A stretch of 64,000 nt of DNA, taken from Acetivibrio thermocellus ATCC 27405. GTDB taxonomy: Bacteria; Bacillota; Clostridia; Acetivibrionales; Acetivibrionaceae. Where the stretch lies: contig NC_009012.1 in the NCBI RefSeq assembly GCF_000015865.1, positions 3,775,081-3,839,080 of the forward strand, given 5' to 3'. The notes beneath the pieces are model-generated. The model saw nothing but the letters and a program-made list of their open reading frames with translations. It was not told where the DNA came from and ran no database searches. Shown piece after piece: positions 1 to 64,000 of this stretch. A program made the position numbers and the translations under genes. Position 1 is the stretch's first letter; every line of letters begins with the position of its first letter.

Positions 1-550
1 TCCTGTCAATGGCAACAATATCGATTGGTTTATAGTTATTTAGAAAATCGTCAAAAGATGCATCTTCGTCTTTGACCTCATTGTATTCTTCAAGGATATC
101 GTCAAAGATATGGTTGAACCATTCGTAAAGTGGGCTTATTTCAATATATATTTTATCCTGATCATTATAAATAAAAGTTCCAATACTTGTGGGACCTAAA
201 GTTGACCAAACCAGAAAATCTTTTGTCGGATCAATTAGATCCTGGCTGCCCGCTGTTTGCAATTTATTTGCATAAATATTATTTGTATAAATACTATGGT
301 AGTATCCGATTCCTTTATCTTTATACTCATTTTCAATTTGCAACTTAAAATTCAACGCTTTTTCCAGCAACTCTTTTAATGATATTATTGCTGCTCCCGA
401 AAGATCTTTATAATATAAGATGTATTCAGTCTGTTCTTTCAAATATTCTATTGTCACGCAATCAAAGAAATCCAAATCTTCTTTTTTACAAGGAAGATAT
501 ATTCTAATACATTGTGTTTTTGAAATTTCCAGCTCAATTAAATCATCCAT
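1..550 (-). CDS. Unrecognised protein, 3' end beyond window
   Basis: An uninterrupted reading frame runs from ATG at 550 leftwards off the window (183 codons seen, no stop). It starts MDDLIELEISKTQ and is rich in Asp, Glu, Ile and Tyr, with no signal peptide or membrane segment, so it is probably cytosolic. A purine-rich stretch (AAAGGATGG on the minus strand) precedes the ATG at a suitable distance. I do not recognise the family. The acidic, small-domain look recalls immunity-type proteins, but nothing proves this. It is transcribed away from the phospholipase-like gene on the other strand. Confidence 0.6.
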   Translation of the reverse strand, partial: MDDLIELEISKTQCIRIYLPCKKEDLDFFDCVTIEYLKEQTEYILYYKDLSGAAIISLKELLEKALNFKLQIENEYKDKGIGYYHSIYTNNIYANKLQTAGSQDLIDPTKDFLVWSTLGPTSIGTFIYNDQDKIYIEISPLYEWFNHIFDDILEEYNEVKDEDASFDDFLNNYKPIDIVAIDR

Positions 551-773
551 TTTTTATCCATCCTTTACCTTTTCCTGGCATTATTATATTATTTCTGCTT
601 CAAAAAAACAATCAAAAATTGCGTTTCCGGTAAAGCAAATTGCAGCCGACCTGTCTGGGAAAAAGAAACGAGCCTTTGAAAATATGTATAAATAAAAGCT
701 ATGTAAATAAAAAAAGCAGATTTACGCATAATAAATGTTGTCGATATTTTTTTATTTATAGGAGCGTCCGGAT

Positions 774-1484
774 ATGGCAGGCAGGTTGGAGAGGACTTAC
801 GGAAAAGCATTCAGATATCTTCTTTTTGCCCTGAATCCCTTTAAAAAAGCGGTAATAAAAACTGAGTGCATGGTTCACAAATATATAAATATTCAGGCAC
901 TGGAGATACTCAAGAATGATAAATATATTGACGCTTACTGCCTTTTCAGCGACTACATCGATGATTTGAACAAGGGAGTGACATGGGCCGATCAGGATTT
1001 GAAAAGTGCCAATCATTTTTACAATCCCGACAGGAAAAAAGGACTGTATGGAAACAATAATGCCCTCTCTTTGGCGGTAACGTATTATAACAAGGCCCTG
1101 GAATACTGGTATGACTTGCAGCCCAACCTTGCCATGTTTTATCTGGGAGCGGCGGTACACCTCGTTCAGGATATGACCGTGCCTCACCATGCCAATGTCA
1201 GGCTCCTTGATAATCACAGACAGTATGAAAATTTCATAAAAAGGACGTATCTTAACACTCCCAGATTCACAGTTGACAGGGGTGGCTATTATCTTTCCGG
1301 TATAGAGGAGTATATTGTTTGCAATGCAAGAAATGCAATAAAAATTTACTCAAGACTCAAAGACATAAAGGATGTCTCAAAGAGATTTTACACCATTACA
1401 AAATTTACCCTTACCCTGGCCCAAAGGACCACGGCGGGTTGTTTTTTAACCTTTTACAAAGATATATCCAAAAGGCATTTATAG
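774..1484 (+). CDS. Zinc-dependent phospholipase C-like protein
   Basis: 236 residues resembling the zinc-dependent phospholipase C / S1-P1 nuclease fold (the bacterial PLC family). Visible zinc-ligand motifs are WADQD near residue 64 and HLVQDMTVPHHAN near residues 123-135, with further His residues between. The enzyme family hydrolyses phospholipids using three zinc ions. No clear signal peptide is seen: the first 30 residues are basic with a short hydrophobic stretch (YLLFALNPF), so export is uncertain. The ATG is preceded by TAGGAG at proper spacing. It stands alone and ends before a two-way hairpin terminator. Substrate is not predictable from sequence. Confidence 0.75.
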   Translation: MAGRLERTYGKAFRYLLFALNPFKKAVIKTECMVHKYINIQALEILKNDKYIDAYCLFSDYIDDLNKGVTWADQDLKSANHFYNPDRKKGLYGNNNALSLAVTYYNKALEYWYDLQPNLAMFYLGAAVHLVQDMTVPHHANVRLLDNHRQYENFIKRTYLNTPRFTVDRGGYYLSGIEEYIVCNARNAIKIYSRLKDIKDVSKRFYTITKFTLTLAQRTTAGCFLTFYKDISKRHL

Positions 1485-1643
1485 ATTTTGAGATTGGTAA
1501 AAATCAATTCCGTATAATAAATTTATTTATAATAAATTTTTATAATAACTATAATAAATGAATATCTATAATAAATACATATTTTACAGATAATCAGCCG
1601 GTTTTATAACCGGTAAATGTTATAAATATTAGGTATAAATATT

Positions 1644-1679
1644 AAAGCCCGGAGTAAAGGGCTTTTGTATTTACTCCGG
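1644..1679. terminator. Overlapping hairpins between convergent genes
   Basis: Two mutually exclusive stems share bases: AAAGCCC (1644-1650) with GGGCTTT (1659-1665), and CCGGAGTAAA (1649-1658) with TTTACTCCGG (1670-1679). They lie between the ends of the converging genes 774-1484 and 1757-2407, so they most likely terminate transcription in both directions. On the minus strand the longer stem is followed by a T-rich stretch. Confidence 0.6.
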
Positions 1680-1756
1680 ACTTACGGTTTAAACTTTGCA
1701 ACTAAAAGGAGTTGTTTTATTTTTGGGAGTACTGTTTCATTATTGCGAATTTATAA

Positions 1757-2407
1757 TTACGAAGCGGCCGGTGCCACCTCATTCATAAGCTGCATGATTT
1801 CATTGTTGATTTGATCCATGGATTTATTGTTCATATTATTGGTAATCTGGGTTATTCTGTTCATTATATCCCTGGACTCAGTTGCTATTACATTGGTTAT
1901 TGAAGGGTCAATTTCTTTTACCTTGTTTATAACCATGTTCTTTCTCGCATTGGCGTCGCCTTGTGCATTTTCAGGACTGTAAGCGACAATACAGCTGTTG
2001 CCGACTACCAAAGCGTTTGCTTCTTTAATTTCAGGCATTGCCGCAAGCTGGCTGGTTATGTTTGTGGCCTTTTCCCTCATAACGGCATTACCCTGAGGTG
2101 CAGGGGTGTTTTGGCCTGGACTTGCAGCAGGCGATCCCATCATGTTTCCGCCTAAAAGACCGTTGTTGTCAGCACCGTTGTTTCTTCCGAAAAGATTGTT
2201 ATTTGTACCGTTGTTGTTTCCCGGGTTCATATCCATGTTCAAAAATCTGTTGGTGTTGCCGTCCGGGGTGGTTAACTGCTGTGTGTTTTGCCTGGTTGTA
2301 CGGTTTCCCTGATCCGTTCCGCCGCCCATGTTACAGCCGGCCAGAGACAGGGATGCGACCACAAGTCCCAACGACAAAGATGCTGCTTTGATAAAATTTT
2401 TGTTCAT
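1757..2407 (-). CDS. Sporulation lipoprotein, YhcN/YlaJ family
   Basis: 216 residues. The N-terminus is a lipoprotein signal with lipobox LAGC (cysteine about residue 25), followed by an Asn/Gly-rich low-complexity linker (about 26-100). A C-terminal domain (about 105-190) has the pattern of the YhcN/YlaJ family: EKATNITSQLAAMPEIKEA, an Ala-Asn-Ala-rich stretch, then DPSITNVIATESRDIMNRI. Proteins of this family are found in the forespore or spore membrane and affect spore outgrowth in Bacillus. The ATG at 2407 is preceded by GGAGGTGA. The family call rests on the C-terminal pattern; the Asn-rich linker is typical but not diagnostic. Confidence 0.8.
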   Translation of the reverse strand: MNKNFIKAASLSLGLVVASLSLAGCNMGGGTDQGNRTTRQNTQQLTTPDGNTNRFLNMDMNPGNNNGTNNNLFGRNNGADNNGLLGGNMMGSPAASPGQNTPAPQGNAVMREKATNITSQLAAMPEIKEANALVVGNSCIVAYSPENAQGDANARKNMVINKVKEIDPSITNVIATESRDIMNRITQITNNMNNKSMDQINNEIMQLMNEVAPAAS

Positions 2408-2614
2408 TATAAATCACCTCCAACATTATTCTTCACAGCGCCGATTTTTTTATTAGAGTTAATATTATAGCGGAAAGAAAAAAATTTTTTTTAAAGTAAG
2501 AGGCTGCAATTTTTATGAATTTATTAACATAAAAACAACGGAAAAGTAGCAGTATGCCATTTTGTGCATAAAATAAAGTGAACATATTATTTATCCCAGG
2601 GAGGTTTTAAAATC

Positions 2615-3040
2615 ATGTACGGAAAAGATTGCATGTATTCCATGCCTCATATGATGAACATTCCGGCCTGGCAGCAGCAATACCACCCGATGGCGGCAAT
2701 GCCCGTGCAGCAGCTTGAAAACATGTATCCGAGAACATATTATATAGTGTACCCGAGAGTACAGCATTATTGTGATATGATGGACATGAACTACGGCTGC
2801 CTCTATTGTCCGACCAAAGAAGAACTTGACAGAATGTGTGATAAAATATGTGACGAGGTTGAAGCCGATGTTGAAGCTGCCATATGTGAAGAAATGAAAG
2901 AAGAAGCCGACAGGCAGTTGGGCTTTGGAGGAAGAAGACTCTTAAGGGCTTTTGTGGGTACACTTTTGATAAGGGAGCTTTTAACAAGAAGACGTCCATA
3001 TGGTTTTCCGGGATATTGGTATGGTTATTATGGTTACTGA
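2615..3040 (+). CDS. Small Met/Tyr-rich protein, possibly spore-associated
   Basis: 141 residues with an N-terminal half rich in Met, Tyr, Gln and Pro, a central acidic helix with repeated Cys (CDKICDEVEADVEAAICEE), and a basic-aromatic tail (RRRPYGFPGYWYGYYGY). There is no signal peptide. The start is supported by CAGGGAGG upstream of ATG 2615. I do not recognise a named family. The Tyr/Gly-rich tail and the spore lipoprotein next door make a spore-coat role a reasonable guess, no more. A strong terminator follows directly. Confidence 0.6.
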   Translation: MYGKDCMYSMPHMMNIPAWQQQYHPMAAMPVQQLENMYPRTYYIVYPRVQHYCDMMDMNYGCLYCPTKEELDRMCDKICDEVEADVEAAICEEMKEEADRQLGFGGRRLLRAFVGTLLIRELLTRRRPYGFPGYWYGYYGY

Positions 3041-3050
3041 GAATGAAAGA

Positions 3051-3086
3051 AAACCAGGAGTTGGTGTGCACGGCTCCTGGTTTTTT
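3051..3086 (+). terminator. Rho-independent terminator
   Basis: Ten-base-pair stem AAACCAGGAG (3051-3060) / CTCCTGGTTT (3074-3083) ending in a run of six T. It lies 10 bases after the stop of the 141-residue gene. Confidence 0.85.
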
Positions 3087-3122
3087 GCATTTTCCCGTTT
3101 TTTATATTTACGTTCTTTAGGA

Positions 3123-4484
3123 TTAATCTTTTACAATTTTTCTGCACTCCAGATAAAATCTTTTTTCCTCCGCTTCGCCCATGGAGAAGGTCTTTCTTGG
3201 CAGAACACCGTCGAGGATAACCGTTTTGAAAAGGTCGTGTTTTTCCATGGAAGGAAGGTAAAAACCTATGTTGCCAGGTTTTGAACCAAGTTTGGTTACC
3301 ACGTCTTCACCGTGTATGTAGTCCACTTTCGCTTCCTTCTGCTTTCCGAGATAGTAATCGAGAAAACCCTGGAGTGTTGCAACCTCAAGGTTGTGTTTTA
3401 GGTTTTGCACCGTAAATACTCCAAAGCTTCTGTCAGTTACAAAGCCAAAGGAGTGAACGGCTTCTTCCCGCTTTAGCTCTGAAAGTCTTTTGTTTACCGA
3501 TTCCAAAGAATCGAATTTTTCAAGCGAGCAGCAGGAACTTCCGAAGAAATCCTGCAGGGCATTTAAAACGGATTCAGGCTCGATATTGAACAGAACCCTG
3601 TGAATAGGCTCAAAAACAATACCGTCATCATGCACGTTTACAACCTCCACCAGGGCAAATCTTGCAGGATGGTCTTCAACCTCAGCTTCGCTTAAGGACT
3701 TTTTGACATTTTCCCAGTGTACCTTTGCCGATGCAAGGGAGTGGTTTCCGTCACCCACCGCAAACAAAAGTACTCCTTTGTCGTCGCCCACCTTGTATTT
3801 GGATTTGAAGACCTCGGGGTCTGCAAGAGCCTCAATGGCTTTTAATATGCCTTTCAACGTTTCCCCGTCGTCAATTCTGTAGCCCCTGATATGTCCGCCG
3901 TTCATCATGAGTTCAAAATCATAGACTTTTTCAAAGGAATCAAGTTTGCCTGCCAAAGGCTCGATAACGGTTTTGTCCGGGTCGTCAATTAAAAGCATTA
4001 CGTGAGGCAGTTCTAAAATGGCATTCTCCCTGATTTTAACCCTTGGAGGAAGCCTTTCTATTACCGTACCCTCCGTTGCCCTGATGAGGGTCTGGGAGCC
4101 TGCGCTGTAGTCGTATTTTTCAAGATCCACTGCCAAAATGAGTCCTTTTCGGGATTTGGTATGGGGAGTGCTTCTGTCTACCAGCAGCATACAAGGCTTT
4201 TGGGAAACAAGAATGCCTTCGTTTATGTACCTTTTCATTTCATTATTTATACGTTTTATTCTCTCGTCCGCATTCCCATGTTCAAGGTAAATCTCGGGGA
4301 AAATAAGGTGCAGAGTGGAAGGGTTGTCTCCTACTTTTTTCTCCACTTCCTCCCAGTATTCCGGCTCGGATGTGTACTGGTCACAGGCCACTACCGACCA
4401 CTTTTGCATGTCAATGCCTTCTTTGGGCAGCAAAATTGAAGGTATGTGAACCCCGATTTCATTATATGTTTTTTTATCAATCAT
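3123..4484 (-). CDS. DUF1015 family protein
   Basis: 453 residues from ATG 4484 (MIDKKTYNEIG). The frame extends upstream to 4556, but the added 24 residues look unlike the family and the ATG at 4484 has AAGGTAGGTG before it. Recognisable DUF1015 features are VVACDQYTSEPEYW near residue 30, LHLIFPEIY, LLLVDRSTP, and the core VGDGNHSLASAKVHW near residue 245. The family is widespread in clostridia and often sits near serine biosynthesis genes; its reaction is unknown to me. The protein is cytosolic. It is divergent from the PRC-barrel gene at 4737. Confidence 0.8.
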   Translation of the reverse strand: MIDKKTYNEIGVHIPSILLPKEGIDMQKWSVVACDQYTSEPEYWEEVEKKVGDNPSTLHLIFPEIYLEHGNADERIKRINNEMKRYINEGILVSQKPCMLLVDRSTPHTKSRKGLILAVDLEKYDYSAGSQTLIRATEGTVIERLPPRVKIRENAILELPHVMLLIDDPDKTVIEPLAGKLDSFEKVYDFELMMNGGHIRGYRIDDGETLKGILKAIEALADPEVFKSKYKVGDDKGVLLFAVGDGNHSLASAKVHWENVKKSLSEAEVEDHPARFALVEVVNVHDDGIVFEPIHRVLFNIEPESVLNALQDFFGSSCCSLEKFDSLESVNKRLSELKREEAVHSFGFVTDRSFGVFTVQNLKHNLEVATLQGFLDYYLGKQKEAKVDYIHGEDVVTKLGSKPGNIGFYLPSMEKHDLFKTVILDGVLPRKTFSMGEAEEKRFYLECRKIVKD

Positions 4485-4736
4485 TTTTGCACCTACCTTA
4501 TAAAAATCGATTGAATAAAAATGCAAAACTGTCAGGCAATTTTTCTTCCTTAACAATTATACAATTTATACAACGTTTAATTTTATATGAATATGTAATT
4601 TAAGTCAAACTAAAAGCTGCGTATTTTTTGAACAAATGTTGAAATAATAAATAGTGTGAAAAATAAACAGCCATAAATATTCTATAGTTAAAAATGCATT
4701 AATATGTGAGTTTTCTAAAAACGGAGAGATGATTTT

Positions 4737-5291
4737 TTGCATAGATACAGTGAGGTGCTGGGGCTGCCGGTAATTTGTACGGCGGATGGCAAAAACCTTG
4801 GAACAATAAAAGATATAATTTTTTGTCCGAAAGAGAAAAGTGTTGTTGCCTTTTTGATAGAATGCAAGGGTTACAACAGAAGAAAAAAGGTGGTTTTTGC
4901 TTCGGATGTTTTGAGCCTTGGCAGAGACGCGCTTATTGTTAATGATGCCGATGACGTCAGGGATCTTAAAAAAGTTCTGCACAGACCGGAATTTAAGGAT
5001 AAAGGGGATATCCTGGGACTTCCCATATACACAAAAAATGGGGAAGACCTGGGAACGGCAAAGGACGTATTGTTTGACTTAAAACACGGCAAGATAGACG
5101 GCATTGAAGTTTCTGACGGATTGCTGCAGGACATAGTAAAAGGAAGAAGCGTTCTTCCGTTGATTGGTAAAGTTGAGTTTGGAGAAGAAAATATCCTGGT
5201 GGACAATGAAGCGGTTGAGGAAATGATGGAAACCGGAGGAGGAATTAAAAATCTGATTGAGGGAAACAAGAAGGTGCAAAGAAAGGGGTGA
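4737..5291 (+). CDS. PRC-barrel domain protein (YrrD-like)
   Basis: 184 residues with two tandem PRC-barrel units: about 1-80 (YSEVLGLPVICTADGKNLGTIKDI) and about 88-165 (GDILGLPIYTKNGEDLGTAKDV). PRC-barrels are small beta-barrel modules used in RNA processing (RimM) and photosynthetic reaction centres; stand-alone double copies occur in Firmicutes with unknown roles. Translation starts at TTG 4737; GGAGAG sits about nine bases upstream and no in-frame ATG fits better. The stop is four bases before the ATG of the next small gene, so the two are probably co-transcribed. Confidence 0.75.
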   Translation: MHRYSEVLGLPVICTADGKNLGTIKDIIFCPKEKSVVAFLIECKGYNRRKKVVFASDVLSLGRDALIVNDADDVRDLKKVLHRPEFKDKGDILGLPIYTKNGEDLGTAKDVLFDLKHGKIDGIEVSDGLLQDIVKGRSVLPLIGKVEFGEENILVDNEAVEEMMETGGGIKNLIEGNKKVQRKG

Positions 5292-5295
5292 CGAT

Positions 5296-5481
5296 ATGAT
5301 GAGAAACAATTTTACCCGGGGATTGATTATTGGCAGCATAATCGGTGCTTCGGTTGGCATGGTTATGAGTTCTGATACAATGATGAGCAGTAGAACCAAA
5401 AGAAGAATGAGAAGAAAAGGAATGGATTTGGTGAAAAAATCCGGGGCATTAATCAGTGATATGGTGGAATTGTTTAGATAA
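5296..5481 (+). CDS. Small YtxH-like membrane-associated protein
   Basis: 61 residues starting at ATG 5296. AAAGGGGTG overlaps the stop of the preceding PRC-barrel gene and fixes this start. An N-terminal Gly-rich hydrophobic segment (LIIGSIIGASVGMVM) is followed by a very basic stretch (RTKRRMRRKG) and a short amphipathic end. This is the layout of YtxH/DUF3918-type small envelope proteins. Function is unknown; its translation is probably coupled to that of the PRC-barrel protein. Confidence 0.65.
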   Translation: MMRNNFTRGLIIGSIIGASVGMVMSSDTMMSSRTKRRMRRKGMDLVKKSGALISDMVELFR

Positions 5482-5548
5482 ATTTGATAAATACAATAAA
5501 TTGAATAAATACTTTAAATTTATTATCATACTCTCGAAATCCTCTGAA

Positions 5549-5572
5549 AAAGACTGGATGAATCCAGTCTTT
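5549..5572 (+). terminator. Hairpin after the PRC-barrel operon
   Basis: Ten-base-pair stem AAAGACTGGA / TCCAGTCTTT with loop TGAA. Only two T follow the stem proper, so it may be a weak terminator or an RNA-protecting hairpin. Confidence 0.5.
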
Positions 5573-5668
5573 AACTACATAATGGTTACATACAATGAAA
5601 TTAAAAAAGACATACCGTATTTTAGAAGACGTTAGTTGTAAAAATGCTAAGAAACAGAGGATTGGCAA

Positions 5669-6718
5669 ATGGTTTCGGCAAGAAAAATATTTACCTGTAT
5701 AATACTGTCTCTTTTGTTAGTTTCAATTCTTTATTTCGTGGTTGTCCATAGAGATAAAATAATAAAGATAATTTTCCCGGTTTTGCTGGGGGCTGTCATT
5801 GCATACATACTTCGGCCCATAGTTTTAAAACTTGAATCCAAAAACATATCCAGAACAAAAAGCATAATTATGATTTATCTGGTCTTTGGGATTTTACTGA
5901 CAACGGCCGTAATATTTATTGCTCCGATTTTTGTGGACAACACCCGGGAGTTTATAAACACCGTTCCGGAAATAACCACAGAATACGGGGAAAAATTTAA
6001 TAAAATATTGAAAATGATAGATACCAGCGGCTGGTCGGCGGAAGTGAAAAATGCAATTTACAATGAGATAAACAACGGAGTGAATATAGCGGAAAACATG
6101 CTGATGGACGCCCTGAGGAAAACCCTCGTGTGGCTTTTTAAATCGTTAACGGGCATATCAAACATTATACTGGGAATGATTATTGCCTACTACATTATGA
6201 AGGATGCCGAGTTTTTTAAAAAGGGAGCCCTTTCTTTGGTTCCGCGAAGGTGGAGAAATGAAATTATCGGCACATGCCGGGAGATAAATGAAATACTGTC
6301 CTGCTTTATACAGGGACAGCTCCTGACGGCTCTCATTATCGGTATCATGGAGACCGTAGCCCTTGCAATTATAGGGGTAAAATACTCGCCGATTTTGGGG
6401 TTTATAGGTGGAATTTCAAATATAATACCCTACTTTGGGCCTTTTATAGGGGCAATCCCTTCTGTGGCCGTGGCCCTTATAGATTCGCCGGTGAAAGCTT
6501 TCTGGACGGTGGTTGCCTTTTTGGTTGTCCAGCAGATAGACAACGCTTTTATTTCGCCTAAGATTATTGAAGGAAGGCTTGGGCTTCATCCCATTACAAC
6601 AATTCTTGCGGTTTTGGCCGGCGGTGAGTTTTTCGGCATAATAGGCATGTTGGTGGCCGTTCCGGTGACGGCTGTTTTAAAAGTGATACTAAAGAGGCTC
6701 ATTGAGGCTATTGTGTAG
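5669..6718 (+). CDS. AI-2E family transporter (YtvI/PerM-like permease)
   Basis: 349 residues, polytopic membrane protein. Hydrophobic segments lie near residues 8-25, 30-48, 65-88, about 165-182, and a cluster at 215-345. Family signatures are the segment ending GAVIAYILRPIV, GLTGISNIILGMIIAYYIMKDAE in the middle, and IGGISNIIPYFGPFIGAIPS and FGIIGMLVAVPVTAVLK near the end. The AI-2E family includes the E. coli autoinducer-2 exporter TqsA and sodium/proton antiporters, so the substrate cannot be given. The gene lies upstream of alaS but is separated from it by a good promoter. Confidence 0.85.
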   Translation: MVSARKIFTCIILSLLLVSILYFVVVHRDKIIKIIFPVLLGAVIAYILRPIVLKLESKNISRTKSIIMIYLVFGILLTTAVIFIAPIFVDNTREFINTVPEITTEYGEKFNKILKMIDTSGWSAEVKNAIYNEINNGVNIAENMLMDALRKTLVWLFKSLTGISNIILGMIIAYYIMKDAEFFKKGALSLVPRRWRNEIIGTCREINEILSCFIQGQLLTALIIGIMETVALAIIGVKYSPILGFIGGISNIIPYFGPFIGAIPSVAVALIDSPVKAFWTVVAFLVVQQIDNAFISPKIIEGRLGLHPITTILAVLAGGEFFGIIGMLVAVPVTAVLKVILKRLIEAIV

Positions 6719-6741
6719 GAGATGAATGGAACTGAGGGTTC

Positions 6742-6771
6742 TTGACACCAACGGAATACTTAATATATAAT
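6742..6771 (+). promoter_or_regulatory. Sigma-A type promoter for alaS
   Basis: TTGACA (6742-6747), an 18-base spacer and TATAAT (6766-6771), about 220 bases before the alaS start. The long leader contains a short stem CTCTC / GAGAG (6834-6861) followed by TTTTTATAT, which looks like a weak attenuator. I looked for the T-box core (AGGGTGG...CCGCG) and do not see it. Confidence 0.7.
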
Positions 6772-6988
6772 TTTACTATTCGAAGTTCACTTACAGCAAA
6801 CTTTATTGGCGAATCTTGTTTTCAAAGATGATGCTCTCGTACCTGTAAATTGGGAAGAGAGTTTTTATATATTGGACGGCTAAGTAATACATTTAAGACA
6901 GGACAAGTAAAACAACAGGACATAAAATAACAGGACAACTTGAATAAAACAGCGAAAGCTGAGTATAACCGGGAGAGGAAGAAAGGAT

Positions 6989-9631
6989 ATGGAAAAATTA
7001 GGATTAAATGAACTTAGGGAAAGGTTTTTAAAATTTTTTGAAAGCAAGGGGCATTTGAGGCTTCCAAGTTTTTCGCTGATTCCTCAAAACGACCCCAGCC
7101 TTTTGTTGATAAATTCGGGTATGGCACCTCTAAAGCCTTATTTTACCGGGCAGGAGGAACCACCCAGAAGGAGAGTTACCACTTGCCAGAAATGTATTAG
7201 AACGCCGGACATTGAGAATGTGGGAAAAACGGCAAGGCACGGTACTTTTTTTGAAATGCTGGGTAATTTCTCTTTTGGCGACTACTTTAAGAATGAAGCC
7301 ATTCCGTGGGCGTGGGAATTCTTTACCGAGGACCTTAAAATACCGGTGGAGAGGTTATGGGTATCCATATATGAAGATGATGACGAAGCCTTTGAAATAT
7401 GGAACAAAAAAGTAGGACTTCCCCCTGAAAGAATTGTAAGAATGGGCAAGGACAACAACTTCTGGGAGCATGGAACAGGCCCGTGCGGTCCCTGTTCGGA
7501 AATTTATTTTGACAGGGGCGAGGACAAGGGCTGCGGCAAACCCGATTGCAAGGTGGGTTGCGACTGCGACCGTTTTATTGAGGTTTGGAATCTGGTGTTT
7601 ACGCAGTTTAACAAGGAAGAGGACGGCAGTTATTCCAGGCTTAAAAATCCGAACATTGACACGGGAATGGGTCTGGAAAGACTTGCGTGCGTGATGCAGG
7701 ATGTAAACAATCTTTTTGAAGTGGACACCATAAGAAGGGTATTGGATTATATATGCAAAATTACCGGCGTTGAATATGGCAGCTCGGAAAAAACGGATGT
7801 ATCCATAAGGGTAATAACCGACCACATCAGAAGCACCACAATGATGATATCGGACGGAGTAATACCTTCCAACGAGGGAAGGGGCTATGTGTTAAGAAGG
7901 CTTTTAAGAAGGGCTGCAAGACATGGAAAGCTTCTGGGAATGGACAGACCTTTCCTGTCGGATGTGGCTTCGGTGGTGATTAAAGAGTCTAAAGGCGCAT
8001 ATCCGGAGCTTGCCGAAAGAGCGGAAAATATAAAGAAGGTTATAAGGATTGAGGAAGAAAAGTTTGAAGAGACTATTGATCAGGGACTTGTAATCCTGAG
8101 CAAATATATAGAAGAAACCAGGAAAAAAGGTGAAAAGGTAATAAGCGGCGATGTGGTTTTTGAACTTCACGGCACCTACGGTTTCCCTGTGGACCTTACC
8201 AGGGAGATAGCCGAGGAAAACGGCCTTGGAGTGGATGAGGAAGGCTTCAGGGAAAAGATGAAAGAGCACCAGAACCTTGCAAGGGAAGACTATCAAAGCA
8301 AGCAGGGTTCCGCTTGGGGTGATGATATTTATTCAAAGCTTGACAAAAGCGTTAAAACGGAGTTTTTGGGATATACGGAAAGTGAAGCAACGGCCAGGGT
8401 GTTATACATAATCAAGGAAGACCAGGTTGTTGATGAAGCGCAAAAAGGAGACAGCGTGACAGTTATACTTGACAGGACTCCTTTCTATGCCGAAAGCGGA
8501 GGACAGGTCGGCGACAAAGGTTTAATTGAGGCCGAAGGCGCGCGGGTAAAGGTTTTGGACTGCAAAAAGACCAATGACGGAAAATACCTCCACATCGGTG
8601 AGATTGAAGAGGGAACCTTGAGAAACGGTATGGAGGTTAAAGCCACAATTGACAAGAAGAGAAGGATGGCGATAGCAAGAAACCATACCACAACCCATCT
8701 TCTTCATAAGGCATTAAGGAATGTATTGGGCTCTCATGTAAACCAGGCCGGTTCTTTGGTGGAGCCTGACAGGTTGAGATTTGACTTTACCCATTTTTCA
8801 GCAATGACACCGGAAGAAATAAAGAGTGTCGAGGACCAGGTAAATGAGAAAATACTGGAAAGCATTGCGGTGGACATAAGGGAAATGTCCATTGATGAAG
8901 CAAGGAAAATGGGCGCAACAGCATTGTTTGGCGAAAAATACGGAGATGTTGTAAGGGTTGTAAAGATTGGGGATTACAGCATAGAACTGTGCGGTGGAAC
9001 TCACCTTAATGTGACATCCCAGGCCGGATTTATCAAGATAGTCAGCGAAAGCGGCGTTGCATCCGGAGTAAGAAGAATTGAGGCTTTGACGGGTGAGGCT
9101 GCATTAAAGCATTTTGACGAAGAGGAAAAACTTTTGCGTGATATAGCTCAGGTTCTTAAGACCAATCCTTCCGACAGTGTGAAAAGGATAGAGTCACTGT
9201 TAAATGAGATTAAGGCGGCCCAGAAGGAAATTGAACAGCTAAGGAGCAAGCTTGTCAGCAGTTCATTGGATGATGTTTTGGCAAAAGCCGTGGAGATTAA
9301 CGGAGTAAAGGTTGTCACAGCCCGTTTTGACCAGTTTGACATGGAGGCATTGAGAAATACGGGAGATACCATAAGGAATAAGTTGGGCTCCGGAGTGGTG
9401 GTTCTCGGAACCGGCTTCGGAGGCAAAGTCAGTCTTGTGGTAATGGCGACAAAGGATGTTGTGGCAAAAGGAATTCATGCGGGGAATATAATTAAGGAAG
9501 CTGCCAAAGTTGCAGGAGGCGGTGGCGGCGGACGTCCCGACATGGCTCAGGCCGGAGGGAAGGATGTGTCAAAGATTGACGAGGCTTTGAAGCAGGCTGT
9601 CAAGGTGATAGAGTCGCAGCTTGCCGGTTAA
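6989..9631 (+). CDS. alaS: Alanyl-tRNA synthetase
   Basis: 880 residues, the usual bacterial length. The class II catalytic domain is N-terminal ([26 protein letters not shown] near residue 27, [21 protein letters not shown] near 60). The editing domain carries the zinc-binding HxxxH (His566, His570) and CGGTH (668-672), which clears mischarged Ser/Gly-tRNA(Ala). The C-terminal DHHA1/C-Ala part ends with a Gly-rich stretch ([16 protein letters not shown]). GAAAGGAT is the ribosome binding site. It charges tRNA(Ala) in the cytosol. All key motifs are present. It is the last housekeeping gene before the CRISPR island. Confidence 0.97.
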
Positions 9632-9646
9632 GTAGCTTGAAATGAG

Positions 9647-9697
9647 TAAAAAAGTCTCATCAAAAAATGCTTGTAAACCTTGAAAATAGCAGGATTT
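9647..9697 (+). other. CRISPR-leader-like fragment without repeats
   Basis: This segment, just after the alaS stop, closely resembles the last part of the array 1 leader (10060-10110): both have AAAAAGT-C-TCAAAAAA, then CTTGTA, then TTGAAAAT-GC-GGATTT. No CRISPR repeat follows it; the sequence instead runs into a hairpin. It is probably a leftover or duplicated leader end. Confidence 0.5.
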
Positions 9698-9710
9698 TCC
9701 TGCTATTTTC
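9682..9710 (+). terminator. alaS terminator hairpin
   Basis: A perfect 13-base-pair stem, GAAAATAGCAGGA (9682-9694) / TCCTGCTATTTTC (9698-9710), with a three-base loop, then TGTCTTATT. The U tract is interrupted, but position and stem strength support termination of alaS. Confidence 0.7.
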
Positions 9711-9916
9711 TGTCTTATTATGCTTTTGGATTGAAACAACGACTTCTGTTAAATTTGGAAATTAAACTCTACTTTTCTTAAATGAAATATAATAAAAAAG
9801 CTTAATTTATAAAACTTTAAAGAATGCTGTCAACGAAATGGAATTCCAAATTGTAATATTTGTTGAAAAGATTATTAGTTTATGATATATATAAGTTGTA
9901 AGTTGGATTGTGAGTG

Positions 9917-10122
9917 GAAAAATGTGGCTGCAAAATTATTGGAAAATTTGAAGTGATGGGCTTGTAAATCTTGAAAATGGCGGGTTTGAAGCCTATGTTG
10001 GTGACTGAAAAATGGGTGGAATTTGATAAAAATCGACTATTTTTTGATGAAAAATGTGCAAAAAAGTTTCGTCAAAAAAATCTTGTAGGCTTTGAAAATG
10101 GCGGGATTTGACTTCGAGGACT
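9917..10122 (+). promoter_or_regulatory. Leader of CRISPR array 1
   Basis: About 206 bases of A/T-rich sequence directly before the first repeat. It is homologous along its length to the leader of array 2 (37923-38128): shared blocks include AAAATGTGG--CAAAATTATT, GCTTATGTTG or GCCTATGTTG, TTTTGATAAAA, TCAAAAAAATCTTGTA and the last 10 bases CGAGGACT before GTTG. The leader should drive pre-crRNA transcription and mark the site of new spacer insertion. Orientation is confirmed by the decayed repeats at the opposite end of the array. Confidence 0.8.
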
Positions 10123-13100
10123 GTTGAAGTGGTACTTCCAGTAAAACAAGGATTGAAACATGTAGATGAATGATTACGATGTTGGAGAAATATTTGTTGA
10201 AGTGGTACTTCCAGTAAAACAAGGATTGAAACCTGTATCCGCATGTCCTACAGCAGATGTCACATCTGGTTGAAGTGGTACTTCCAGTAAAACAAGGATT
10301 GAAACATCTTTTGTATATCAAAGGAAGCTACTTCTGTAATTAGTTGAAGTGGTACTTCCAGTAAAACAAGGATTGAAACAGTGCTGCAAACATCACAGCA
10401 GTATTCAATCAGGAAGTTGAAGTGGTACTTCCAGTAAAACAAGGATTGAAACTCGCATTTTCTACATCAAACAAAGTTGCTCCGTCGTGTTGAAGTGGTA
10501 CTTCCAGTAAAACAAGGATTGAAACCCTCCAAGTTTCAGTCTCCATGAAGTACCATTCCCCTGTTGAAGTGGTACTTCCAGTAAAACAAGGATTGAAACG
10601 TGAAACTTGCCGGTTTTTATGGCGTATCTGTAGATTGTTGAAGTGGTACTTCCAGTAAAACAAGGATTGAAACTCAAAGTGCACAAATAAAAAGTGCTTG
10701 TGTCAATACGTTGAAGTGGTACTTCCAGTAAAACAAGGATTGAAACCACAAGTTGCAAATGATGTATTGCCGCCGGTAATTTCCGTTGAAGTGGTACTTC
10801 CAGTAAAACAAGGATTGAAACGCCATCAGTGGCCGATAGATAAGGCACAATATCTAGTTGAAGTGGTACTTCCAGTAAAACAAGGATTGAAACGTTGCTA
10901 TTCGAGCAGAAAGAAACCCAAAAGTTATCGTTGAAGTGGTACTTCCAGTAAAACAAGGATTGAAACGTGATATTATATTGAATCTGTTTAAATGAGATAT
11001 TCAGTTGAAGTGGTACTTCCAGTAAAACAAGGATTGAAACCCACTGTCTTCTGTCAATTGTTATTATATCATATATTGTTGAAGTGGTACTTCCAGTAAA
11101 ACAAGGATTGAAACATGTATGTTCAAATACATCATAAATATGGTAAGGAGTTGAAGTGGTACTTCCAGTAAAACAAGGATTGAAACTTGATAATGTTCTT
11201 TTCAATAGTGCCAAGGTCTAATCCTGTTGAAGTGGTACTTCCAGTAAAACAAGGATTGAAACTCCCCGCCGTGTTAATCCGATTGTAAACCTATTCGTCA
11301 AGTTGAAGTGGTACTTCCAGTAAAACAAGGATTGAAACACTAATTTGATTTATAAAAATGACTTAATTACAAATGAGTTGAAGTGGTACTTCCAGTAAAA
11401 CAAGGATTGAAACCTATAGATATGTATGGAGTACCGAAAGGCGACCCATGTTGAAGTGGTACTTCCAGTAAAACAAGGATTGAAACAATACGGTGTCAGT
11501 GACGTTTTGAACCTCAACCAAGGTTGAAGTGGTACTTCCAGTAAAACAAGGATTGAAACACTCTCCCATGTTCATTCCTCCTCTTTTCAAATTTGTTGAA
11601 GTGGTACTTCCAGTAAAACAAGGATTGAAACAGATAGACGTACATATGACAGGAGGTTGAAGTTATTGTTGAAGTGGTACTTCCAGTAAAACAAGGATTG
11701 AAACGAAGCTATGCCTTATGTGGGTGGACGCAGTTCTTCAGGGTTGAAGTGGTACTTCCAGTAAAACAAGGATTGAAACCTATTTTGTAATAATCACTTT
11801 TAATTTCATAACCTACAGTTGAAGTGGTACTTCCAGTAAAACAAGGATTGAAACAAATAGTACATAGGTGGAGAGCAGCAAACCCGCGAAGTTGAAGTGG
11901 TACTTCCAGTAAAACAAGGATTGAAACTTTGCAACGTTTCCGTTGCTGTTAACTACATAGCAAGGTTGAAGTGGTACTTCCAGTAAAACAAGGATTGAAA
12001 CACGATGAGCTTAAAAACGATTACTAAAGAGAGGATGGGTTGAAGTGGTACTTCCAGTAAAACAAGGATTGAAACATTTTTGCTTCTCTAGCTTGTCTTT
12101 TCGTATGTATGGTTGAAGTGGTACTTCCAGTAAAACAAGGATTGAAACACTGCTTTAGCGTGATCCTTGTGACCGTGCGATACAGTTGAAGTGGTACTTC
12201 CAGTAAAACAAGGATTGAAACTGGACTTTGCTCAGGTCATTGGCCCGGAGAAACTGCGTTGAAGTGGTACTTCCAGTAAAACAAGGATTGAAACTCATTC
12301 TTGCAAGCCTGAATCAGCCCTTTTAGATAGTTGAAGTGGTACTTCCAGTAAAACAAGGATTGAAACGGTTCTATGATTTCGATATACGACCCGCCTCTAT
12401 ATCCGGTTGAAGTGGTACTTCCAGTAAAACAAGGATTGAAACGTTTTCTTAATTTCAAATACTCTTTTTGCCATTTTTGTTGAAGTGGTACTTCCAGTAA
12501 AACAAGGATTGAAACAATCCCAGCGAAGTCCTTTAGAGAACAGATTTTTGAGTTGAAGTGGTACTTCCAGTAAAACAAGGATTGAAACTTAATTTTAAAG
12601 ACTTATTCCGCAATGATATAAATATGGTTGAAGTGGTACTTCCAGTAAAACAAGGATTGAAACACTTTGCCTAAGAAGAATAAAAGTATTCGTAGAATAT
12701 TGTTGAAGTGGTACTTCCAGTAAAACAAGGATTGAAACCTAACATTATTCACACCTCCCATCAACGAACCTTTTTTGTTGAAGTGGTACTTCCAGTAAAA
12801 CAAGGATTGAAACACTTAGCCGTTGCAGTGGGCTTACCTTCTAAAAATTGTTGAAGTGGTACTTCCAGTAAAACAAGGATTGAAACACTTTCCTTGATAT
12901 GTTTACCTGTAAAGTAAAAATAGTTGAAGTGGTACTTCCAGTAAAACAAGGATTGAAACCTTATATATAGAACATAAATTTTTCTATAATATTAAGTTGA
13001 AGTGGTACTTCCAGTAAAACAAGGATTGAAACCCCTTACAGTGGCGATATTTGTGGAATGAGGCTGTGTTGAAGTGGTACTTCCAGTAAAACAAGGATTG

Positions 13101-16056
13101 AAACATCTCTTGTAGAATTTTCTCTGCCTTTTCTAAGCTACGTTGAAGTGGTACTTCCAGTAAAACAAGGATTGAAACACAGTTATCATAGGCTATCCTC
13201 CTTATAAATGTTAAGTTGAAGTGGTACTTCCAGTAAAACAAGGATTGAAACAATAATCCAAAAGCATTTCTACTGCTTTTGGAAATTTGTTGAAGTGGTA
13301 CTTCCAGTAAAACAAGGATTGAAACATATTTACTCCGGCATCCCTCAGCCGGCGAAAAAGGTGTTGAAGTGGTACTTCCAGTAAAACAAGGATTGAAACA
13401 TAATTCTTCTCGTTTTTGTTTTAATTCGTTTATTGTTGAAGTGGTACTTCCAGTAAAACAAGGATTGAAACGTAATAAGCTGTCCAATCACCTCCTAGTT
13501 TTCCTGGGTTGAAGTGGTACTTCCAGTAAAACAAGGATTGAAACTAGAACTTGAAAGAGAATCCTTCAGGGAGAGTGGTACTGTTGAAGTGGTACTTCCA
13601 GTAAAACAAGGATTGAAACTATCTTCAAAGTAATAGCTGTTATATGTGTCAAGTTCGTTGAAGTGGTACTTCCAGTAAAACAAGGATTGAAACTTAATTC
13701 ATCGCCATTTTTGCCTATAAGTCCATAAAGTTGAAGTGGTACTTCCAGTAAAACAAGGATTGAAACCTTCTTCGAAGCTACTAAAGGTGGCCGTGCAGTA
13801 GTGTTGAAGTGGTACTTCCAGTAAAACAAGGATTGAAACATAGATAAGGCTATTGCAAGAGTAGCGAATGTGCTAGTTGAAGTGGTACTTCCAGTAAAAC
13901 AAGGATTGAAACCAAATATTTCAGAAGCTATTGCGGATATATTTACTGTGGTTGAAGTGGTACTTCCAGTAAAACAAGGATTGAAACTTGAATTCCTGCA
14001 ATGTGGCAGGCTTTTCTCAACCTAGGGTTGAAGTGGTACTTCCAGTAAAACAAGGATTGAAACGTCCCTGTGATTTCAGCCAATTTATCGCATTTTCAAT
14101 TGTTGAAGTGGTACTTCCAGTAAAACAAGGATTGAAACACATACAGTTCGGTGTTTTCATCTAGTGCTACATTTATTGTTGAAGTGGTACTTCCAGTAAA
14201 ACAAGGATTGAAACCCAGCAGGTTGAGCGTTAGGCAGGTTTCCCTGCCCGGTTGAAGTGGTACTTCCAGTAAAACAAGGATTGAAACGTGGAAGATGCGT
14301 TGTTTATGTCAGCAATTTCCGGGTTGAAGTGGTACTTCCAGTAAAACAAGGATTGAAACCAAAATGGCAGGTGGTAAAACCACAGCTAATACATCGTTGA
14401 AGTGGTACTTCCAGTAAAACAAGGATTGAAACGTTTCATCAACATCCATCTCGTCTACATAGAACTCAGTTGAAGTGGTACTTCCAGTAAAACAAGGATT
14501 GAAACATAACATATTTTAAAGCAAAAAGCAGAAAATCACTGGGTTGAAGTGGTACTTCCAGTAAAACAAGGATTGAAACTGATTGTAAAGGAATATGTAT
14601 CCCCAAGCCTTACAGTTGAAGTGGTACTTCCAGTAAAACAAGGATTGAAACTGGATAGTGCAAACATAGATGAAGCCTCCGTAGGCCTTGTTGAAGTGGT
14701 ACTTCCAGTAAAACAAGGATTGAAACTCTATTTCAGCAACAATATATTTGGCAGCCGATGAATGTTGAAGTGGTACTTCCAGTAAAACAAGGATTGAAAC
14801 ATCATTGTATATATCTTTGGAGTAACGTATAATACCCGTTGAAGTGGTACTTCCAGTAAAACAAGGATTGAAACTTGATAATGTTCTTTTCAATAGTGCC
14901 AAGGTCTAATCGTTGAAGTGGTACTTCCAGTAAAACAAGGATTGAAACACAGGAACGTGCGTTCTCTGGACGAGGTAACTATCGTGTTGAAGTGGTACTT
15001 CCAGTAAAACAAGGATTGAAACTAGCACACAACAGCAAAAAAACAAAGAAAAAAAGAGTTGAAGTGGTACTTCCAGTAAAACAAGGATTGAAACGCACCA
15101 ACTTGTCTTTTTTGATGAGGCTTGCAACAAGTTGAAGTGGTACTTCCAGTAAAACAAGGATTGAAACATAATGTGCTGCTGGATGCCCGTACAGTCTTCC
15201 ACTGTAGTTGAAGTGGTACTTCCAGTAAAACAAGGATTGAAACTAGATTGCGAAAAGCCTGCCACATTGCAGGTCACAAGGTGTTGAAGTGGTACTTCCA
15301 GTAAAACAAGGATTGAAACTTGTTTTTTCACTTATAGACTTAATTCAGTGTGGCGTTGAAGTGGTACTTCCAGTAAAACAAGGATTGAAACCTTTCTCAA
15401 TGGCTGACTTCGATGCGCCCTGGGCAAGCATTGTTGAAGTGGTACTTCCAGTAAAACAAGGATTGAAACGTGCTGCTATCTCGGCTATTCTTTCATCTAT
15501 ACTCAGTTGAAGTGGTACTTCCAGTAAAACAAGGATTGAAACTTTGCTCTTTATCCGGTGCTCTTATCTCATTCACAGTTGAAGTGGTACTTCCAGTAAA
15601 ACAAGGATTGAAACACGAGAACGGGAAAGCAATATTGAGAAAACCCTTTGGTTGAAGTGGTACTTCCAGTAAAACAAGGATTGAAACTTGGCGGCATAGC
15701 TTCTATTATAGAAAATTCTACTGTTGAAGTGGTACTTCCAGTAAAACAAGGATTGAAACTTATATCGAAGAAAAAAGAACAAAAGTGAGGCGATTGTTGA
15801 AGTGGTACTTCCAGTAAAACAAGGATTGAAACATAATTTCGGGAGTGTAGAATTTCAACTCGGCAATAAGAGTTGAAGTGGTACTTCCAGTAAAACAAGG
15901 ATTGAAACGAATGATTGAATCAATAACCATTATTGCCTGCAATTAGTTGAAGTGGTACTTCCAGAAACAAGGATTGAAACCATACTTCTATCAGTTTGTC
16001 GCGTTCTTCTCTTTCCAATGTTGAAATGGTATTTCCAGTAAAATGGGAATTCAAAT
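10123..16056 (+). CRISPR. CRISPR array 1, 81 repeats / 80 spacers
   Basis: I count 81 copies of a 37-bp repeat beginning GTTGAAGTGG and ending in the 8-base tag ATTGAAAC, with spacers of about 35-39 bases. The first repeat starts at 10123. The repeat at 15946 lacks two bases (TA) and the last, 16020-16056, is degenerate (ATGGTATTTCC..., end TTCAAAT), so the leader end is on the left. The 8-base tag fits Cas6b cleavage, leaving ATTGAAAC as crRNA 5' handle. Spacers 15 (11187-11225) and 65 (14875-14911) are the same; spacers 54 (13988-14026) and 70 (15244-15282) are complementary over 22 bases. Open frames running through the array are artefacts of the repeat. Confidence 0.99.
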
Positions 16057-16319
16057 CTACACTTACATAAGTTTGTTATGATTGCTAATGTACGTCTAAA
16101 TTTTATTTTAACTAAAGTATTAAACCTAAATTTCAACAAAAATTAAAAATCAAAATAAAATTTACACAAAATTGTTAAATTCTTTAGCGAATATATAATA
16201 TAAAAATGCATTTAACAAAACCAGTCTTTAAGAAGATGCAAAGTCCAATCATACTACAAAACAGAACAGAATAAAAATTGCCGTAAAACAATAAGTTTTG
16301 TCGAAAAAAGTTACATTAA

Positions 16320-16348
16320 TTGACATGGCTTGCTATATGATGTACAAT
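16320..16348 (+). promoter_or_regulatory. Promoter of the type I-B cas operon
   Basis: TTGACA (16320-16325), 17-base spacer, TACAAT (16343-16348), about 40 bases before the cas8b start. The rest of the 16057-16387 gap is A/T-rich and I see no gene in it. Confidence 0.75.
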
Positions 16349-16387
16349 AATGCTGTAAATTTTTCGATTTGAAAGAAGGTGACTTTC

Positions 16388-18229
16388 TTGCTTGCAGGTG
16401 TATTGCAGCTGGGACAGTACGCACTCAATAAAAAGAGTACTGACACCGAGGAATATCTTCAAGTCATTGAAAACCCTAATGATAAAGGCAATTACAATCA
16501 TGTCTTAAAAATTGCATTTGAATCTACCGAAGGAAACATAGTCTATCGTGGGGTTGAATACGAAGAGTTCTCCTCGAAAAAAATAAATAACTATGCATAC
16601 AAAAAGGGAAGTGCAAGGGGTGGCGATGTAACACCTACTTCAAAGTATACAGATTCAATGAAGACTTTAAACAAGATAATGATATCTTTTAATGATATTT
16701 TAAAGAGTGCAAATCAAAACAATGACGAACAAAAAATATTTAAAGGCATTTATGAATACATGGTTTCAAATCAAGAAAACATTGCAAACGATATTACGGA
16801 AAAAATCAAATCCATCTCGTTAAAAAAAGGAGAATCTTTCATTATAACTGTTACTTTGTTTGATAACAATACTGAAAAATATATGGGCAATTTTCAATTA
16901 ATAAGAAATCATCTTGCCAGAATTTTGAATGAACAGTATTACAATAAATACGGTAAAACATCAAAAGGTAAAGGTATCTGCTATTATTGTAAAAATGAAG
17001 GTGAAGTTTTCGGGTTTGTCAATACATATAATTCCTACACGGTTGATAAAATAGGATTTGTAACCGGTGGTTTCAAGCAGGAAAACGCGTGGAAAAACTA
17101 TCCTGTCTGTTCTTGTTGCGCACAGAAGCTGGAGCAAGGTAAGAAATATATCAGAGAAAATCTTACATCTAAATTTTCAGGTTTCGACTATTTCGTAATT
17201 CCTAAAGCAGTAATAAGTGATGAACATGATGAAGCGGAATTTATAGAGACCCTCGAAGAATTTGAAAAAAATACGAACTTTTCCACCCAAGAATCCACAA
17301 AGCAAAACTTGCTTGGCAGTGAAAAAGATTTTCTGGAGATAATGAAGGACAGCAAAAATTATCTTAATTACAATATGCTTGTTTTTAAAGAAGAGCAGTC
17401 CGGAAGCGTTTTTAGGATACTTCTTTATATAGAGGATATTGTGCCAAGCAGGGTAAAAAACATATTGAGAGTAAAAGACAGAGTAGATGAAACAGTGCTG
17501 TTTAAAAATCTTCCGGGTAAAGATAATGCAACTTATGATTTAAAGTTTGGATTCGATAAAATAAGGACCTTTTTCCCGAATAACAAGACAGAAGGAAATT
17601 TTGACAAAAGTTTTCTTGAGATTTTAAACAATGTGTTTACATATAAAAAGATAAGTTACAAATTTCTTTTAGGGAGAATGATTTCAAAAATAAGGAGTGA
17701 TTTTGCAAGGGAGGAATATGTAAAAAACCTTGTACTTCAGGCGCTGATGTGCATTATGTTTATTGATAAGCTTAATTTGCTCAGTGGTAAAGGGAAAGAG
17801 GTGCAAAAAATAATGATTGAGAAGACCGAGAAAAACAAAAAATATCTTGATTTTTTTGAAAACGAAAGTTATAAGGACGTTTTCAATTCAGATTATAAGA
17901 GAGCAGTTTTTTTGACAGGAGTGCTGACGGAAAAGTTATTAAACATCCAATACAAAGAAAGAGGAAGCAAACCTTTCTACAGCAGGCTCAATGGCTTGAA
18001 ACTGAATAAAAACATAGTAAAAAGAATATATACCGAGGCCATTAATAAATTAAATGAATATAACAAGAACTATTATAAAGAATTGGAATATCTTATTGGC
18101 ATGTACATGTTGTCGGAAGAATCCCAAAAGAATGTTTCCGATGATGAAATCAGTTTTTATTTTGTGCTTGGAATGTCATTGGCAAGGTTCTTTAATGAAG
18201 AAAAGAAAGACGGAGAGGATGAGGAATAA
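16388..18229 (+). CDS. cas8b: Type I-B CRISPR large subunit Cas8b
   Basis: 613 residues of the TM1802/Csh1-type Cas8b family, the large subunit of the I-B Cascade that recognises the PAM and holds target DNA. A four-cysteine zinc site is visible: CYYC near residue 200 and CSCC near 237. The rest is Lys/Glu-rich without other motifs I can place. I chose TTG 16388 because AAGGTGA lies five bases before it; a GTG at 16379 is in frame but lies inside that binding site. Its stop overlaps the cas7 ATG (TAATG), so the two are translationally coupled. Confidence 0.88.
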   Translation: MLAGVLQLGQYALNKKSTDTEEYLQVIENPNDKGNYNHVLKIAFESTEGNIVYRGVEYEEFSSKKINNYAYKKGSARGGDVTPTSKYTDSMKTLNKIMISFNDILKSANQNNDEQKIFKGIYEYMVSNQENIANDITEKIKSISLKKGESFIITVTLFDNNTEKYMGNFQLIRNHLARILNEQYYNKYGKTSKGKGICYYCKNEGEVFGFVNTYNSYTVDKIGFVTGGFKQENAWKNYPVCSCCAQKLEQGKKYIRENLTSKFSGFDYFVIPKAVISDEHDEAEFIETLEEFEKNTNFSTQESTKQNLLGSEKDFLEIMKDSKNYLNYNMLVFKEEQSGSVFRILLYIEDIVPSRVKNILRVKDRVDETVLFKNLPGKDNATYDLKFGFDKIRTFFPNNKTEGNFDKSFLEILNNVFTYKKISYKFLLGRMISKIRSDFAREEYVKNLVLQALMCIMFIDKLNLLSGKGKEVQKIMIEKTEKNKKYLDFFENESYKDVFNSDYKRAVFLTGVLTEKLLNIQYKERGSKPFYSRLNGLKLNKNIVKRIYTEAINKLNEYNKNYYKELEYLIGMYMLSEESQKNVSDDEISFYFVLGMSLARFFNEEKKDGEDEE

Positions 18230-19146
18230 TGATTAAAAACAGGCAGGAGATATTATTTTTATATGATGTTACGGATGCAAATCCCAACGGTGATCCTTTG
18301 GATGAGAACAAACCCCGAATTGACGAGGAAACGGGGATTAATATTGTAACGGATGTAAGACTGAAAAGAACCATAAGGGATTATTTGTATGACTATAAAG
18401 GATTTGATGGTTCTAACGGGAAGGATATATTTGTAAGAGAAATTGAATCGGAAAAAGGCGGAATTAAGGACGGTAAAGCAAGGGCAAAGGACTTTAATGA
18501 GAATGTCGATGAAATTTTGCAAAAGGCCATAGATATAAGGTTGTTTGGAGGAGTAATTCCTTTGGACAAGGCATCGATAACATTTACCGGGCCGGTGCAG
18601 TTTAACATGGGAAGGTCATTGAATAAAGTAAATTTAAAGCATATAAAAGGTACCGGAGCTTTTGCCTCAGGAGAGGGAAAAGCGCAGAAGACATTTAGGG
18701 AAGAATACATTGTGCCGTATTCCATAATTGCTTTTCACGGGATAATAAACGAAAATGCGGCAAAAAGAACCGGGCTCACTGATGAAGATGTGGATTTGCT
18801 GGACGATGCAATGTGGAACGGTACAAAAAATCTTATAACCCGCTCGAAAATGGGACATATGCCAAGACTGATGCTTAGGGTGGTATATAAACCAGGAGAG
18901 AATTTCTTTATAGGAGATTTGCAAAACAGAATATCTCTTAATTTTGACGTTGAAGAAGAAAAAATCAGATCAATTAAAGATTTTTCAATTAAATTGGATG
19001 AGCTTATAGATGAGTTGGCAAATTATGGTGATAAAATAGAAAAAGTTGTGTTTGTTGCGGATAAGAATTTGAGACTTAGTTATAAAGGGCGCGAAATCAA
19101 TTTAAAAGATATAAAAGATATACGGTTTGAGGAAAAAACTTTTTAG
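18229..19146 (+). CDS. cas7: Type I-B Cas7 backbone (Csh2/DevR family)
   Basis: 305 residues. The start has the Cas7/Csh2 signature EILFLYDVTDANPNGDP followed by DVRLKRTIRDYL, and later GPVQFNMGRSLN and SYGII-like SIIAFHGIINENAA. Cas7 subunits line the crRNA in the Cascade backbone. The ATG overlaps the cas8b stop by one base; cas5 follows after 14 bases. Length and motifs are normal, with no sign of damage. Confidence 0.92.
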   Translation: MIKNRQEILFLYDVTDANPNGDPLDENKPRIDEETGINIVTDVRLKRTIRDYLYDYKGFDGSNGKDIFVREIESEKGGIKDGKARAKDFNENVDEILQKAIDIRLFGGVIPLDKASITFTGPVQFNMGRSLNKVNLKHIKGTGAFASGEGKAQKTFREEYIVPYSIIAFHGIINENAAKRTGLTDEDVDLLDDAMWNGTKNLITRSKMGHMPRLMLRVVYKPGENFFIGDLQNRISLNFDVEEEKIRSIKDFSIKLDELIDELANYGDKIEKVVFVADKNLRLSYKGREINLKDIKDIRFEEKTF

Positions 19147-19160
19147 AGAGAGGAAGATAA

Positions 19161-19874
19161 ATGGTTGAAAAATATCTGGTTTTTGATATTAGTGCCTCTT
19201 ACGGCCATTTCAAGAAACCTTATACTACAACATCTCCCCTTACATATTCAATCCCGACCAGGACCGCTGTTTCAGGAATAATTGCGGCAGTATTGGGATT
19301 TGGAAAAGAAGACTACCAGGAGCATTTTACAAAGCCCCAAGCCAAAATTGCAATAGGAATTAGAAATCCTGTAAAAAAAGTTAGAATCAGTGAAAATTTA
19401 ATTAACACGAAAAAATCAATGAATATAATACATGAACGGACTCAGATAAAGATTGAATTTTTGAAAGATGCATGTTACCGAATTTATTTTACGCATACAG
19501 ACAAGCAGATTTATGAAAGGTTAAAAGAATCTTTGAAAGAACATCGCACTGTTTATACAATCAGTATGGGACTTAGTGAAAATCTTGCGAACTATACTTT
19601 TACCGGAGAATTTGACGGACGTGAAGTGAAAGGAAATAAAGAAATTGTGGAATTTTCAAGTGTTGTACCTTTGGATATCCTGAAAAAGGGTGATATTGAG
19701 TTCGAAGATGACAGGGAGTATTTTACGGAAACCATACCGGTGGAAATGGATGCCGAAAGAAATATAAATGAGTACAGAGAGGTGTTGTTTGAAAGAAACG
19801 GCTGTAAGGTCAGGGCAAGGGTTGATTCCTATATTAAAATTGAAGGAATAGACGAAAATATTTTGATTATATAA
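19161..19874 (+). CDS. cas5: Type I-B Cas5 (Cas5h)
   Basis: 237 residues. Typical Cas5h start: FDISASYGHFKKPYTTTSPLTYSIPTRTAVSGIIAAVLG, a RAMP-fold beta strand followed by the substrate loop. Cas5 caps the 5' handle of the crRNA in Cascade. GAGAGAGGAAGATAA gives a good ribosome binding site. It sits between cas7 and cas3 in the normal I-B order, with its stop just before the cas3 binding site. Confidence 0.92.
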   Translation: MVEKYLVFDISASYGHFKKPYTTTSPLTYSIPTRTAVSGIIAAVLGFGKEDYQEHFTKPQAKIAIGIRNPVKKVRISENLINTKKSMNIIHERTQIKIEFLKDACYRIYFTHTDKQIYERLKESLKEHRTVYTISMGLSENLANYTFTGEFDGREVKGNKEIVEFSSVVPLDILKKGDIEFEDDREYFTETIPVEMDAERNINEYREVLFERNGCKVRARVDSYIKIEGIDENILII

Positions 19875-19887
19875 AGAGGTGGAAGCG

Positions 19888-22290
19888 ATGTTGCTTTCGC
19901 ACCCGGGAAAGCTGCTTTTGGACCATTTGAAAAATGTGTTTTTAATCGGAGACTGTATTTTAATGCAGAAAAAGACCGAATTTGAGAGTTTTTCAGAACA
20001 TGATATTCGCCAATTAAACAAATTGAATTTACTTACTCATGATCTTGGCAAGGCTACATCGTATTTTCAGGATTACATAAGAAATTTGGATGATAATACA
20101 CAAAAGAATGATGAAAGGAAAAGGCACGGTCTTTTGTCAGGGGTTTTGTCCTTTAAAATTGTAAATGCAGTTATGAAGAATGAAATACTTGCTTTTTTAT
20201 CTTATATGGTGGTTTCAAAACATCATGGTGAGCTTGACGATTTTACAAATTTTATATCTGTAATAAGCGGTGACGAAAAGAATAAAACTCTTTTAAAGCT
20301 GCAATTTGAAAGTATAGATAAAGGTAAGTTGCAGGAAGTCATTACAAGGCTTGGAATTGATTTTGACATATTGAGTTATACGGTTGATGAGTTTGAAAAC
20401 GACATTGATTATATTACTTCGAGAAAGGTCAGAAAGAAAGTAAAGGAGCTAATGGGACTTGAAATATTCCTGCTAATTGATTATCTTTTTTCTTTATTAA
20501 TCTTTTCTGATAAACTTGAGGCGATATACAATAGTGAAAATATGAATATTGAAGAATTTATTGAAAAAAACACAAATAGGCCCAGGATTTCATCGGATTG
20601 TGTTGATAAATTCAAAAAAAGCCTTGAAATAAAAAATATTCGGATGGCCGAGTGGCGGAACAGGGCATATCAGGATGTTTTGGGCAGTGTTGAAAATCTT
20701 TCGCTTGAAGAAAAAATATTGTCCATTAACCTTCCCACCGGTTCCGGAAAAACACTTACAGCTCTTAAAGCTGCTTTGCGGTTGAAGGAAAGACTGATTG
20801 AAGAAAAGGGATATAATCCAAGAATTATTTATGTACTTCCCTTTACTTCGATTATTGAGCAAAATTTTGATGTTTTTCAGAAAGTTTTAGGCACTACCGA
20901 GTCAAATGTACTTTTAAAGCATCATTATTTATCCCAGAGGGTCTACCAATGGGAAAAGGAAGGAGAAATAGAGAGCTTAAGTGATACTGTTTCCGAACAT
21001 CTTGTGGAGTCGTGGGATTCGGAAATAGTTGTAAGTACCTTTGTGCAGTTATTGCATTCTATTTTTACAAACAGAAACAGAAAGCTTAAAAAGTTTCACA
21101 ATATTGTTAATTCAATAATAATATTGGATGAGGTGCAGAGTATACCCCACAGGTATTGGAATCTTGTGCGGGAAACTTTTAGTGCCATGGCAAAGTATCT
21201 TAACTGTCATTTCATTTTTATGACTGCAACCATGCCATTGATTTTTTCTGAAGAAAACAAGGAAATATATGAATTGGTAAAGGATAAGAGGAAATATTTT
21301 GAAGAGTTTAGCCGTATAACCATTGATGCGAAAAGATTGACGGACAAAACTACACTGGATGAATACAAAACATTGTTATTGGATGATATTCTCCGATATA
21401 AAAAGGACGACTTTCTGATAGTTATGAATACAATTAGAACTTCCATTGAGATATATTCATTTATAAAAGAGGAATTAAAGGATGAGGCAGAGATATATTA
21501 TCTTTCGACCAATATCATTCCGAAGGAGAGGCTTGACAGAATAAAAAAGATAAAGGAAAGCAAGAATCGCAAGATAATTGTATCAACCCAGATGATTGAA
21601 GCCGGTGTGGATATTGATATTGACCGGGTCTACAGGGATTTTGGCCCAATGGACAGTATAAACCAGACGGCGGGAAGATGCAACCGTGAATGGGGAGATA
21701 AAAAGGGACTTGTTACGCTGGTGAATTTGGTAAATGAAAATCATCATAGCAGGCCTTATGCAACATATATCTATGACAATGTATTGATAGAGGAGACGAA
21801 AAAGGCACTTTCAGGGCTTGAAATGATTGAGGAAAAAGAGATTTTTCATCTTGCAGAAAAGTATTATGTGGGATTGAAAAGCCATGGAAGTGATGAAAGT
21901 CAAAAACTTTTGGATTGCATAAAGGAACTTCGTTACAGGGAAGCTTTTGAATGTGGAAAGGATGATAAAAATTCCGGAGTATTTGAACTTATACGACAGG
22001 ACTTTAATACGGTGGACGTGTTTATCGAAATAGATGATGACGCAACCGAAGTATGGCAGGAGTATCAGAGTATAAAAAAGATAAAAGACAGGTTTGAGCG
22101 AAAAAGGAAATTTAATCAGTTCAAAAAAGACTTGTATATGTATGTGCTCAGTCTTCCCGAATTTGCTGTCAGAAAGCAGGTTGATATTGATGAAAAGGAT
22201 ATAACTTTCATAAACCGGGAAATGGTTTTTAATACATATGATAAAGATACGGGTTTTATGAGGGATTTGGAAAAAGACTACTTTTTTTAA
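19888..22290 (+). CDS. cas3: CRISPR helicase-nuclease Cas3
   Basis: 800 residues from ATG 19888; AGAGGTGG precedes it by five bases, so the in-frame GTG at 19879 is less likely. HD nuclease domain, about 1-240: THDLGK near residue 50, KRHGLLSG, and HHGE near 112. SF2 helicase: Walker A PTGSGKT near 282, DEVQ (DEAH-type) near 412, TAT motif in FMTATMP, and QTAGRCNRE near 592. It unwinds and degrades target DNA recruited by the I-B Cascade. All catalytic motifs are present, so the interference nuclease appears functional. Confidence 0.95.
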   Translation: MLLSHPGKLLLDHLKNVFLIGDCILMQKKTEFESFSEHDIRQLNKLNLLTHDLGKATSYFQDYIRNLDDNTQKNDERKRHGLLSGVLSFKIVNAVMKNEILAFLSYMVVSKHHGELDDFTNFISVISGDEKNKTLLKLQFESIDKGKLQEVITRLGIDFDILSYTVDEFENDIDYITSRKVRKKVKELMGLEIFLLIDYLFSLLIFSDKLEAIYNSENMNIEEFIEKNTNRPRISSDCVDKFKKSLEIKNIRMAEWRNRAYQDVLGSVENLSLEEKILSINLPTGSGKTLTALKAALRLKERLIEEKGYNPRIIYVLPFTSIIEQNFDVFQKVLGTTESNVLLKHHYLSQRVYQWEKEGEIESLSDTVSEHLVESWDSEIVVSTFVQLLHSIFTNRNRKLKKFHNIVNSIIILDEVQSIPHRYWNLVRETFSAMAKYLNCHFIFMTATMPLIFSEENKEIYELVKDKRKYFEEFSRITIDAKRLTDKTTLDEYKTLLLDDILRYKKDDFLIVMNTIRTSIEIYSFIKEELKDEAEIYYLSTNIIPKERLDRIKKIKESKNRKIIVSTQMIEAGVDIDIDRVYRDFGPMDSINQTAGRCNREWGDKKGLVTLVNLVNENHHSRPYATYIYDNVLIEETKKALSGLEMIEEKEIFHLAEKYYVGLKSHGSDESQKLLDCIKELRYREAFECGKDDKNSGVFELIRQDFNTVDVFIEIDDDATEVWQEYQSIKKIKDRFERKRKFNQFKKDLYMYVLSLPEFAVRKQVDIDEKDITFINREMVFNTYDKDTGFMRDLEKDYFF

Positions 22291-22303
22291 TGGGGGAATT
22301 GGC

Positions 22304-22972
22304 TTGGATATTAAGATATTAACGGTAAGATTGGAAGGTAACAGGGTTGAAAGCAGGGATATACCTAAGATAAGGGGCTATCTGGCAGGAAGGTTTCCAC
22401 AGTATCTTGAGCTTCACAATCATCTCGGAGAAAATAAATTTAATTATGGTTATCCGGTGATACAATATAAATCCATAAATGGAGTGCCGAATATTTTAGC
22501 TATAAATGAAGCTTCAAAGATATTGATAGATATTTTCTATGATGTAAAAGAAATTGATATGAAAGACAAGGTCATGAGCATCTTGGAAAAGGGTTATGTG
22601 CTGAAGACCAGGGAACTTAAAACGACGGAAAGGATGATTGAATATAGATTTTTGTCGCCGTGGCTGGCATTGAACCAAGAGAATTATGAAAAGTTTATAA
22701 ATTCGGATTCAGGTGAGCGGGTGGAAATTTTGAAGAAAATCCTTACCGGAAACATCCTGTCTATGGCAAAAGGTCTGGGTTATTGTGTGGACAAGCCTAT
22801 CGAGGTGTTTGTCAATCTGCGTCCTGTCCAGGTAAATTACAAAAATAGAAAAATGATTGGATTTAAAGGAGAATTTATTACCAATTTTATAATACCCGAC
22901 TACTTGGGACTGGGCAAGTCGGTGGCAAGGGGTTTTGGAACGGTGGAGAGAGTTGGTAAAGGTTTTGTATAG
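22304..22972 (+). CDS. cas6: CRISPR repeat endoribonuclease Cas6 (Cas6b type)
   Basis: 222 residues. The C-terminal Gly-rich loop of Cas6 is clear (YLGLGKSVARGFGTVERVG, about 201-218). Two histidines, H38 and H40, lie in LELHNH, the region where Cas6b enzymes carry their catalytic histidines. It should cut each repeat eight bases from its 3' end to give ATTGAAAC-tagged crRNAs. Translation starts at TTG 22304 after GGGGGAA; the ATG at 22290 is out of frame. It is the last I-B gene here and the only Cas6 in the window, so it may also feed the type III module. Confidence 0.9.
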   Translation: MDIKILTVRLEGNRVESRDIPKIRGYLAGRFPQYLELHNHLGENKFNYGYPVIQYKSINGVPNILAINEASKILIDIFYDVKEIDMKDKVMSILEKGYVLKTRELKTTERMIEYRFLSPWLALNQENYEKFINSDSGERVEILKKILTGNILSMAKGLGYCVDKPIEVFVNLRPVQVNYKNRKMIGFKGEFITNFIIPDYLGLGKSVARGFGTVERVGKGFV

Positions 22973-23519
22973 AGAAATGCCGGGTTAATAGAAAATATAA
23001 AGATTATAAATGTATTTTTTAATAATTAAATCAGAAGAGGGAGGAGACGTAATGGGATTTCTAACGGTTCTTGAAGTATCAAAAAAACAAAGCTATATTT
23101 TTAAATCCAACAGACTGAGAGAAAACATAGGAGCGTCGGAGATAATCGAATTTGTGACAAAAGAACTCCCACAAAAGCTGTATAACAAGTATAACGGCAG
23201 GCATATTAATTCCGGAGGCGGAAGCAGTATTTTTTACTTTGAAAATAAAGATGACTGCAAAAACTTTTCCAAGGATTATTCCAAGTTTGTACTCGAAACA
23301 TTCCCTTCTTTGGAATTCTTCATGGCAAGTCTCGAATATGATCCGGAGAAAGATATTATTATTGATAAAACTAAAGAATTTGTAAATTGCAATATTAAAT
23401 GCAACACCTATAGTGGAAATCATCCATAATTTTAGGTGCTAAAGTACAACATCATCTTTTAGCCCTTCTTAACTACTATCTTGAGCGAGTGCAGAGGGTA
23501 GTCAAGGGTTATCGATAGA

Positions 23520-25032
23520 GAGATTGTAAAATATTTTATGTAAACTAATTGACTCCTTCTATGATAGAATAATAAAGTATAGGAGGAGTTTTTTATGGCA
23601 AGAAAAAGGATAATAACACCAGAAAAGAAAGAGCTTATCAGAAATCTCATTTCTGAGTACAACATTACTTCAGCAAAGGATTTGCAGGAAGCATTGAAGG
23701 ATCTGCTCGGAGATACGATACAAAATATGTTGGAAGCAGAGCTGGATGAACATCTCGGATATGAAAAGTACGAATCAACTGAAGAAGCGAAATCAAATTA
23801 CCGTAACGGGTACACATCAAAAACATTAAAGTCAAGTGTAGGGCAAGTGGAAATAGATATCCCGCGGGACCGGAATGCAGAATTCGAGCCGAAAATTGTT
23901 CCCAGGTATAAAAGGGACATTTCAGAAATTGAAAATAAAATAATAGCAATGTATGCGCGGGGGATGTCTACCAGAGAAATCAACGAGCAGATACAGGAAA
24001 TCTACGGATTTGAAGTATCTGCCGAGATGGTAAGTAAGATCACTGATAAAATACTACCTCAGATAGAAGAGTGGCAGAAAAGGCCTCTGGGAGAGGTTTA
24101 TCCGATAGTATTTATTGACGCAATTCATTTTTCAGTAAAAAATGACGGCATTGTTGGGAAGAAGGCCGTATATATTGTGCTGGCGATTGATATAGAAGGG
24201 CAGAAAGATGTTATCGGTATTTATGTAGGAGAAAATGAGAGCTCAAAATTCTGGCTGAGTGTCTTAAATGACCTTAAAAACAGGGGTGTTAAAGACATTC
24301 TGATTCTCTGTGCTGATGCACTTTCAGGGATAAAGGATGCAATCAATGCGGCTTTTCCGAATACTGAATATCAGAGGTGTATAGTACACCAGATAAGAAA
24401 CACGCTAAAGTATGTGTCAGATAAAGACCGAAAGGAATTTGCCAGGGACTTGAAACGGATATATACGGCTCCGAATGAGAAGGCAGGGTACGACCAGATG
24501 CTTGAGGTTTCAGAGAAATGGGAGAAGAAATACCCGGCAGCTATGAAGAGCTGGAAGAGCAATTGGGATGTTATTTGTCCATTTTTTAAGTATTCGGAGG
24601 AACTACGTAAAATCATGTATACGACCAATACTATTGAGAGCCTGAATAGCAGTTATAGAAGGATAAACAAATCAAGGACAGTATTTCCTGGCGACCAGTC
24701 ACTTTTAAAGAGCATATATTTAGCTACAGTGAAGATTACTTCAAAATGGACGATGCGTTACAAAAACTGGGGTTTGATACTGGGACAGCTACAGATTATG
24801 TTCGAAGGGCGTATATAGTATAATCAAGGGGTTCAGGGAAACTCTGGTTTCCTGAACCCCCCTGTAATATTTTATACGCATCATCTTTGTCAAATTTTTC
24901 TTTTGTAAGAATTTCTTATCAGAAATTCTTTTGAATCTATAAAATTTGACAAAGCAGACTTTCGAGTCTTAAAATATATTTAAATACTAACATAGAAGGA
25001 AAATTAGTTTACACAAAAATATTTACACTGCC
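23520..25032 (+). mobile_element. IS256-family element, copy A (nested in the IS30 element)
   Basis: 1513 bp. Ends match as imperfect inverted repeats: GAGATTGTAAA... on the left and GGCAGTGTAAA... on the right (minus strand), both running into TGTAAACTAATT. A 7-base duplication, CGATAGA, flanks it (23513-23519 and 25033-25039). A strong hairpin at about 24828-24860 follows the transposase. Copy B at 34971-36483 has the same length. Confidence 0.9.
23595..24818 (+). CDS. IS256 (Mutator) family transposase, copy A
   Basis: 407 residues of the Mutator-type transposase family. The DDE triad is readable as FIDAIHF (first Asp, near residue 175), CADALSGIKDAI (second Asp, near 240) and TNTIESLNSS (Glu, near 343), with the family signature YQRCIVHQIRN in between. 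ATG 23595 follows AGGAGGAG. The frame is full length, so the enzyme should be active. It differs from copy B at only two residues seen (Q for E in LPQIEEW, N for K in LNDLKN), implying recent movement. Confidence 0.95.
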   Translation: MARKRIITPEKKELIRNLISEYNITSAKDLQEALKDLLGDTIQNMLEAELDEHLGYEKYESTEEAKSNYRNGYTSKTLKSSVGQVEIDIPRDRNAEFEPKIVPRYKRDISEIENKIIAMYARGMSTREINEQIQEIYGFEVSAEMVSKITDKILPQIEEWQKRPLGEVYPIVFIDAIHFSVKNDGIVGKKAVYIVLAIDIEGQKDVIGIYVGENESSKFWLSVLNDLKNRGVKDILILCADALSGIKDAINAAFPNTEYQRCIVHQIRNTLKYVSDKDRKEFARDLKRIYTAPNEKAGYDQMLEVSEKWEKKYPAAMKSWKSNWDVICPFFKYSEELRKIMYTTNTIESLNSSYRRINKSRTVFPGDQSLLKSIYLATVKITSKWTMRYKNWGLILGQLQIMFEGRI

Positions 25033-25102
25033 CGATAGATAAGACAAAGTCTTTACCCTTGACTACCCTCAAATGAGCTTTAAAATATCTTGGATGAAGG
25101 GC

Positions 25103-26212
<1,110 letters not shown>

Positions 26213-27437
26213 TCATACATGATTTCTCACTATGGTTGTCAATTTTTTATTTCATTTTACTGTTGCATTTAATTTTACAACGAACCAAAACTAAAGAATT
26301 ATATGAAAAACTTGAAAAGAAAAAAGCCAAAAGAGATATGTATTCTTATATAGTTGACTTTGGAGTATCGAAAAAATGCAGTTCCACAAGATTAGCTGCC
26401 GTTTACAAAGAAGAATTAAGCGGAAACTATTATTCCGGCGAGGCAAAATCCAAAATTGATATGTTCAACCAAAGGGAAAAAAGTAACAATCAATTTGCTT
26501 TAAATATTAAGGATTTGGGTGTAAGTAAAAATGAAAAAAGCTATATAGCCATTACACATATTGACGGAAACAGGATGGGAAAGCGGATAAGCAACTTGAG
26601 AGAAAGTTTTAGAAGCAAGTATAATTCTGAAAATATAAAGGAAATAAATGAGCAATACATAAATGCATTGAATCAGTTTTCAATAGATATTGACAAGGCT
26701 TTTAAAACAGCTTTTAACAAAATGGTTGAGACAGTAGAAAAGAATCGTGAAAACTTGGAAAAAGAAGGAATGGAGCTTAAGAGTTCAGTTATACCGATTC
26801 GAAAAGTTGTGCTGGCAGGCGATGATGTTTGTTATATCACTGATGCGAGGATTGCTTTGGAATGTGCTTATATTTTCTTGCGAGAGTTGGAAAAGCATAG
26901 CGTTATGGGAGAAAAGATAACGGCCTGCGCCGGTATTGCAATTGTGAAAGAAAAATATCCGTTTTTTAAAACATACGAATTATCCGAAGAACTTTGTAAA
27001 AATGCAAAATCAAGTATTGAAGAAGGCAAAATTGAATCGAGGATTGACTGGCATATAGTTCAAGGGGAATACAATAACAATTTGGATGAGATTAGAAACA
27101 CGGTTTATAAGACACTTGACGGTAAAGACCTTTCCATGAGACCGTTGGTGGTTTCAAAAGAATCAGATTCACCAAATCATTATTCTCTTTTTAGGAAGGA
27201 TATAGAGGTAATAAGATCGAGAAAATTACCCAGGGGAAAAATAAAAGGAATGTTAAAAGAAATGAAAAAAGGAGAGGCTTATTTAGATACCTATATAGAA
27301 ATTAATCAGATTTATAATGTACTTGGTGCACACCGGCTTAATGCAAAAAGCGGATTCCTAAACGGAAAATGTGTTTTGTTTGATGCAATAGAAGCATTGG
27401 ATTATTTTATACCGTTTTGTGATGAGGAGGTGTAAGT

Positions 27438-28112
27438 ATGGAAGAATATACATTGAAAATTGAATTATTGACGGACGCTGTTTTTGGAAGCGGTAATTCA
27501 GTTCCAGGGTTTGTTGATGCTGATGTTTTGCATGATGAATATGGATTTTTATATATCAACGGAAAAACTTTAAAAGGAAAACTGGGAGAAATGGCATCGG
27601 TATTTGTAAATATATTAATGGAAATAGATGAATGCAGAGAAATTGCAGAGATATTACAAAAGAAAAAAGAAGAGCTTTTTGGTGTGGCTGAGAAATACAG
27701 TCATAGCAAACTAAAATTTTCCGACTGCGAATTTTCGAAAAATATCAAAGATTATTTCAAGTGTTATATGAAAGACTCAGATATCAAGCCGGAGGAAATT
27801 TTAGAAGCACTAACGCATATAGAAACTCAGACATCTATTAATTACGTTTCAGGTGTTGCAAAGAAAAATTCATTAAGAAATTATAGAGTGATAAACAGGG
27901 GAATTGTGCTTTATTCGTCTGTTTATTCACCTAAGAAACTGGATGATGAGGATAAAATTCTTTTGGCTTCGGCTTGTTCGATGCTTCGTCATTTGGGCTC
28001 CAATGAAACAAAAGGAAAAGGAGAAGTCAGGGTTTCACTTTGGCTGAAAGAAAAAGAAGTAACACATGAATATATAAGACTTTTGGAAAAGAAGGTGAAG
28101 CTAAATGCATAA
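27438..28112 (+). CDS. Type III RAMP, Cas7-like (Csm3/Cmr4 type)
   Basis: 224 residues. The RAMP pattern is visible: a first strand TLKIELLTDAVFGSG, then GFLYINGKTLKGKL (the IPGSSLKG-like loop, about 37-50) and the Gly-rich end LRHLGSNETKGKGEVRVSL near 190-205. Such subunits bind the crRNA along its length and may cut target RNA with an acidic loop residue; DADVLHD near 28-34 is a candidate. It begins two bases after the cas10 stop with GAGGAGG before it, in one operon with the genes downstream. Which Cas7 class it belongs to is unresolved. Confidence 0.75.
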   Translation: MEEYTLKIELLTDAVFGSGNSVPGFVDADVLHDEYGFLYINGKTLKGKLGEMASVFVNILMEIDECREIAEILQKKKEELFGVAEKYSHSKLKFSDCEFSKNIKDYFKCYMKDSDIKPEEILEALTHIETQTSINYVSGVAKKNSLRNYRVINRGIVLYSSVYSPKKLDDEDKILLASACSMLRHLGSNETKGKGEVRVSLWLKEKEVTHEYIRLLEKKVKLNA

Positions 28113-29706
28113 ATGTATTCAGTTTGACATTCAGGCACTGGAGCCTTTGAAACTTGGCAAATTTGAAAGGGATTCAAATAATGAGTACAGCTATTCATAT
28201 ATTCCGGGTTCTGTAGTAAAAGGAGCCGTTGCTTGGGGATTGGTTGAAGAAAAAGGCTTTGTTCCGAAGGAGATATTGAACGGCAGTTCAATATTTTACA
28301 ATGCTTATCCTTTGCTGGATGGTAATCCTGCAATACCAATGATGCAGGGGTATATGGGTGATAAGCAGGAGATACGTTCAAATAAAGATAATGTCCGTGT
28401 GGTACACTCATTTAACAGAAAAATAGAAAACAGCATTCCTTTAAACAATTATGAATTTGTGGTTAAAGATGCGGAAAATGAAAAGCTCCTGCTGGGATAT
28501 AATCCGGGAAAGATCGAAAATCTTCATATCAATAAAAAAGATGCGTTAAATGACAGTAGTAAATTAAAAATGTTCAGATATGAGGCAATAAGAAAAGGTG
28601 AATGCTTTAGGGCCTATATTCGAGTTCCTGAGGAGCATTATGATGACATAGTAAAGATATTGAGTAAAGATTATATTTATTTCGGCGGTTCAAGGGGAAG
28701 TGGCTATGGAAAGTGCAGAGTAACCGGTATAAAAGAAGTTTCTGCTGTTTGTTTGTATGAATCGGATTTGGATATTAAAGAGGATTTATATATTTACTTT
28801 TTATCCGATGCAATACTGTATTACGACGGTAAAGTTAATACATACATACCGGAAAATGAATTAAAAGAAATGCTTGGAATTGAAGGTAAATGTGAATATG
28901 TAGAGTCCTATTCCGGTCTTGGAGTTGCGGCGTCTTACAATACTTTATACAGAACAAATACAGTTTGCTACACTGCTGTATTGAAGGGAAGTGTAATAAA
29001 ATACAGAGTGGAAGGAAAGATTAACCCGGATAGAATAAAAAAATTGGCATCTGAAGGTGTTGGGCTAAGAAGAGAGGACGGATATGGCCAAATTGCCGTA
29101 TTGGGCAAAATTCAAGATGATATGGTCGTTTCAAGATATAGGAAAAATGATATTGTTGAAAAATCAGATATTGAACTTACAGATGAGGACAAACGTGTTG
29201 TAAATATGATTTTATGTAATATTTTTAAGACCCGGTCAAAACTTCAAATTGAAAAAATGGTAATAGAACTGCTAAAAGATGTAAACAGACCGCAAGAGAG
29301 TCTTCAAAGTCAAATAGGAAAGCTTCTTAATATTTTTCAGAATGGTTTCTACCAGACGGAAGATGACTTTAGAAAATATTTGAATGAATATCTTGAACAT
29401 ATAAGAAAGAAAAAGGGAAAGGCCGTATGGCATAAATTGTATGACTTTACTGTTGCAAACACTTTGGACAAGTTCAGATCAGAAAGATTAAGTATTCAAA
29501 AAATGCTTGAGGATTTTGTACAGAATAAATTCAATTCTGTTTTCCGTGAAATTGAGAATATTGTGAATAAAGGCATTACTTTGGGTATTTACAAATATCC
29601 TGTTGAAAGTCAAAAAGCTCAAGTTCTACATAATCTTAAAATGGACTTCTTTATCAGCTTTTTTGAATACTGTCTGAGGATGAAAGAAAAAGAGGTGATA
29701 TCATGA
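28105..29706 (+). CDS. csx10: Csx10-like type III-D RAMP (Cas5 role)
   Basis: 533 residues. RAMP motifs suggest two domains: IPGSVVKGAVAWGLVEEKG near residue 33, GGSRGSGYGKCRV near 194, and GLRREDGYGQIAV near 318. This pair of Gly-rich loops with the GSRGSGYGK form is what I associate with Csx10, the Cas5-like subunit that marks type III-D. A C-terminal extension of about 170 residues (after 350) is helical and Lys/Glu-rich. The start overlaps the previous stop by eight bases. The name is by motif, not by search. Confidence 0.7.
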   Translation: MHKCIQFDIQALEPLKLGKFERDSNNEYSYSYIPGSVVKGAVAWGLVEEKGFVPKEILNGSSIFYNAYPLLDGNPAIPMMQGYMGDKQEIRSNKDNVRVVHSFNRKIENSIPLNNYEFVVKDAENEKLLLGYNPGKIENLHINKKDALNDSSKLKMFRYEAIRKGECFRAYIRVPEEHYDDIVKILSKDYIYFGGSRGSGYGKCRVTGIKEVSAVCLYESDLDIKEDLYIYFLSDAILYYDGKVNTYIPENELKEMLGIEGKCEYVESYSGLGVAASYNTLYRTNTVCYTAVLKGSVIKYRVEGKINPDRIKKLASEGVGLRREDGYGQIAVLGKIQDDMVVSRYRKNDIVEKSDIELTDEDKRVVNMILCNIFKTRSKLQIEKMVIELLKDVNRPQESLQSQIGKLLNIFQNGFYQTEDDFRKYLNEYLEHIRKKKGKAVWHKLYDFTVANTLDKFRSERLSIQKMLEDFVQNKFNSVFREIENIVNKGITLGIYKYPVESQKAQVLHNLKMDFFISFFEYCLRMKEKEVIS

Positions 29707-31034
29707 TTTATAAAAACAGATTGCTTAAAACAATAAGATACAATGTTAAAGCAACAACGATTTCACCTTTGGCAATTAGAGATGACGAAGATAATCTAAA
29801 AATAGATCAATTGACAGGCAAAGTTTATATACCCGGTTCATCTGTTGCCGGTGCTTTTAGAAACTATTATGAAAATTATATTGATAAGAATTCCAATGAG
29901 AATTTTAATGAATTGTTTGGCGGCCAAAAAACAGGAATGAGTCAGATTGTTTTTTATGACGGTTATCTTGTTAATGATTATGTGAAAGAGATGATTTCGT
30001 CAAGACCGGGGATAAAGATGGATCTTAAAAGAATGACAGTTGAAGTTTCCGATGATGCAAAAAAATCCGGTAAGAAATTTAAAAGGCGTTTTTTAAATGA
30101 AGGATTAACTTTTGAGTTTGTTTTTGAGCTGAACAATTATGAAGATGATGCCGGAAAATTTGAAGAAAAGCAAAGAAAATTCGAAGAGTTGCTAAAAGCT
30201 TTCTCAATAGGGGATATTTCATTAGGAAGTAACAAAATGATTGGCTATGGGAGATTTAGAGTGGACTCAATTTCAAAAAGCGTGTTTGACTTTACAAATA
30301 TTAATGATTTGTTGAAGTATATGTTGATGGAGACTGATAGCACTGAGATAACTCAAGATATATTAGGCAGGGAGCAAGAGACTTCAAAAGTTCGTTTTAA
30401 AATAAAAGGAAAAACTGTTACCCCTCTATTGGTGAAAGACGAAACAGTTCGTTTATCAAACGAGTCGGACGGCATTAACATAAAAGACAGTAGAGGCAAC
30501 TATATTATTCCCGGAAGTTCAATTAAAGGTGTTATAAGGTCACGGGCGGAGAGACTGCACAGAACCTTTCCCTGCATTGGTGAGGAAATTTTAACAAATA
30601 TTTTTGGTATAGAATCAAAAAAGGATGATGATGGACATATTTCAAGACTGAGTTGCTTTGATGCGGTAGTTAAAAATCCCAACAAAGGCATATACAACAA
30701 GATAAAGATTGACTATTTTACAGGAGGAGTCATGCAAGGAGCATTGATGAATGATGAGGTTGTAATGGGAGATGTTGAGATAGAGTGTACCTTTAATACA
30801 TCAGGATTAAATGATTACAAAAGAGAGATTGGGCTTTTGCTTTTGGTGTTAAGGGATTTGTGCAAAGAAGATTTAAGTATAGGAAGCGGTTATGCTGTAG
30901 GAAGAGGATATATCAAGGCAGAAACTTTGGAATTGTATGACGGTGAAAAATTAGTTCTTGATTTTAAGTCACCAAATAGAGAGGTATTGAAAAGATTTGA
31001 TTCCTATATATCGAGCTTGATGAATGTGGGGTGA
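29703..31034 (+). CDS. Tandem Cas7-Cas7 fusion, type III RAMP
   Basis: 443 residues built from two Cas7-like RAMP units. Unit 1 (about 1-205): VYIPGSSVAGAFRNYY, MDLKRMTVE, and SLGSNKMIGYGRFRV. Unit 2 (about 225-440): YIIPGSSIKGVIRSRAERL, KIDYFTGGVMQGAL, and SIGSGYAVGRGYIKAE. Acidic residues in MDLKR and KIDYF sit where Csm3-type subunits carry the RNA-cleaving Asp. Fused Cas7 subunits are known in III-D relatives and were carried further in type III-E. The gene overlaps the end of the csx10-like gene by four bases. Confidence 0.8.
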   Translation: MIYKNRLLKTIRYNVKATTISPLAIRDDEDNLKIDQLTGKVYIPGSSVAGAFRNYYENYIDKNSNENFNELFGGQKTGMSQIVFYDGYLVNDYVKEMISSRPGIKMDLKRMTVEVSDDAKKSGKKFKRRFLNEGLTFEFVFELNNYEDDAGKFEEKQRKFEELLKAFSIGDISLGSNKMIGYGRFRVDSISKSVFDFTNINDLLKYMLMETDSTEITQDILGREQETSKVRFKIKGKTVTPLLVKDETVRLSNESDGINIKDSRGNYIIPGSSIKGVIRSRAERLHRTFPCIGEEILTNIFGIESKKDDDGHISRLSCFDAVVKNPNKGIYNKIKIDYFTGGVMQGALMNDEVVMGDVEIECTFNTSGLNDYKREIGLLLLVLRDLCKEDLSIGSGYAVGRGYIKAETLELYDGEKLVLDFKSPNREVLKRFDSYISSLMNVG

Positions 31035-31040
31035 TGACAA

Positions 31041-31406
31041 ATGAAAATTGAAAAAATTAAAAGCGGAGATATAGCTTCTTTGATAAAAGATTTTGACAAT
31101 CGCATTATATACTACTTTGATAATTTGAAATTTGGCAAGGGACAGATAGAACTGGATACGGATAATGTTAATGAAGCCTTTTTCTTTGAAGAAGGGAAGT
31201 GTTTGCACATATACAGGGAAGATGGAATAAAAGGGATACTTTATATTGAAGAACCGGAGGATAAAGAGTTTATTTCGGAAGAACAGATTTTGGAAGAGAG
31301 GATTTTAAAAGAACCTCTTAAAGTTTTGGTTGTAAAAAAATATATTGAATATGATGAGGATGGACAGGCTTACATATCAAGAACGTTGCCGGCAAAGTTC
31401 ATATAA
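31041..31406 (+). CDS. Csx19-like small protein (candidate)
   Basis: 121 residues, acidic, no membrane segment. Pattern: IIYYFDNLKFGKGQIELD, then a hydrophobic-aromatic run EAFFFEEGKCLHIYREDGIKG, then IYEP-like YIEEPEDKE and a basic C-terminal end RTLPAKFI. In type III-D loci a small protein named Csx19 occupies this slot between RAMP genes and has a similar layout. The similarity is loose, so Csx19 is a positional guess. It lies six bases after the Cas7-Cas7 stop, in the same operon. Confidence 0.5.
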   Translation: MKIEKIKSGDIASLIKDFDNRIIYYFDNLKFGKGQIELDTDNVNEAFFFEEGKCLHIYREDGIKGILYIEEPEDKEFISEEQILEERILKEPLKVLVVKKYIEYDEDGQAYISRTLPAKFI

Positions 31407-31420
31407 GGGAGGAATGAATT

Positions 31421-33406
31421 ATGGGCAATAATGAAAATGTTGTGTATAAATCAAAAGCACCATATAACTTTATTGGATTGGAAGACTTCATTTTGGATAA
31501 ATGTAGTGATGAAGAAGAACTTTTAATGCATGAAAGGTATCATGAAGGTTTGAAGACAGGATGCATTCAGTATGAAATCGAGGTAATAACACCTCTTCAT
31601 ATTTCTGCAGGTAAAAAAGAATCTGGTAAAGAGAAAGAAGACAGTGAGGAAGAAAGTACCAGAGAAGAAGAACTCTTTAAAAATCCTCTTGGGCAATATG
31701 TTATTCCGGGGAATACAATTCGTGGCCTCACAAGGTACAACGCTTCCATATTTTCTTTTGCGTCAGTGATAAATGAGCCAAAAGGAAAGAAAGATATTGA
31801 AAACAAAAGATTTTTTTACAGAACTTTTGCATCCAAAGATGCAAATATAAGAAAGTGGTATTCTGATACTTTGGGAATGAGGCTGCGTCAAAGAGGAAGT
31901 TTTAAATACACTGTTCTTGAAAAGGTTCATGCCGGTTACATACGTAAAAGGGGAGAGGAATATGTTATTACTCCTGCAGTTAAGATAGGAAACAAAAATG
32001 TGGACGATGAAAGCAGAATGAAATCGTATATGCCAATACATGAGTGGGAACTAAGAAATTTAAACGTTCAAGGGGTATATTATTTATACAATGACAATCT
32101 CAAAAAAGAAGATTACAAAAGTGATTCGACTTTAAGAGAAAACCGTAACAGTCAGTACAGACCATACTTTATAGAAGTAAGATATAATGTTGCGGAGGGA
32201 AAACCTAAAATTGATATTAACGGAAAGTTCAAAGGTATGCTTGCCAATTCAAATTATATAAATAGCAAGAGGCACCACTATTTAATATTTGAGGAAGATA
32301 AAAACAGTGCTGAAATAGTTGTATCAAAAAAATTGGCAGAACTTTACACAGATGATTTGAAGTACACGCAAGAGCGCAATGCTGCAAGCAAAGAGATTTA
32401 TAAAGAATATTATGAACTTCCCAAAGAAGGAGAAGTAAAACCGGTTTTCTTTGTAAAAGAAGGTGACAGGCTTATTTTTGGTTTTACTCCGTATCTGAGA
32501 ATTCCGGCCGAAGGAGATATATACGGCGGAATACCGGAGGTTCACAAAAACTATACCGGAACGGATTTTGTTGATGCCATGTTTGGATGGAGAGATTTTA
32601 GAACGAAGCTTTCGTTTTTGGATGCTGTTTGTGAAAGCCCAAATCCTGAAATAACAAAAGAGTATGAAATGATGTTGGCGGAGCCAAAACCGTCATGGTA
32701 TAAAGGTTATCTGAAACAAAGAAAAGACACTTTGGAATCGTATAGCACAGAAGGGTACGAAATAAGAGGACGGAAGTTTTACTGGATGAAAGAAAGCCTT
32801 GATATTAAGGGAATGGAAGAACAAGAAAAGAAAGAAAGACTTGTTACAAGGATGAAGTGCTATGCTGAAAATACTAAATTTATAGGAAAAGTTAAATTTG
32901 AAAATTTGACAGATGAGGAATTGGGACTTTTAATATACTCATTAAAACAAGGAGACACGGAAGGGTACTTTAACCTGGGTAAAGGAAAACCTTATGGATT
33001 CGGTAAATGCAGGATACGGATTTTGGGACTTTTTGTGGAAAATATAAAAGAAAAGTACACTTCTTTTAATGCTAATTATCTCAAGGAGGAAAAGTCAGAC
33101 AAATATGTGGAAGCTTTTAGGAAATACATAATTGAACATTACAGAAAAAAGGTGAGCAATGTAAATGAAATTATAAGTTACAGGGAGTTTGAACTTAGTA
33201 AAAAGATTTTGAAAAATTCAGAAACCAGATATATGAAGGTGGGAGAGTTTGCTCAAAGAGCTGAGCTGCCTATGTTGGAAGATGCTGTCCGAGAGACCGG
33301 TAATGTAATATCTACAAAAATGAAAGGGGCAGAGAAGAAAAATAGTAATCACAAGGTAAAAAGTGACAAGCGGAAGAACCATAATGAATCAAATAAAACA
33401 ACATAA
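31421..33406 (+). CDS. Large Cas7-like RAMP (SSO1426/TIGR03986-like)
   Basis: 661 residues. RAMP signatures are an early strand QYEIEVITPLHISAG, YVIPGNTIRGLTRYNASIFSFAS near residue 90, FMFGF-like LIFGFTPYLRIPAEGDIYGG near 355, and the late Gly-rich loop FNLGKGKPYGFGKCRIRI near 525. The length and domain order fit the long SSO1426/TIGR03986-like RAMP typical of III-D loci. The C-terminal 40 residues are very basic and Asn-rich, probably disordered and RNA-binding. GGGAGG precedes the ATG. Confidence 0.75.
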   Translation: MGNNENVVYKSKAPYNFIGLEDFILDKCSDEEELLMHERYHEGLKTGCIQYEIEVITPLHISAGKKESGKEKEDSEEESTREEELFKNPLGQYVIPGNTIRGLTRYNASIFSFASVINEPKGKKDIENKRFFYRTFASKDANIRKWYSDTLGMRLRQRGSFKYTVLEKVHAGYIRKRGEEYVITPAVKIGNKNVDDESRMKSYMPIHEWELRNLNVQGVYYLYNDNLKKEDYKSDSTLRENRNSQYRPYFIEVRYNVAEGKPKIDINGKFKGMLANSNYINSKRHHYLIFEEDKNSAEIVVSKKLAELYTDDLKYTQERNAASKEIYKEYYELPKEGEVKPVFFVKEGDRLIFGFTPYLRIPAEGDIYGGIPEVHKNYTGTDFVDAMFGWRDFRTKLSFLDAVCESPNPEITKEYEMMLAEPKPSWYKGYLKQRKDTLESYSTEGYEIRGRKFYWMKESLDIKGMEEQEKKERLVTRMKCYAENTKFIGKVKFENLTDEELGLLIYSLKQGDTEGYFNLGKGKPYGFGKCRIRILGLFVENIKEKYTSFNANYLKEEKSDKYVEAFRKYIIEHYRKKVSNVNEIISYREFELSKKILKNSETRYMKVGEFAQRAELPMLEDAVRETGNVISTKMKGAEKKNSNHKVKSDKRKNHNESNKTT

Positions 33407-33500
33407 TAAAAAAGGTTATTACAATAATATAAAATCATTAAATTTAAATACTGAAGCTTTTAATATACTCAAAGATGATAAATTTGACAATGATGAATAA
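33384..33500 (+). CDS. Possible 38-residue small ORF
   Basis: ATG 33384 lies inside the end of the large RAMP gene in another frame and gives 38 residues (start MNQIKQHNKKGYYNN, end KDDKFDNDE) before TAA at 33498. Only a weak GGAAG precedes it. The composition is protein-like, and its position would allow coupling to the upstream gene. No family is recognised. Confidence 0.25.
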   Translation: MNQIKQHNKKGYYNNIKSLNLNTEAFNILKDDKFDNDE

Positions 33501-33549
33501 GTGGGTTTTGGAAAGAGGAAAAAGTTTAGATGTCAAGGGGGATAGAATT

Positions 33550-34800
33550 ATGGCTAAAAAACTTTTTGCGTTTTTGGGAATTGGAGATTATAAAAGCGTA
33601 GAGTATTATTTTCAAAATAAAAAAGAAGGATATAAAACAGAGTATATACAAGAGGCTATTACTAAATTGCTAAATGAACAAGATTTAAATGTTACAGTAT
33701 TTGTGACTGCAGAAGCACGGAAAAAGCACTGGGAACCGGAAAATAATAAAGGGCTTGAAAGCAGATTGAAAAAATTGAACATTAATTGCAAAGCAGTTAA
33801 TATACCTGATGGAAAAGCAAACGACGATGTATGGAAAATATTCACAAGTGTATATAGTGAAATTGAATTTAATGATGAAATATATGTTGATGTGACTCAC
33901 TCTCTTAGAAATATACCAATAATTTTTATGTCTGTTTTGAATTATGCAAAGGTTACAAAAAATTGCACTATCAAAGGAATATTTTATGGAGCGTATGAAG
34001 CTAAAGAAAATGAGAGAGCACCTATATATGATTTGACGTTGTTTGATCAGATTGGCGAATGGAGTTCGGGAGTTGAACAATTGCTTACAACAGGTGAATG
34101 TGAGATGTTTTGTTCTACTGTGGAAAAAACTTTGGATCCTTTATTAAGGGAAGCAAAAGGAAAAGATGAATTAATTAAACTTGTAAAAAAGTGTTCAAAA
34201 CTTATCAAAGAATTTTATACAGATTTGAAACTTGTAAGAGGAAAATCAGTTTTAGAAGATGGTAGAAAGTTGTATCAAGTTTTGTGTGAAATTAAGGCGT
34301 TAAATACGGAAAAACATATTACTATGCAACCATTTTTTCATATACTTGAACGGGTTGAGAATCAGGTCGCTTTCTTTCAAAATGAAAATTTAATAGAAAA
34401 TATATTGGAGTGTGTTAAATTATGTAAAAAGTTTGGACAGTATCAACAGGCCTATACATTTTTAAGAGAGAATATAATAAATTATGTTTGTATAAATACA
34501 GGGCTTGATTGGAAAAAGGAAGATCCGGATAGATTAAAAGCAGAAGAATTAATTGGTAAATTGTATATGAGAAAGATAAAGAAAGTTCAAATAGAAGTTA
34601 GTGAAGACATAAAGTCTATACTCGAAAATGGAGAGGATTTTATTTGTGATGATGCAATTGAGTTATTTGGAGAGTTAATTGAATTTAGGAATGATCTTGA
34701 TCATGCACAATTTAGAATGATTAACCCTTCGAAAGATAAAATTACATGCAAACTTGATTCGTTTATTGAGAGGTTTGAAAAATATTATATTTCTAAATAA
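33550..34800 (+). CDS. CARF-HEPN accessory ribonuclease (Csx2/TM1812 type)
   Basis: 416 residues from ATG 33550; AAGGGGG precedes it, so the in-frame start at 33475 is not preferred. N-terminal CARF domain (about 1-170): KLFAFLGIGDY, VFVTAEARKKHW, and the ligand motif YVDVTHSLRNIP near 110. C-terminal HEPN domain has RNDLDH near residue 380, an R-x4-H RNase site. CARF proteins bind the cyclic oligoadenylate made by Cas10 and switch on the RNase. The gene is intact, but the split cas10 upstream means its activator is probably absent. Confidence 0.85.
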   Translation: MAKKLFAFLGIGDYKSVEYYFQNKKEGYKTEYIQEAITKLLNEQDLNVTVFVTAEARKKHWEPENNKGLESRLKKLNINCKAVNIPDGKANDDVWKIFTSVYSEIEFNDEIYVDVTHSLRNIPIIFMSVLNYAKVTKNCTIKGIFYGAYEAKENERAPIYDLTLFDQIGEWSSGVEQLLTTGECEMFCSTVEKTLDPLLREAKGKDELIKLVKKCSKLIKEFYTDLKLVRGKSVLEDGRKLYQVLCEIKALNTEKHITMQPFFHILERVENQVAFFQNENLIENILECVKLCKKFGQYQQAYTFLRENIINYVCINTGLDWKKEDPDRLKAEELIGKLYMRKIKKVQIEVSEDIKSILENGEDFICDDAIELFGELIEFRNDLDHAQFRMINPSKDKITCKLDSFIERFEKYYISK

Positions 34801-34970
34801 TTTGGGTTAAGTTCTCAGTTGTTTTAATTAGGAAAGGAAGATTTTATGAGTGACATTTATGCGAGAATGAAAGAAAAAAGAGATATTTGGTATGCAATGG
34901 ACAGAAGTAACAATGAAGAAAGAATGATGGCGGAAGAATACTATAAAAAGGAGTTAATGCCGCTTATTAT

Positions 34971-36483
34971 GAGATTGTAAAATATTTTATGTAAACTAAT
35001 TGACTCCTTCTATGATAGAATAATAAAGTATAGGAGGAGTTTTTTATGGCAAGAAAAAGGATAATAACACCAGAAAAGAAAGAGCTTATCAGAAATCTCA
35101 TTTCTGAGTACAACATTACTTCAGCAAAGGATTTGCAGGAAGCATTGAAGGATCTGCTCGGAGATACGATACAAAATATGTTGGAAGCAGAGCTGGATGA
35201 ACATCTCGGATATGAAAAGTACGAATCAACTGAAGAAGCGAAATCAAATTACCGTAACGGGTACACATCAAAAACATTAAAGTCAAGTGTAGGGCAAGTG
35301 GAAATAGATATCCCGCGGGACCGGAATGCAGAATTCGAGCCGAAAATTGTTCCCAGGTATAAAAGGGACATTTCAGAAATTGAAAATAAAATAATAGCAA
35401 TGTATGCGCGGGGGATGTCTACCAGAGAAATCAACGAGCAGATACAGGAAATCTACGGATTTGAAGTATCTGCCGAGATGGTAAGTAAGATCACTGATAA
35501 AATACTACCTGAGATAGAAGAGTGGCAGAAAAGGCCTCTGGGAGAGGTTTATCCGATAGTATTTATTGACGCAATTCATTTTTCAGTAAAAAATGACGGC
35601 ATTGTTGGGAAGAAGGCCGTATATATTGTGCTGGCGATTGATATAGAAGGGCAGAAAGATGTTATCGGTATTTATGTAGGAGAAAATGAGAGCTCAAAAT
35701 TCTGGCTGAGTGTCTTAAAAGACCTTAAAAACAGGGGTGTTAAAGACATTCTGATTCTCTGTGCTGATGCACTTTCAGGGATAAAGGATGCAATCAATGC
35801 GGCTTTTCCGAATACTGAATATCAGAGGTGTATAGTACACCAGATAAGAAACACGCTAAAGTATGTGTCAGATAAAGACCGAAAGGAATTTGCCAGGGAC
35901 TTGAAACGGATATATACGGCTCCGAATGAGAAGGCAGGGTACGACCAGATGCTTGAGGTTTCAGAGAAATGGGAGAAGAAATACCCGGCAGCTATGAAGA
36001 GCTGGAAGAGCAATTGGGATGTTATTTGTCCATTTTTTAAGTATTCGGAGGAACTACGTAAAATCATGTATACGACCAATACTATTGAGAGCCTGAATAG
36101 CAGTTATAGAAGGATAAACAAATCAAGGACAGTATTTCCTGGCGACCAGTCACTTTTAAAGAGCATATATTTAGCTACAGTGAAGATTACTTCAAAATGG
36201 ACGATGCGTTACAAAAACTGGGGTTTGATACTGGGACAGCTACAGATTATGTTCGAAGGGCGTATATAGTATAATCAAGGGGTTCAGGGAAACTCTGGTT
36301 TCCTGAACCCCCCTGTAATATTTTATACGCATCATCTTTGTCAAATTTTTCTTTTGTAAGAATTTCTTATCAGAAATTCTTTTGAATCTATAAAATTTGA
36401 CAAAGCAGACTTTCGAGTCTTAAAATATATTTAAATACTAACATAGAAGGAAAATTAGTTTACACAAAAATATTTACACTGCC
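34971..36483 (+). mobile_element. IS256-family element, copy B
   Basis: 1513 bp, same length, ends and orientation as copy A at 23520-25032. The 8-base duplication CTTATTAT is perfect, which supports a recent direct insertion. With copy A it brackets about 9.9 kb that contain the bulk of the type III-D-like operon. Confidence 0.95.
35046..36269 (+). CDS. IS256 (Mutator) family transposase, copy B
   Basis: 407 residues, intact, with the same DDE residues as copy A and two amino-acid differences (E in LPEIEEW, K in LKDLKN). ATG follows AGGAGGAG. A long hairpin (about 36279-36311) closes the transcription unit inside the element, so it may also be polar on the interrupted CARF gene. Confidence 0.95.
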   Translation: MARKRIITPEKKELIRNLISEYNITSAKDLQEALKDLLGDTIQNMLEAELDEHLGYEKYESTEEAKSNYRNGYTSKTLKSSVGQVEIDIPRDRNAEFEPKIVPRYKRDISEIENKIIAMYARGMSTREINEQIQEIYGFEVSAEMVSKITDKILPEIEEWQKRPLGEVYPIVFIDAIHFSVKNDGIVGKKAVYIVLAIDIEGQKDVIGIYVGENESSKFWLSVLKDLKNRGVKDILILCADALSGIKDAINAAFPNTEYQRCIVHQIRNTLKYVSDKDRKEFARDLKRIYTAPNEKAGYDQMLEVSEKWEKKYPAAMKSWKSNWDVICPFFKYSEELRKIMYTTNTIESLNSSYRRINKSRTVFPGDQSLLKSIYLATVKITSKWTMRYKNWGLILGQLQIMFEGRI

Positions 36484-37922
36484 CTTATTATTGAATATTT
36501 CATCCAGGAAAACACAAAGAAAATTAGCGGAAACTGTGACGCAATGGTTCTCACACTTGGTACGTCTTATGAACCGTTGGTATTATCCATTTCTGTATTA
36601 AAACCTGAGAAAGTATTGATTTTATATACTGATAAGTCTCATCATCTTCTCGATGATGTAATAGAATTTACAAAACTAAAACCAAGTCAATATGTAGCAA
36701 CTGATGTGGATGCGGAAAATCCGTTGCAATTATACAGAAAGATAAAAGATGTGTATGAAAAATGGGGAAGACCCAGGAATATATATGTTGATTTTACAGG
36801 TGGAACAAAGTCAATGGCTGCAGGTTGTGCAATGGCAGGTTCGGCTATAGGGGCGAAACTGATTTATATTGCCGGCAATTTTCTTACAGATCTTAGGAAG
36901 CCTGAACCGGGAAGCGAAAAACTCTGTTATATTGATGATCCTTATACTGTTTTTGGAGACTTGGAAAGAGAACAGGCCATTTCGTTATTTAACAAAATGG
37001 ACTATGTATCTGCGTACAGGATATTTGAAGAATTGGAACAAAGAGTCCCGGGTACGAAAGAATATAGTGCTTTAAAGTATATATCAAAAGCTTATAATGC
37101 TTGGGATAGCCTTGATATAAGCGGAGCAGCGGATAATTTGTCAAAATGCTATGAGATAGTTGTAACAGAAGGAAAGATAGATAAAAGTTTTGTTTTGAAT
37201 TCCCATATTGAGAAACTGGAAAAACAATTGGGAGTTATTAGGGTATTGGAAAAAATTCATTGCAGTGAAGAAGCGGCTAAAAATAAAAGTGTAATTTTTG
37301 ACAATATAGGCTATTTGATTGCCAATTTATATCAGAATGCAATGAGAAGAGAAAAGCAAGAAAAATATGAGATGGCATCACTTCTTTTATATCGTATACT
37401 TGAAATTGTTGAGCAAAAAAGGTTATGGAATTACGGTGTGGATACCTCGGATGCAGATTTTACCAAATTATGTGAAGATGAAAAAGTTTTGCTTGAGAAG
37501 GCCAATAAAATCATAAGAAGTGTAAAAGGGTTTAATGAATGGAAGCAACTAGACAAGAAAATAAGCCTTTTAGCCGGATATATACTCCTTGCGGCAGTTG
37601 GGGATGATATAATAAAAACTAAAAAACCCGGTAAAGAGATTGACAGTATAAATAGATTGAGAAACAAAGTTGAGGCAAGAAATAATAGTATTTTTGCTCA
37701 TGGTTATGAATTTATTAGTAAAGAAAAGTATAATGAATTTAAAAAAGTGGTTGAAGATTATATGAACTTGTTGTGTTCTATAGAAGGAATAGATAAAGAA
37801 GAACTGTTTGATTCATGCGAGTTTATAAAGCTATAGCCGAGAGTTAATATGATTAAAGAATAAGGTGTTGAAATTAAAACCAGATTATGTTATGTTTTAA
37901 TTAAAGTGATAAGTAACATTTT

Positions 37923-38128
37923 ACAAAATGTGGATACAAAATTATTGAGAATTTTGAGTTCATGTTCGTTAAAGCCTTGGAAATAGTGGTATGGAAGCTT
38001 ATGTTGATAGCAAAAAATTGAATGAAAAATGGTGGATTTTAGGAGAATTTTGATAAAATATGACCAAAAGAGTTCAGTCAAAAAAATCTTGTAAGCATTG
38101 ACATTTAAGCAATATCACCTCGAGGACT
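37923..38128 (+). promoter_or_regulatory. Leader of CRISPR array 2
   Basis: Homologous to the array 1 leader over about 206 bases and ending in the same CGAGGACT before the first repeat. The strongest conserved stretch is TCAAAAAAATCTTGTA about 30 to 50 bases before the repeat. It lies after the CARF-HEPN gene with no other gene between. The preceding 80 bases contain nothing I can name. Confidence 0.8.
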
Positions 38129-41100
38129 GTTGAAGAGGTACTTCCAGTAAAACAAGGATTGAAACCTTTTTTTATCTCGTTATCTTCACCGTCTGTGTAT
38201 CGTTGAAGAGGTACTTCCAGTAAAACAAGGATTGAAACATTTCTCATATTCAATTTTTACCTTTTCCATTTTTTAGTTGAAGAGGTACTTCCAGTAAAAC
38301 AAGGATTGAAACATCTTGGGGTGCAAGAGGTCGCTGGTTCAAATCCAGTCACGTTGAAGAGGTACTTCCAGTAAAACAAGGATTGAAACATGGGCATGCT
38401 CATATGGTGTATCCCTCAACGCTATAGTTGAAGAGGTACTTCCAGTAAAACAAGGATTGAAACCTATCTGTTGCGATTCTCCGCCACTGGGATTATCACC
38501 GTTGAAGAGGTACTTCCAGTAAAACAAGGATTGAAACATTCACAAAATCAGCACTCAAGATGGGAAGTGACTTGGTTGAAGAGGTACTTCCAGTAAAACA
38601 AGGATTGAAACATCATACTACCCATAAAACCTTCTAATTGCTTTAGCGTTGAAGAGGTACTTCCAGTAAAACAAGGATTGAAACTTTTCCTTACAATTGT
38701 TAAACATCCAAATATCGTCATGTTGAAGAGGTACTTCCAGTAAAACAAGGATTGAAACCGCACATTTCTATCCCTATACTGTTGCGGTTGGTAAGTTGAA
38801 GAGGTACTTCCAGTAAAACAAGGATTGAAACTATGTATCATAATGCACGTGGCACTAACTGTAAGACTTGTTGAAGAGGTACTTCCAGTAAAACAAGGAT
38901 TGAAACACGACAACATGAGAAGAAAAGGGGATGAAGCACAGAGTTGAAGAGGTACTTCCAGTAAAACAAGGATTGAAACTCTTCTCTTAAAGCACTACCA
39001 GTATCTTCTACTATTGTTGAAGAGGTACTTCCAGTAAAACAAGGATTGAAACTTGTATGTATTTTATTAATATAGTGTGCTTGTAATTGTTGAAGAGGTA
39101 CTTCCAGTAAAACAAGGATTGAAACGGATTTGTCAAGTCTGCTAAAATAGCGGGCGGCAAAAGTTGAAGAGGTACTTCCAGTAAAACAAGGATTGAAACC
39201 CTTCTCCCCATTTACCACCGGGCAAATTAACTGTAGTTGAAGAGGTACTTCCAGTAAAACAAGGATTGAAACGTTAATCCCAAATTATGCTCAAAAGAAA
39301 AAAACCAAGTTGAAGAGGTACTTCCAGTAAAACAAGGATTGAAACAATATTGGAATCCAAAATAACCTTCAATTTTCCACCAGTTGAAGAGGTACTTCCA
39401 GTAAAACAAGGATTGAAACGTGACGTTTTGGCGTCTATTGAAAATCTAGGATATGTTGAAGAGGTACTTCCAGTAAAACAAGGATTGAAACTTTCACATG
39501 CATAATATGTGAAATAGCGACCGAACAGTTGAAGAGGTACTTCCAGTAAAACAAGGATTGAAACAACCTCCTTTTTATATTTCTGGATCATCATCATAAG
39601 TTGAAGAGGTACTTCCAGTAAAACAAGGATTGAAACCAGTATTGCATTGTTATTCCTCGCTTTCTTTTTGTTGTTGAAGAGGTACTTCCAGTAAAACAAG
39701 GATTGAAACATACACTTCAAGAGAATAATGTCCAGTTCGTGTCGGGTTGAAGAGGTACTTCCAGTAAAACAAGGATTGAAACATGGTGATGAAGTGAGGT
39801 ATGAAGCTGGAAGCGGAGAGTTGAAGAGGTACTTCCAGTAAAACAAGGATTGAAACTTTTATAGTAGATTAAGTTTTCTGCGTTAAAATAATGTTGAAGA
39901 GGTACTTCCAGTAAAACAAGGATTGAAACATTGTCTTGAACTCAGGGTCTATATACCGCACCAAGCAGTTGAAGAGGTACTTCCAGTAAAACAAGGATTG
40001 AAACCTTCGGATAATCCGTCTTCTCGTTTAATTCTTAAGCCAGTTGAAGAGGTACTTCCAGTAAAACAAGGATTGAAACACATATACGAAGGTTTAAACA
40101 GGACAGCAGAGCAAAGGTTGAAGAGGTACTTCCAGTAAAACAAGGATTGAAACGACTACATTCTTTTAATTTTTAAAAAAGAAATATTAAAGTTGAAGAG
40201 GTACTTCCAGTAAAACAAGGATTGAAACAATCTTCTGCGAGCAGAAGGAGTTCGTTTCTGTTGCAACGTTGAAGAGGTACTTCCAGTAAAACAAGGATTG
40301 AAACCCCAAAGAAAGCGCATGATAGGGTCTTTAGGTGGCTTCGGTTGAAGAGGTACTTCCAGTAAAACAAGGATTGAAACATATTACAGTAACAACTAAA
40401 GCAGGACATAAAAGTGTTGAAGAGGTACTTCCAGTAAAACAAGGATTGAAACTACATGATATTACCTCCTATTTTTATTTTTCTTCCAGGTTGAAGAGGT
40501 ACTTCCAGTAAAACAAGGATTGAAACAGCATCCCTACTTAAAGAGACTGGGGGCATATAACCCCGTTGAAGAGGTACTTCCAGTAAAACAAGGATTGAAA
40601 CTTCAATCGTGGCCTCCAGGGAACGGGCGTAAAACAGTTCTTGTTGAAGAGGTACTTCCAGTAAAACAAGGATTGAAACATAGAAGGGGCTTAAGCCCTT
40701 TTTATTCTGACCTGAAGTTGAAGAGGTACTTCCAGTAAAACAAGGATTGAAACAGGAAGCAGAGGATTACGTACGTCAGAAAACAGACTTGTTGAAGAGG
40801 TACTTCCAGTAAAACAAGGATTGAAACTTTTGTCAAGCCATTGATACATCCTTTAATGTCTAGTTGAAGAGGTACTTCCAGTAAAACAAGGATTGAAACG
40901 TATAGCACAGGCCCAAGTAAAAGAAAGGAGTTCATCAGTTGAAGAGGTACTTCCAGTAAAACAAGGATTGAAACCTACAGCTATAGCTTGCTTGAATACA
41001 AACTCAACGAGTTGAAGAGGTACTTCCAGTAAAACAAGGATTGAAACGTCCCTCCTTATGCTTCAACATTGATTGCTACGCCTGTTGAAGAGGTACTTCC

Positions 41101-41268
41101 AGTAAAACAAGGATTGAAACAACCTTACTATGATGTTATAACATACAAAGGTTGTAAAGTTGAAGAGGTATTTCCAGTAAAACAAGGATTGAAACCTCAA
41201 ACTCAGTGATACTAAGTATTTTAAAAGAAAAGTTGAAGAGGTACTTCCAGTAAAACAAGGATAAAAAC
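38129..41268 (+). CRISPR. CRISPR array 2, 43 repeats / 42 spacers
   Basis: I count 43 repeats of 37 bp beginning GTTGAAGAGG and ending ATTGAAAC. They differ from array 1 only at position 8 (A instead of T). The repeat at 41159 has a T in TATTTCC and the last (41232-41268) ends ATAAAAAC, so decay is at the right, leader at the left. Spacers are about 35-40 bases. The spacer at 38313-38352 looks like the 3' half of a tRNA; the spacer at 40680-40716 carries a terminator-like hairpin. cas1 follows 91 bases later. Confidence 0.99.
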
Positions 41269-41359
41269 ATATGAGACTCTATTTCAAGCCTTACAGAATC
41301 AGAACTTCCACCAATCCATTTTCTGTGCCGTTAAAACAAACCTTGTAAGGAGGTGCCGA

Positions 41360-42355
41360 ATGAAGCTGATTCTGAATACACCCGGACTTTACCTTTGTAA
41401 AAGGGGAGAGTGCTTTCAGATTCAAAGCGAGAATGAAAAACGGGAAATAGCTGCAACTAAAGTTGACCAAATAATGATAACCACTCATGCAGCTCTTACA
41501 ACTGATGCAATTGAACTGGCTCTTGAATACAATATTGACATAATATTTTTAAAAAACACGGGACAACCAATGGGGCGTGTATGGCATTCAAAACTTGGAA
41601 GTATCAGTACAATTAGAAGAAAACAATTATTCCTCCAGGATAGCCCGCTTGGGCTTCAACTTGTAAAAGAATGGATCTTGGAGAAAATGGATAATCAAAT
41701 ACGGCTGTTAAAGAAACTGGAAGTTAACCGCAGAGATGATGAAAAACGTGCTATAATCAGGGATACCATAGAAAAGATTGAAAAGCAAAAAGCTAACATT
41801 ATGTCGATTAACAATAAAGAAACAGTGAACAATGTAAGAAATATGCTTCTTGGTTATGAAGGAACTGCCGGAAGAGTATATTTTGAAACCCTTGGCAAGT
41901 TGATTCCTGAGAAATATGCTTTTGAAGCGAGAAGCCGGAATCCTGCGAAAGATCCTTTCAACTGTATGCTCAACTATTCCTACGGTATTTTATATTCCAG
42001 CGTTGAAAAAGCCTGCATAATTGCAGGATTAGACCCATACATTGGCATTATGCATACCGACAATTATAATAAGAAAGCTCTTGTATATGATATGGTTGAA
42101 ATGTACAGAGGATATATGGATGAAATAGTTTTCAGGCTGTTTAGCACAAAGAAAGTTCAAGACGATTTTTTTGACAAGATTGAAGATGGTTACTATCTCA
42201 ATAAAGAAGGAAAGCAACTGCTAATATCCGAGTATAACAAAGAGCTGGAAGTCAAAATGAATTACAGAGGAAGAAGAATAGAATTTGCCAACATAATCCA
42301 GTACGACTGCCATCAGATTGCAAATCGCATACTGAAGGAGGATATACCATGTTGA
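41360..42355 (+). CDS. cas1: CRISPR integrase Cas1
   Basis: 331 residues. Catalytic residues are readable: Glu167 in GYEGTAGRVYFE, a His near 232 in IGIMHTDNYNKKAL, and acidic residues in VYDMVEMYR near 245-253. With Cas2 it integrates new spacers at the leader end of the arrays. AAGGAGGTGCC just before ATG 41360 is a near-perfect ribosome site. Its stop overlaps the cas2 start. The length fits the I-B type Cas1 family. Confidence 0.97.
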   Translation: MKLILNTPGLYLCKRGECFQIQSENEKREIAATKVDQIMITTHAALTTDAIELALEYNIDIIFLKNTGQPMGRVWHSKLGSISTIRRKQLFLQDSPLGLQLVKEWILEKMDNQIRLLKKLEVNRRDDEKRAIIRDTIEKIEKQKANIMSINNKETVNNVRNMLLGYEGTAGRVYFETLGKLIPEKYAFEARSRNPAKDPFNCMLNYSYGILYSSVEKACIIAGLDPYIGIMHTDNYNKKALVYDMVEMYRGYMDEIVFRLFSTKKVQDDFFDKIEDGYYLNKEGKQLLISEYNKELEVKMNYRGRRIEFANIIQYDCHQIANRILKEDIPC

Positions 42356-42639
42356 CCTGGGTAATTTATGACATTGCATCTAATAAGACCAGAAACAATA
42401 TCATAAAGAAATGCAAAAATGCCGGACTTTATCGTGTACAAAAAAGCGTTTTTCTTGGCGATATTGAGAGCAATAAATTTGATGAACTCAAATTGGAACT
42501 TGACAGCATAATAGATAAGGACAATGATTCTGTTTATATGTTTACAATGACCAAAGCTGAGCTCAATAAAGCAGGTTTGTTGGGACAGGCATTTGACAAG
42601 GAGTTGGTAACTGATGAAATCATCTCAAAGTTTTTTTAA
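42349..42639 (+). CDS. cas2: CRISPR-associated Cas2
   Basis: 96 residues with the ferredoxin-like Cas2 start WVIYDIASNKTRNNIIKKCKNAGLYRVQKSVFLG, including the conserved Asp near residue 8. It forms the core dimer of the Cas1-Cas2 integration complex. It overlaps cas1 by seven bases and cas4 by 26 bases, so the three are co-translated. Confidence 0.96.
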   Translation: MLTWVIYDIASNKTRNNIIKKCKNAGLYRVQKSVFLGDIESNKFDELKLELDSIIDKDNDSVYMFTMTKAELNKAGLLGQAFDKELVTDEIISKFF

Positions 42640-43228
42640 TGAGAATCAGTACTATATTACACCTTCAGACATGATTGAGTTCCTTTACTGCAAAAGGTAT
42701 ATTTATTATATGAAATGCCTTGGAATTGACCAAAATGTTGAGAAACGTTTTAAAGTTATGATAGGAAGGGAAATACATGAAAAGAGAGGGGAACAGAATA
42801 AGAATTATTTGCCGAAAAAAATTGGTTCAATTCATAAAATGATAGGAGTAAATTTGGTTTCCGAGAAATATGGAATAAAAGGAAATGCGGACGAAGTCCA
42901 TACACTTGCTGATGGAACAATGGCACCATTGGATTATAAATTTGCCAGGTATGATGAAAGACTTTTCAAGACTTATAAGAATCAGCTTGTTATGTATGCA
43001 ATAATGATTGAAGAAACTTTTGGCAGAAAAGTCAATAAGGGATTTTTGGTGTATTGCAGGGAAGGAAACAGACTGGTGGAAGTTTGTGTGACGGAAGAAG
43101 ATAAAGACAAATTATGCCGTTGCATAGAAGAATACAAAATGGTCCTGGACGGATATTATCCTGAAGCAACAAAACAAAAAAGTAAATGCCTTGATTGTTG
43201 CTATAAAAATATTTGTATCAAAATATAA
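42614..43228 (+). CDS. cas4: CRISPR-associated Cas4 nuclease
   Basis: 204 residues. Iron-sulfur cysteines are one in the N-terminal FLYCKRY (near residue 20) and three in the C-terminal CLDCCYKNIC (near 193-202). The PD-(D/E)XK nuclease residues are seen as HEKRG, GNADEVH and PLDYKFA. Cas4 trims new spacers and selects for the PAM during adaptation. Start ATG 42614 lies inside cas2. The gene order cas1-cas2-cas4 differs from the common cas4-cas1-cas2. Confidence 0.93.
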   Translation: MKSSQSFFNENQYYITPSDMIEFLYCKRYIYYMKCLGIDQNVEKRFKVMIGREIHEKRGEQNKNYLPKKIGSIHKMIGVNLVSEKYGIKGNADEVHTLADGTMAPLDYKFARYDERLFKTYKNQLVMYAIMIEETFGRKVNKGFLVYCREGNRLVEVCVTEEDKDKLCRCIEEYKMVLDGYYPEATKQKSKCLDCCYKNICIKI

Positions 43229-43234
43229 AAATAA

Positions 43235-43267
43235 AAAGCCACTGCGAAAAAGCATCACAATGGCTTT
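43235..43267. terminator. Shared hairpin after cas4
   Basis: AAAGCCA (43235-43241) pairs with TGGCTTT (43261-43267) with A-rich and T-containing flanks. It lies between the ends of cas4 (+) and the small gene at 43287 (-), so it may serve both. Confidence 0.5.
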
Positions 43268-43286
43268 CTTGCACTTCATAAATCAA

Positions 43287-43505
43287 TTAGCTGCCGTAAT
43301 AATATCTAAAAGTAAAATTATATTGTTCCTGTTTGATAACGTTAACAAGCATGCCCGGCTTGAAAACTTTCGGCTTCAGATTCTTAGAGTCGGCATCATA
43401 TGCAGTATAGAGTCTGTAATACATTTTATTGTCATAAACCAAAGATGCTTCGATAGTCTTACATCCCAATACAGAACCGTAATTTTCCTGGACAACTTTC
43501 CACAT
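43287..43505 (-). CDS. Small protein of unknown function
   Basis: 72 residues from ATG 43505 (MWKVVQENYGSVLG), with CAGGAG nine bases upstream. The sequence alternates aromatic and charged residues (YYRLYTAYD, PKVFKPGMLVNV), suggesting a small beta-rich domain; no signal peptide. I do not recognise it. It could be the C-terminal rest of a longer gene, but the ribosome site argues for a real start. Confidence 0.45.
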   Translation of the reverse strand: MWKVVQENYGSVLGCKTIEASLVYDNKMYYRLYTAYDADSKNLKPKVFKPGMLVNVIKQEQYNFTFRYYYGS

Positions 43506-43615
43506 AAACACTTACTCCTGTCAATGCCTTGAAAGCAGTTGAATTATTAATATTGTTAAAGTCCTTATCATTTATTGCGAGAGCTTTAAGCTAAGGGTCT
43601 AATTGAATGGCTTTC

Positions 43616-43840
43616 TTAATTTAGACACTCCATTGCTTCGCTGACATTGCCTGCATAAAGCAGGAGATCACTTAACGACATATAAAAGGATAATTCTTTC
43701 GGGTTATTCTTTATTCCAGGCTTGTAACATTCGATAGCTTCGTTTACTTTATTCATTTCAAACAAAGTCCATGCTTTGGACACATATAAGCGTATATGGT
43801 TTGGTGCAAGAGCGATTCCCTGTTTTATTAAAGTTTGCAT
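43616..43840 (-). pseudogene. TPR-repeat protein remnant
   Basis: 74 residues with two TPR-like helix pairs (GIALAPNHIRLYVSKAWTLF, then VNEAIECYKPGIKNNPKEL). No ribosome site is seen before the ATG and the frame begins and ends within a repeat, so this is most likely a leftover of a larger tetratricopeptide protein. Confidence 0.5.
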
Positions 43841-44584
43841 TGTATCAAATGATTAAATTACCAAAAGCATTATTTAAAAAATGAGATGATTATTGCAAAA
43901 GCTTATCAATAAAGCTTTAATTTCCATCCATTAATTAGTTTTAGTACTGGAATATAGTTGCATTTCTTATCTTCTTTGGTATGATATTAATATGGACTAA
44001 TGTAACACAAATAAGAAAGAAGCATACATATTTAGATTTATTAAGCTATAATTCAAAAACATTTTTAAATTATATTAATATTGAAATTTACATGATTGCT
44101 AAAAAAGTGATAGAAATTATTTTTGTTTAATTCTTTGAAGTACAGAAAATGTATGGTATGGTTTTTAAAAGCATTATAATGTTTGGTTTGAGATTCAAAT
44201 TATGATACTTTGGGATAATTAAAAGATGTTTTTATAATTGTACCAATAATTTAGATTGGATCTAAGATTATTTAAAAAAATATAAGGCGGGGTGTTGAAT
44301 ATGATACTGACAAAATGAATCACTTTCTTGTATGAAAAAATCTTTCATTTATAAAATATTTTATTAAATTTTAGTCATTATCAATGCACATGTGAGGATA
44401 AGTTGGATGGTCTTGAATATCCATTTGCGGGGGCGATTGGTATTTGGATTTCTGTTGTAGTTTATTGAAGTATATATTTTGGATGTGCAGTTTCGTGTTG
44501 AAGGAAATAGATAAGCACTTTTTTAGACTAATTGCTTAGTAAGTGAAGGTATTTATAATGAAAATGGTGGTGTGGTGATGGCGA
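43841..44584. other. Gene-free AT-rich stretch
   Basis: About 740 very A/T-rich bases. I see no convincing reading frame, only a short hairpin (AAAGCTT at 43898 with AAGCTTT at 43912) and possible promoter-like TATAAT-type elements that I cannot assign. It marks the change from the CRISPR island to the accessory region. Confidence 0.5.
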
Positions 44585-45232
44585 GTGAAAAGAAAAATAT
44601 TTCTTTTATTTATGTCACTAATCATGCTGCTGAATGTGGGAATTGGCAATGTATATGCCGATGAAACCGGCAAAAATGCCTTGAATTTCAGGAAGATTTA
44701 TAAGGAGCATAGAACGTATTCATCAGCAGTTGGTATTTCGGCTAATTCTTTAGGTGATATCGCTATAGGATTTAATGATGATTATATAAATGTCTATGAT
44801 AAGCAGGGAAGCTTTAAATATTCCTTTGCTTTTGAGGTGAACGGCAATTATTTTTTTGAATTTGATAATGAAAACAATATCGTGATTTTTTCGGTTACAG
44901 ATGGTATGCGTTATTATTTCAATAACGATGCGGAACTAATAAAGACAGAAAAAATCTCTGATCCGAAAGAGCTTAAAAACTATTATAAAAATCGCCCGGA
45001 CAAAGAAAATGTAAATATTGATGGTGTTAATTATTCGCTAAAACAGGTCCTTGGATATATTAAATTTGCGAAGACCGACGCCGACGGTAATGAATCGGTA
45101 ATATATGAAACCGGCTTACAATACGCTGTTAAGGCATTTGTGGCATTAACGGTTCTGGCATTTCTGGCCATAGTAATATGCGGATTTATTAAAACTATAT
45201 CAACGGAAATGAAAAAATATACGGAAGTGTAA
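44585..45232 (+). CDS. Secreted/membrane protein of unknown function
   Basis: 215 residues from GTG 44585. Signal peptide about 1-26 (FLLFMSLIMLLNVGIGNVYA), an extracellular part with beta-propeller-like strands (AIGFNDDYINVYDKQGSFKYSF), and a C-terminal membrane helix about 181-203 (AFVALTVLAFLAIVICGFI) followed by a short basic tail. It should sit in the membrane with the bulk outside. No family recognised. The propeller-like strands resemble the lipoprotein at 47224, so the two may share ancestry. Confidence 0.6.
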   Translation: MKRKIFLLFMSLIMLLNVGIGNVYADETGKNALNFRKIYKEHRTYSSAVGISANSLGDIAIGFNDDYINVYDKQGSFKYSFAFEVNGNYFFEFDNENNIVIFSVTDGMRYYFNNDAELIKTEKISDPKELKNYYKNRPDKENVNIDGVNYSLKQVLGYIKFAKTDADGNESVIYETGLQYAVKAFVALTVLAFLAIVICGFIKTISTEMKKYTEV

Positions 45233-45368
45233 AGAGGATATGAAGGAGACACTGTCAAAGATGAAATTACTCAAAGAAAAGAATTTTATGATATATTGAA
45301 GTAACATAAGTATGATAATTGCAATAGACTGTTTTATAGGAGAATAATTCAATAATATTTTTAGAAAC

Positions 45369-46169
45369 ATGCCAAGCTTGGATTGGAATTCAGATCGTTA
45401 TAAAAATATAGGTAAAGATGAGACTTGCAATAATGAAGATATAGTTAAAACAAGTCTTACCAATACGGATTTTTTGAAAATTGTTGATGATGGTAAAGTA
45501 TATTACGGCGGTAACCAAAACTGGTTTCAAAAGTACACTCAGAGTTTTGGAGGCTGTGGTCCTACTGCGGCAGCCAATATATTGGCGTATATGGCAATGA
45601 CGGACCCGAAATTTGCAAAACTGTATGAATATGATTTGAAAAATATAACTAAAGCAGATTTTGTGAAGTTTATGGAAGAAGTATATAAATATGTGACTCC
45701 ATTGGAAGTCCCGGTTTTTAGCCATATGAGTGATAAAAAAGGCAAACAAGCGGGAATACCGTCCTTAGGTATTACCGGTTTGGCTGCGTTTGCTAAAGGA
45801 GTTGAGAAATTTGCCAAAAGTAGAGGGATAAAGCTGAAAGCAAAATGGAGTGGTGAAAAGCCAACTTTCGATAATGCTGTAAGCTACATTCGGGAAGGAT
45901 TGAGAAAAAACAGACCTGTTGCGCTCCTGAATATGTTTAATCCGGTTAGTATGCAGTGGTCCGATCCGGAAACAAGTAAAATTAAATCAATGACCTATGA
46001 ACGGCATTGGGTAACTATTACCGGTATGATTGAAAATAGAAAGACGGGAGAGGTAACCCTTGAGGTGTCAACGTGGGGAGGAAAAGCAACGTTGAGTTTT
46101 AATGAGTTATATAATAACATGGATTGGAATGAGATGATTTTTCCTGCAGGGATAATATATTTTGAATAG
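45369..46169 (+). CDS. C39-like/papain-type cysteine peptidase domain protein
   Basis: 266 residues. Catalytic Cys in SFGGCGPTAAANILAYMA (near residue 60) and His in ERHWVTITGM (near 215), followed by VSTWGGK where a third catalytic residue is expected. This is the layout of C39-type or related papain-like peptidases. No signal peptide is present, and only a weak ribosome site precedes ATG 45369. The first residues MPSLDWN match the last residues of the 47224 protein (VPSLDWK), hinting at an N-terminal truncation or shuffled join. A decayed copy of its C-terminal part lies at 48184-48420. Confidence 0.65.
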   Translation: MPSLDWNSDRYKNIGKDETCNNEDIVKTSLTNTDFLKIVDDGKVYYGGNQNWFQKYTQSFGGCGPTAAANILAYMAMTDPKFAKLYEYDLKNITKADFVKFMEEVYKYVTPLEVPVFSHMSDKKGKQAGIPSLGITGLAAFAKGVEKFAKSRGIKLKAKWSGEKPTFDNAVSYIREGLRKNRPVALLNMFNPVSMQWSDPETSKIKSMTYERHWVTITGMIENRKTGEVTLEVSTWGGKATLSFNELYNNMDWNEMIFPAGIIYFE

Positions 46170-46216
46170 AAAAAGCAAAAGCATGGGTTGTATAGTTTGT
46201 ATTGAGGAGGCTACCA

Positions 46217-46714
46217 ATGAAAAACGGAAAAAAAGTTGCTTGGATACTTGTATCTGTTTGTTTTCTTTCGATGATTGCATTAGTAATTATTTATGTGAAC
46301 AGTAGTCCGCCGGTAGAGGGATGGAAGGATTTTAAGAAGAATTCAATCAGGAATTATTCATTTGTTGACGATGTGAACTTGGACAGAATTACGCCTGTAG
46401 ATTTTCGTATTAGCTACACTTTAAACAGAAAAATAACTCAAGAAGAAGTAGACAGTGTATTTTCCTGGACGACAAAATATATACAATCGGAAAAGGTATT
46501 TAGCGATTTAAAAAAATACCATGCTAAAAGATATAGGTATAGTTTTGCTAGATTAGCAATTGTTTTTACATACAGAGACAATAATGAACATTTTGAATGT
46601 AATATTTTTTCTTCACCTGTTTCAAATGGGGAGCCCAATTATGCCGACTATAAAACATGGTATATTGAATATAATGGTAAATCTTCAGAAGTGTACAATC
46701 CAATGTTAAAGTAA
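46217..46714 (+). CDS. Single-pass membrane protein, unknown function
   Basis: 165 residues from ATG 46217; TTGAGGAGG precedes it. One N-terminal membrane helix (about 7-27, WILVSVCFLSMIALVIIYV) anchors an extracellular domain of about 135 residues with mixed charge. No family is recognised. It follows the cysteine peptidase gene by 47 bases and is likely co-transcribed; the pair was copied together, since both have decayed copies at 48184-48564. Confidence 0.6.
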   Translation: MKNGKKVAWILVSVCFLSMIALVIIYVNSSPPVEGWKDFKKNSIRNYSFVDDVNLDRITPVDFRISYTLNRKITQEEVDSVFSWTTKYIQSEKVFSDLKKYHAKRYRYSFARLAIVFTYRDNNEHFECNIFSSPVSNGEPNYADYKTWYIEYNGKSSEVYNPMLK

Positions 46715-46864
46715 TTTTAATGTCGGGAAAAGAGAGCGTTTTTATAAATATTTTATAATCCAAATCAGAGCGTTAGAAATAAAAAAATACAACTTATAAA
46801 TTTGTGCGCATGAGTATAATGAAATTAATTTTATGCGTAGAAGCAAACTGTAGATGATACAACG

Positions 46865-46914
46865 GACTGACAAGTATTTCTCTTATAAAAGGGATTTAGT
46901 TGGCAGTCTTTTTT
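46865..46914 (+). terminator. Terminator after the peptidase/membrane gene pair
   Basis: GACTGACAA pairs with TTGGCAGTC across about 30 bases, followed by six T. The copy of this region near 48709 has lost the right half. Confidence 0.65.
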
Positions 46915-46971
46915 ATATTTTATCCTAAGATTTAATATTTGAAGATATTTGAAACCAAGCAGGAGAATTTG

Positions 46972-47000
46972 TTGAATCCAAAAGTGTCTGATGGTATAAT
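46972..47000 (+). promoter_or_regulatory. Promoter, duplicated block
   Basis: TTGAAT (46972-46977), 17-base spacer, TATAAT (46995-47000), then TTACATAATTGACAT. Nearly the same block is found at 57372-57400. It probably drives the lipoprotein gene at 47224, leaving a leader of about 220 bases with no visible gene. Confidence 0.6.
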
Positions 47001-47223
47001 TTACATAATTGACATCAAATTTGTATTTTTATCTTTAACAGTAGCATGTGGCACAAGCGAATTTAATGAAAATTACGAGAAGTTAAAGAATTTATAAAGA
47101 CTTAAAATACCTATAGGAAGCCTGTAAAAACTTTGAAATCTGACTGTTGAAGACCGAATTGTGGAAAATACGGGGGATAAGCCTATATTTCCTTTGAATC
47201 CATTTAAATGGAGGAGAGAATAA

Positions 47224-48084
47224 ATGAATAAGAGATTAATTCTATTTATAATAAGTATGCTGTGCTTTACTACCTTAACGGGATGTGGAATAGACAGAAG
47301 AGAGCTTGTCGGTGATATTATTATAGGTAATGGTTATACGGGAATTGCTGATTATCTTATAAAATATAATCCTGCTGCAAATGAATTTGAAAGTGTTGTG
47401 CCGGGCTTTTACTATGAAGTGGAATATAATGAGGATAAGTCAAAGATATTATGCTATAAGTCTTTAAGATATAGTGAGATACTGAATTCAGAAATATGTG
47501 AGTATGATATTAAGTCTAATGAGTTTAGTGAAGCTATTTTTAATTGGAGTGAATACCCGGATGAGTTTGAAGGTAATGTTAAATATGTGCCAAATTCCGA
47601 CAGCATTAGTTTCATTTTGGGTGATGCGCTGCATATTTATGACAGGTCATCAGGAACTCTCACTAAATTATTTAAAGTAGCGTTTGATTGGTACTCATGG
47701 GATAATACAGGGAAAAAACTGCTTTATGGTGATTATGATGAAAATATATATATGTATGATATGGAGAGTAAAGAAGAGAAGAAAATTTTAGAGGGGAGAC
47801 ATCCCGTTTACTCAAACAGCAATGAATATATCGCATATATGGGAAAAGATCAGAAGTTAACTGTTTATAATGTCAACACAGGAGAAAATTGGAGAACTGT
47901 AACAATTGGAAGTAGTACAAGATATATTTTTTCTCCGGATGACAAATATATCCTATTGGGAACGGAATATTGGGACATAGTAAGTATTCCACATTATATA
48001 ATATATGCTCTGGATTATAAGACGGGAAAGAAAAAAAGATTATTTGGCGGTGAGGGAAATGTTCCCAGCCTTGATTGGAAATAG
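47224..48084 (+). CDS. Lipoprotein with TolB/WD-like propeller
   Basis: 286 residues. Lipoprotein signal with LTGC (Cys about residue 21). The rest shows repeated blade-like strands: LHIYDRSSGTLTKLFK, KKLLYGDYDENIYMYDMESKEEKKIL, QKLTVYNVNTGENWRT, YIIYALDYKTGKKKRLFGG. These resemble TolB/WD40-like beta-propeller blades, here perhaps five or six. It would be anchored on the outside of the membrane. Partner and role unknown. GGAGGAGAG precedes the ATG. Confidence 0.65.
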   Translation: MNKRLILFIISMLCFTTLTGCGIDRRELVGDIIIGNGYTGIADYLIKYNPAANEFESVVPGFYYEVEYNEDKSKILCYKSLRYSEILNSEICEYDIKSNEFSEAIFNWSEYPDEFEGNVKYVPNSDSISFILGDALHIYDRSSGTLTKLFKVAFDWYSWDNTGKKLLYGDYDENIYMYDMESKEEKKILEGRHPVYSNSNEYIAYMGKDQKLTVYNVNTGENWRTVTIGSSTRYIFSPDDKYILLGTEYWDIVSIPHYIIYALDYKTGKKKRLFGGEGNVPSLDWK

Positions 48085-48111
48085 GAGGATTTGAAAAGAA
48101 TGAAGATTCTC

Positions 48112-48420
48112 ATTCTAATATGCCTGATGGGAAATATGCGGTAAGAGTATATGCAGACAATATAAGCCCTGCCCAAAACAAATATGTTCAATCCGATTGA
48201 CATGAAGTGGACCGGTCCAAAAACAAATAAAACTTATACAATGATCTATGAACGGAATTAGGTAATTATTACCGGTATGATTGAAAATAGAAAGAATGGA
48301 GAGGTAACCCTTGAGGTGTCAACGTGGGGAGGAGAAGCTACGTTGAGTTTTAATACATTATATGATAACATGAATTGGAATGAGATGATTTTTTCTACAG
48401 GGATAATATATTTTGAATAG
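48112..48420 (+). pseudogene. Mosaic of two decayed gene ends
   Basis: 48112-48183 matches the C-terminal coding part of the large secreted protein (NMPDGKYVVRAYIDNINLAQ at about 56370-56430). It runs directly into 48184-48420, which matches the C-terminal third of the cysteine peptidase (from about 45932), with a stop in place of the catalytic His-Trp (ERN-stop against ERHW). It is a join of two unrelated gene ends, so neither is functional. Confidence 0.75.
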
Positions 48421-48462
48421 AAAAAGCGTGGGTTGTATAGTTTGAATTAAAGGGGGCTACCG

Positions 48463-48564
48463 ATGAAAAACGAAAAAAAAGTTGTCAGGATACTTGTATC
48501 TGTTTGTTTTCTTTCAATAATTGCATTAGTAATTATATATATGAACAACCCAATGTTAAAGTAA
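48463..48564 (+). pseudogene. Internally deleted copy of the 46217 membrane protein
   Basis: 33 residues: the N-terminal membrane helix (ILVSVCFLSIIALVIIYMN) joined straight to the last residues NPMLK of the 46217 protein. About 130 codons are missing. The downstream non-coding DNA (48565-48745) also matches the region after 46714, so a block of at least 600 bases was copied and then decayed. Confidence 0.75.
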
Positions 48565-48798
48565 TTTTGATGTCCGGAAAGAAGAGCGTTTTTATAAGTA
48601 TTTTATGATCCAAATTAGAGCGTTACAAATAAAAAATACAACTTATAAGTGTGCATGAGTAGAATGAAATTAATTTTATGCATAGAAGCAAACTGTAGAT
48701 GATACAACGGACTGACAAGTATTTCTCCTATATAATGGGATTTTGATGATGTAACATATACTGCAACATTTACTTTTTAATGAAAGAGAGGGATATAT

Positions 48799-49311
48799 TT
48801 GATTAAGAAAATCGTATTACTAATACTTCTTACAAATAGTTTTATGTTGACATCATGTTTGTATAGGGGAGGACCGGTGTATGTTGGTGAAGAAAGAGCG
48901 GCAAAGAAACGAATAAAAGAAATACTTGCAGCAATTGAAAATAAAGATAAAGAAGCTATGAAAGCGTTATTTTCCAAAAAGGCGTTAGCTGAAGTGAATG
49001 ACTTTGATGAAGGAGTAGATTATTTATTTGATTTCTTTCAAGGCGATGTACAGTCTTGGGAAATAGATGCATGGTCTTCAGGCGAATCAATAGAAAGAGG
49101 AAAGAAATCTATAATGCTAAGGGTATGGTATATAGTAACTACAGATAAAGAGAAATATATGTTTTTTGTAATTGATTATATAAAGGATACTATGAATCCT
49201 GATAATGCAGGATTATATACATTGCGCGTAATAAAGGCTGAAGATGAAGAAACTGAATTTGGTTACTGGCAAGACATGGTTATACCAGGTATTTATAAAC
49301 CTGAGCAATAA
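48799..49311 (+). CDS. DUF5104-like lipoprotein
   Basis: 170 residues from TTG 48799 (GAGAGGG upstream). Lipobox LTSC (Cys about residue 20). The mature part has IKEILAAIENKDKEAMKALFSKKAL then FDEGVDYLFDFFQGDVQSWE and a C-terminal strand region, which is the pattern I associate with DUF5104 lipoproteins (a small NTF2-like fold). Exported and lipid-anchored; role unknown. Confidence 0.65.
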   Translation: MIKKIVLLILLTNSFMLTSCLYRGGPVYVGEERAAKKRIKEILAAIENKDKEAMKALFSKKALAEVNDFDEGVDYLFDFFQGDVQSWEIDAWSSGESIERGKKSIMLRVWYIVTTDKEKYMFFVIDYIKDTMNPDNAGLYTLRVIKAEDEETEFGYWQDMVIPGIYKPEQ

Positions 49312-49333
49312 CAAGTTTGAAGGCTTAAATAGC

Positions 49334-49489
49334 ATGGAAATCATTTTAACAGGTAAATTGTCGCTAAGTTTTCCTTAAGATTCAAGTGCTGATAATTACG
49401 CGTATAATCGTGAATTGCTTAGGTATTTAAAGACGGTAGAGAGCATGAATATAAATAATGTTAAGTTTCAGATAAAATATAATTTTTAA
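49334..49489 (+). pseudogene. Short gene remnant with internal stop
   Basis: One frame of 51 sense positions starts MEIILTGKLSLSFP, is broken by TAA at 49376, and continues DSSADNYAYNRELLRYLKTV to a second stop. The second part looks like a real C-terminal end. Origin not recognised. Confidence 0.3.
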
Positions 49490-49557
49490 AATTAAATAAT
49501 ATTTTGGTAATAAAATGAGGATTAAAGATAATTTTGAAACTACGGGAGGAATTGATA

Positions 49558-50346
49558 ATGAAGAAAGTAGCATTGGTATTAGTAATTGTAAGTGTGTTTA
49601 TTATGTTGTTATCAGTTGCGACGGCTGCGATAGAATTGCCGTTGAGAGTTGAAGTAAACGGAGAAAGAGTATATTTTCCGGACGAGCAGCCATTTATCGA
49701 TTCAAACGGGAGGACCCAGGTACCGGCGAGATTTATAGCGGAGAAGTTGGGAGCGAACGTAACATGGGATGGAAAAGAGAAAAAGGCAGTGTTTGAGAAA
49801 GGAAGCAAGAAACTTGTTTTGTACATAGGGAAAGCAGAATATGAATTAAACGGAGAGCAGAAGAAAATGGATACAGCTGCGCTGCTGATATCAGGAAGGA
49901 CATTTGTACCCGCGAGGTATGTGGCAGAGGCGTTTGATGCAACAGTGAGTTGGGATCCGGATATCAGGACAGTATACATAAATACAAATTCAAAGCCGGC
50001 TGGTAAGAAGGAAGGAACAAAGATAGTAGCCGGGTTTGAGGTACCTTTAGATACTAATCTGACGGTTACACCTACAACATGGGGAGGATGGACGGAGGCT
50101 TGTTTTGAAGTAAATTTGCTACGAGCGGATGTAGAAGGACAGCTGGAAGACTTAAGACAAATACTTTTACAAAAATGTGACAGCAGTACAGTGGATGAAG
50201 TTATAGCTTATGTTTCGCAGAAAAAAGAAAGAACATATTATTTACCTGATAAATATATATATGACAAGAGAAGTGGAAGGTATATATGGGTAAAGGAATC
50301 ATTTTTAGAAGATATAAATGTGTTTTACTGTGCTGAGGATTTTTAA
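49558..50346 (+). CDS. Secreted copper-amine-oxidase-N domain protein, copy 1
   Basis: 262 residues from ATG 49558 (GGGAGGAATTGATA precedes it). Signal peptide about 1-24 ending near ATA-A. A copper amine oxidase N-terminal type domain (about 25-145) has PFIDSNGRTQVPARFIAEKLG and ISGRTFVPARYVAEAF, the paired strand-helix motifs of this cell-surface domain. The last 110 residues form a second, unnamed domain with LLRADVEGQLEDLRQILLQ and YVSQKKERTYYLP. Despite the name, no copper-binding or oxidase residues are expected. First of three tandem paralogues. Confidence 0.8.
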   Translation: MKKVALVLVIVSVFIMLLSVATAAIELPLRVEVNGERVYFPDEQPFIDSNGRTQVPARFIAEKLGANVTWDGKEKKAVFEKGSKKLVLYIGKAEYELNGEQKKMDTAALLISGRTFVPARYVAEAFDATVSWDPDIRTVYINTNSKPAGKKEGTKIVAGFEVPLDTNLTVTPTTWGGWTEACFEVNLLRADVEGQLEDLRQILLQKCDSSTVDEVIAYVSQKKERTYYLPDKYIYDKRSGRYIWVKESFLEDINVFYCAEDF

Positions 50347-50524
50347 AATAAAATAAGGCAAGAAGAAAATAAAATTTTTTCAATATTTTAATGTTTTATA
50401 AGACAAAACTAAAAAATAAGTAAAATATAGCTTGAGGCAATATATTGTTTATAATAAAATATAAATGTGATTTGAGTAAAAATAGAAAGAAAAAACAATT
50501 TTAGTTATAAGGGAGGAATTGATA

Positions 50525-51328
50525 ATGAAGAAAGTAGCATTGGTATTAGCGATTGTGAGCGTGTTTATTATGTTGGTATCAGTTGCGGAAGCTGCGATAG
50601 AATTGCCGTTGAGAGTTGAAGTAAACGGAGAAAGAGTATATTTTCCGGACGAGCAGCCATTTATCGATTCAAACGGGAGGACCCAGGTACCGGCGAGATT
50701 TATAGCGGAGAAGTTGGGAGCGAATGTAACATGGGATGGAAAAGAGAAAAAGGCAGTGTTTGAGAAAGGAAGCAAGAAACTTGTTTTGTACATAGGGAAA
50801 GCAGAATATGAATTAAACGGAGAGCAGAAGAAAATGGATACAGCTGCGCTGCTGATATCAGGAAGGACATTTGTGCCTGCAAGATATGTGGCAGAGGCTT
50901 TTGATGCAAAAGTGAGCTGGGACCCGGATATAAGGACTGTATACATAAATACAAATTCGAAGCCATCTGGCAAAAAGGAAGGAACCGAGATAGTTGCTGG
51001 ATTTGAGGTGCCTTTGGATACTAATTTGTTAGCTGTAGAGACAACATGGGGTGGAAAAACAGAGGCCTGTTTTGAAATAAATTTACTGAGAGCGGATGTA
51101 GAAGGACAAATTGAGGATTTAAGACAAATACTTTTACAAAAATGTGACAGCAGTACAGTGGATGAAGTTATAGCTTATGTTTCGCAAAAGAAGGAAAGAG
51201 AATACTACTTGCCGTCAAAATATATATATGATAACAAAAGCAAAAGATATATTTGGATAAAAGAATCTTTTATGGAAGACATAAATGTTTTTTATTGTTC
51301 TGCAAGCTATAAAAGGTCGGAAGAATAA
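50525..51328 (+). CDS. Secreted copper-amine-oxidase-N domain protein, copy 2
   Basis: 267 residues, same architecture as copy 1. The stretch from about residue 23 to 130 is almost identical to copies 1 and 3, including at DNA level, while the signal peptide (LAIVSVFIMLVSVAEA), the linker around residues 165-185 (LLAVETTWGGKTEACF) and the C-terminal end (SASYKRSEE) differ. GGGAGGAATTGATA before the ATG is also kept. Confidence 0.8.
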   Translation: MKKVALVLAIVSVFIMLVSVAEAAIELPLRVEVNGERVYFPDEQPFIDSNGRTQVPARFIAEKLGANVTWDGKEKKAVFEKGSKKLVLYIGKAEYELNGEQKKMDTAALLISGRTFVPARYVAEAFDAKVSWDPDIRTVYINTNSKPSGKKEGTEIVAGFEVPLDTNLLAVETTWGGKTEACFEINLLRADVEGQIEDLRQILLQKCDSSTVDEVIAYVSQKKEREYYLPSKYIYDNKSKRYIWIKESFMEDINVFYCSASYKRSEE

Positions 51329-51401
51329 GAAATATGCTGATGTTGCCGGGTATTTACTGTGAAGAATGATTTAATTCGTCAAAACATAGGAGGAATTGAT
51401 A

Positions 51402-52202
51402 ATGAAGAAAGTAGCATTGGTATTAGTAATTATGAGCGTGTTTATTATGTTGACATCAGCTGCGGCAGCTGCGATAGAATTGCCGTTGAGAGTTGAAGTA
51501 AACGGAGAAAGAGTATATTTTCCGGACGAGCAGCCATTTATCGATTCAAACGGGAGGACCCAGGTACCGGCGAGATTTATAGCGGAGAAGTTGGGAGCGA
51601 ATGTAACATGGGATGGAAAAGAGAAAAAGGCAGTGTTTGAGAAAGGAAGCAAGAAACTTGTTTTGTACATAGGGAAAGCAGAATATGAATTAAACGGAGA
51701 GCAGAAGAAAATGGATACAGCTGCACTGCTGATATCAGGAAGGACATTTGTGCCTGCAAGGTATGTGGCAGAGGCGTTTGATGCAAAAGTGAGCTGGGAC
51801 CCGGATATCAGGACTGTATACATAAATACAAATTCGAAGCCATCTGGCAAAAAGGAAGGGACAAAGATAGTAGCCGGATTTGAGGTGCCTTTGGATACTA
51901 ATTTGGCAGCGGTTGAAGAAGAGTGGGGTGGAAAGACAGAGGCTTGTTTTCAAATTAACTTACTGCGCGCAGATGTAGAAGGACAAATTGAGGATTTAAG
52001 ACAAATACTTTTACAAAAATGTGACAGTAGTACAGTGGATGAAGTTATAGCTTATGTTTCGCAAAAGAAGGAAAGAAAATACTACTTGCCGTCAAAATAT
52101 ATATATGATAACAAAAGCAAAAGATATATTTGGATAAAAGAGTCTTTTATGGAAGACATAAATGTTTTCTATTGCTCTGCAAGCTACACGAGATCTGAAT
52201 AG
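51402..52202 (+). CDS. Secreted copper-amine-oxidase-N domain protein, copy 3
   Basis: 266 residues, same architecture as copies 1 and 2 and closest to copy 2 in the C-terminal domain (YYLPSKYIYDNKSKRYIWIKE). It differs in the linker (LAAVEEEWGGKTEACF) and end (SASYTRSE). Only 73 bases separate it from copy 2. The next gene begins 16 bases after its stop but is interrupted by an IS701-like element. Confidence 0.8.
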   Translation: MKKVALVLVIMSVFIMLTSAAAAAIELPLRVEVNGERVYFPDEQPFIDSNGRTQVPARFIAEKLGANVTWDGKEKKAVFEKGSKKLVLYIGKAEYELNGEQKKMDTAALLISGRTFVPARYVAEAFDAKVSWDPDIRTVYINTNSKPSGKKEGTKIVAGFEVPLDTNLAAVEEEWGGKTEACFQINLLRADVEGQIEDLRQILLQKCDSSTVDEVIAYVSQKKERKYYLPSKYIYDNKSKRYIWIKESFMEDINVFYCSASYTRSE

Positions 52203-52263
52203 TAAAGAGGGATAAAAAGTGCAACGGGTTAATAGTTTTTTGGTTATTATAATTTTATTAGTG

Positions 52264-53624
52264 TTGTGCATTAAAAAGTAATAAATTGTATTACCAATAA
52301 AATAGCAAAACAAAAGCATAAGCAGACCAAATGTGGTAGTTTTGAATTGATAGATAAAAAACTATTTCCACGGGGGTCAAACTTATGCCTGATATAATAA
52401 TAGAACAAAGCCAAGAAGTAATCAATTATATAAATATGCTAAAGTTGCCTATTTCTGGAGCTTTGAAGAACCATATGGTTCATATGATTTCAGGCATAAT
52501 AACCACCGAGGGAAACAAGAATATTTCTAATGTCTATTCAAGGCTTACCTGTAACCGGAACCGGAGTAGTGGCTCAAGGTTCCTTGGAGAATATAAATGG
52601 AGTAACGAATACGTAGATTACAAGAGGATAAATCATTCTCTTAAAACTGTTCGTGAGAATGTACCCGAGGGAACTGTAGGTTTTTTCATAGTAGATGACA
52701 CTTTGAGTAAAAAAGACAATTCTACTAAGAAAATCGAAGGCCTCGACTATCATCATTCTCACAGTGATGGTAAGACCATGTGGTCTCACTGTGTAGTTAC
52801 TTCCCATTACAAAATCTCCGAGTACTCCTTACCACTTAACTTTAAGCTCTATCTTAGAAAGCAGTTCTTTGGACAAAAAGCCAAGAAGCTTTTTAAGAAT
52901 AAGCAAGAGCTGGCAATGCAGCTAATTGATGAATTTACGCCTGTTACAGAAACTACGTATTTACTTGTAGATGCTTGGTATACATCAGGAAAATTGATGC
53001 TTCATGCTCTTAAGAGAGGGTATCATACTATTGGAAGAATAAAATCCAATCGTGTGATTTACCCAGGAGGCATTAAGACTAATATCAAAGAATTTGCCAC
53101 CCATATATGTAGTAACGAAACCTGCATAGTGACAGCAGGAGACGATAACTATTACGTATACAGATATGAAGGTAAAATCAATGATCTTGAGAATGCCGTA
53201 ATTCTTATATGTTGGAGCAAAAAAGCTCTTTCTGATACACCAGCATTTATCGTAAGTACCGATGTAAGCCTAACTACCTCCACTATTGTTGGATATTACC
53301 AGAACCGCTGGGATATTGAAGTGAGCTACCGATATCATAAGAACTCATTAGGGTTTGATGAATACCAGGTTGAATCATTAACTTCAATAAAGCGTTTCTG
53401 GAGTATGGTCTTTATGACCTATACTTTTCTTGAGCTCTTCAGGGTCTCTAAAAAGAGAAGCTTGAAACTTGAGACCATTGGAGATACCATAGGGTATTTC
53501 CGCAAACAATATATGGTCTGTATTGCCAAGTTTGCATACTCTTGTGCAGAAAAAGGGGTAAGTCTTGATGATGTAGTTGCCAAATTAGGGGTCGCTGCAT
53601 AAAGTTTTACATTTTACTGCACAA
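52264..53624 (+). mobile_element. IS701-like insertion element
   Basis: Inverted ends TTGTGCATTAAAAAGTAA (left, from 52264) and TTGTGCAGTAAAATGTAA (right, minus strand, ending 53624) flank one transposase gene. I find no clear target duplication. It sits inside the signal-peptide codons of the large secreted protein gene. Confidence 0.75.
52385..53602 (+). CDS. IS701-family (DDE superfamily) transposase
   Basis: 405 residues. Features of the IS701/DDE_5 type are VGFFIVDDTLSKKDNS (first Asp, near residue 103), the following YHHSHSDGKTMWSHCVVTS, LLVDAWYTSGKLM (second Asp, near 200), and YQNRWDIEVSYRYHKNSLGFDEYQ (Glu, near 315). The frame is complete. ACGGGGGTC precedes ATG 52385. It appears able to move. 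Confidence 0.85.
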   Translation: MPDIIIEQSQEVINYINMLKLPISGALKNHMVHMISGIITTEGNKNISNVYSRLTCNRNRSSGSRFLGEYKWSNEYVDYKRINHSLKTVRENVPEGTVGFFIVDDTLSKKDNSTKKIEGLDYHHSHSDGKTMWSHCVVTSHYKISEYSLPLNFKLYLRKQFFGQKAKKLFKNKQELAMQLIDEFTPVTETTYLLVDAWYTSGKLMLHALKRGYHTIGRIKSNRVIYPGGIKTNIKEFATHICSNETCIVTAGDDNYYVYRYEGKINDLENAVILICWSKKALSDTPAFIVSTDVSLTTSTIVGYYQNRWDIEVSYRYHKNSLGFDEYQVESLTSIKRFWSMVFMTYTFLELFRVSKKRSLKLETIGDTIGYFRKQYMVCIAKFAYSCAEKGVSLDDVVAKLGVAA

Positions 53625-53641
53625 GTCAAATAATTTTAATT

Positions 53642-56530
53642 GTGTCGGTTGCTTTTTCACAAAGCATTTTTGTAAATGCTGCTTCAAAAGAAGAGGTAGA
53701 GGCTTCCTTAGAATTAGCAAACGAATTTTTGAAAAATAATTATGGTTTTTCTAATGATTATTTTAGAGAAAAATCGTACTACAATAAAAGAGAGATAAAC
53801 GATAAACTGGCTGTTAAGGGTAATGGATTGGATGTTTTTGGGAATTTACCTGTCTTTGTATATGGAGATATGGATGAAGGAGCAAGAGAAGGTACAAAAT
53901 ATGGAAATGATCAAAGAGTGTATGATGCGGAAGGGGATCCAAGGGCCTTAGGTTTTTCATTCATTGATGAACCGTATCCTAATCCGGAATTTCATATTGA
54001 TGAAGTTACATATGTACGCAGATGGATTAAGGAACCATGGGTTTTGCCGGAAAATGGTGAGCGGGGTATTACGAAGGAATTGTCACCGGATGATCCCAGG
54101 GATACACATACAAAACAATATTTAGAATATCAGCCAAATACATTTGCGTCAACGTATAGTGTTATCAGACAGTGGGTAAAAGGTTCTAGTACTTTTTTGC
54201 CAGACAAGGTGGAAAAACAGACAGGTGACCGCAAATTCTTCAACAAATGCATTGAAGGAGAGTTGCCGGCGAGCATAGCGGAGAACCCCGAGGATTACAT
54301 ATATATAATTCAACCTCCTACATATGAATCCTGGGGTGTTGGAATTGCATTCTACTATTATGGCGGAACTGGTAAAGATAACATCTATAAGCCAAACTAT
54401 TATTCATACTATCAATTTTTCAGGTACAAGCCGTTTGTTTTGGTGGAGAAAGACATTATACCCGTATTTGAAGCAGTGCAGTTGAGTGCTGTACCCGGTA
54501 CTCCGGTGATGGTATCGGTAAGAATAGATTCAACTTTTGACAAGGTTTTGAAGAATGTATCCTATAAGTGGGAGATCACATCCGACGGCAAACCGGTTGA
54601 GAATGTTACATATCTTGGAAAAGGCATGGAAGCTATTGGTACTGTTAATTTAGCGGCTGATAAAACATTTAGTGGTATGAAAAAAGAAGAGACTGACCCA
54701 GAAGAAGAGATAGAAGAAAAGGAAGAAGAATTAGAGGCAGAAGAAACAGAAGTAATGGGAGCTCCTGTACTTTATGCAAGTTTTATAATGCCTGATGGAG
54801 ACGTTGAAATACGGTTTGAAGTAAATACTGACGAAAGTGTTAAAGAATACAACAATGCTTATAAAGTTGAGAATAAAAAGATATCGGAAAGAGATTATTC
54901 AAACAATGTTCTCACCAGGACAATTAAGGTAGTTGAACCAATAAACACAACGGGAGAAGCTACGCTGGATTACAACGTCCTTAGTAAAAAAATAAATGTT
55001 TCTTTACCGGATGAAAACGGAATGACTGCAGAATTGGATGTGGGTGATGGTTGGTTGGTTAGCGATGTAAGTGGTGGTGTAAATGTGACAAATGTGACAC
55101 CGCAATTGTATAAGTCATTTGAAGTCACGGGAAATAAAATACCGGGCGGAACACGTCAGACTACCGTTACATTGTATCCGGAATTCAGTACAACAATACA
55201 CAGAAAAGATGTTACATATGATTCGGCGACAGGACTTTATGATAATCCGGAAGAGAAAAAATATCTTGACGGACCGTCAACAAGGGCAAAGACTGGAGCT
55301 GTGGAAGCTGAAGGTAATGCAACCACGACACGCAGGTATAGATGTGGAGGATGCGTATGGATTCCGGATGACTCGGAGGATAGCTCGAGTGGTACTTGGG
55401 TGTGTCCCGGACATACTGAAAACATTTCGGCTACATTCGGATATGTTGCGGACCAAAGAGTAATTACTGCAAAAATATATAACGGAATGCCATCTATTCC
55501 ACAAAAGAAGTTTTTGGATGAAATAAAATTCAACACCATAAACAGCCTTTCAAAGGAAATGTTCTGGACAAGTGAGCCGTATAAATTTAACGTAGTCCGG
55601 TGGATGGCTCATGAAGATGAAAATGGTCAGCTATATGGATGGACAGCTGTACCCGGCCGGTATCAAAGAATTTTCACCCAGCAGAATAAGGCTGAAATTA
55701 AATGGGGTATTGTAAGTACAATGGAGAAGGATTATGAAAAAAGCAGGGAAGCGGCAAGAAGAAGAGATTATAACAAAGAAAATTATGACAAAGCAGTATT
55801 TGCATCGGATGAGAATTTAAAGAACTACCGTTATCCAATAAAATCAGGCTACTATTTTAATCCAACCGGTACTTATACCTTTGAAGTGAAGACAGAAATA
55901 TATAAGCCTGAAAAGAAACCAACTGCTGAGCACAAAGAGATAGTGGAGAGCTTGATTAATTCATTTAGATATGAGTCAAATTTGATTTACATTGATAATA
56001 ACAACAGGGCGGTTAATATTCAAAATCAACCGGTGCCGGCATATGGGGGAAAACTGTCAAGTGTTCCTGCTGTCCTTACGTTTAAAGATCCCACCGGGGT
56101 CAACAATGTTAAACTTTTGTATGAGGAACGGTCAAGTGCAGAACCGATATATGAAGAGCTGAAACACAGTCAGGTGAGCGGAGGTTATACTGATCCTCGC
56201 TTGCTGGCAATTCTTGAGGGATACAGTGAGTCGGGAACGCAATCAAGTAGGGATAATTATAAGTACAGAGAGTATATAGAAGATGGGCAAACGATGTACA
56301 AAATAACGGAAACAACAAGAGTTACTATAAGAGTTAATCCGCACAACGTTCGTTTATATACTCATCCTAATATGCCTGACGGGAAATATGTGGTGAGAGC
56401 GTATATAGACAATATAAACCTTGCCCAGAGCAAAAATGAGTACAAAAAGCTTGGAGAATTAAAAGGAATTGAAAATCTCGACAGGATAGAAATTGTTGTC
56501 AAAGGTTCGATATTCGATGATATAAGCTGA
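53642..56530 (+). CDS. Body of the large secreted protein (unknown family)
   Basis: 962 residues read from GTG 53642. The first 16 residues (VAFSQSIFVNAASKEE) are the end of a signal peptide, so this start is an effect of the upstream insertion rather than the original one. The middle has Ig-like strand patterns (SYKWEITSDGKPVENVTYLGKG; YASFIMPDGDVEIRFEVN) and a Cys4-type cluster. The C-terminal part has long-range Tyr/Lys-rich segments and ends NLDRIEIVVKGSIFDDIS. A fragment of its 3' end recurs at 48112. Neighbouring genes are also exported, so a surface role is likely. Confidence 0.6.
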   Translation: MSVAFSQSIFVNAASKEEVEASLELANEFLKNNYGFSNDYFREKSYYNKREINDKLAVKGNGLDVFGNLPVFVYGDMDEGAREGTKYGNDQRVYDAEGDPRALGFSFIDEPYPNPEFHIDEVTYVRRWIKEPWVLPENGERGITKELSPDDPRDTHTKQYLEYQPNTFASTYSVIRQWVKGSSTFLPDKVEKQTGDRKFFNKCIEGELPASIAENPEDYIYIIQPPTYESWGVGIAFYYYGGTGKDNIYKPNYYSYYQFFRYKPFVLVEKDIIPVFEAVQLSAVPGTPVMVSVRIDSTFDKVLKNVSYKWEITSDGKPVENVTYLGKGMEAIGTVNLAADKTFSGMKKEETDPEEEIEEKEEELEAEETEVMGAPVLYASFIMPDGDVEIRFEVNTDESVKEYNNAYKVENKKISERDYSNNVLTRTIKVVEPINTTGEATLDYNVLSKKINVSLPDENGMTAELDVGDGWLVSDVSGGVNVTNVTPQLYKSFEVTGNKIPGGTRQTTVTLYPEFSTTIHRKDVTYDSATGLYDNPEEKKYLDGPSTRAKTGAVEAEGNATTTRRYRCGGCVWIPDDSEDSSSGTWVCPGHTENISATFGYVADQRVITAKIYNGMPSIPQKKFLDEIKFNTINSLSKEMFWTSEPYKFNVVRWMAHEDENGQLYGWTAVPGRYQRIFTQQNKAEIKWGIVSTMEKDYEKSREAARRRDYNKENYDKAVFASDENLKNYRYPIKSGYYFNPTGTYTFEVKTEIYKPEKKPTAEHKEIVESLINSFRYESNLIYIDNNNRAVNIQNQPVPAYGGKLSSVPAVLTFKDPTGVNNVKLLYEERSSAEPIYEELKHSQVSGGYTDPRLLAILEGYSESGTQSSRDNYKYREYIEDGQTMYKITETTRVTIRVNPHNVRLYTHPNMPDGKYVVRAYIDNINLAQSKNEYKKLGELKGIENLDRIEIVVKGSIFDDIS

Positions 56531-56560
56531 TTTCAACTAAACTTGGCGCGCAGAACGTAA

Positions 56561-56618
56561 AAAGAGGCTGGCAGGCATTTTTCAAACAAAAGGAAATTTG
56601 CTTGTCAGTCTCTTTTTT
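56561..56618 (+). terminator. Terminator of the large secreted protein gene
   Basis: A 17-base-pair stem (AAAGAGGCTGGCAGGCA with TGCTTGTCAGTCTCTTT, three G-U pairs) followed by a T run. The remaining bases to 56800 show no gene. Confidence 0.85.
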
Positions 56619-56800
56619 ATTTTTTATATTACATCAGGATAATTTGCCCGAGAAGAAAATGACCACTTGTAAAAAGTAAAAAGATAGAGCCAGGCATGTA
56701 AGTGTATGATTTAATAACAAAACAAAAGAGTATTTGTAAAATATGGATAATATCAAAAAATTAGTTTACAAATGAAAATAGGTAAAAGGGGAAATGGAAA

Positions 56801-57280
56801 ATGAACAGAAATATAAAAATTTTCATGCTGATACTGTTTAGCGTAATTATTTTGGCTGGAGCTGCAATATTTGCAGTTGGTAGTTTAAGTAAAGATAATA
56901 AACAGCAGGAAGTAATAAGGACCGATAAAGAACCGATTATCAATAGATTTCCCAATATTGGTGATTTTGAAAAATGTTATTGGAAGAGCGGTGTAATGGG
57001 TGTAGGCAGTAGATGGGTTCCTGGGCCTTCTGATTATTGGATGAATGGATTTATAGAGATTGATGCCGGCAAAGCTGAATATTTGATAGAGAAATATAAT
57101 ATGAAACCGTTGAATGAAGATTTACAACTTGCTTTTATACCAGAAAATTATAACAGCACAATATCCAAATGGTTTTACAGCGAAGAGTTTAATGACTTCA
57201 TAAAACCACCGGGTGTGTTGGGAAATTTCTATGTTGATGGTGTAAACAATATGATTTACTTTGAAGTGGTGATAAGCTAA
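56801..57280 (+). CDS. Membrane-anchored protein of unknown function
   Basis: 159 residues. N-terminal membrane helix or uncleaved signal (FMLILFSVIILAGAAIFAVG, about 8-27), then a soluble extracellular domain with aromatic motifs (YWKSGVMGVGSRWVPGPSDYW; IEIDAGKAEYLIEKYN). Its place directly before the RHS gene would suit an immunity or accessory protein, but no toxin tip is present to match, and I recognise no family. Ribosome site is AAAAGGGGAAA. Confidence 0.55.
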   Translation: MNRNIKIFMLILFSVIILAGAAIFAVGSLSKDNKQQEVIRTDKEPIINRFPNIGDFEKCYWKSGVMGVGSRWVPGPSDYWMNGFIEIDAGKAEYLIEKYNMKPLNEDLQLAFIPENYNSTISKWFYSEEFNDFIKPPGVLGNFYVDGVNNMIYFEVVIS

Positions 57281-57371
57281 AAGATTTTATATACGGATAT
57301 TAGATGAGAGTATGTCAGGCGGCTTTTCTCATTTATATCCTAAGGATTAACAGAATTAGGGAGTTATTTTG

Positions 57372-57400
57372 TTGAATTAATAAGTAACTAATGGTATAAT
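57372..57400 (+). promoter_or_regulatory. Promoter of the RHS gene, duplicated block
   Basis: TTGAAT (57372-57377), 17-base spacer, TATAAT (57395-57400), followed by TTACATAATTGATAT. It matches the promoter at 46972-47000 nearly base for base through -10 and beyond, and is 50 bases before the RHS start codon. Confidence 0.7.
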
Positions 57401-57451
57401 TTACATAATTGATATTGATTTGTGTCGATAAGTAGGGGGCTGAGGATCAAT

Positions 57452-60400
57452 ATGCAGATAAAAATGATACCTGAAAAAATGACAAAGATAGCAGATAATA
57501 TGAAGAGAATATCGGAAAAATTTGATGACATAGTACAGGATGTAAAAGGGGTAATATACTCCATTGATTGGGAGCTCAGAAGCAAGGAAGGAATAGATCA
57601 GAAGTTGTTGATTGCAGATCGGACGGCAAAAAATATAGCCAATGAATTGAGTAAAATGTCCCAGAACCTTATAGAGGCAAGAGATCGAATGATAGAGGCT
57701 GACAATAAAGCATCGGCTGCATCCAGAAAGATGAAAATAGCGGATTTTATAAAGTTGGTTACTACAGTACTGTTGCCTGATCCGTTACCTGGGTTGGCCA
57801 ATTATTTATTGTGGAATCGACTGATAGGTCGCGGAACTGCAAATTGCCCGAACATTTTTGCGGGGGACCCTGTAAATGTGGTATCGGGAAATTTTTATTT
57901 AACAAGAAGAGATATAACCATACCGTCAAGAGGTATGGCGATTGAGATAACCAGATATTACAACTCCATGGATAATACGGAAGGAATATTCGGTAAAGGC
58001 TGGAGAACAGATTATGAAACATGCCTGAAGAAAAAGGAAGACAGTGAAGACATAATAGTTGTGTATCCGGAAGGGAACATAAGAGTATTTGAATATACCG
58101 ATACAGGGAGTTTCAAGTCTCCGAAGGGAGTATATGACACTCTTTTAAAAACAGAGGACGGTACATACATATTAAAAGTTCAAAAAGGAATTACCTACAA
58201 ATATGACCAGGCAGGAAGCCTTGTATCAATCTTGGATTCAAACAATAACGAGATAAGATTTAAATATAACTGGGAGGGATTGCTGTCTTCAGTAATGTCA
58301 CCGGGAGGAAAACTTTTGATGTTTTCCTATGAAGGTGGCAGGGTTGTCAGTATAACCGACCATACGGGAAGGAATTTGAAATATAAATATGATGAAAAAG
58401 GAAATCTGACACAGGTAGTATACCCTGACGGAGGGAAGATTACCTATGCATATGATAACATAGGACTGATTTCAATAACCGACCAGAACGGCAACACCTA
58501 TGTCCAAAACACCTATGATGAAAAGGGCAGAGTAGTAAGGCAGCTTGACCATGAGAACAATGAATTGATTATAGAATATGACGAAGAAAATCGTGAAAAT
58601 ACTTTCAAATGGACGAAAAGCGGTATAACCCGTGTATATAAATACAATGAGGAGTTGCTTCTGACCGAAGTAAGGTATGATGACGGAAGCGTACAGAAAT
58701 ACACGTATGATGAAAACCTTAACAGAAACAGTGAGACGGACAGAAATGGCAACACGACGTACAGGAAATATAATGACAAGGGCAATTTAATAGAAGTAAT
58801 TTCACCGGAGCCTTTCTGCTATAAGACAAAATACAGTTATGACGAGGAATGCAGACTGATAAAGATAATGTCGCCGGGCGGGGGAGAAGTGTCTTTTGAA
58901 TATGACGAAAGGGGAAACCTTTTAAAACGCATTGTAAAGACCGGAAGCAGAAGTTATTCGGAGTGGTCATATACGTATGATCAATATGGAAGAATGACAG
59001 CATCAAAAGACGCGGAAAACAACACGAAGACTTTTGAGTATGGAGAAGAAGATGTAAACAAACCGACATTGATAAAAGATGCGGTAGGGAACATATTTAA
59101 ATATGAATTTGACAAAGTGGGGCGGGTAGTGGCCACAACCACAGATTACGGAACAGTAAGGTTAAAATATGATGAGTGTGACCGGATAACCCACATAACC
59201 GATACAGAAGGGAACACAACAAGAATCTGCTATGACAAAGCAGGAAACATGACAAAGGTTATAGCGCCGAAGCAGTATGGGGAGAAAGGCGAAAACGGGT
59301 CAGGATATGCATTTGAATATAATGCAATGGACAAGCTTATAAGGACAATTGACCCGTTGGGCAATGTTTTTGCGGTAAAATACGATGAGAACGGCAACAA
59401 GATAAAAGAGATCAACCCGAACTACTATAGTTCTGAGAAAGATGACGGTATAGGAATAGAATACAAATATGACACCAACCACCGCAGGATAAACACAATA
59501 TTCCCGGACGGAAGCATGTCAAGGATAAAGTATGACGCGGAAGGCAATATAATAAAGACGATATCCTGGAAGGATTATAACAAGGATTTGGATGACGGGC
59601 CGGGGATGGAGTATACCTATGATGAAATGAACAGGCTTACGCAAATAATAGACCCGGAAGGGAATGTAATAAAGAAATACATATACGATGAAGACGGAAG
59701 AATCGTGAAAGAAATAGACGCAAAAGGATATAGCAGTGCAGATAACGATGAAGAACGTTGGGGTACAATATATAAATACAACCTTGCCGGATGGCTTGTT
59801 GAGAAGAGGACACCGTTACAGCAGAAAAATGGTGAAATATATTACAACATAATAGAATATGTGTATGACAGAAATGGAAGGGTAGTACAGGAGAAAAGAT
59901 CTCCGGAATATGTGACCAAAACAGAATATCCAAAGAAATGGAATATAATAAACTATAAATATGATCCCAACGGAAATCTGGCAGAGGTAACCGACAGCCT
60001 TGGGGCGGTGATAACCTATGAATATGACTGCTTTGGAAAAAGGACATTGGAGAAAATCAAGATAAACGACAGGAAAGAGAGAGCAACGAGGTATAAATAT
60101 AATGGTATTGGAAAACTGGTAAGAGTAATTAGGGAGCTGGACGGAGAAGACCTTTCAGGCTATGGTGAAGAGAAGGTTTTGACGGAGACAATATACAATT
60201 ACGATCCAAACGGTAATCTTATAGAGGTGATTTCTCCTGAAGGGTATTTGACTGTATTTAAGTATGACGATGCGAACAGAAGGATAAAGAGTATATTGTA
60301 TCAACCGCAGAACGGTGTGAAACTGAGCGGCAGTGCGTATTGTGCCCTTTTAAATACAAAGTCGAGGAGCATAAGTTATGAGTATGACCGTGCGGGGAAC

Positions 60401-62461
60401 CTTGTAAAACAGATATTGCCTAACGGTGGCATTATAATAAACGAATATGATGAAATGAACAGAAGAATAAGAGTTACCGACCCTGACGGAAATACCAGAA
60501 GGATTTTCTATGACAATTCAGGAAATATCGTAAAATATGTAAATCCGGAGAATTACGATCCGGAGAAAGATGACGGAACAGGTACCACATATCTTTATGA
60601 CTCAATGAACCGTCTTATAGAAATAGTAAATGCAGCGGGTATAGTAGTGGAAAGGAATATATACAACACAGCGGGAGAGATAATAAAGAGAATAGACTCA
60701 GTTGGTTATAGTTCCGCAGATAATGACAATGACAGGCATGGAGTTGAATTTAGTTATGACCTGGCGGGACGTTTGGTGGAGATAACAACGCCGGAAGCAA
60801 AGATTCATGGCCGAAAGAGTCAGCAATACACTTATGACGCAGAAGGAAACATAACAGGAGTAGTTGACGGAAACGGAAACAGCACAAGGTACAGTTTGGA
60901 CCTGTGGGGTAAGGTAATAAACATAACGGAACCCGACGGAACCAATATAAAATACGATTATGACTATGCGGGAAATCTTGTATCCACCACTGACGGTAAC
61001 GGAAACACCACCCGTTATACATACAACAGCTTGAACCTTCTGTCGGAGATAATAGATCCTGACGGAAGGAAAATAACCTTCAAGTATGACAGACAGGGAA
61101 GAATGGTGCAGAGGATAGGGAAAGACGGACGCAGCACATATTATAATTACAATGCGGATAACAATATAACCGGGCGTTGGGAAGAAGAAGGGCAGATGGA
61201 AAAATACGAGTATAATGTAGACGGAAGCCTGGCTGCGTCAATAAGCGGTACTACTATACATACTTATGCCTATACCTTGGCAGGAAGGCTGAAAAGTAAG
61301 ACAACCAACGGACAGAAGGTATTGGAGTATGATTACAATAAAAATGGGCTTATATCAAGGCTCACCGATATAAGTGGAACACCGGTGGAGTATACATATG
61401 ACGTATTGGGGAGATTAACAACGGTAACAAACGGAGGCAAAGTTTCTGCGAGGTATGAATATAATATTGACAATACAATAGCACAGGTATTGTACGGAAG
61501 CGGAGTATGTGCGAGGTATGAATACAACTTGGATAAGATGATAACAAGGCTTTTAAATATAGATCCGACAGGAAAAGAAATGTTTGCATACAGGTATGCC
61601 TATGACGGAAACGGCAACCAGATTTTGAAAGAAGAGAACGATAAAGTAACGGCCTACAGTTATGATGCGCTGAACCGTTTGAAGGAAGTGGCATACCCTG
61701 GAAGTATAAAAGAGAGATTTATATATGATGCGAACGGTAACAGGCTTAAGAGAGAATATGGAGACATATTTGAGCAATATGAATATGATAGTTGTAATAG
61801 ATTGATTCAAAGAATAAAAAACGGACTGTTAACGGAATATGAGTATGATGCGAGGGGAAATTTGATAAAAGAAAAAGAGGGTGAGTTGACTAAATTATAC
61901 AGCTATGACGGATTTGACAGACTGATACGTGTACAAAATCCGGACGGAACATATATGGAAAATATATACGATGCCGAGAATTTGAGAACGGTCTCGATAG
62001 AAAACGGTAGGTACAACAGGTATGTGTACAACGGAAGAAATATAGCGTGTGAAGTAGACGAGGATTGGAGTCTAAAAGACAGAATAGTCTTTGGGCATAC
62101 GATATTACAAAGAGAAGACAGTGACAAGAATGAGTATTATTATATTCACAATGCCCATGGGGATATTACAGCTCTTACCGATGGGAAAGGAGAAGTAATA
62201 AACAGCTACAGTTACGATGCTTTTGGAAATATATTGGACAGTGTTGAGAAGATAGAGAACAGATTCAAATATTCGGGAGAAATGCTTGATCCTGTTACGG
62301 GACAATATTACCTGAGAGCGAGATATTATAACCCAAGCATAGGAAGGTTTATGCAGGAAGATACCTTCAGAGGAGACGGACTCAATTTATATACTTATGT
62401 TGCCAACAACCCGGTATTATGTTTTTTACGAGGTACAAACAAAAAACATTGTAAACAGTAA
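57452..62461 (+). CDS. Giant RHS/YD-repeat protein with WXG-like N-terminus, toxin tip missing
   Basis: 1669 residues from ATG 57452 (AGGGGGCTGAGGA upstream). Residues 1-110 are helical and WXG100/LXG-like (MTKIADNMKRISEKFDDI, then a Trp in SIDWELR), without a signal peptide, which suggests a type VII-like export route. At about 135 a DUF6531-type segment begins (FAGDPVNVVSGNFYL). Then come about 40 YD repeats (forms such as YEYDERGNL, YTYDEMNRL). The RHS core near 1560-1655 is intact (HNAHGDITAL, SYDAFGN, LDPVTGQYYLRARYYNPSIGRFMQEDT). After YVANNPV the protein ends LCFLRGTNKKHCKQ instead of the usual DPxGL and toxin. It is probably a shell that has lost its effector. Confidence 0.9.
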   Translation: MQIKMIPEKMTKIADNMKRISEKFDDIVQDVKGVIYSIDWELRSKEGIDQKLLIADRTAKNIANELSKMSQNLIEARDRMIEADNKASAASRKMKIADFIKLVTTVLLPDPLPGLANYLLWNRLIGRGTANCPNIFAGDPVNVVSGNFYLTRRDITIPSRGMAIEITRYYNSMDNTEGIFGKGWRTDYETCLKKKEDSEDIIVVYPEGNIRVFEYTDTGSFKSPKGVYDTLLKTEDGTYILKVQKGITYKYDQAGSLVSILDSNNNEIRFKYNWEGLLSSVMSPGGKLLMFSYEGGRVVSITDHTGRNLKYKYDEKGNLTQVVYPDGGKITYAYDNIGLISITDQNGNTYVQNTYDEKGRVVRQLDHENNELIIEYDEENRENTFKWTKSGITRVYKYNEELLLTEVRYDDGSVQKYTYDENLNRNSETDRNGNTTYRKYNDKGNLIEVISPEPFCYKTKYSYDEECRLIKIMSPGGGEVSFEYDERGNLLKRIVKTGSRSYSEWSYTYDQYGRMTASKDAENNTKTFEYGEEDVNKPTLIKDAVGNIFKYEFDKVGRVVATTTDYGTVRLKYDECDRITHITDTEGNTTRICYDKAGNMTKVIAPKQYGEKGENGSGYAFEYNAMDKLIRTIDPLGNVFAVKYDENGNKIKEINPNYYSSEKDDGIGIEYKYDTNHRRINTIFPDGSMSRIKYDAEGNIIKTISWKDYNKDLDDGPGMEYTYDEMNRLTQIIDPEGNVIKKYIYDEDGRIVKEIDAKGYSSADNDEERWGTIYKYNLAGWLVEKRTPLQQKNGEIYYNIIEYVYDRNGRVVQEKRSPEYVTKTEYPKKWNIINYKYDPNGNLAEVTDSLGAVITYEYDCFGKRTLEKIKINDRKERATRYKYNGIGKLVRVIRELDGEDLSGYGEEKVLTETIYNYDPNGNLIEVISPEGYLTVFKYDDANRRIKSILYQPQNGVKLSGSAYCALLNTKSRSISYEYDRAGNLVKQILPNGGIIINEYDEMNRRIRVTDPDGNTRRIFYDNSGNIVKYVNPENYDPEKDDGTGTTYLYDSMNRLIEIVNAAGIVVERNIYNTAGEIIKRIDSVGYSSADNDNDRHGVEFSYDLAGRLVEITTPEAKIHGRKSQQYTYDAEGNITGVVDGNGNSTRYSLDLWGKVINITEPDGTNIKYDYDYAGNLVSTTDGNGNTTRYTYNSLNLLSEIIDPDGRKITFKYDRQGRMVQRIGKDGRSTYYNYNADNNITGRWEEEGQMEKYEYNVDGSLAASISGTTIHTYAYTLAGRLKSKTTNGQKVLEYDYNKNGLISRLTDISGTPVEYTYDVLGRLTTVTNGGKVSARYEYNIDNTIAQVLYGSGVCARYEYNLDKMITRLLNIDPTGKEMFAYRYAYDGNGNQILKEENDKVTAYSYDALNRLKEVAYPGSIKERFIYDANGNRLKREYGDIFEQYEYDSCNRLIQRIKNGLLTEYEYDARGNLIKEKEGELTKLYSYDGFDRLIRVQNPDGTYMENIYDAENLRTVSIENGRYNRYVYNGRNIACEVDEDWSLKDRIVFGHTILQREDSDKNEYYYIHNAHGDITALTDGKGEVINSYSYDAFGNILDSVEKIENRFKYSGEMLDPVTGQYYLRARYYNPSIGRFMQEDTFRGDGLNLYTYVANNPVLCFLRGTNKKHCKQ

Positions 62462-62474
62462 CAAATCGGTATAA

Positions 62475-62506
62475 AAGGCCACGTTCTTATTCTGGAACGT
62501 GGCCTT
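62475..62506. terminator. Hairpin after the RHS gene
   Basis: A perfect 12-base-pair stem AAGGCCACGTTC / GAACGTGGCCTT. On the plus strand no T run follows, but on the minus strand TTTTAT does, so its original direction may be minus, or it may mark a recombination edge. Confidence 0.6.
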
Positions 62507-62651
62507 CAGTTAAAAGTAAATTATACCTACAACAGATGAGACTTTTTACCCACCTTAGTAGGAAATATGAACCGAATTTAGGAAATTATGAAACATTTTT
62601 CCCTCTTCTCCTGTCTTATATAGCAAAGGAATAAGATTATTCCCTTGTTAG

Positions 62652-62906
62652 GTAATTGCGAAACTAAAAAACCGAAAAATGTGGATAACTTGAAAAAGTT
62701 TTAATGGTACAATGCGGGTTCCGAGACACAGAATTACAAATTTTTGAAACCTAACATAAAAAGCCGAAAGTTATAAACAATTTCCAGTAAAGTTATCCAC
62801 ATGCAAATGGCTTAAAAATATAGGGTTTTGGAGTTTTGCGGAGGAGAATCCTATAATAAAGCAGTAAAAATACAGCATTGGCAAGGACTTCAGAGTTTCG
62901 CAATTA
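62652..62906. repeat. Inverted repeats around a gene-free region, with two DnaA-box-like sites
   Basis: GTAATTGCGAAAC (about 62652-62664) is matched by GTTTCGCAATTA (near 62894-62905). Inside, ATGTGGATAACTT (62679-62691) and AAGTTATCCACAT (62790-62802) form a second inverted pair, each containing a perfect TTATCCACA. No gene lies between. The nested pairs suggest the ends of a decayed insertion element, or a replication-type site. Confidence 0.5.
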
Positions 62907-62944
62907 ACTATATTCCCTTGTAAACGAAAGGAGGTGAACATGCT

Positions 62945-63067
62945 ATGATATATATAAAGTCACCAAATAACATTAAAGGCTCCTTTATATTCCCTCATCT
63001 CGAACCTCGGAAGTTTTTAAATAAACGAATATTCAGTGAGCCTCTGTCTCAATATGATATACCATAG
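62945..63067 (+). CDS. Possible 40-residue small protein
   Basis: ATG 62945 follows a near-perfect AAAGGAGGTGA with about seven bases spacing and gives 40 residues (start MIYIKSPNNIKGSF, end FSEPLSQYDIP). The strong ribosome site is the main evidence. It may be the broken start of a transposase, given the inverted repeats upstream; I do not recognise the sequence. Confidence 0.4.
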   Translation: MIYIKSPNNIKGSFIFPHLEPRKFLNKRIFSEPLSQYDIP

Positions 63068-63171
63068 TTGCAGTTGATGCAATATCTATTTTTATCATAA
63101 TTGCAATAACCTGTTAAAATCCTAAAGCATGAAAAACAATCTAAAAACAAAAGTATGAGAGGAGAATTTTT

Positions 63172-63912
63172 ATGGGTTATACTTTTAAATATGCTTCCTT
63201 TCCTTCGGATAGAAAAACAGCAATGACAAATGCATACAACAGTATCATACTTCCTAACGAGGGTTATGATGTTCTTTCATTAACAACCTTTCAAGACCTC
63301 AGCAATGCCTATACTTCTGTGAAATCAAACCCGAGTTGGTCAGTTGTATCTGACTGGACTTTTACAAATTTCAGGACGTCAACTGAAATTGCCAATGAGG
63401 CTGATGTATCTGTCGTTGCACGTTGCCTTTTGGGCGAAAACTCTAATGTAGGAAGTACTGCGGCAGAACGTCAAAAGGCTATCAGGTGCTCAGCAAAAGT
63501 TATCATGAACAGAGCTGCAAATGGTGGGTATGGTGGAAGCGACTATCGAAGTGTTGTACTGGCCTCTGGCCAATTCGATGCTATGAGAGGTCAGAATACA
63601 GGAGCAACCAATCCTGTATTTTATGTTGGAGCAATTAATTATTGGGCTTATTCAATGTGGGTTGCTCATCATATGTACAGCGACATGGAACCGTTTAACA
63701 CAGATGAAATCGGCTCAAATTATTACTTCTTCTACGATACTCAGGCTGCCTCAGGTGGCTCCCCCGGTGCATTTTTAAAGGCAAATGGATCCCCGTGCAC
63801 CAGTGTGTCAGATATTATATCAAATGGTGTATATTATCAAAACACACACCAGCAGCTTACAGTTAAATCAGCGGTTGCTAGTGTCATTTTCTTCAGTTAC
63901 AAAACTGTATAG
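63172..63912 (+). CDS. SleB/CwlJ-like cell wall hydrolase domain protein
   Basis: 246 residues. The region about 82-130 has the pattern of the SleB-type cell wall hydrolase family: VVARCLLGENSNV (Glu is the expected catalytic residue), a helix with AIRCSAKVIMNRAA, then SDYRSVVLASGQFDAMRG. Spore cortex-lytic enzymes of this family cut peptidoglycan during germination. There is no signal peptide; the N-terminal 75 residues are not recognised. GAGAGGAG precedes the ATG. It lies alone after the RHS gene and has its own terminator. Since RHS tips often are cell-wall enzymes, a link with that gene is possible but unproven. Confidence 0.7.
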   Translation: MGYTFKYASFPSDRKTAMTNAYNSIILPNEGYDVLSLTTFQDLSNAYTSVKSNPSWSVVSDWTFTNFRTSTEIANEADVSVVARCLLGENSNVGSTAAERQKAIRCSAKVIMNRAANGGYGGSDYRSVVLASGQFDAMRGQNTGATNPVFYVGAINYWAYSMWVAHHMYSDMEPFNTDEIGSNYYFFYDTQAASGGSPGAFLKANGSPCTSVSDIISNGVYYQNTHQQLTVKSAVASVIFFSYKTV

Positions 63913-63925
63913 AATAAAAAGGTCA

Positions 63926-63973
63926 ATTCATTGAAAAAGGGTAGCTCGCGGGAGCTACCTTTTTTCAATGAAT
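63926..63973 (+). terminator. Terminator of the cell wall hydrolase gene
   Basis: GGTAGCTC / GAGCTACC core with loop GCGG, extended by ATTCATTGAAAAA pairing with TTTTTCAATGAAT, a stem above 20 base pairs containing a T run. It should stop transcription in both directions. Confidence 0.85.
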
Positions 63974-64000
63974 TTCATTTGTTTACTGTCCCACTCAAAT

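Follow-up and report, generated by a model that had tools for sequence, protein, structure and literature searches.

Spacers against integrative elements and prophages are known from the type I-B CRISPR systems of Clostridia. An element that uses a tRNA gene as its integration site brings with it a duplicate of the 3' part of the tRNA, and this duplicate often breaks in the anticodon loop (PMC8371274). Sites resembling attP that use tRNA-Pro occur in the phages Giles, PaV-LD and Alteromonas P24. A spacer may also match the chromosome of its own host and be tolerated, as in Pectobacterium atrosepticum, where a changed PAM renders harmless a natural self-targeting spacer that matches the island HAI2 (PMC3630108).

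A spacer that can be compared with all of these lies in a window of 64,000 nucleotides from Acetivibrio thermocellus (C. thermocellum) ATCC 27405 (contig NC_009012.1, positions 3,775,081 to 3,839,080). Like the clostridial I-B spacers, it appears to be directed at foreign integrating DNA, is leader-proximal and has a handle of the I-B type, ATTGAAAC; unlike them, it has a protospacer that would straddle an attachment core common to the element and a host tRNA gene. The phage sites resemble it in the tRNA used and in the break within the anticodon loop, and their cores lie near an integrase gene. These three phages, however, belong to unrelated hosts, and their cores are about 80-86% identical to the spacer. 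With the HAI2 case it shares a tolerated host match and a wrong PAM, whereas the target of the HAI2 spacer is a gene in a resident island instead of a core common to an attachment site and a tRNA (PMC3630108).

The reading of this spacer as an ordinary kind of CRISPR memory, aimed at the sole sequence of an element that is also the host's and yet not hitting the host, is well supported. Since no part of an element other than its attachment core is at the same time host sequence, a spacer against the core tests how type I systems separate self from non-self. The case also points to an element with an integration site in the tRNA-Pro(GGG) gene of C. thermocellum, which is a species used in industry; no phage of C. 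thermocellum turned up in the literature searched.

The spacer and its match to tRNA-Pro(GGG)

CRISPR array 2 (38129-41268, plus strand) comprises 43 repeats and 42 spacers; spacer counts of 78 and 42 are given in PMC4860712. The final repeats, at 41159 and 41232, are degenerate, which places the leader at the low-coordinate end. This leader (37909-38128, plus strand) is 67% identical to that of array 1 over 215 nt. The spacer, third from the leader among the 42 (38313-38352, plus strand; 40 nt, ATCTTGGGGTGCAAGAGGTCGCTGGTTCAAATCCAGTCAC), stands between two exact 37-nt repeats on the plus strand, one at 38276-38312, which is the source of the 5' handle, and the other at 38353-38389. A unique sequence of spacer length, identical repeats, a leader and cas genes mark it as a CRISPR spacer. 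With up to three mismatches allowed, a 31-nt segment of the spacer matches nowhere else in the window, and 100 shuffles produced no chance match.

The first-pass annotation described this spacer as the 3' half of a tRNA-Pro(GGG)-like gene, and the fold it proposed, with the loop TTGGGGT, the 3' arm GCAAG, a variable loop and a T arm, is correct. The host genome, a single contig of 3,843,301 bases, has one tRNA-Pro(GGG) gene (called by ARAGORN). On the minus strand at C1:818612-818648, this gene contains the exact 37-nt core TTGGGG...CAC, which occurs otherwise in the whole genome only in the spacer. Spacer and gene agree in 38 of 40 positions, where the annotation had asked for more than about 85% identity. 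The agreement consists of 37 exact matches from the first anticodon-loop base onwards and one preceding C, which may match by chance; the shared segment (CTTGGGG...CAC) occupies 38315-38352 on the plus strand. Only spacer positions 1 and 2 (38313-38314), at the seed/PAM end, differ (ATC in the spacer, TGC in the tRNA). The annotation had already recognised that the first bases fail to complete the anticodon stem, and this failure is the informative part of the match.

No further copy of the attachment sequence is present in the host genome, in which only the tRNA gene and two spacers match. Inspection by eye of the open frames listed near tRNA-Pro(GGG) revealed no integrase or phage gene, so the integration site looks empty.

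A match of this length could reflect accidental self-acquisition from the chromosomal tRNA-Pro(GGG) gene, the spacer having survived through two later seed mutations and the lack of a PAM. The 38/40 match agrees with such an origin, and self-derived spacers are known (PMC6990116). Nevertheless, both changes fall precisely at the end of the phage attachment core, and Cas1/Cas4 normally picks a PAM-flanked site, whereas the host site has no PAM. Self-acquisition is thus very unlikely.

Attachment sites in tRNA-Pro(GGG) and the source of the spacer

The identity between spacer and tRNA is confined to the 3' part of the tRNA and sets in with the first base of the anticodon loop, as expected of an attachment fragment. 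A pattern that excludes intact tRNAs returned viral contigs with orphan tRNA 3' halves, all of which share this start on alignment. When aligned, the orphan tRNA-Pro(GGG) 3' halves of six distinct phages (Giles, PaV-LD, Alteromonas P24 and the IMG/VR contigs L034, L035 and L036) start at the same one or two bases. The sequence upstream of them has no likeness to a tRNA, and ARAGORN calls no tRNA in the stretches checked. The distance from the core to a tyrosine integrase gene is 72 to 276 bp in the three IMG/VR contigs, about 110-130 bp for Giles and PaV-LD, and roughly 800 bp in Alteromonas P24. In two further viral contigs with an orphan 3' half (L041 and L042), no integrase was present among the ORFs tested. 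The record of the prophage prophiGD51-2 starts with the tRNA-Pro core. The suggestion in the first-pass annotation that the spacer came from the attachment site of an element gains support from these phage attP and attR sites, which break at the same base.

A junction resembling attR is present in a relative, the MAG DTU069 (L011), where the exact 37-nt core is preceded by unrelated sequence and the break point is that of the spacer. On its inner side lie phage-type genes (a phrog_36 regulator and a DUF2513 gene), and on its outer side a serpin gene, the end of which matches that of the serpin gene next to the complete tRNA in L005. A search for the left end of the prophage in DTU069 found nothing.

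The relatives of the host are Acetivibrio species. In the relative G009, an orphan, slightly decayed tRNA-Pro(GGG) 3' half is located at G009:C2:354857-354894 (L075 9858-9895). Its neighbours are genes for ParA, an IrrE-like protein and a D12 methyltransferase, and no integrase was present among eight ORFs tested. This copy may mark an old integrated element.

A functional phage-borne tRNA-Pro gene has also to be considered as the source, given that the collections contain numerous matching phage sequences with a tRNA-Pro annotation. Those listed, however, match the spacer at only 82-88%; they are genuine tRNA genes and were rejected as the source. The bases ATC, at 29-31, would break two anticodon-stem pairs, which argues against an intact tRNA gene as the source. 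Furthermore, exact identity to the tRNA of the host genus is needed by an attachment core and not by a phage tRNA. Derivation from a phage tRNA gene is therefore most improbable. Another candidate, MT837937, had the look of a phage record that shares the repeats; it gave no more than a short match of 26 nt and was discarded.

Taken with the common break point, the match very probably means that the spacer derives from the attP or attR site of an element with tRNA-Pro(GGG) as its integration target. The stretch that would come from the element side is short, at two or three bases, and ATC joined to the core had no match in IMG/VR, phage records, plasmid records or 391 genomes of the class.

According to the proposed mechanism, a phage or other integrative element inserts into the host tRNA-Pro(GGG) gene and carries the tRNA 3' half from the first anticodon-loop base, so that the tRNA would be rebuilt on integration. 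The captured DNA would comprise two or three bases of the left arm of the element (ATC) and the first 37 bases of the common core, and would have been taken from attP or, after integration, from attR.

PAM, seed and the host tRNA gene

Type I effectors recognise a PAM situated 5' of the protospacer, and the bases with which the spacer begins serve as the seed. The first-pass annotation held that the spacer, if it matched the host tRNA, would be self-targeting unless the PAM was wrong, and proposed inspecting the flank of the host match for the I-B PAM. Its caveat holds: the host site has GCT in the place of the PAM, besides the two mismatches within the seed. Table 1 of PMC8482600 gives TTN as the I-B PAM, credited to a study of C. 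thermocellum. An NCA PAM was derived from three in-silico protospacers of a 169-spacer I-B set (PMC4860712), which may belong to another locus of the ATCC 27405 genome. The other spacers of the two window arrays yielded no usable protospacer from which a PAM could be read. Because GCT fits neither of these literature PAMs, the host gene does not combine a PAM with a complete seed match, and on present evidence the spacer is not effective against it.

At the source, the situation would be reversed. The crRNA spacer would open, at its 5' end, with the element-side bases, and this is the part at which the type I effector reads PAM and seed. With a PAM presumably present at the source, the crRNA would be expected to direct attack to attP, and to attR if the element is integrated. 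The chromosomal tRNA gene (attB, or attL after integration) would be spared for want of both a PAM and a complete seed match. The cell can thus probably attack the invader and leave its own tRNA alone.

Another function that could be assigned to the spacer is crRNA-guided silencing of the host tRNA-Pro. The long match to the host gene is compatible with this, as is the position near the leader, from which good expression can be expected. The crRNA, however, has the sense of the tRNA and therefore cannot pair with the tRNA transcript, which applies to a type III complex as well, and the DNA site has neither a PAM nor a seed match. Insertion sequences, moreover, cut the type III gene cas10d in two. 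Silencing of the tRNA is scarcely credible.

A second spacer, the survey of the class and the CRISPR-cas surroundings

A second spacer against the same tRNA is located at C1:1713847-1713885 (L074 9848-9886). It is number 19 of the 96 spacers of a different array (C1:1712609-1719090; repeat GTTTTTATCGTACCTATGAGGAATTGAAAC) and reads, in the sense of its crRNA, TTCTA followed by TGGTCGGAGTGACTGGATTTGAACCAGCGACCTC. Of its bases, 34 are antisense to the 3' end of tRNA-Pro(GGG), including CCA, and 5 extend past the tRNA. These 5 nt are unlike the host flank, with mismatches at spacer positions 3-5; the adjacent host flank is GTT. The seed end of this spacer, too, lies outside the tRNA. All 39 of its positions are matched in a sister species' chromosome (L028/L019), where the flank is CGT and not a TTN PAM, and other matches have one or two mismatches. 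Such matches occur because the sequence 3' of tRNA-Pro(GGG) is alike across the genus. In view of the perfect match to the sister chromosome, the second spacer is of less certain origin than the first. The right arm of the same attP is a possible source, and an attR junction in a sister lineage would yield both spacers.

The 391 genomes of the class were scanned, in both senses, for a repeat of the ATTGAAAC type followed by a tRNA T-arm word. The scan was confined to repeats ending in ATTGAAAC. It returned two convincing tRNA spacers, both in this genome and both against tRNA-Pro(GGG). Six hits in other genomes were set aside; five of these lie in or beside tRNA-like sequence outside arrays (ARAGORN calls a tRNA at four of them), and the sixth, L077 (G094), is a genuine spacer that has a T-arm-like word and no clear tRNA.

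A spacer on a core boundary has four possible arrangements, two of them with the seed outside the core, and both spacers are of the latter kind; they come from two arrays, lie at opposite ends of the tRNA core and have opposite sense. The resulting prediction is that an attachment-core spacer persists only if its seed falls beyond the core. That they are kept only when the PAM/seed end points away from the tRNA is a tentative proposal, more doubtful than probable; with two cases behind it, it is a hypothesis and not a result. If true, a crRNA of this kind would recognise attP and attR and spare attB and attL, and would thereby provide a built-in block of integration, or clearance of the element, with the tRNA unharmed.

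In the window, array 1 (10123 to approximately 16100, plus strand) has a repeat that differs by one base from that of array 2. It is followed by the type I-B effector operon cas8b, cas7, cas5, cas3 and cas6 (16379-22972, plus strand; PADLOC profiles). Array 2 is flanked by the type III-D operon (23010-33406, plus strand; cas10d in two pieces and csm3/csx10/cas7-like genes) on one side and by cas1 (Cas1b; 41360-42355, plus strand) and cas4 (PF01930; 42614-43228, plus strand) on the other.

What splits cas10d into its two pieces (23010-23429 and 26236-27435) is a Mutator-type insertion sequence at 23595-24818 together with another transposase-like gene, on the minus strand at 25103-26173. An insertion sequence is present in two copies, at 23520-25033 inside cas10d and at 34971-36484 between two Csx1 genes. 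The copies are 99.9% identical over 1514 nt, which by sequence comparison suggests recent insertion sequence activity within the CRISPR region. Further downstream, at 49524-52202, a gene of about 270 aa occurs in three tandem copies of about 0.9 kb, the first part of which is 93-98% identical.
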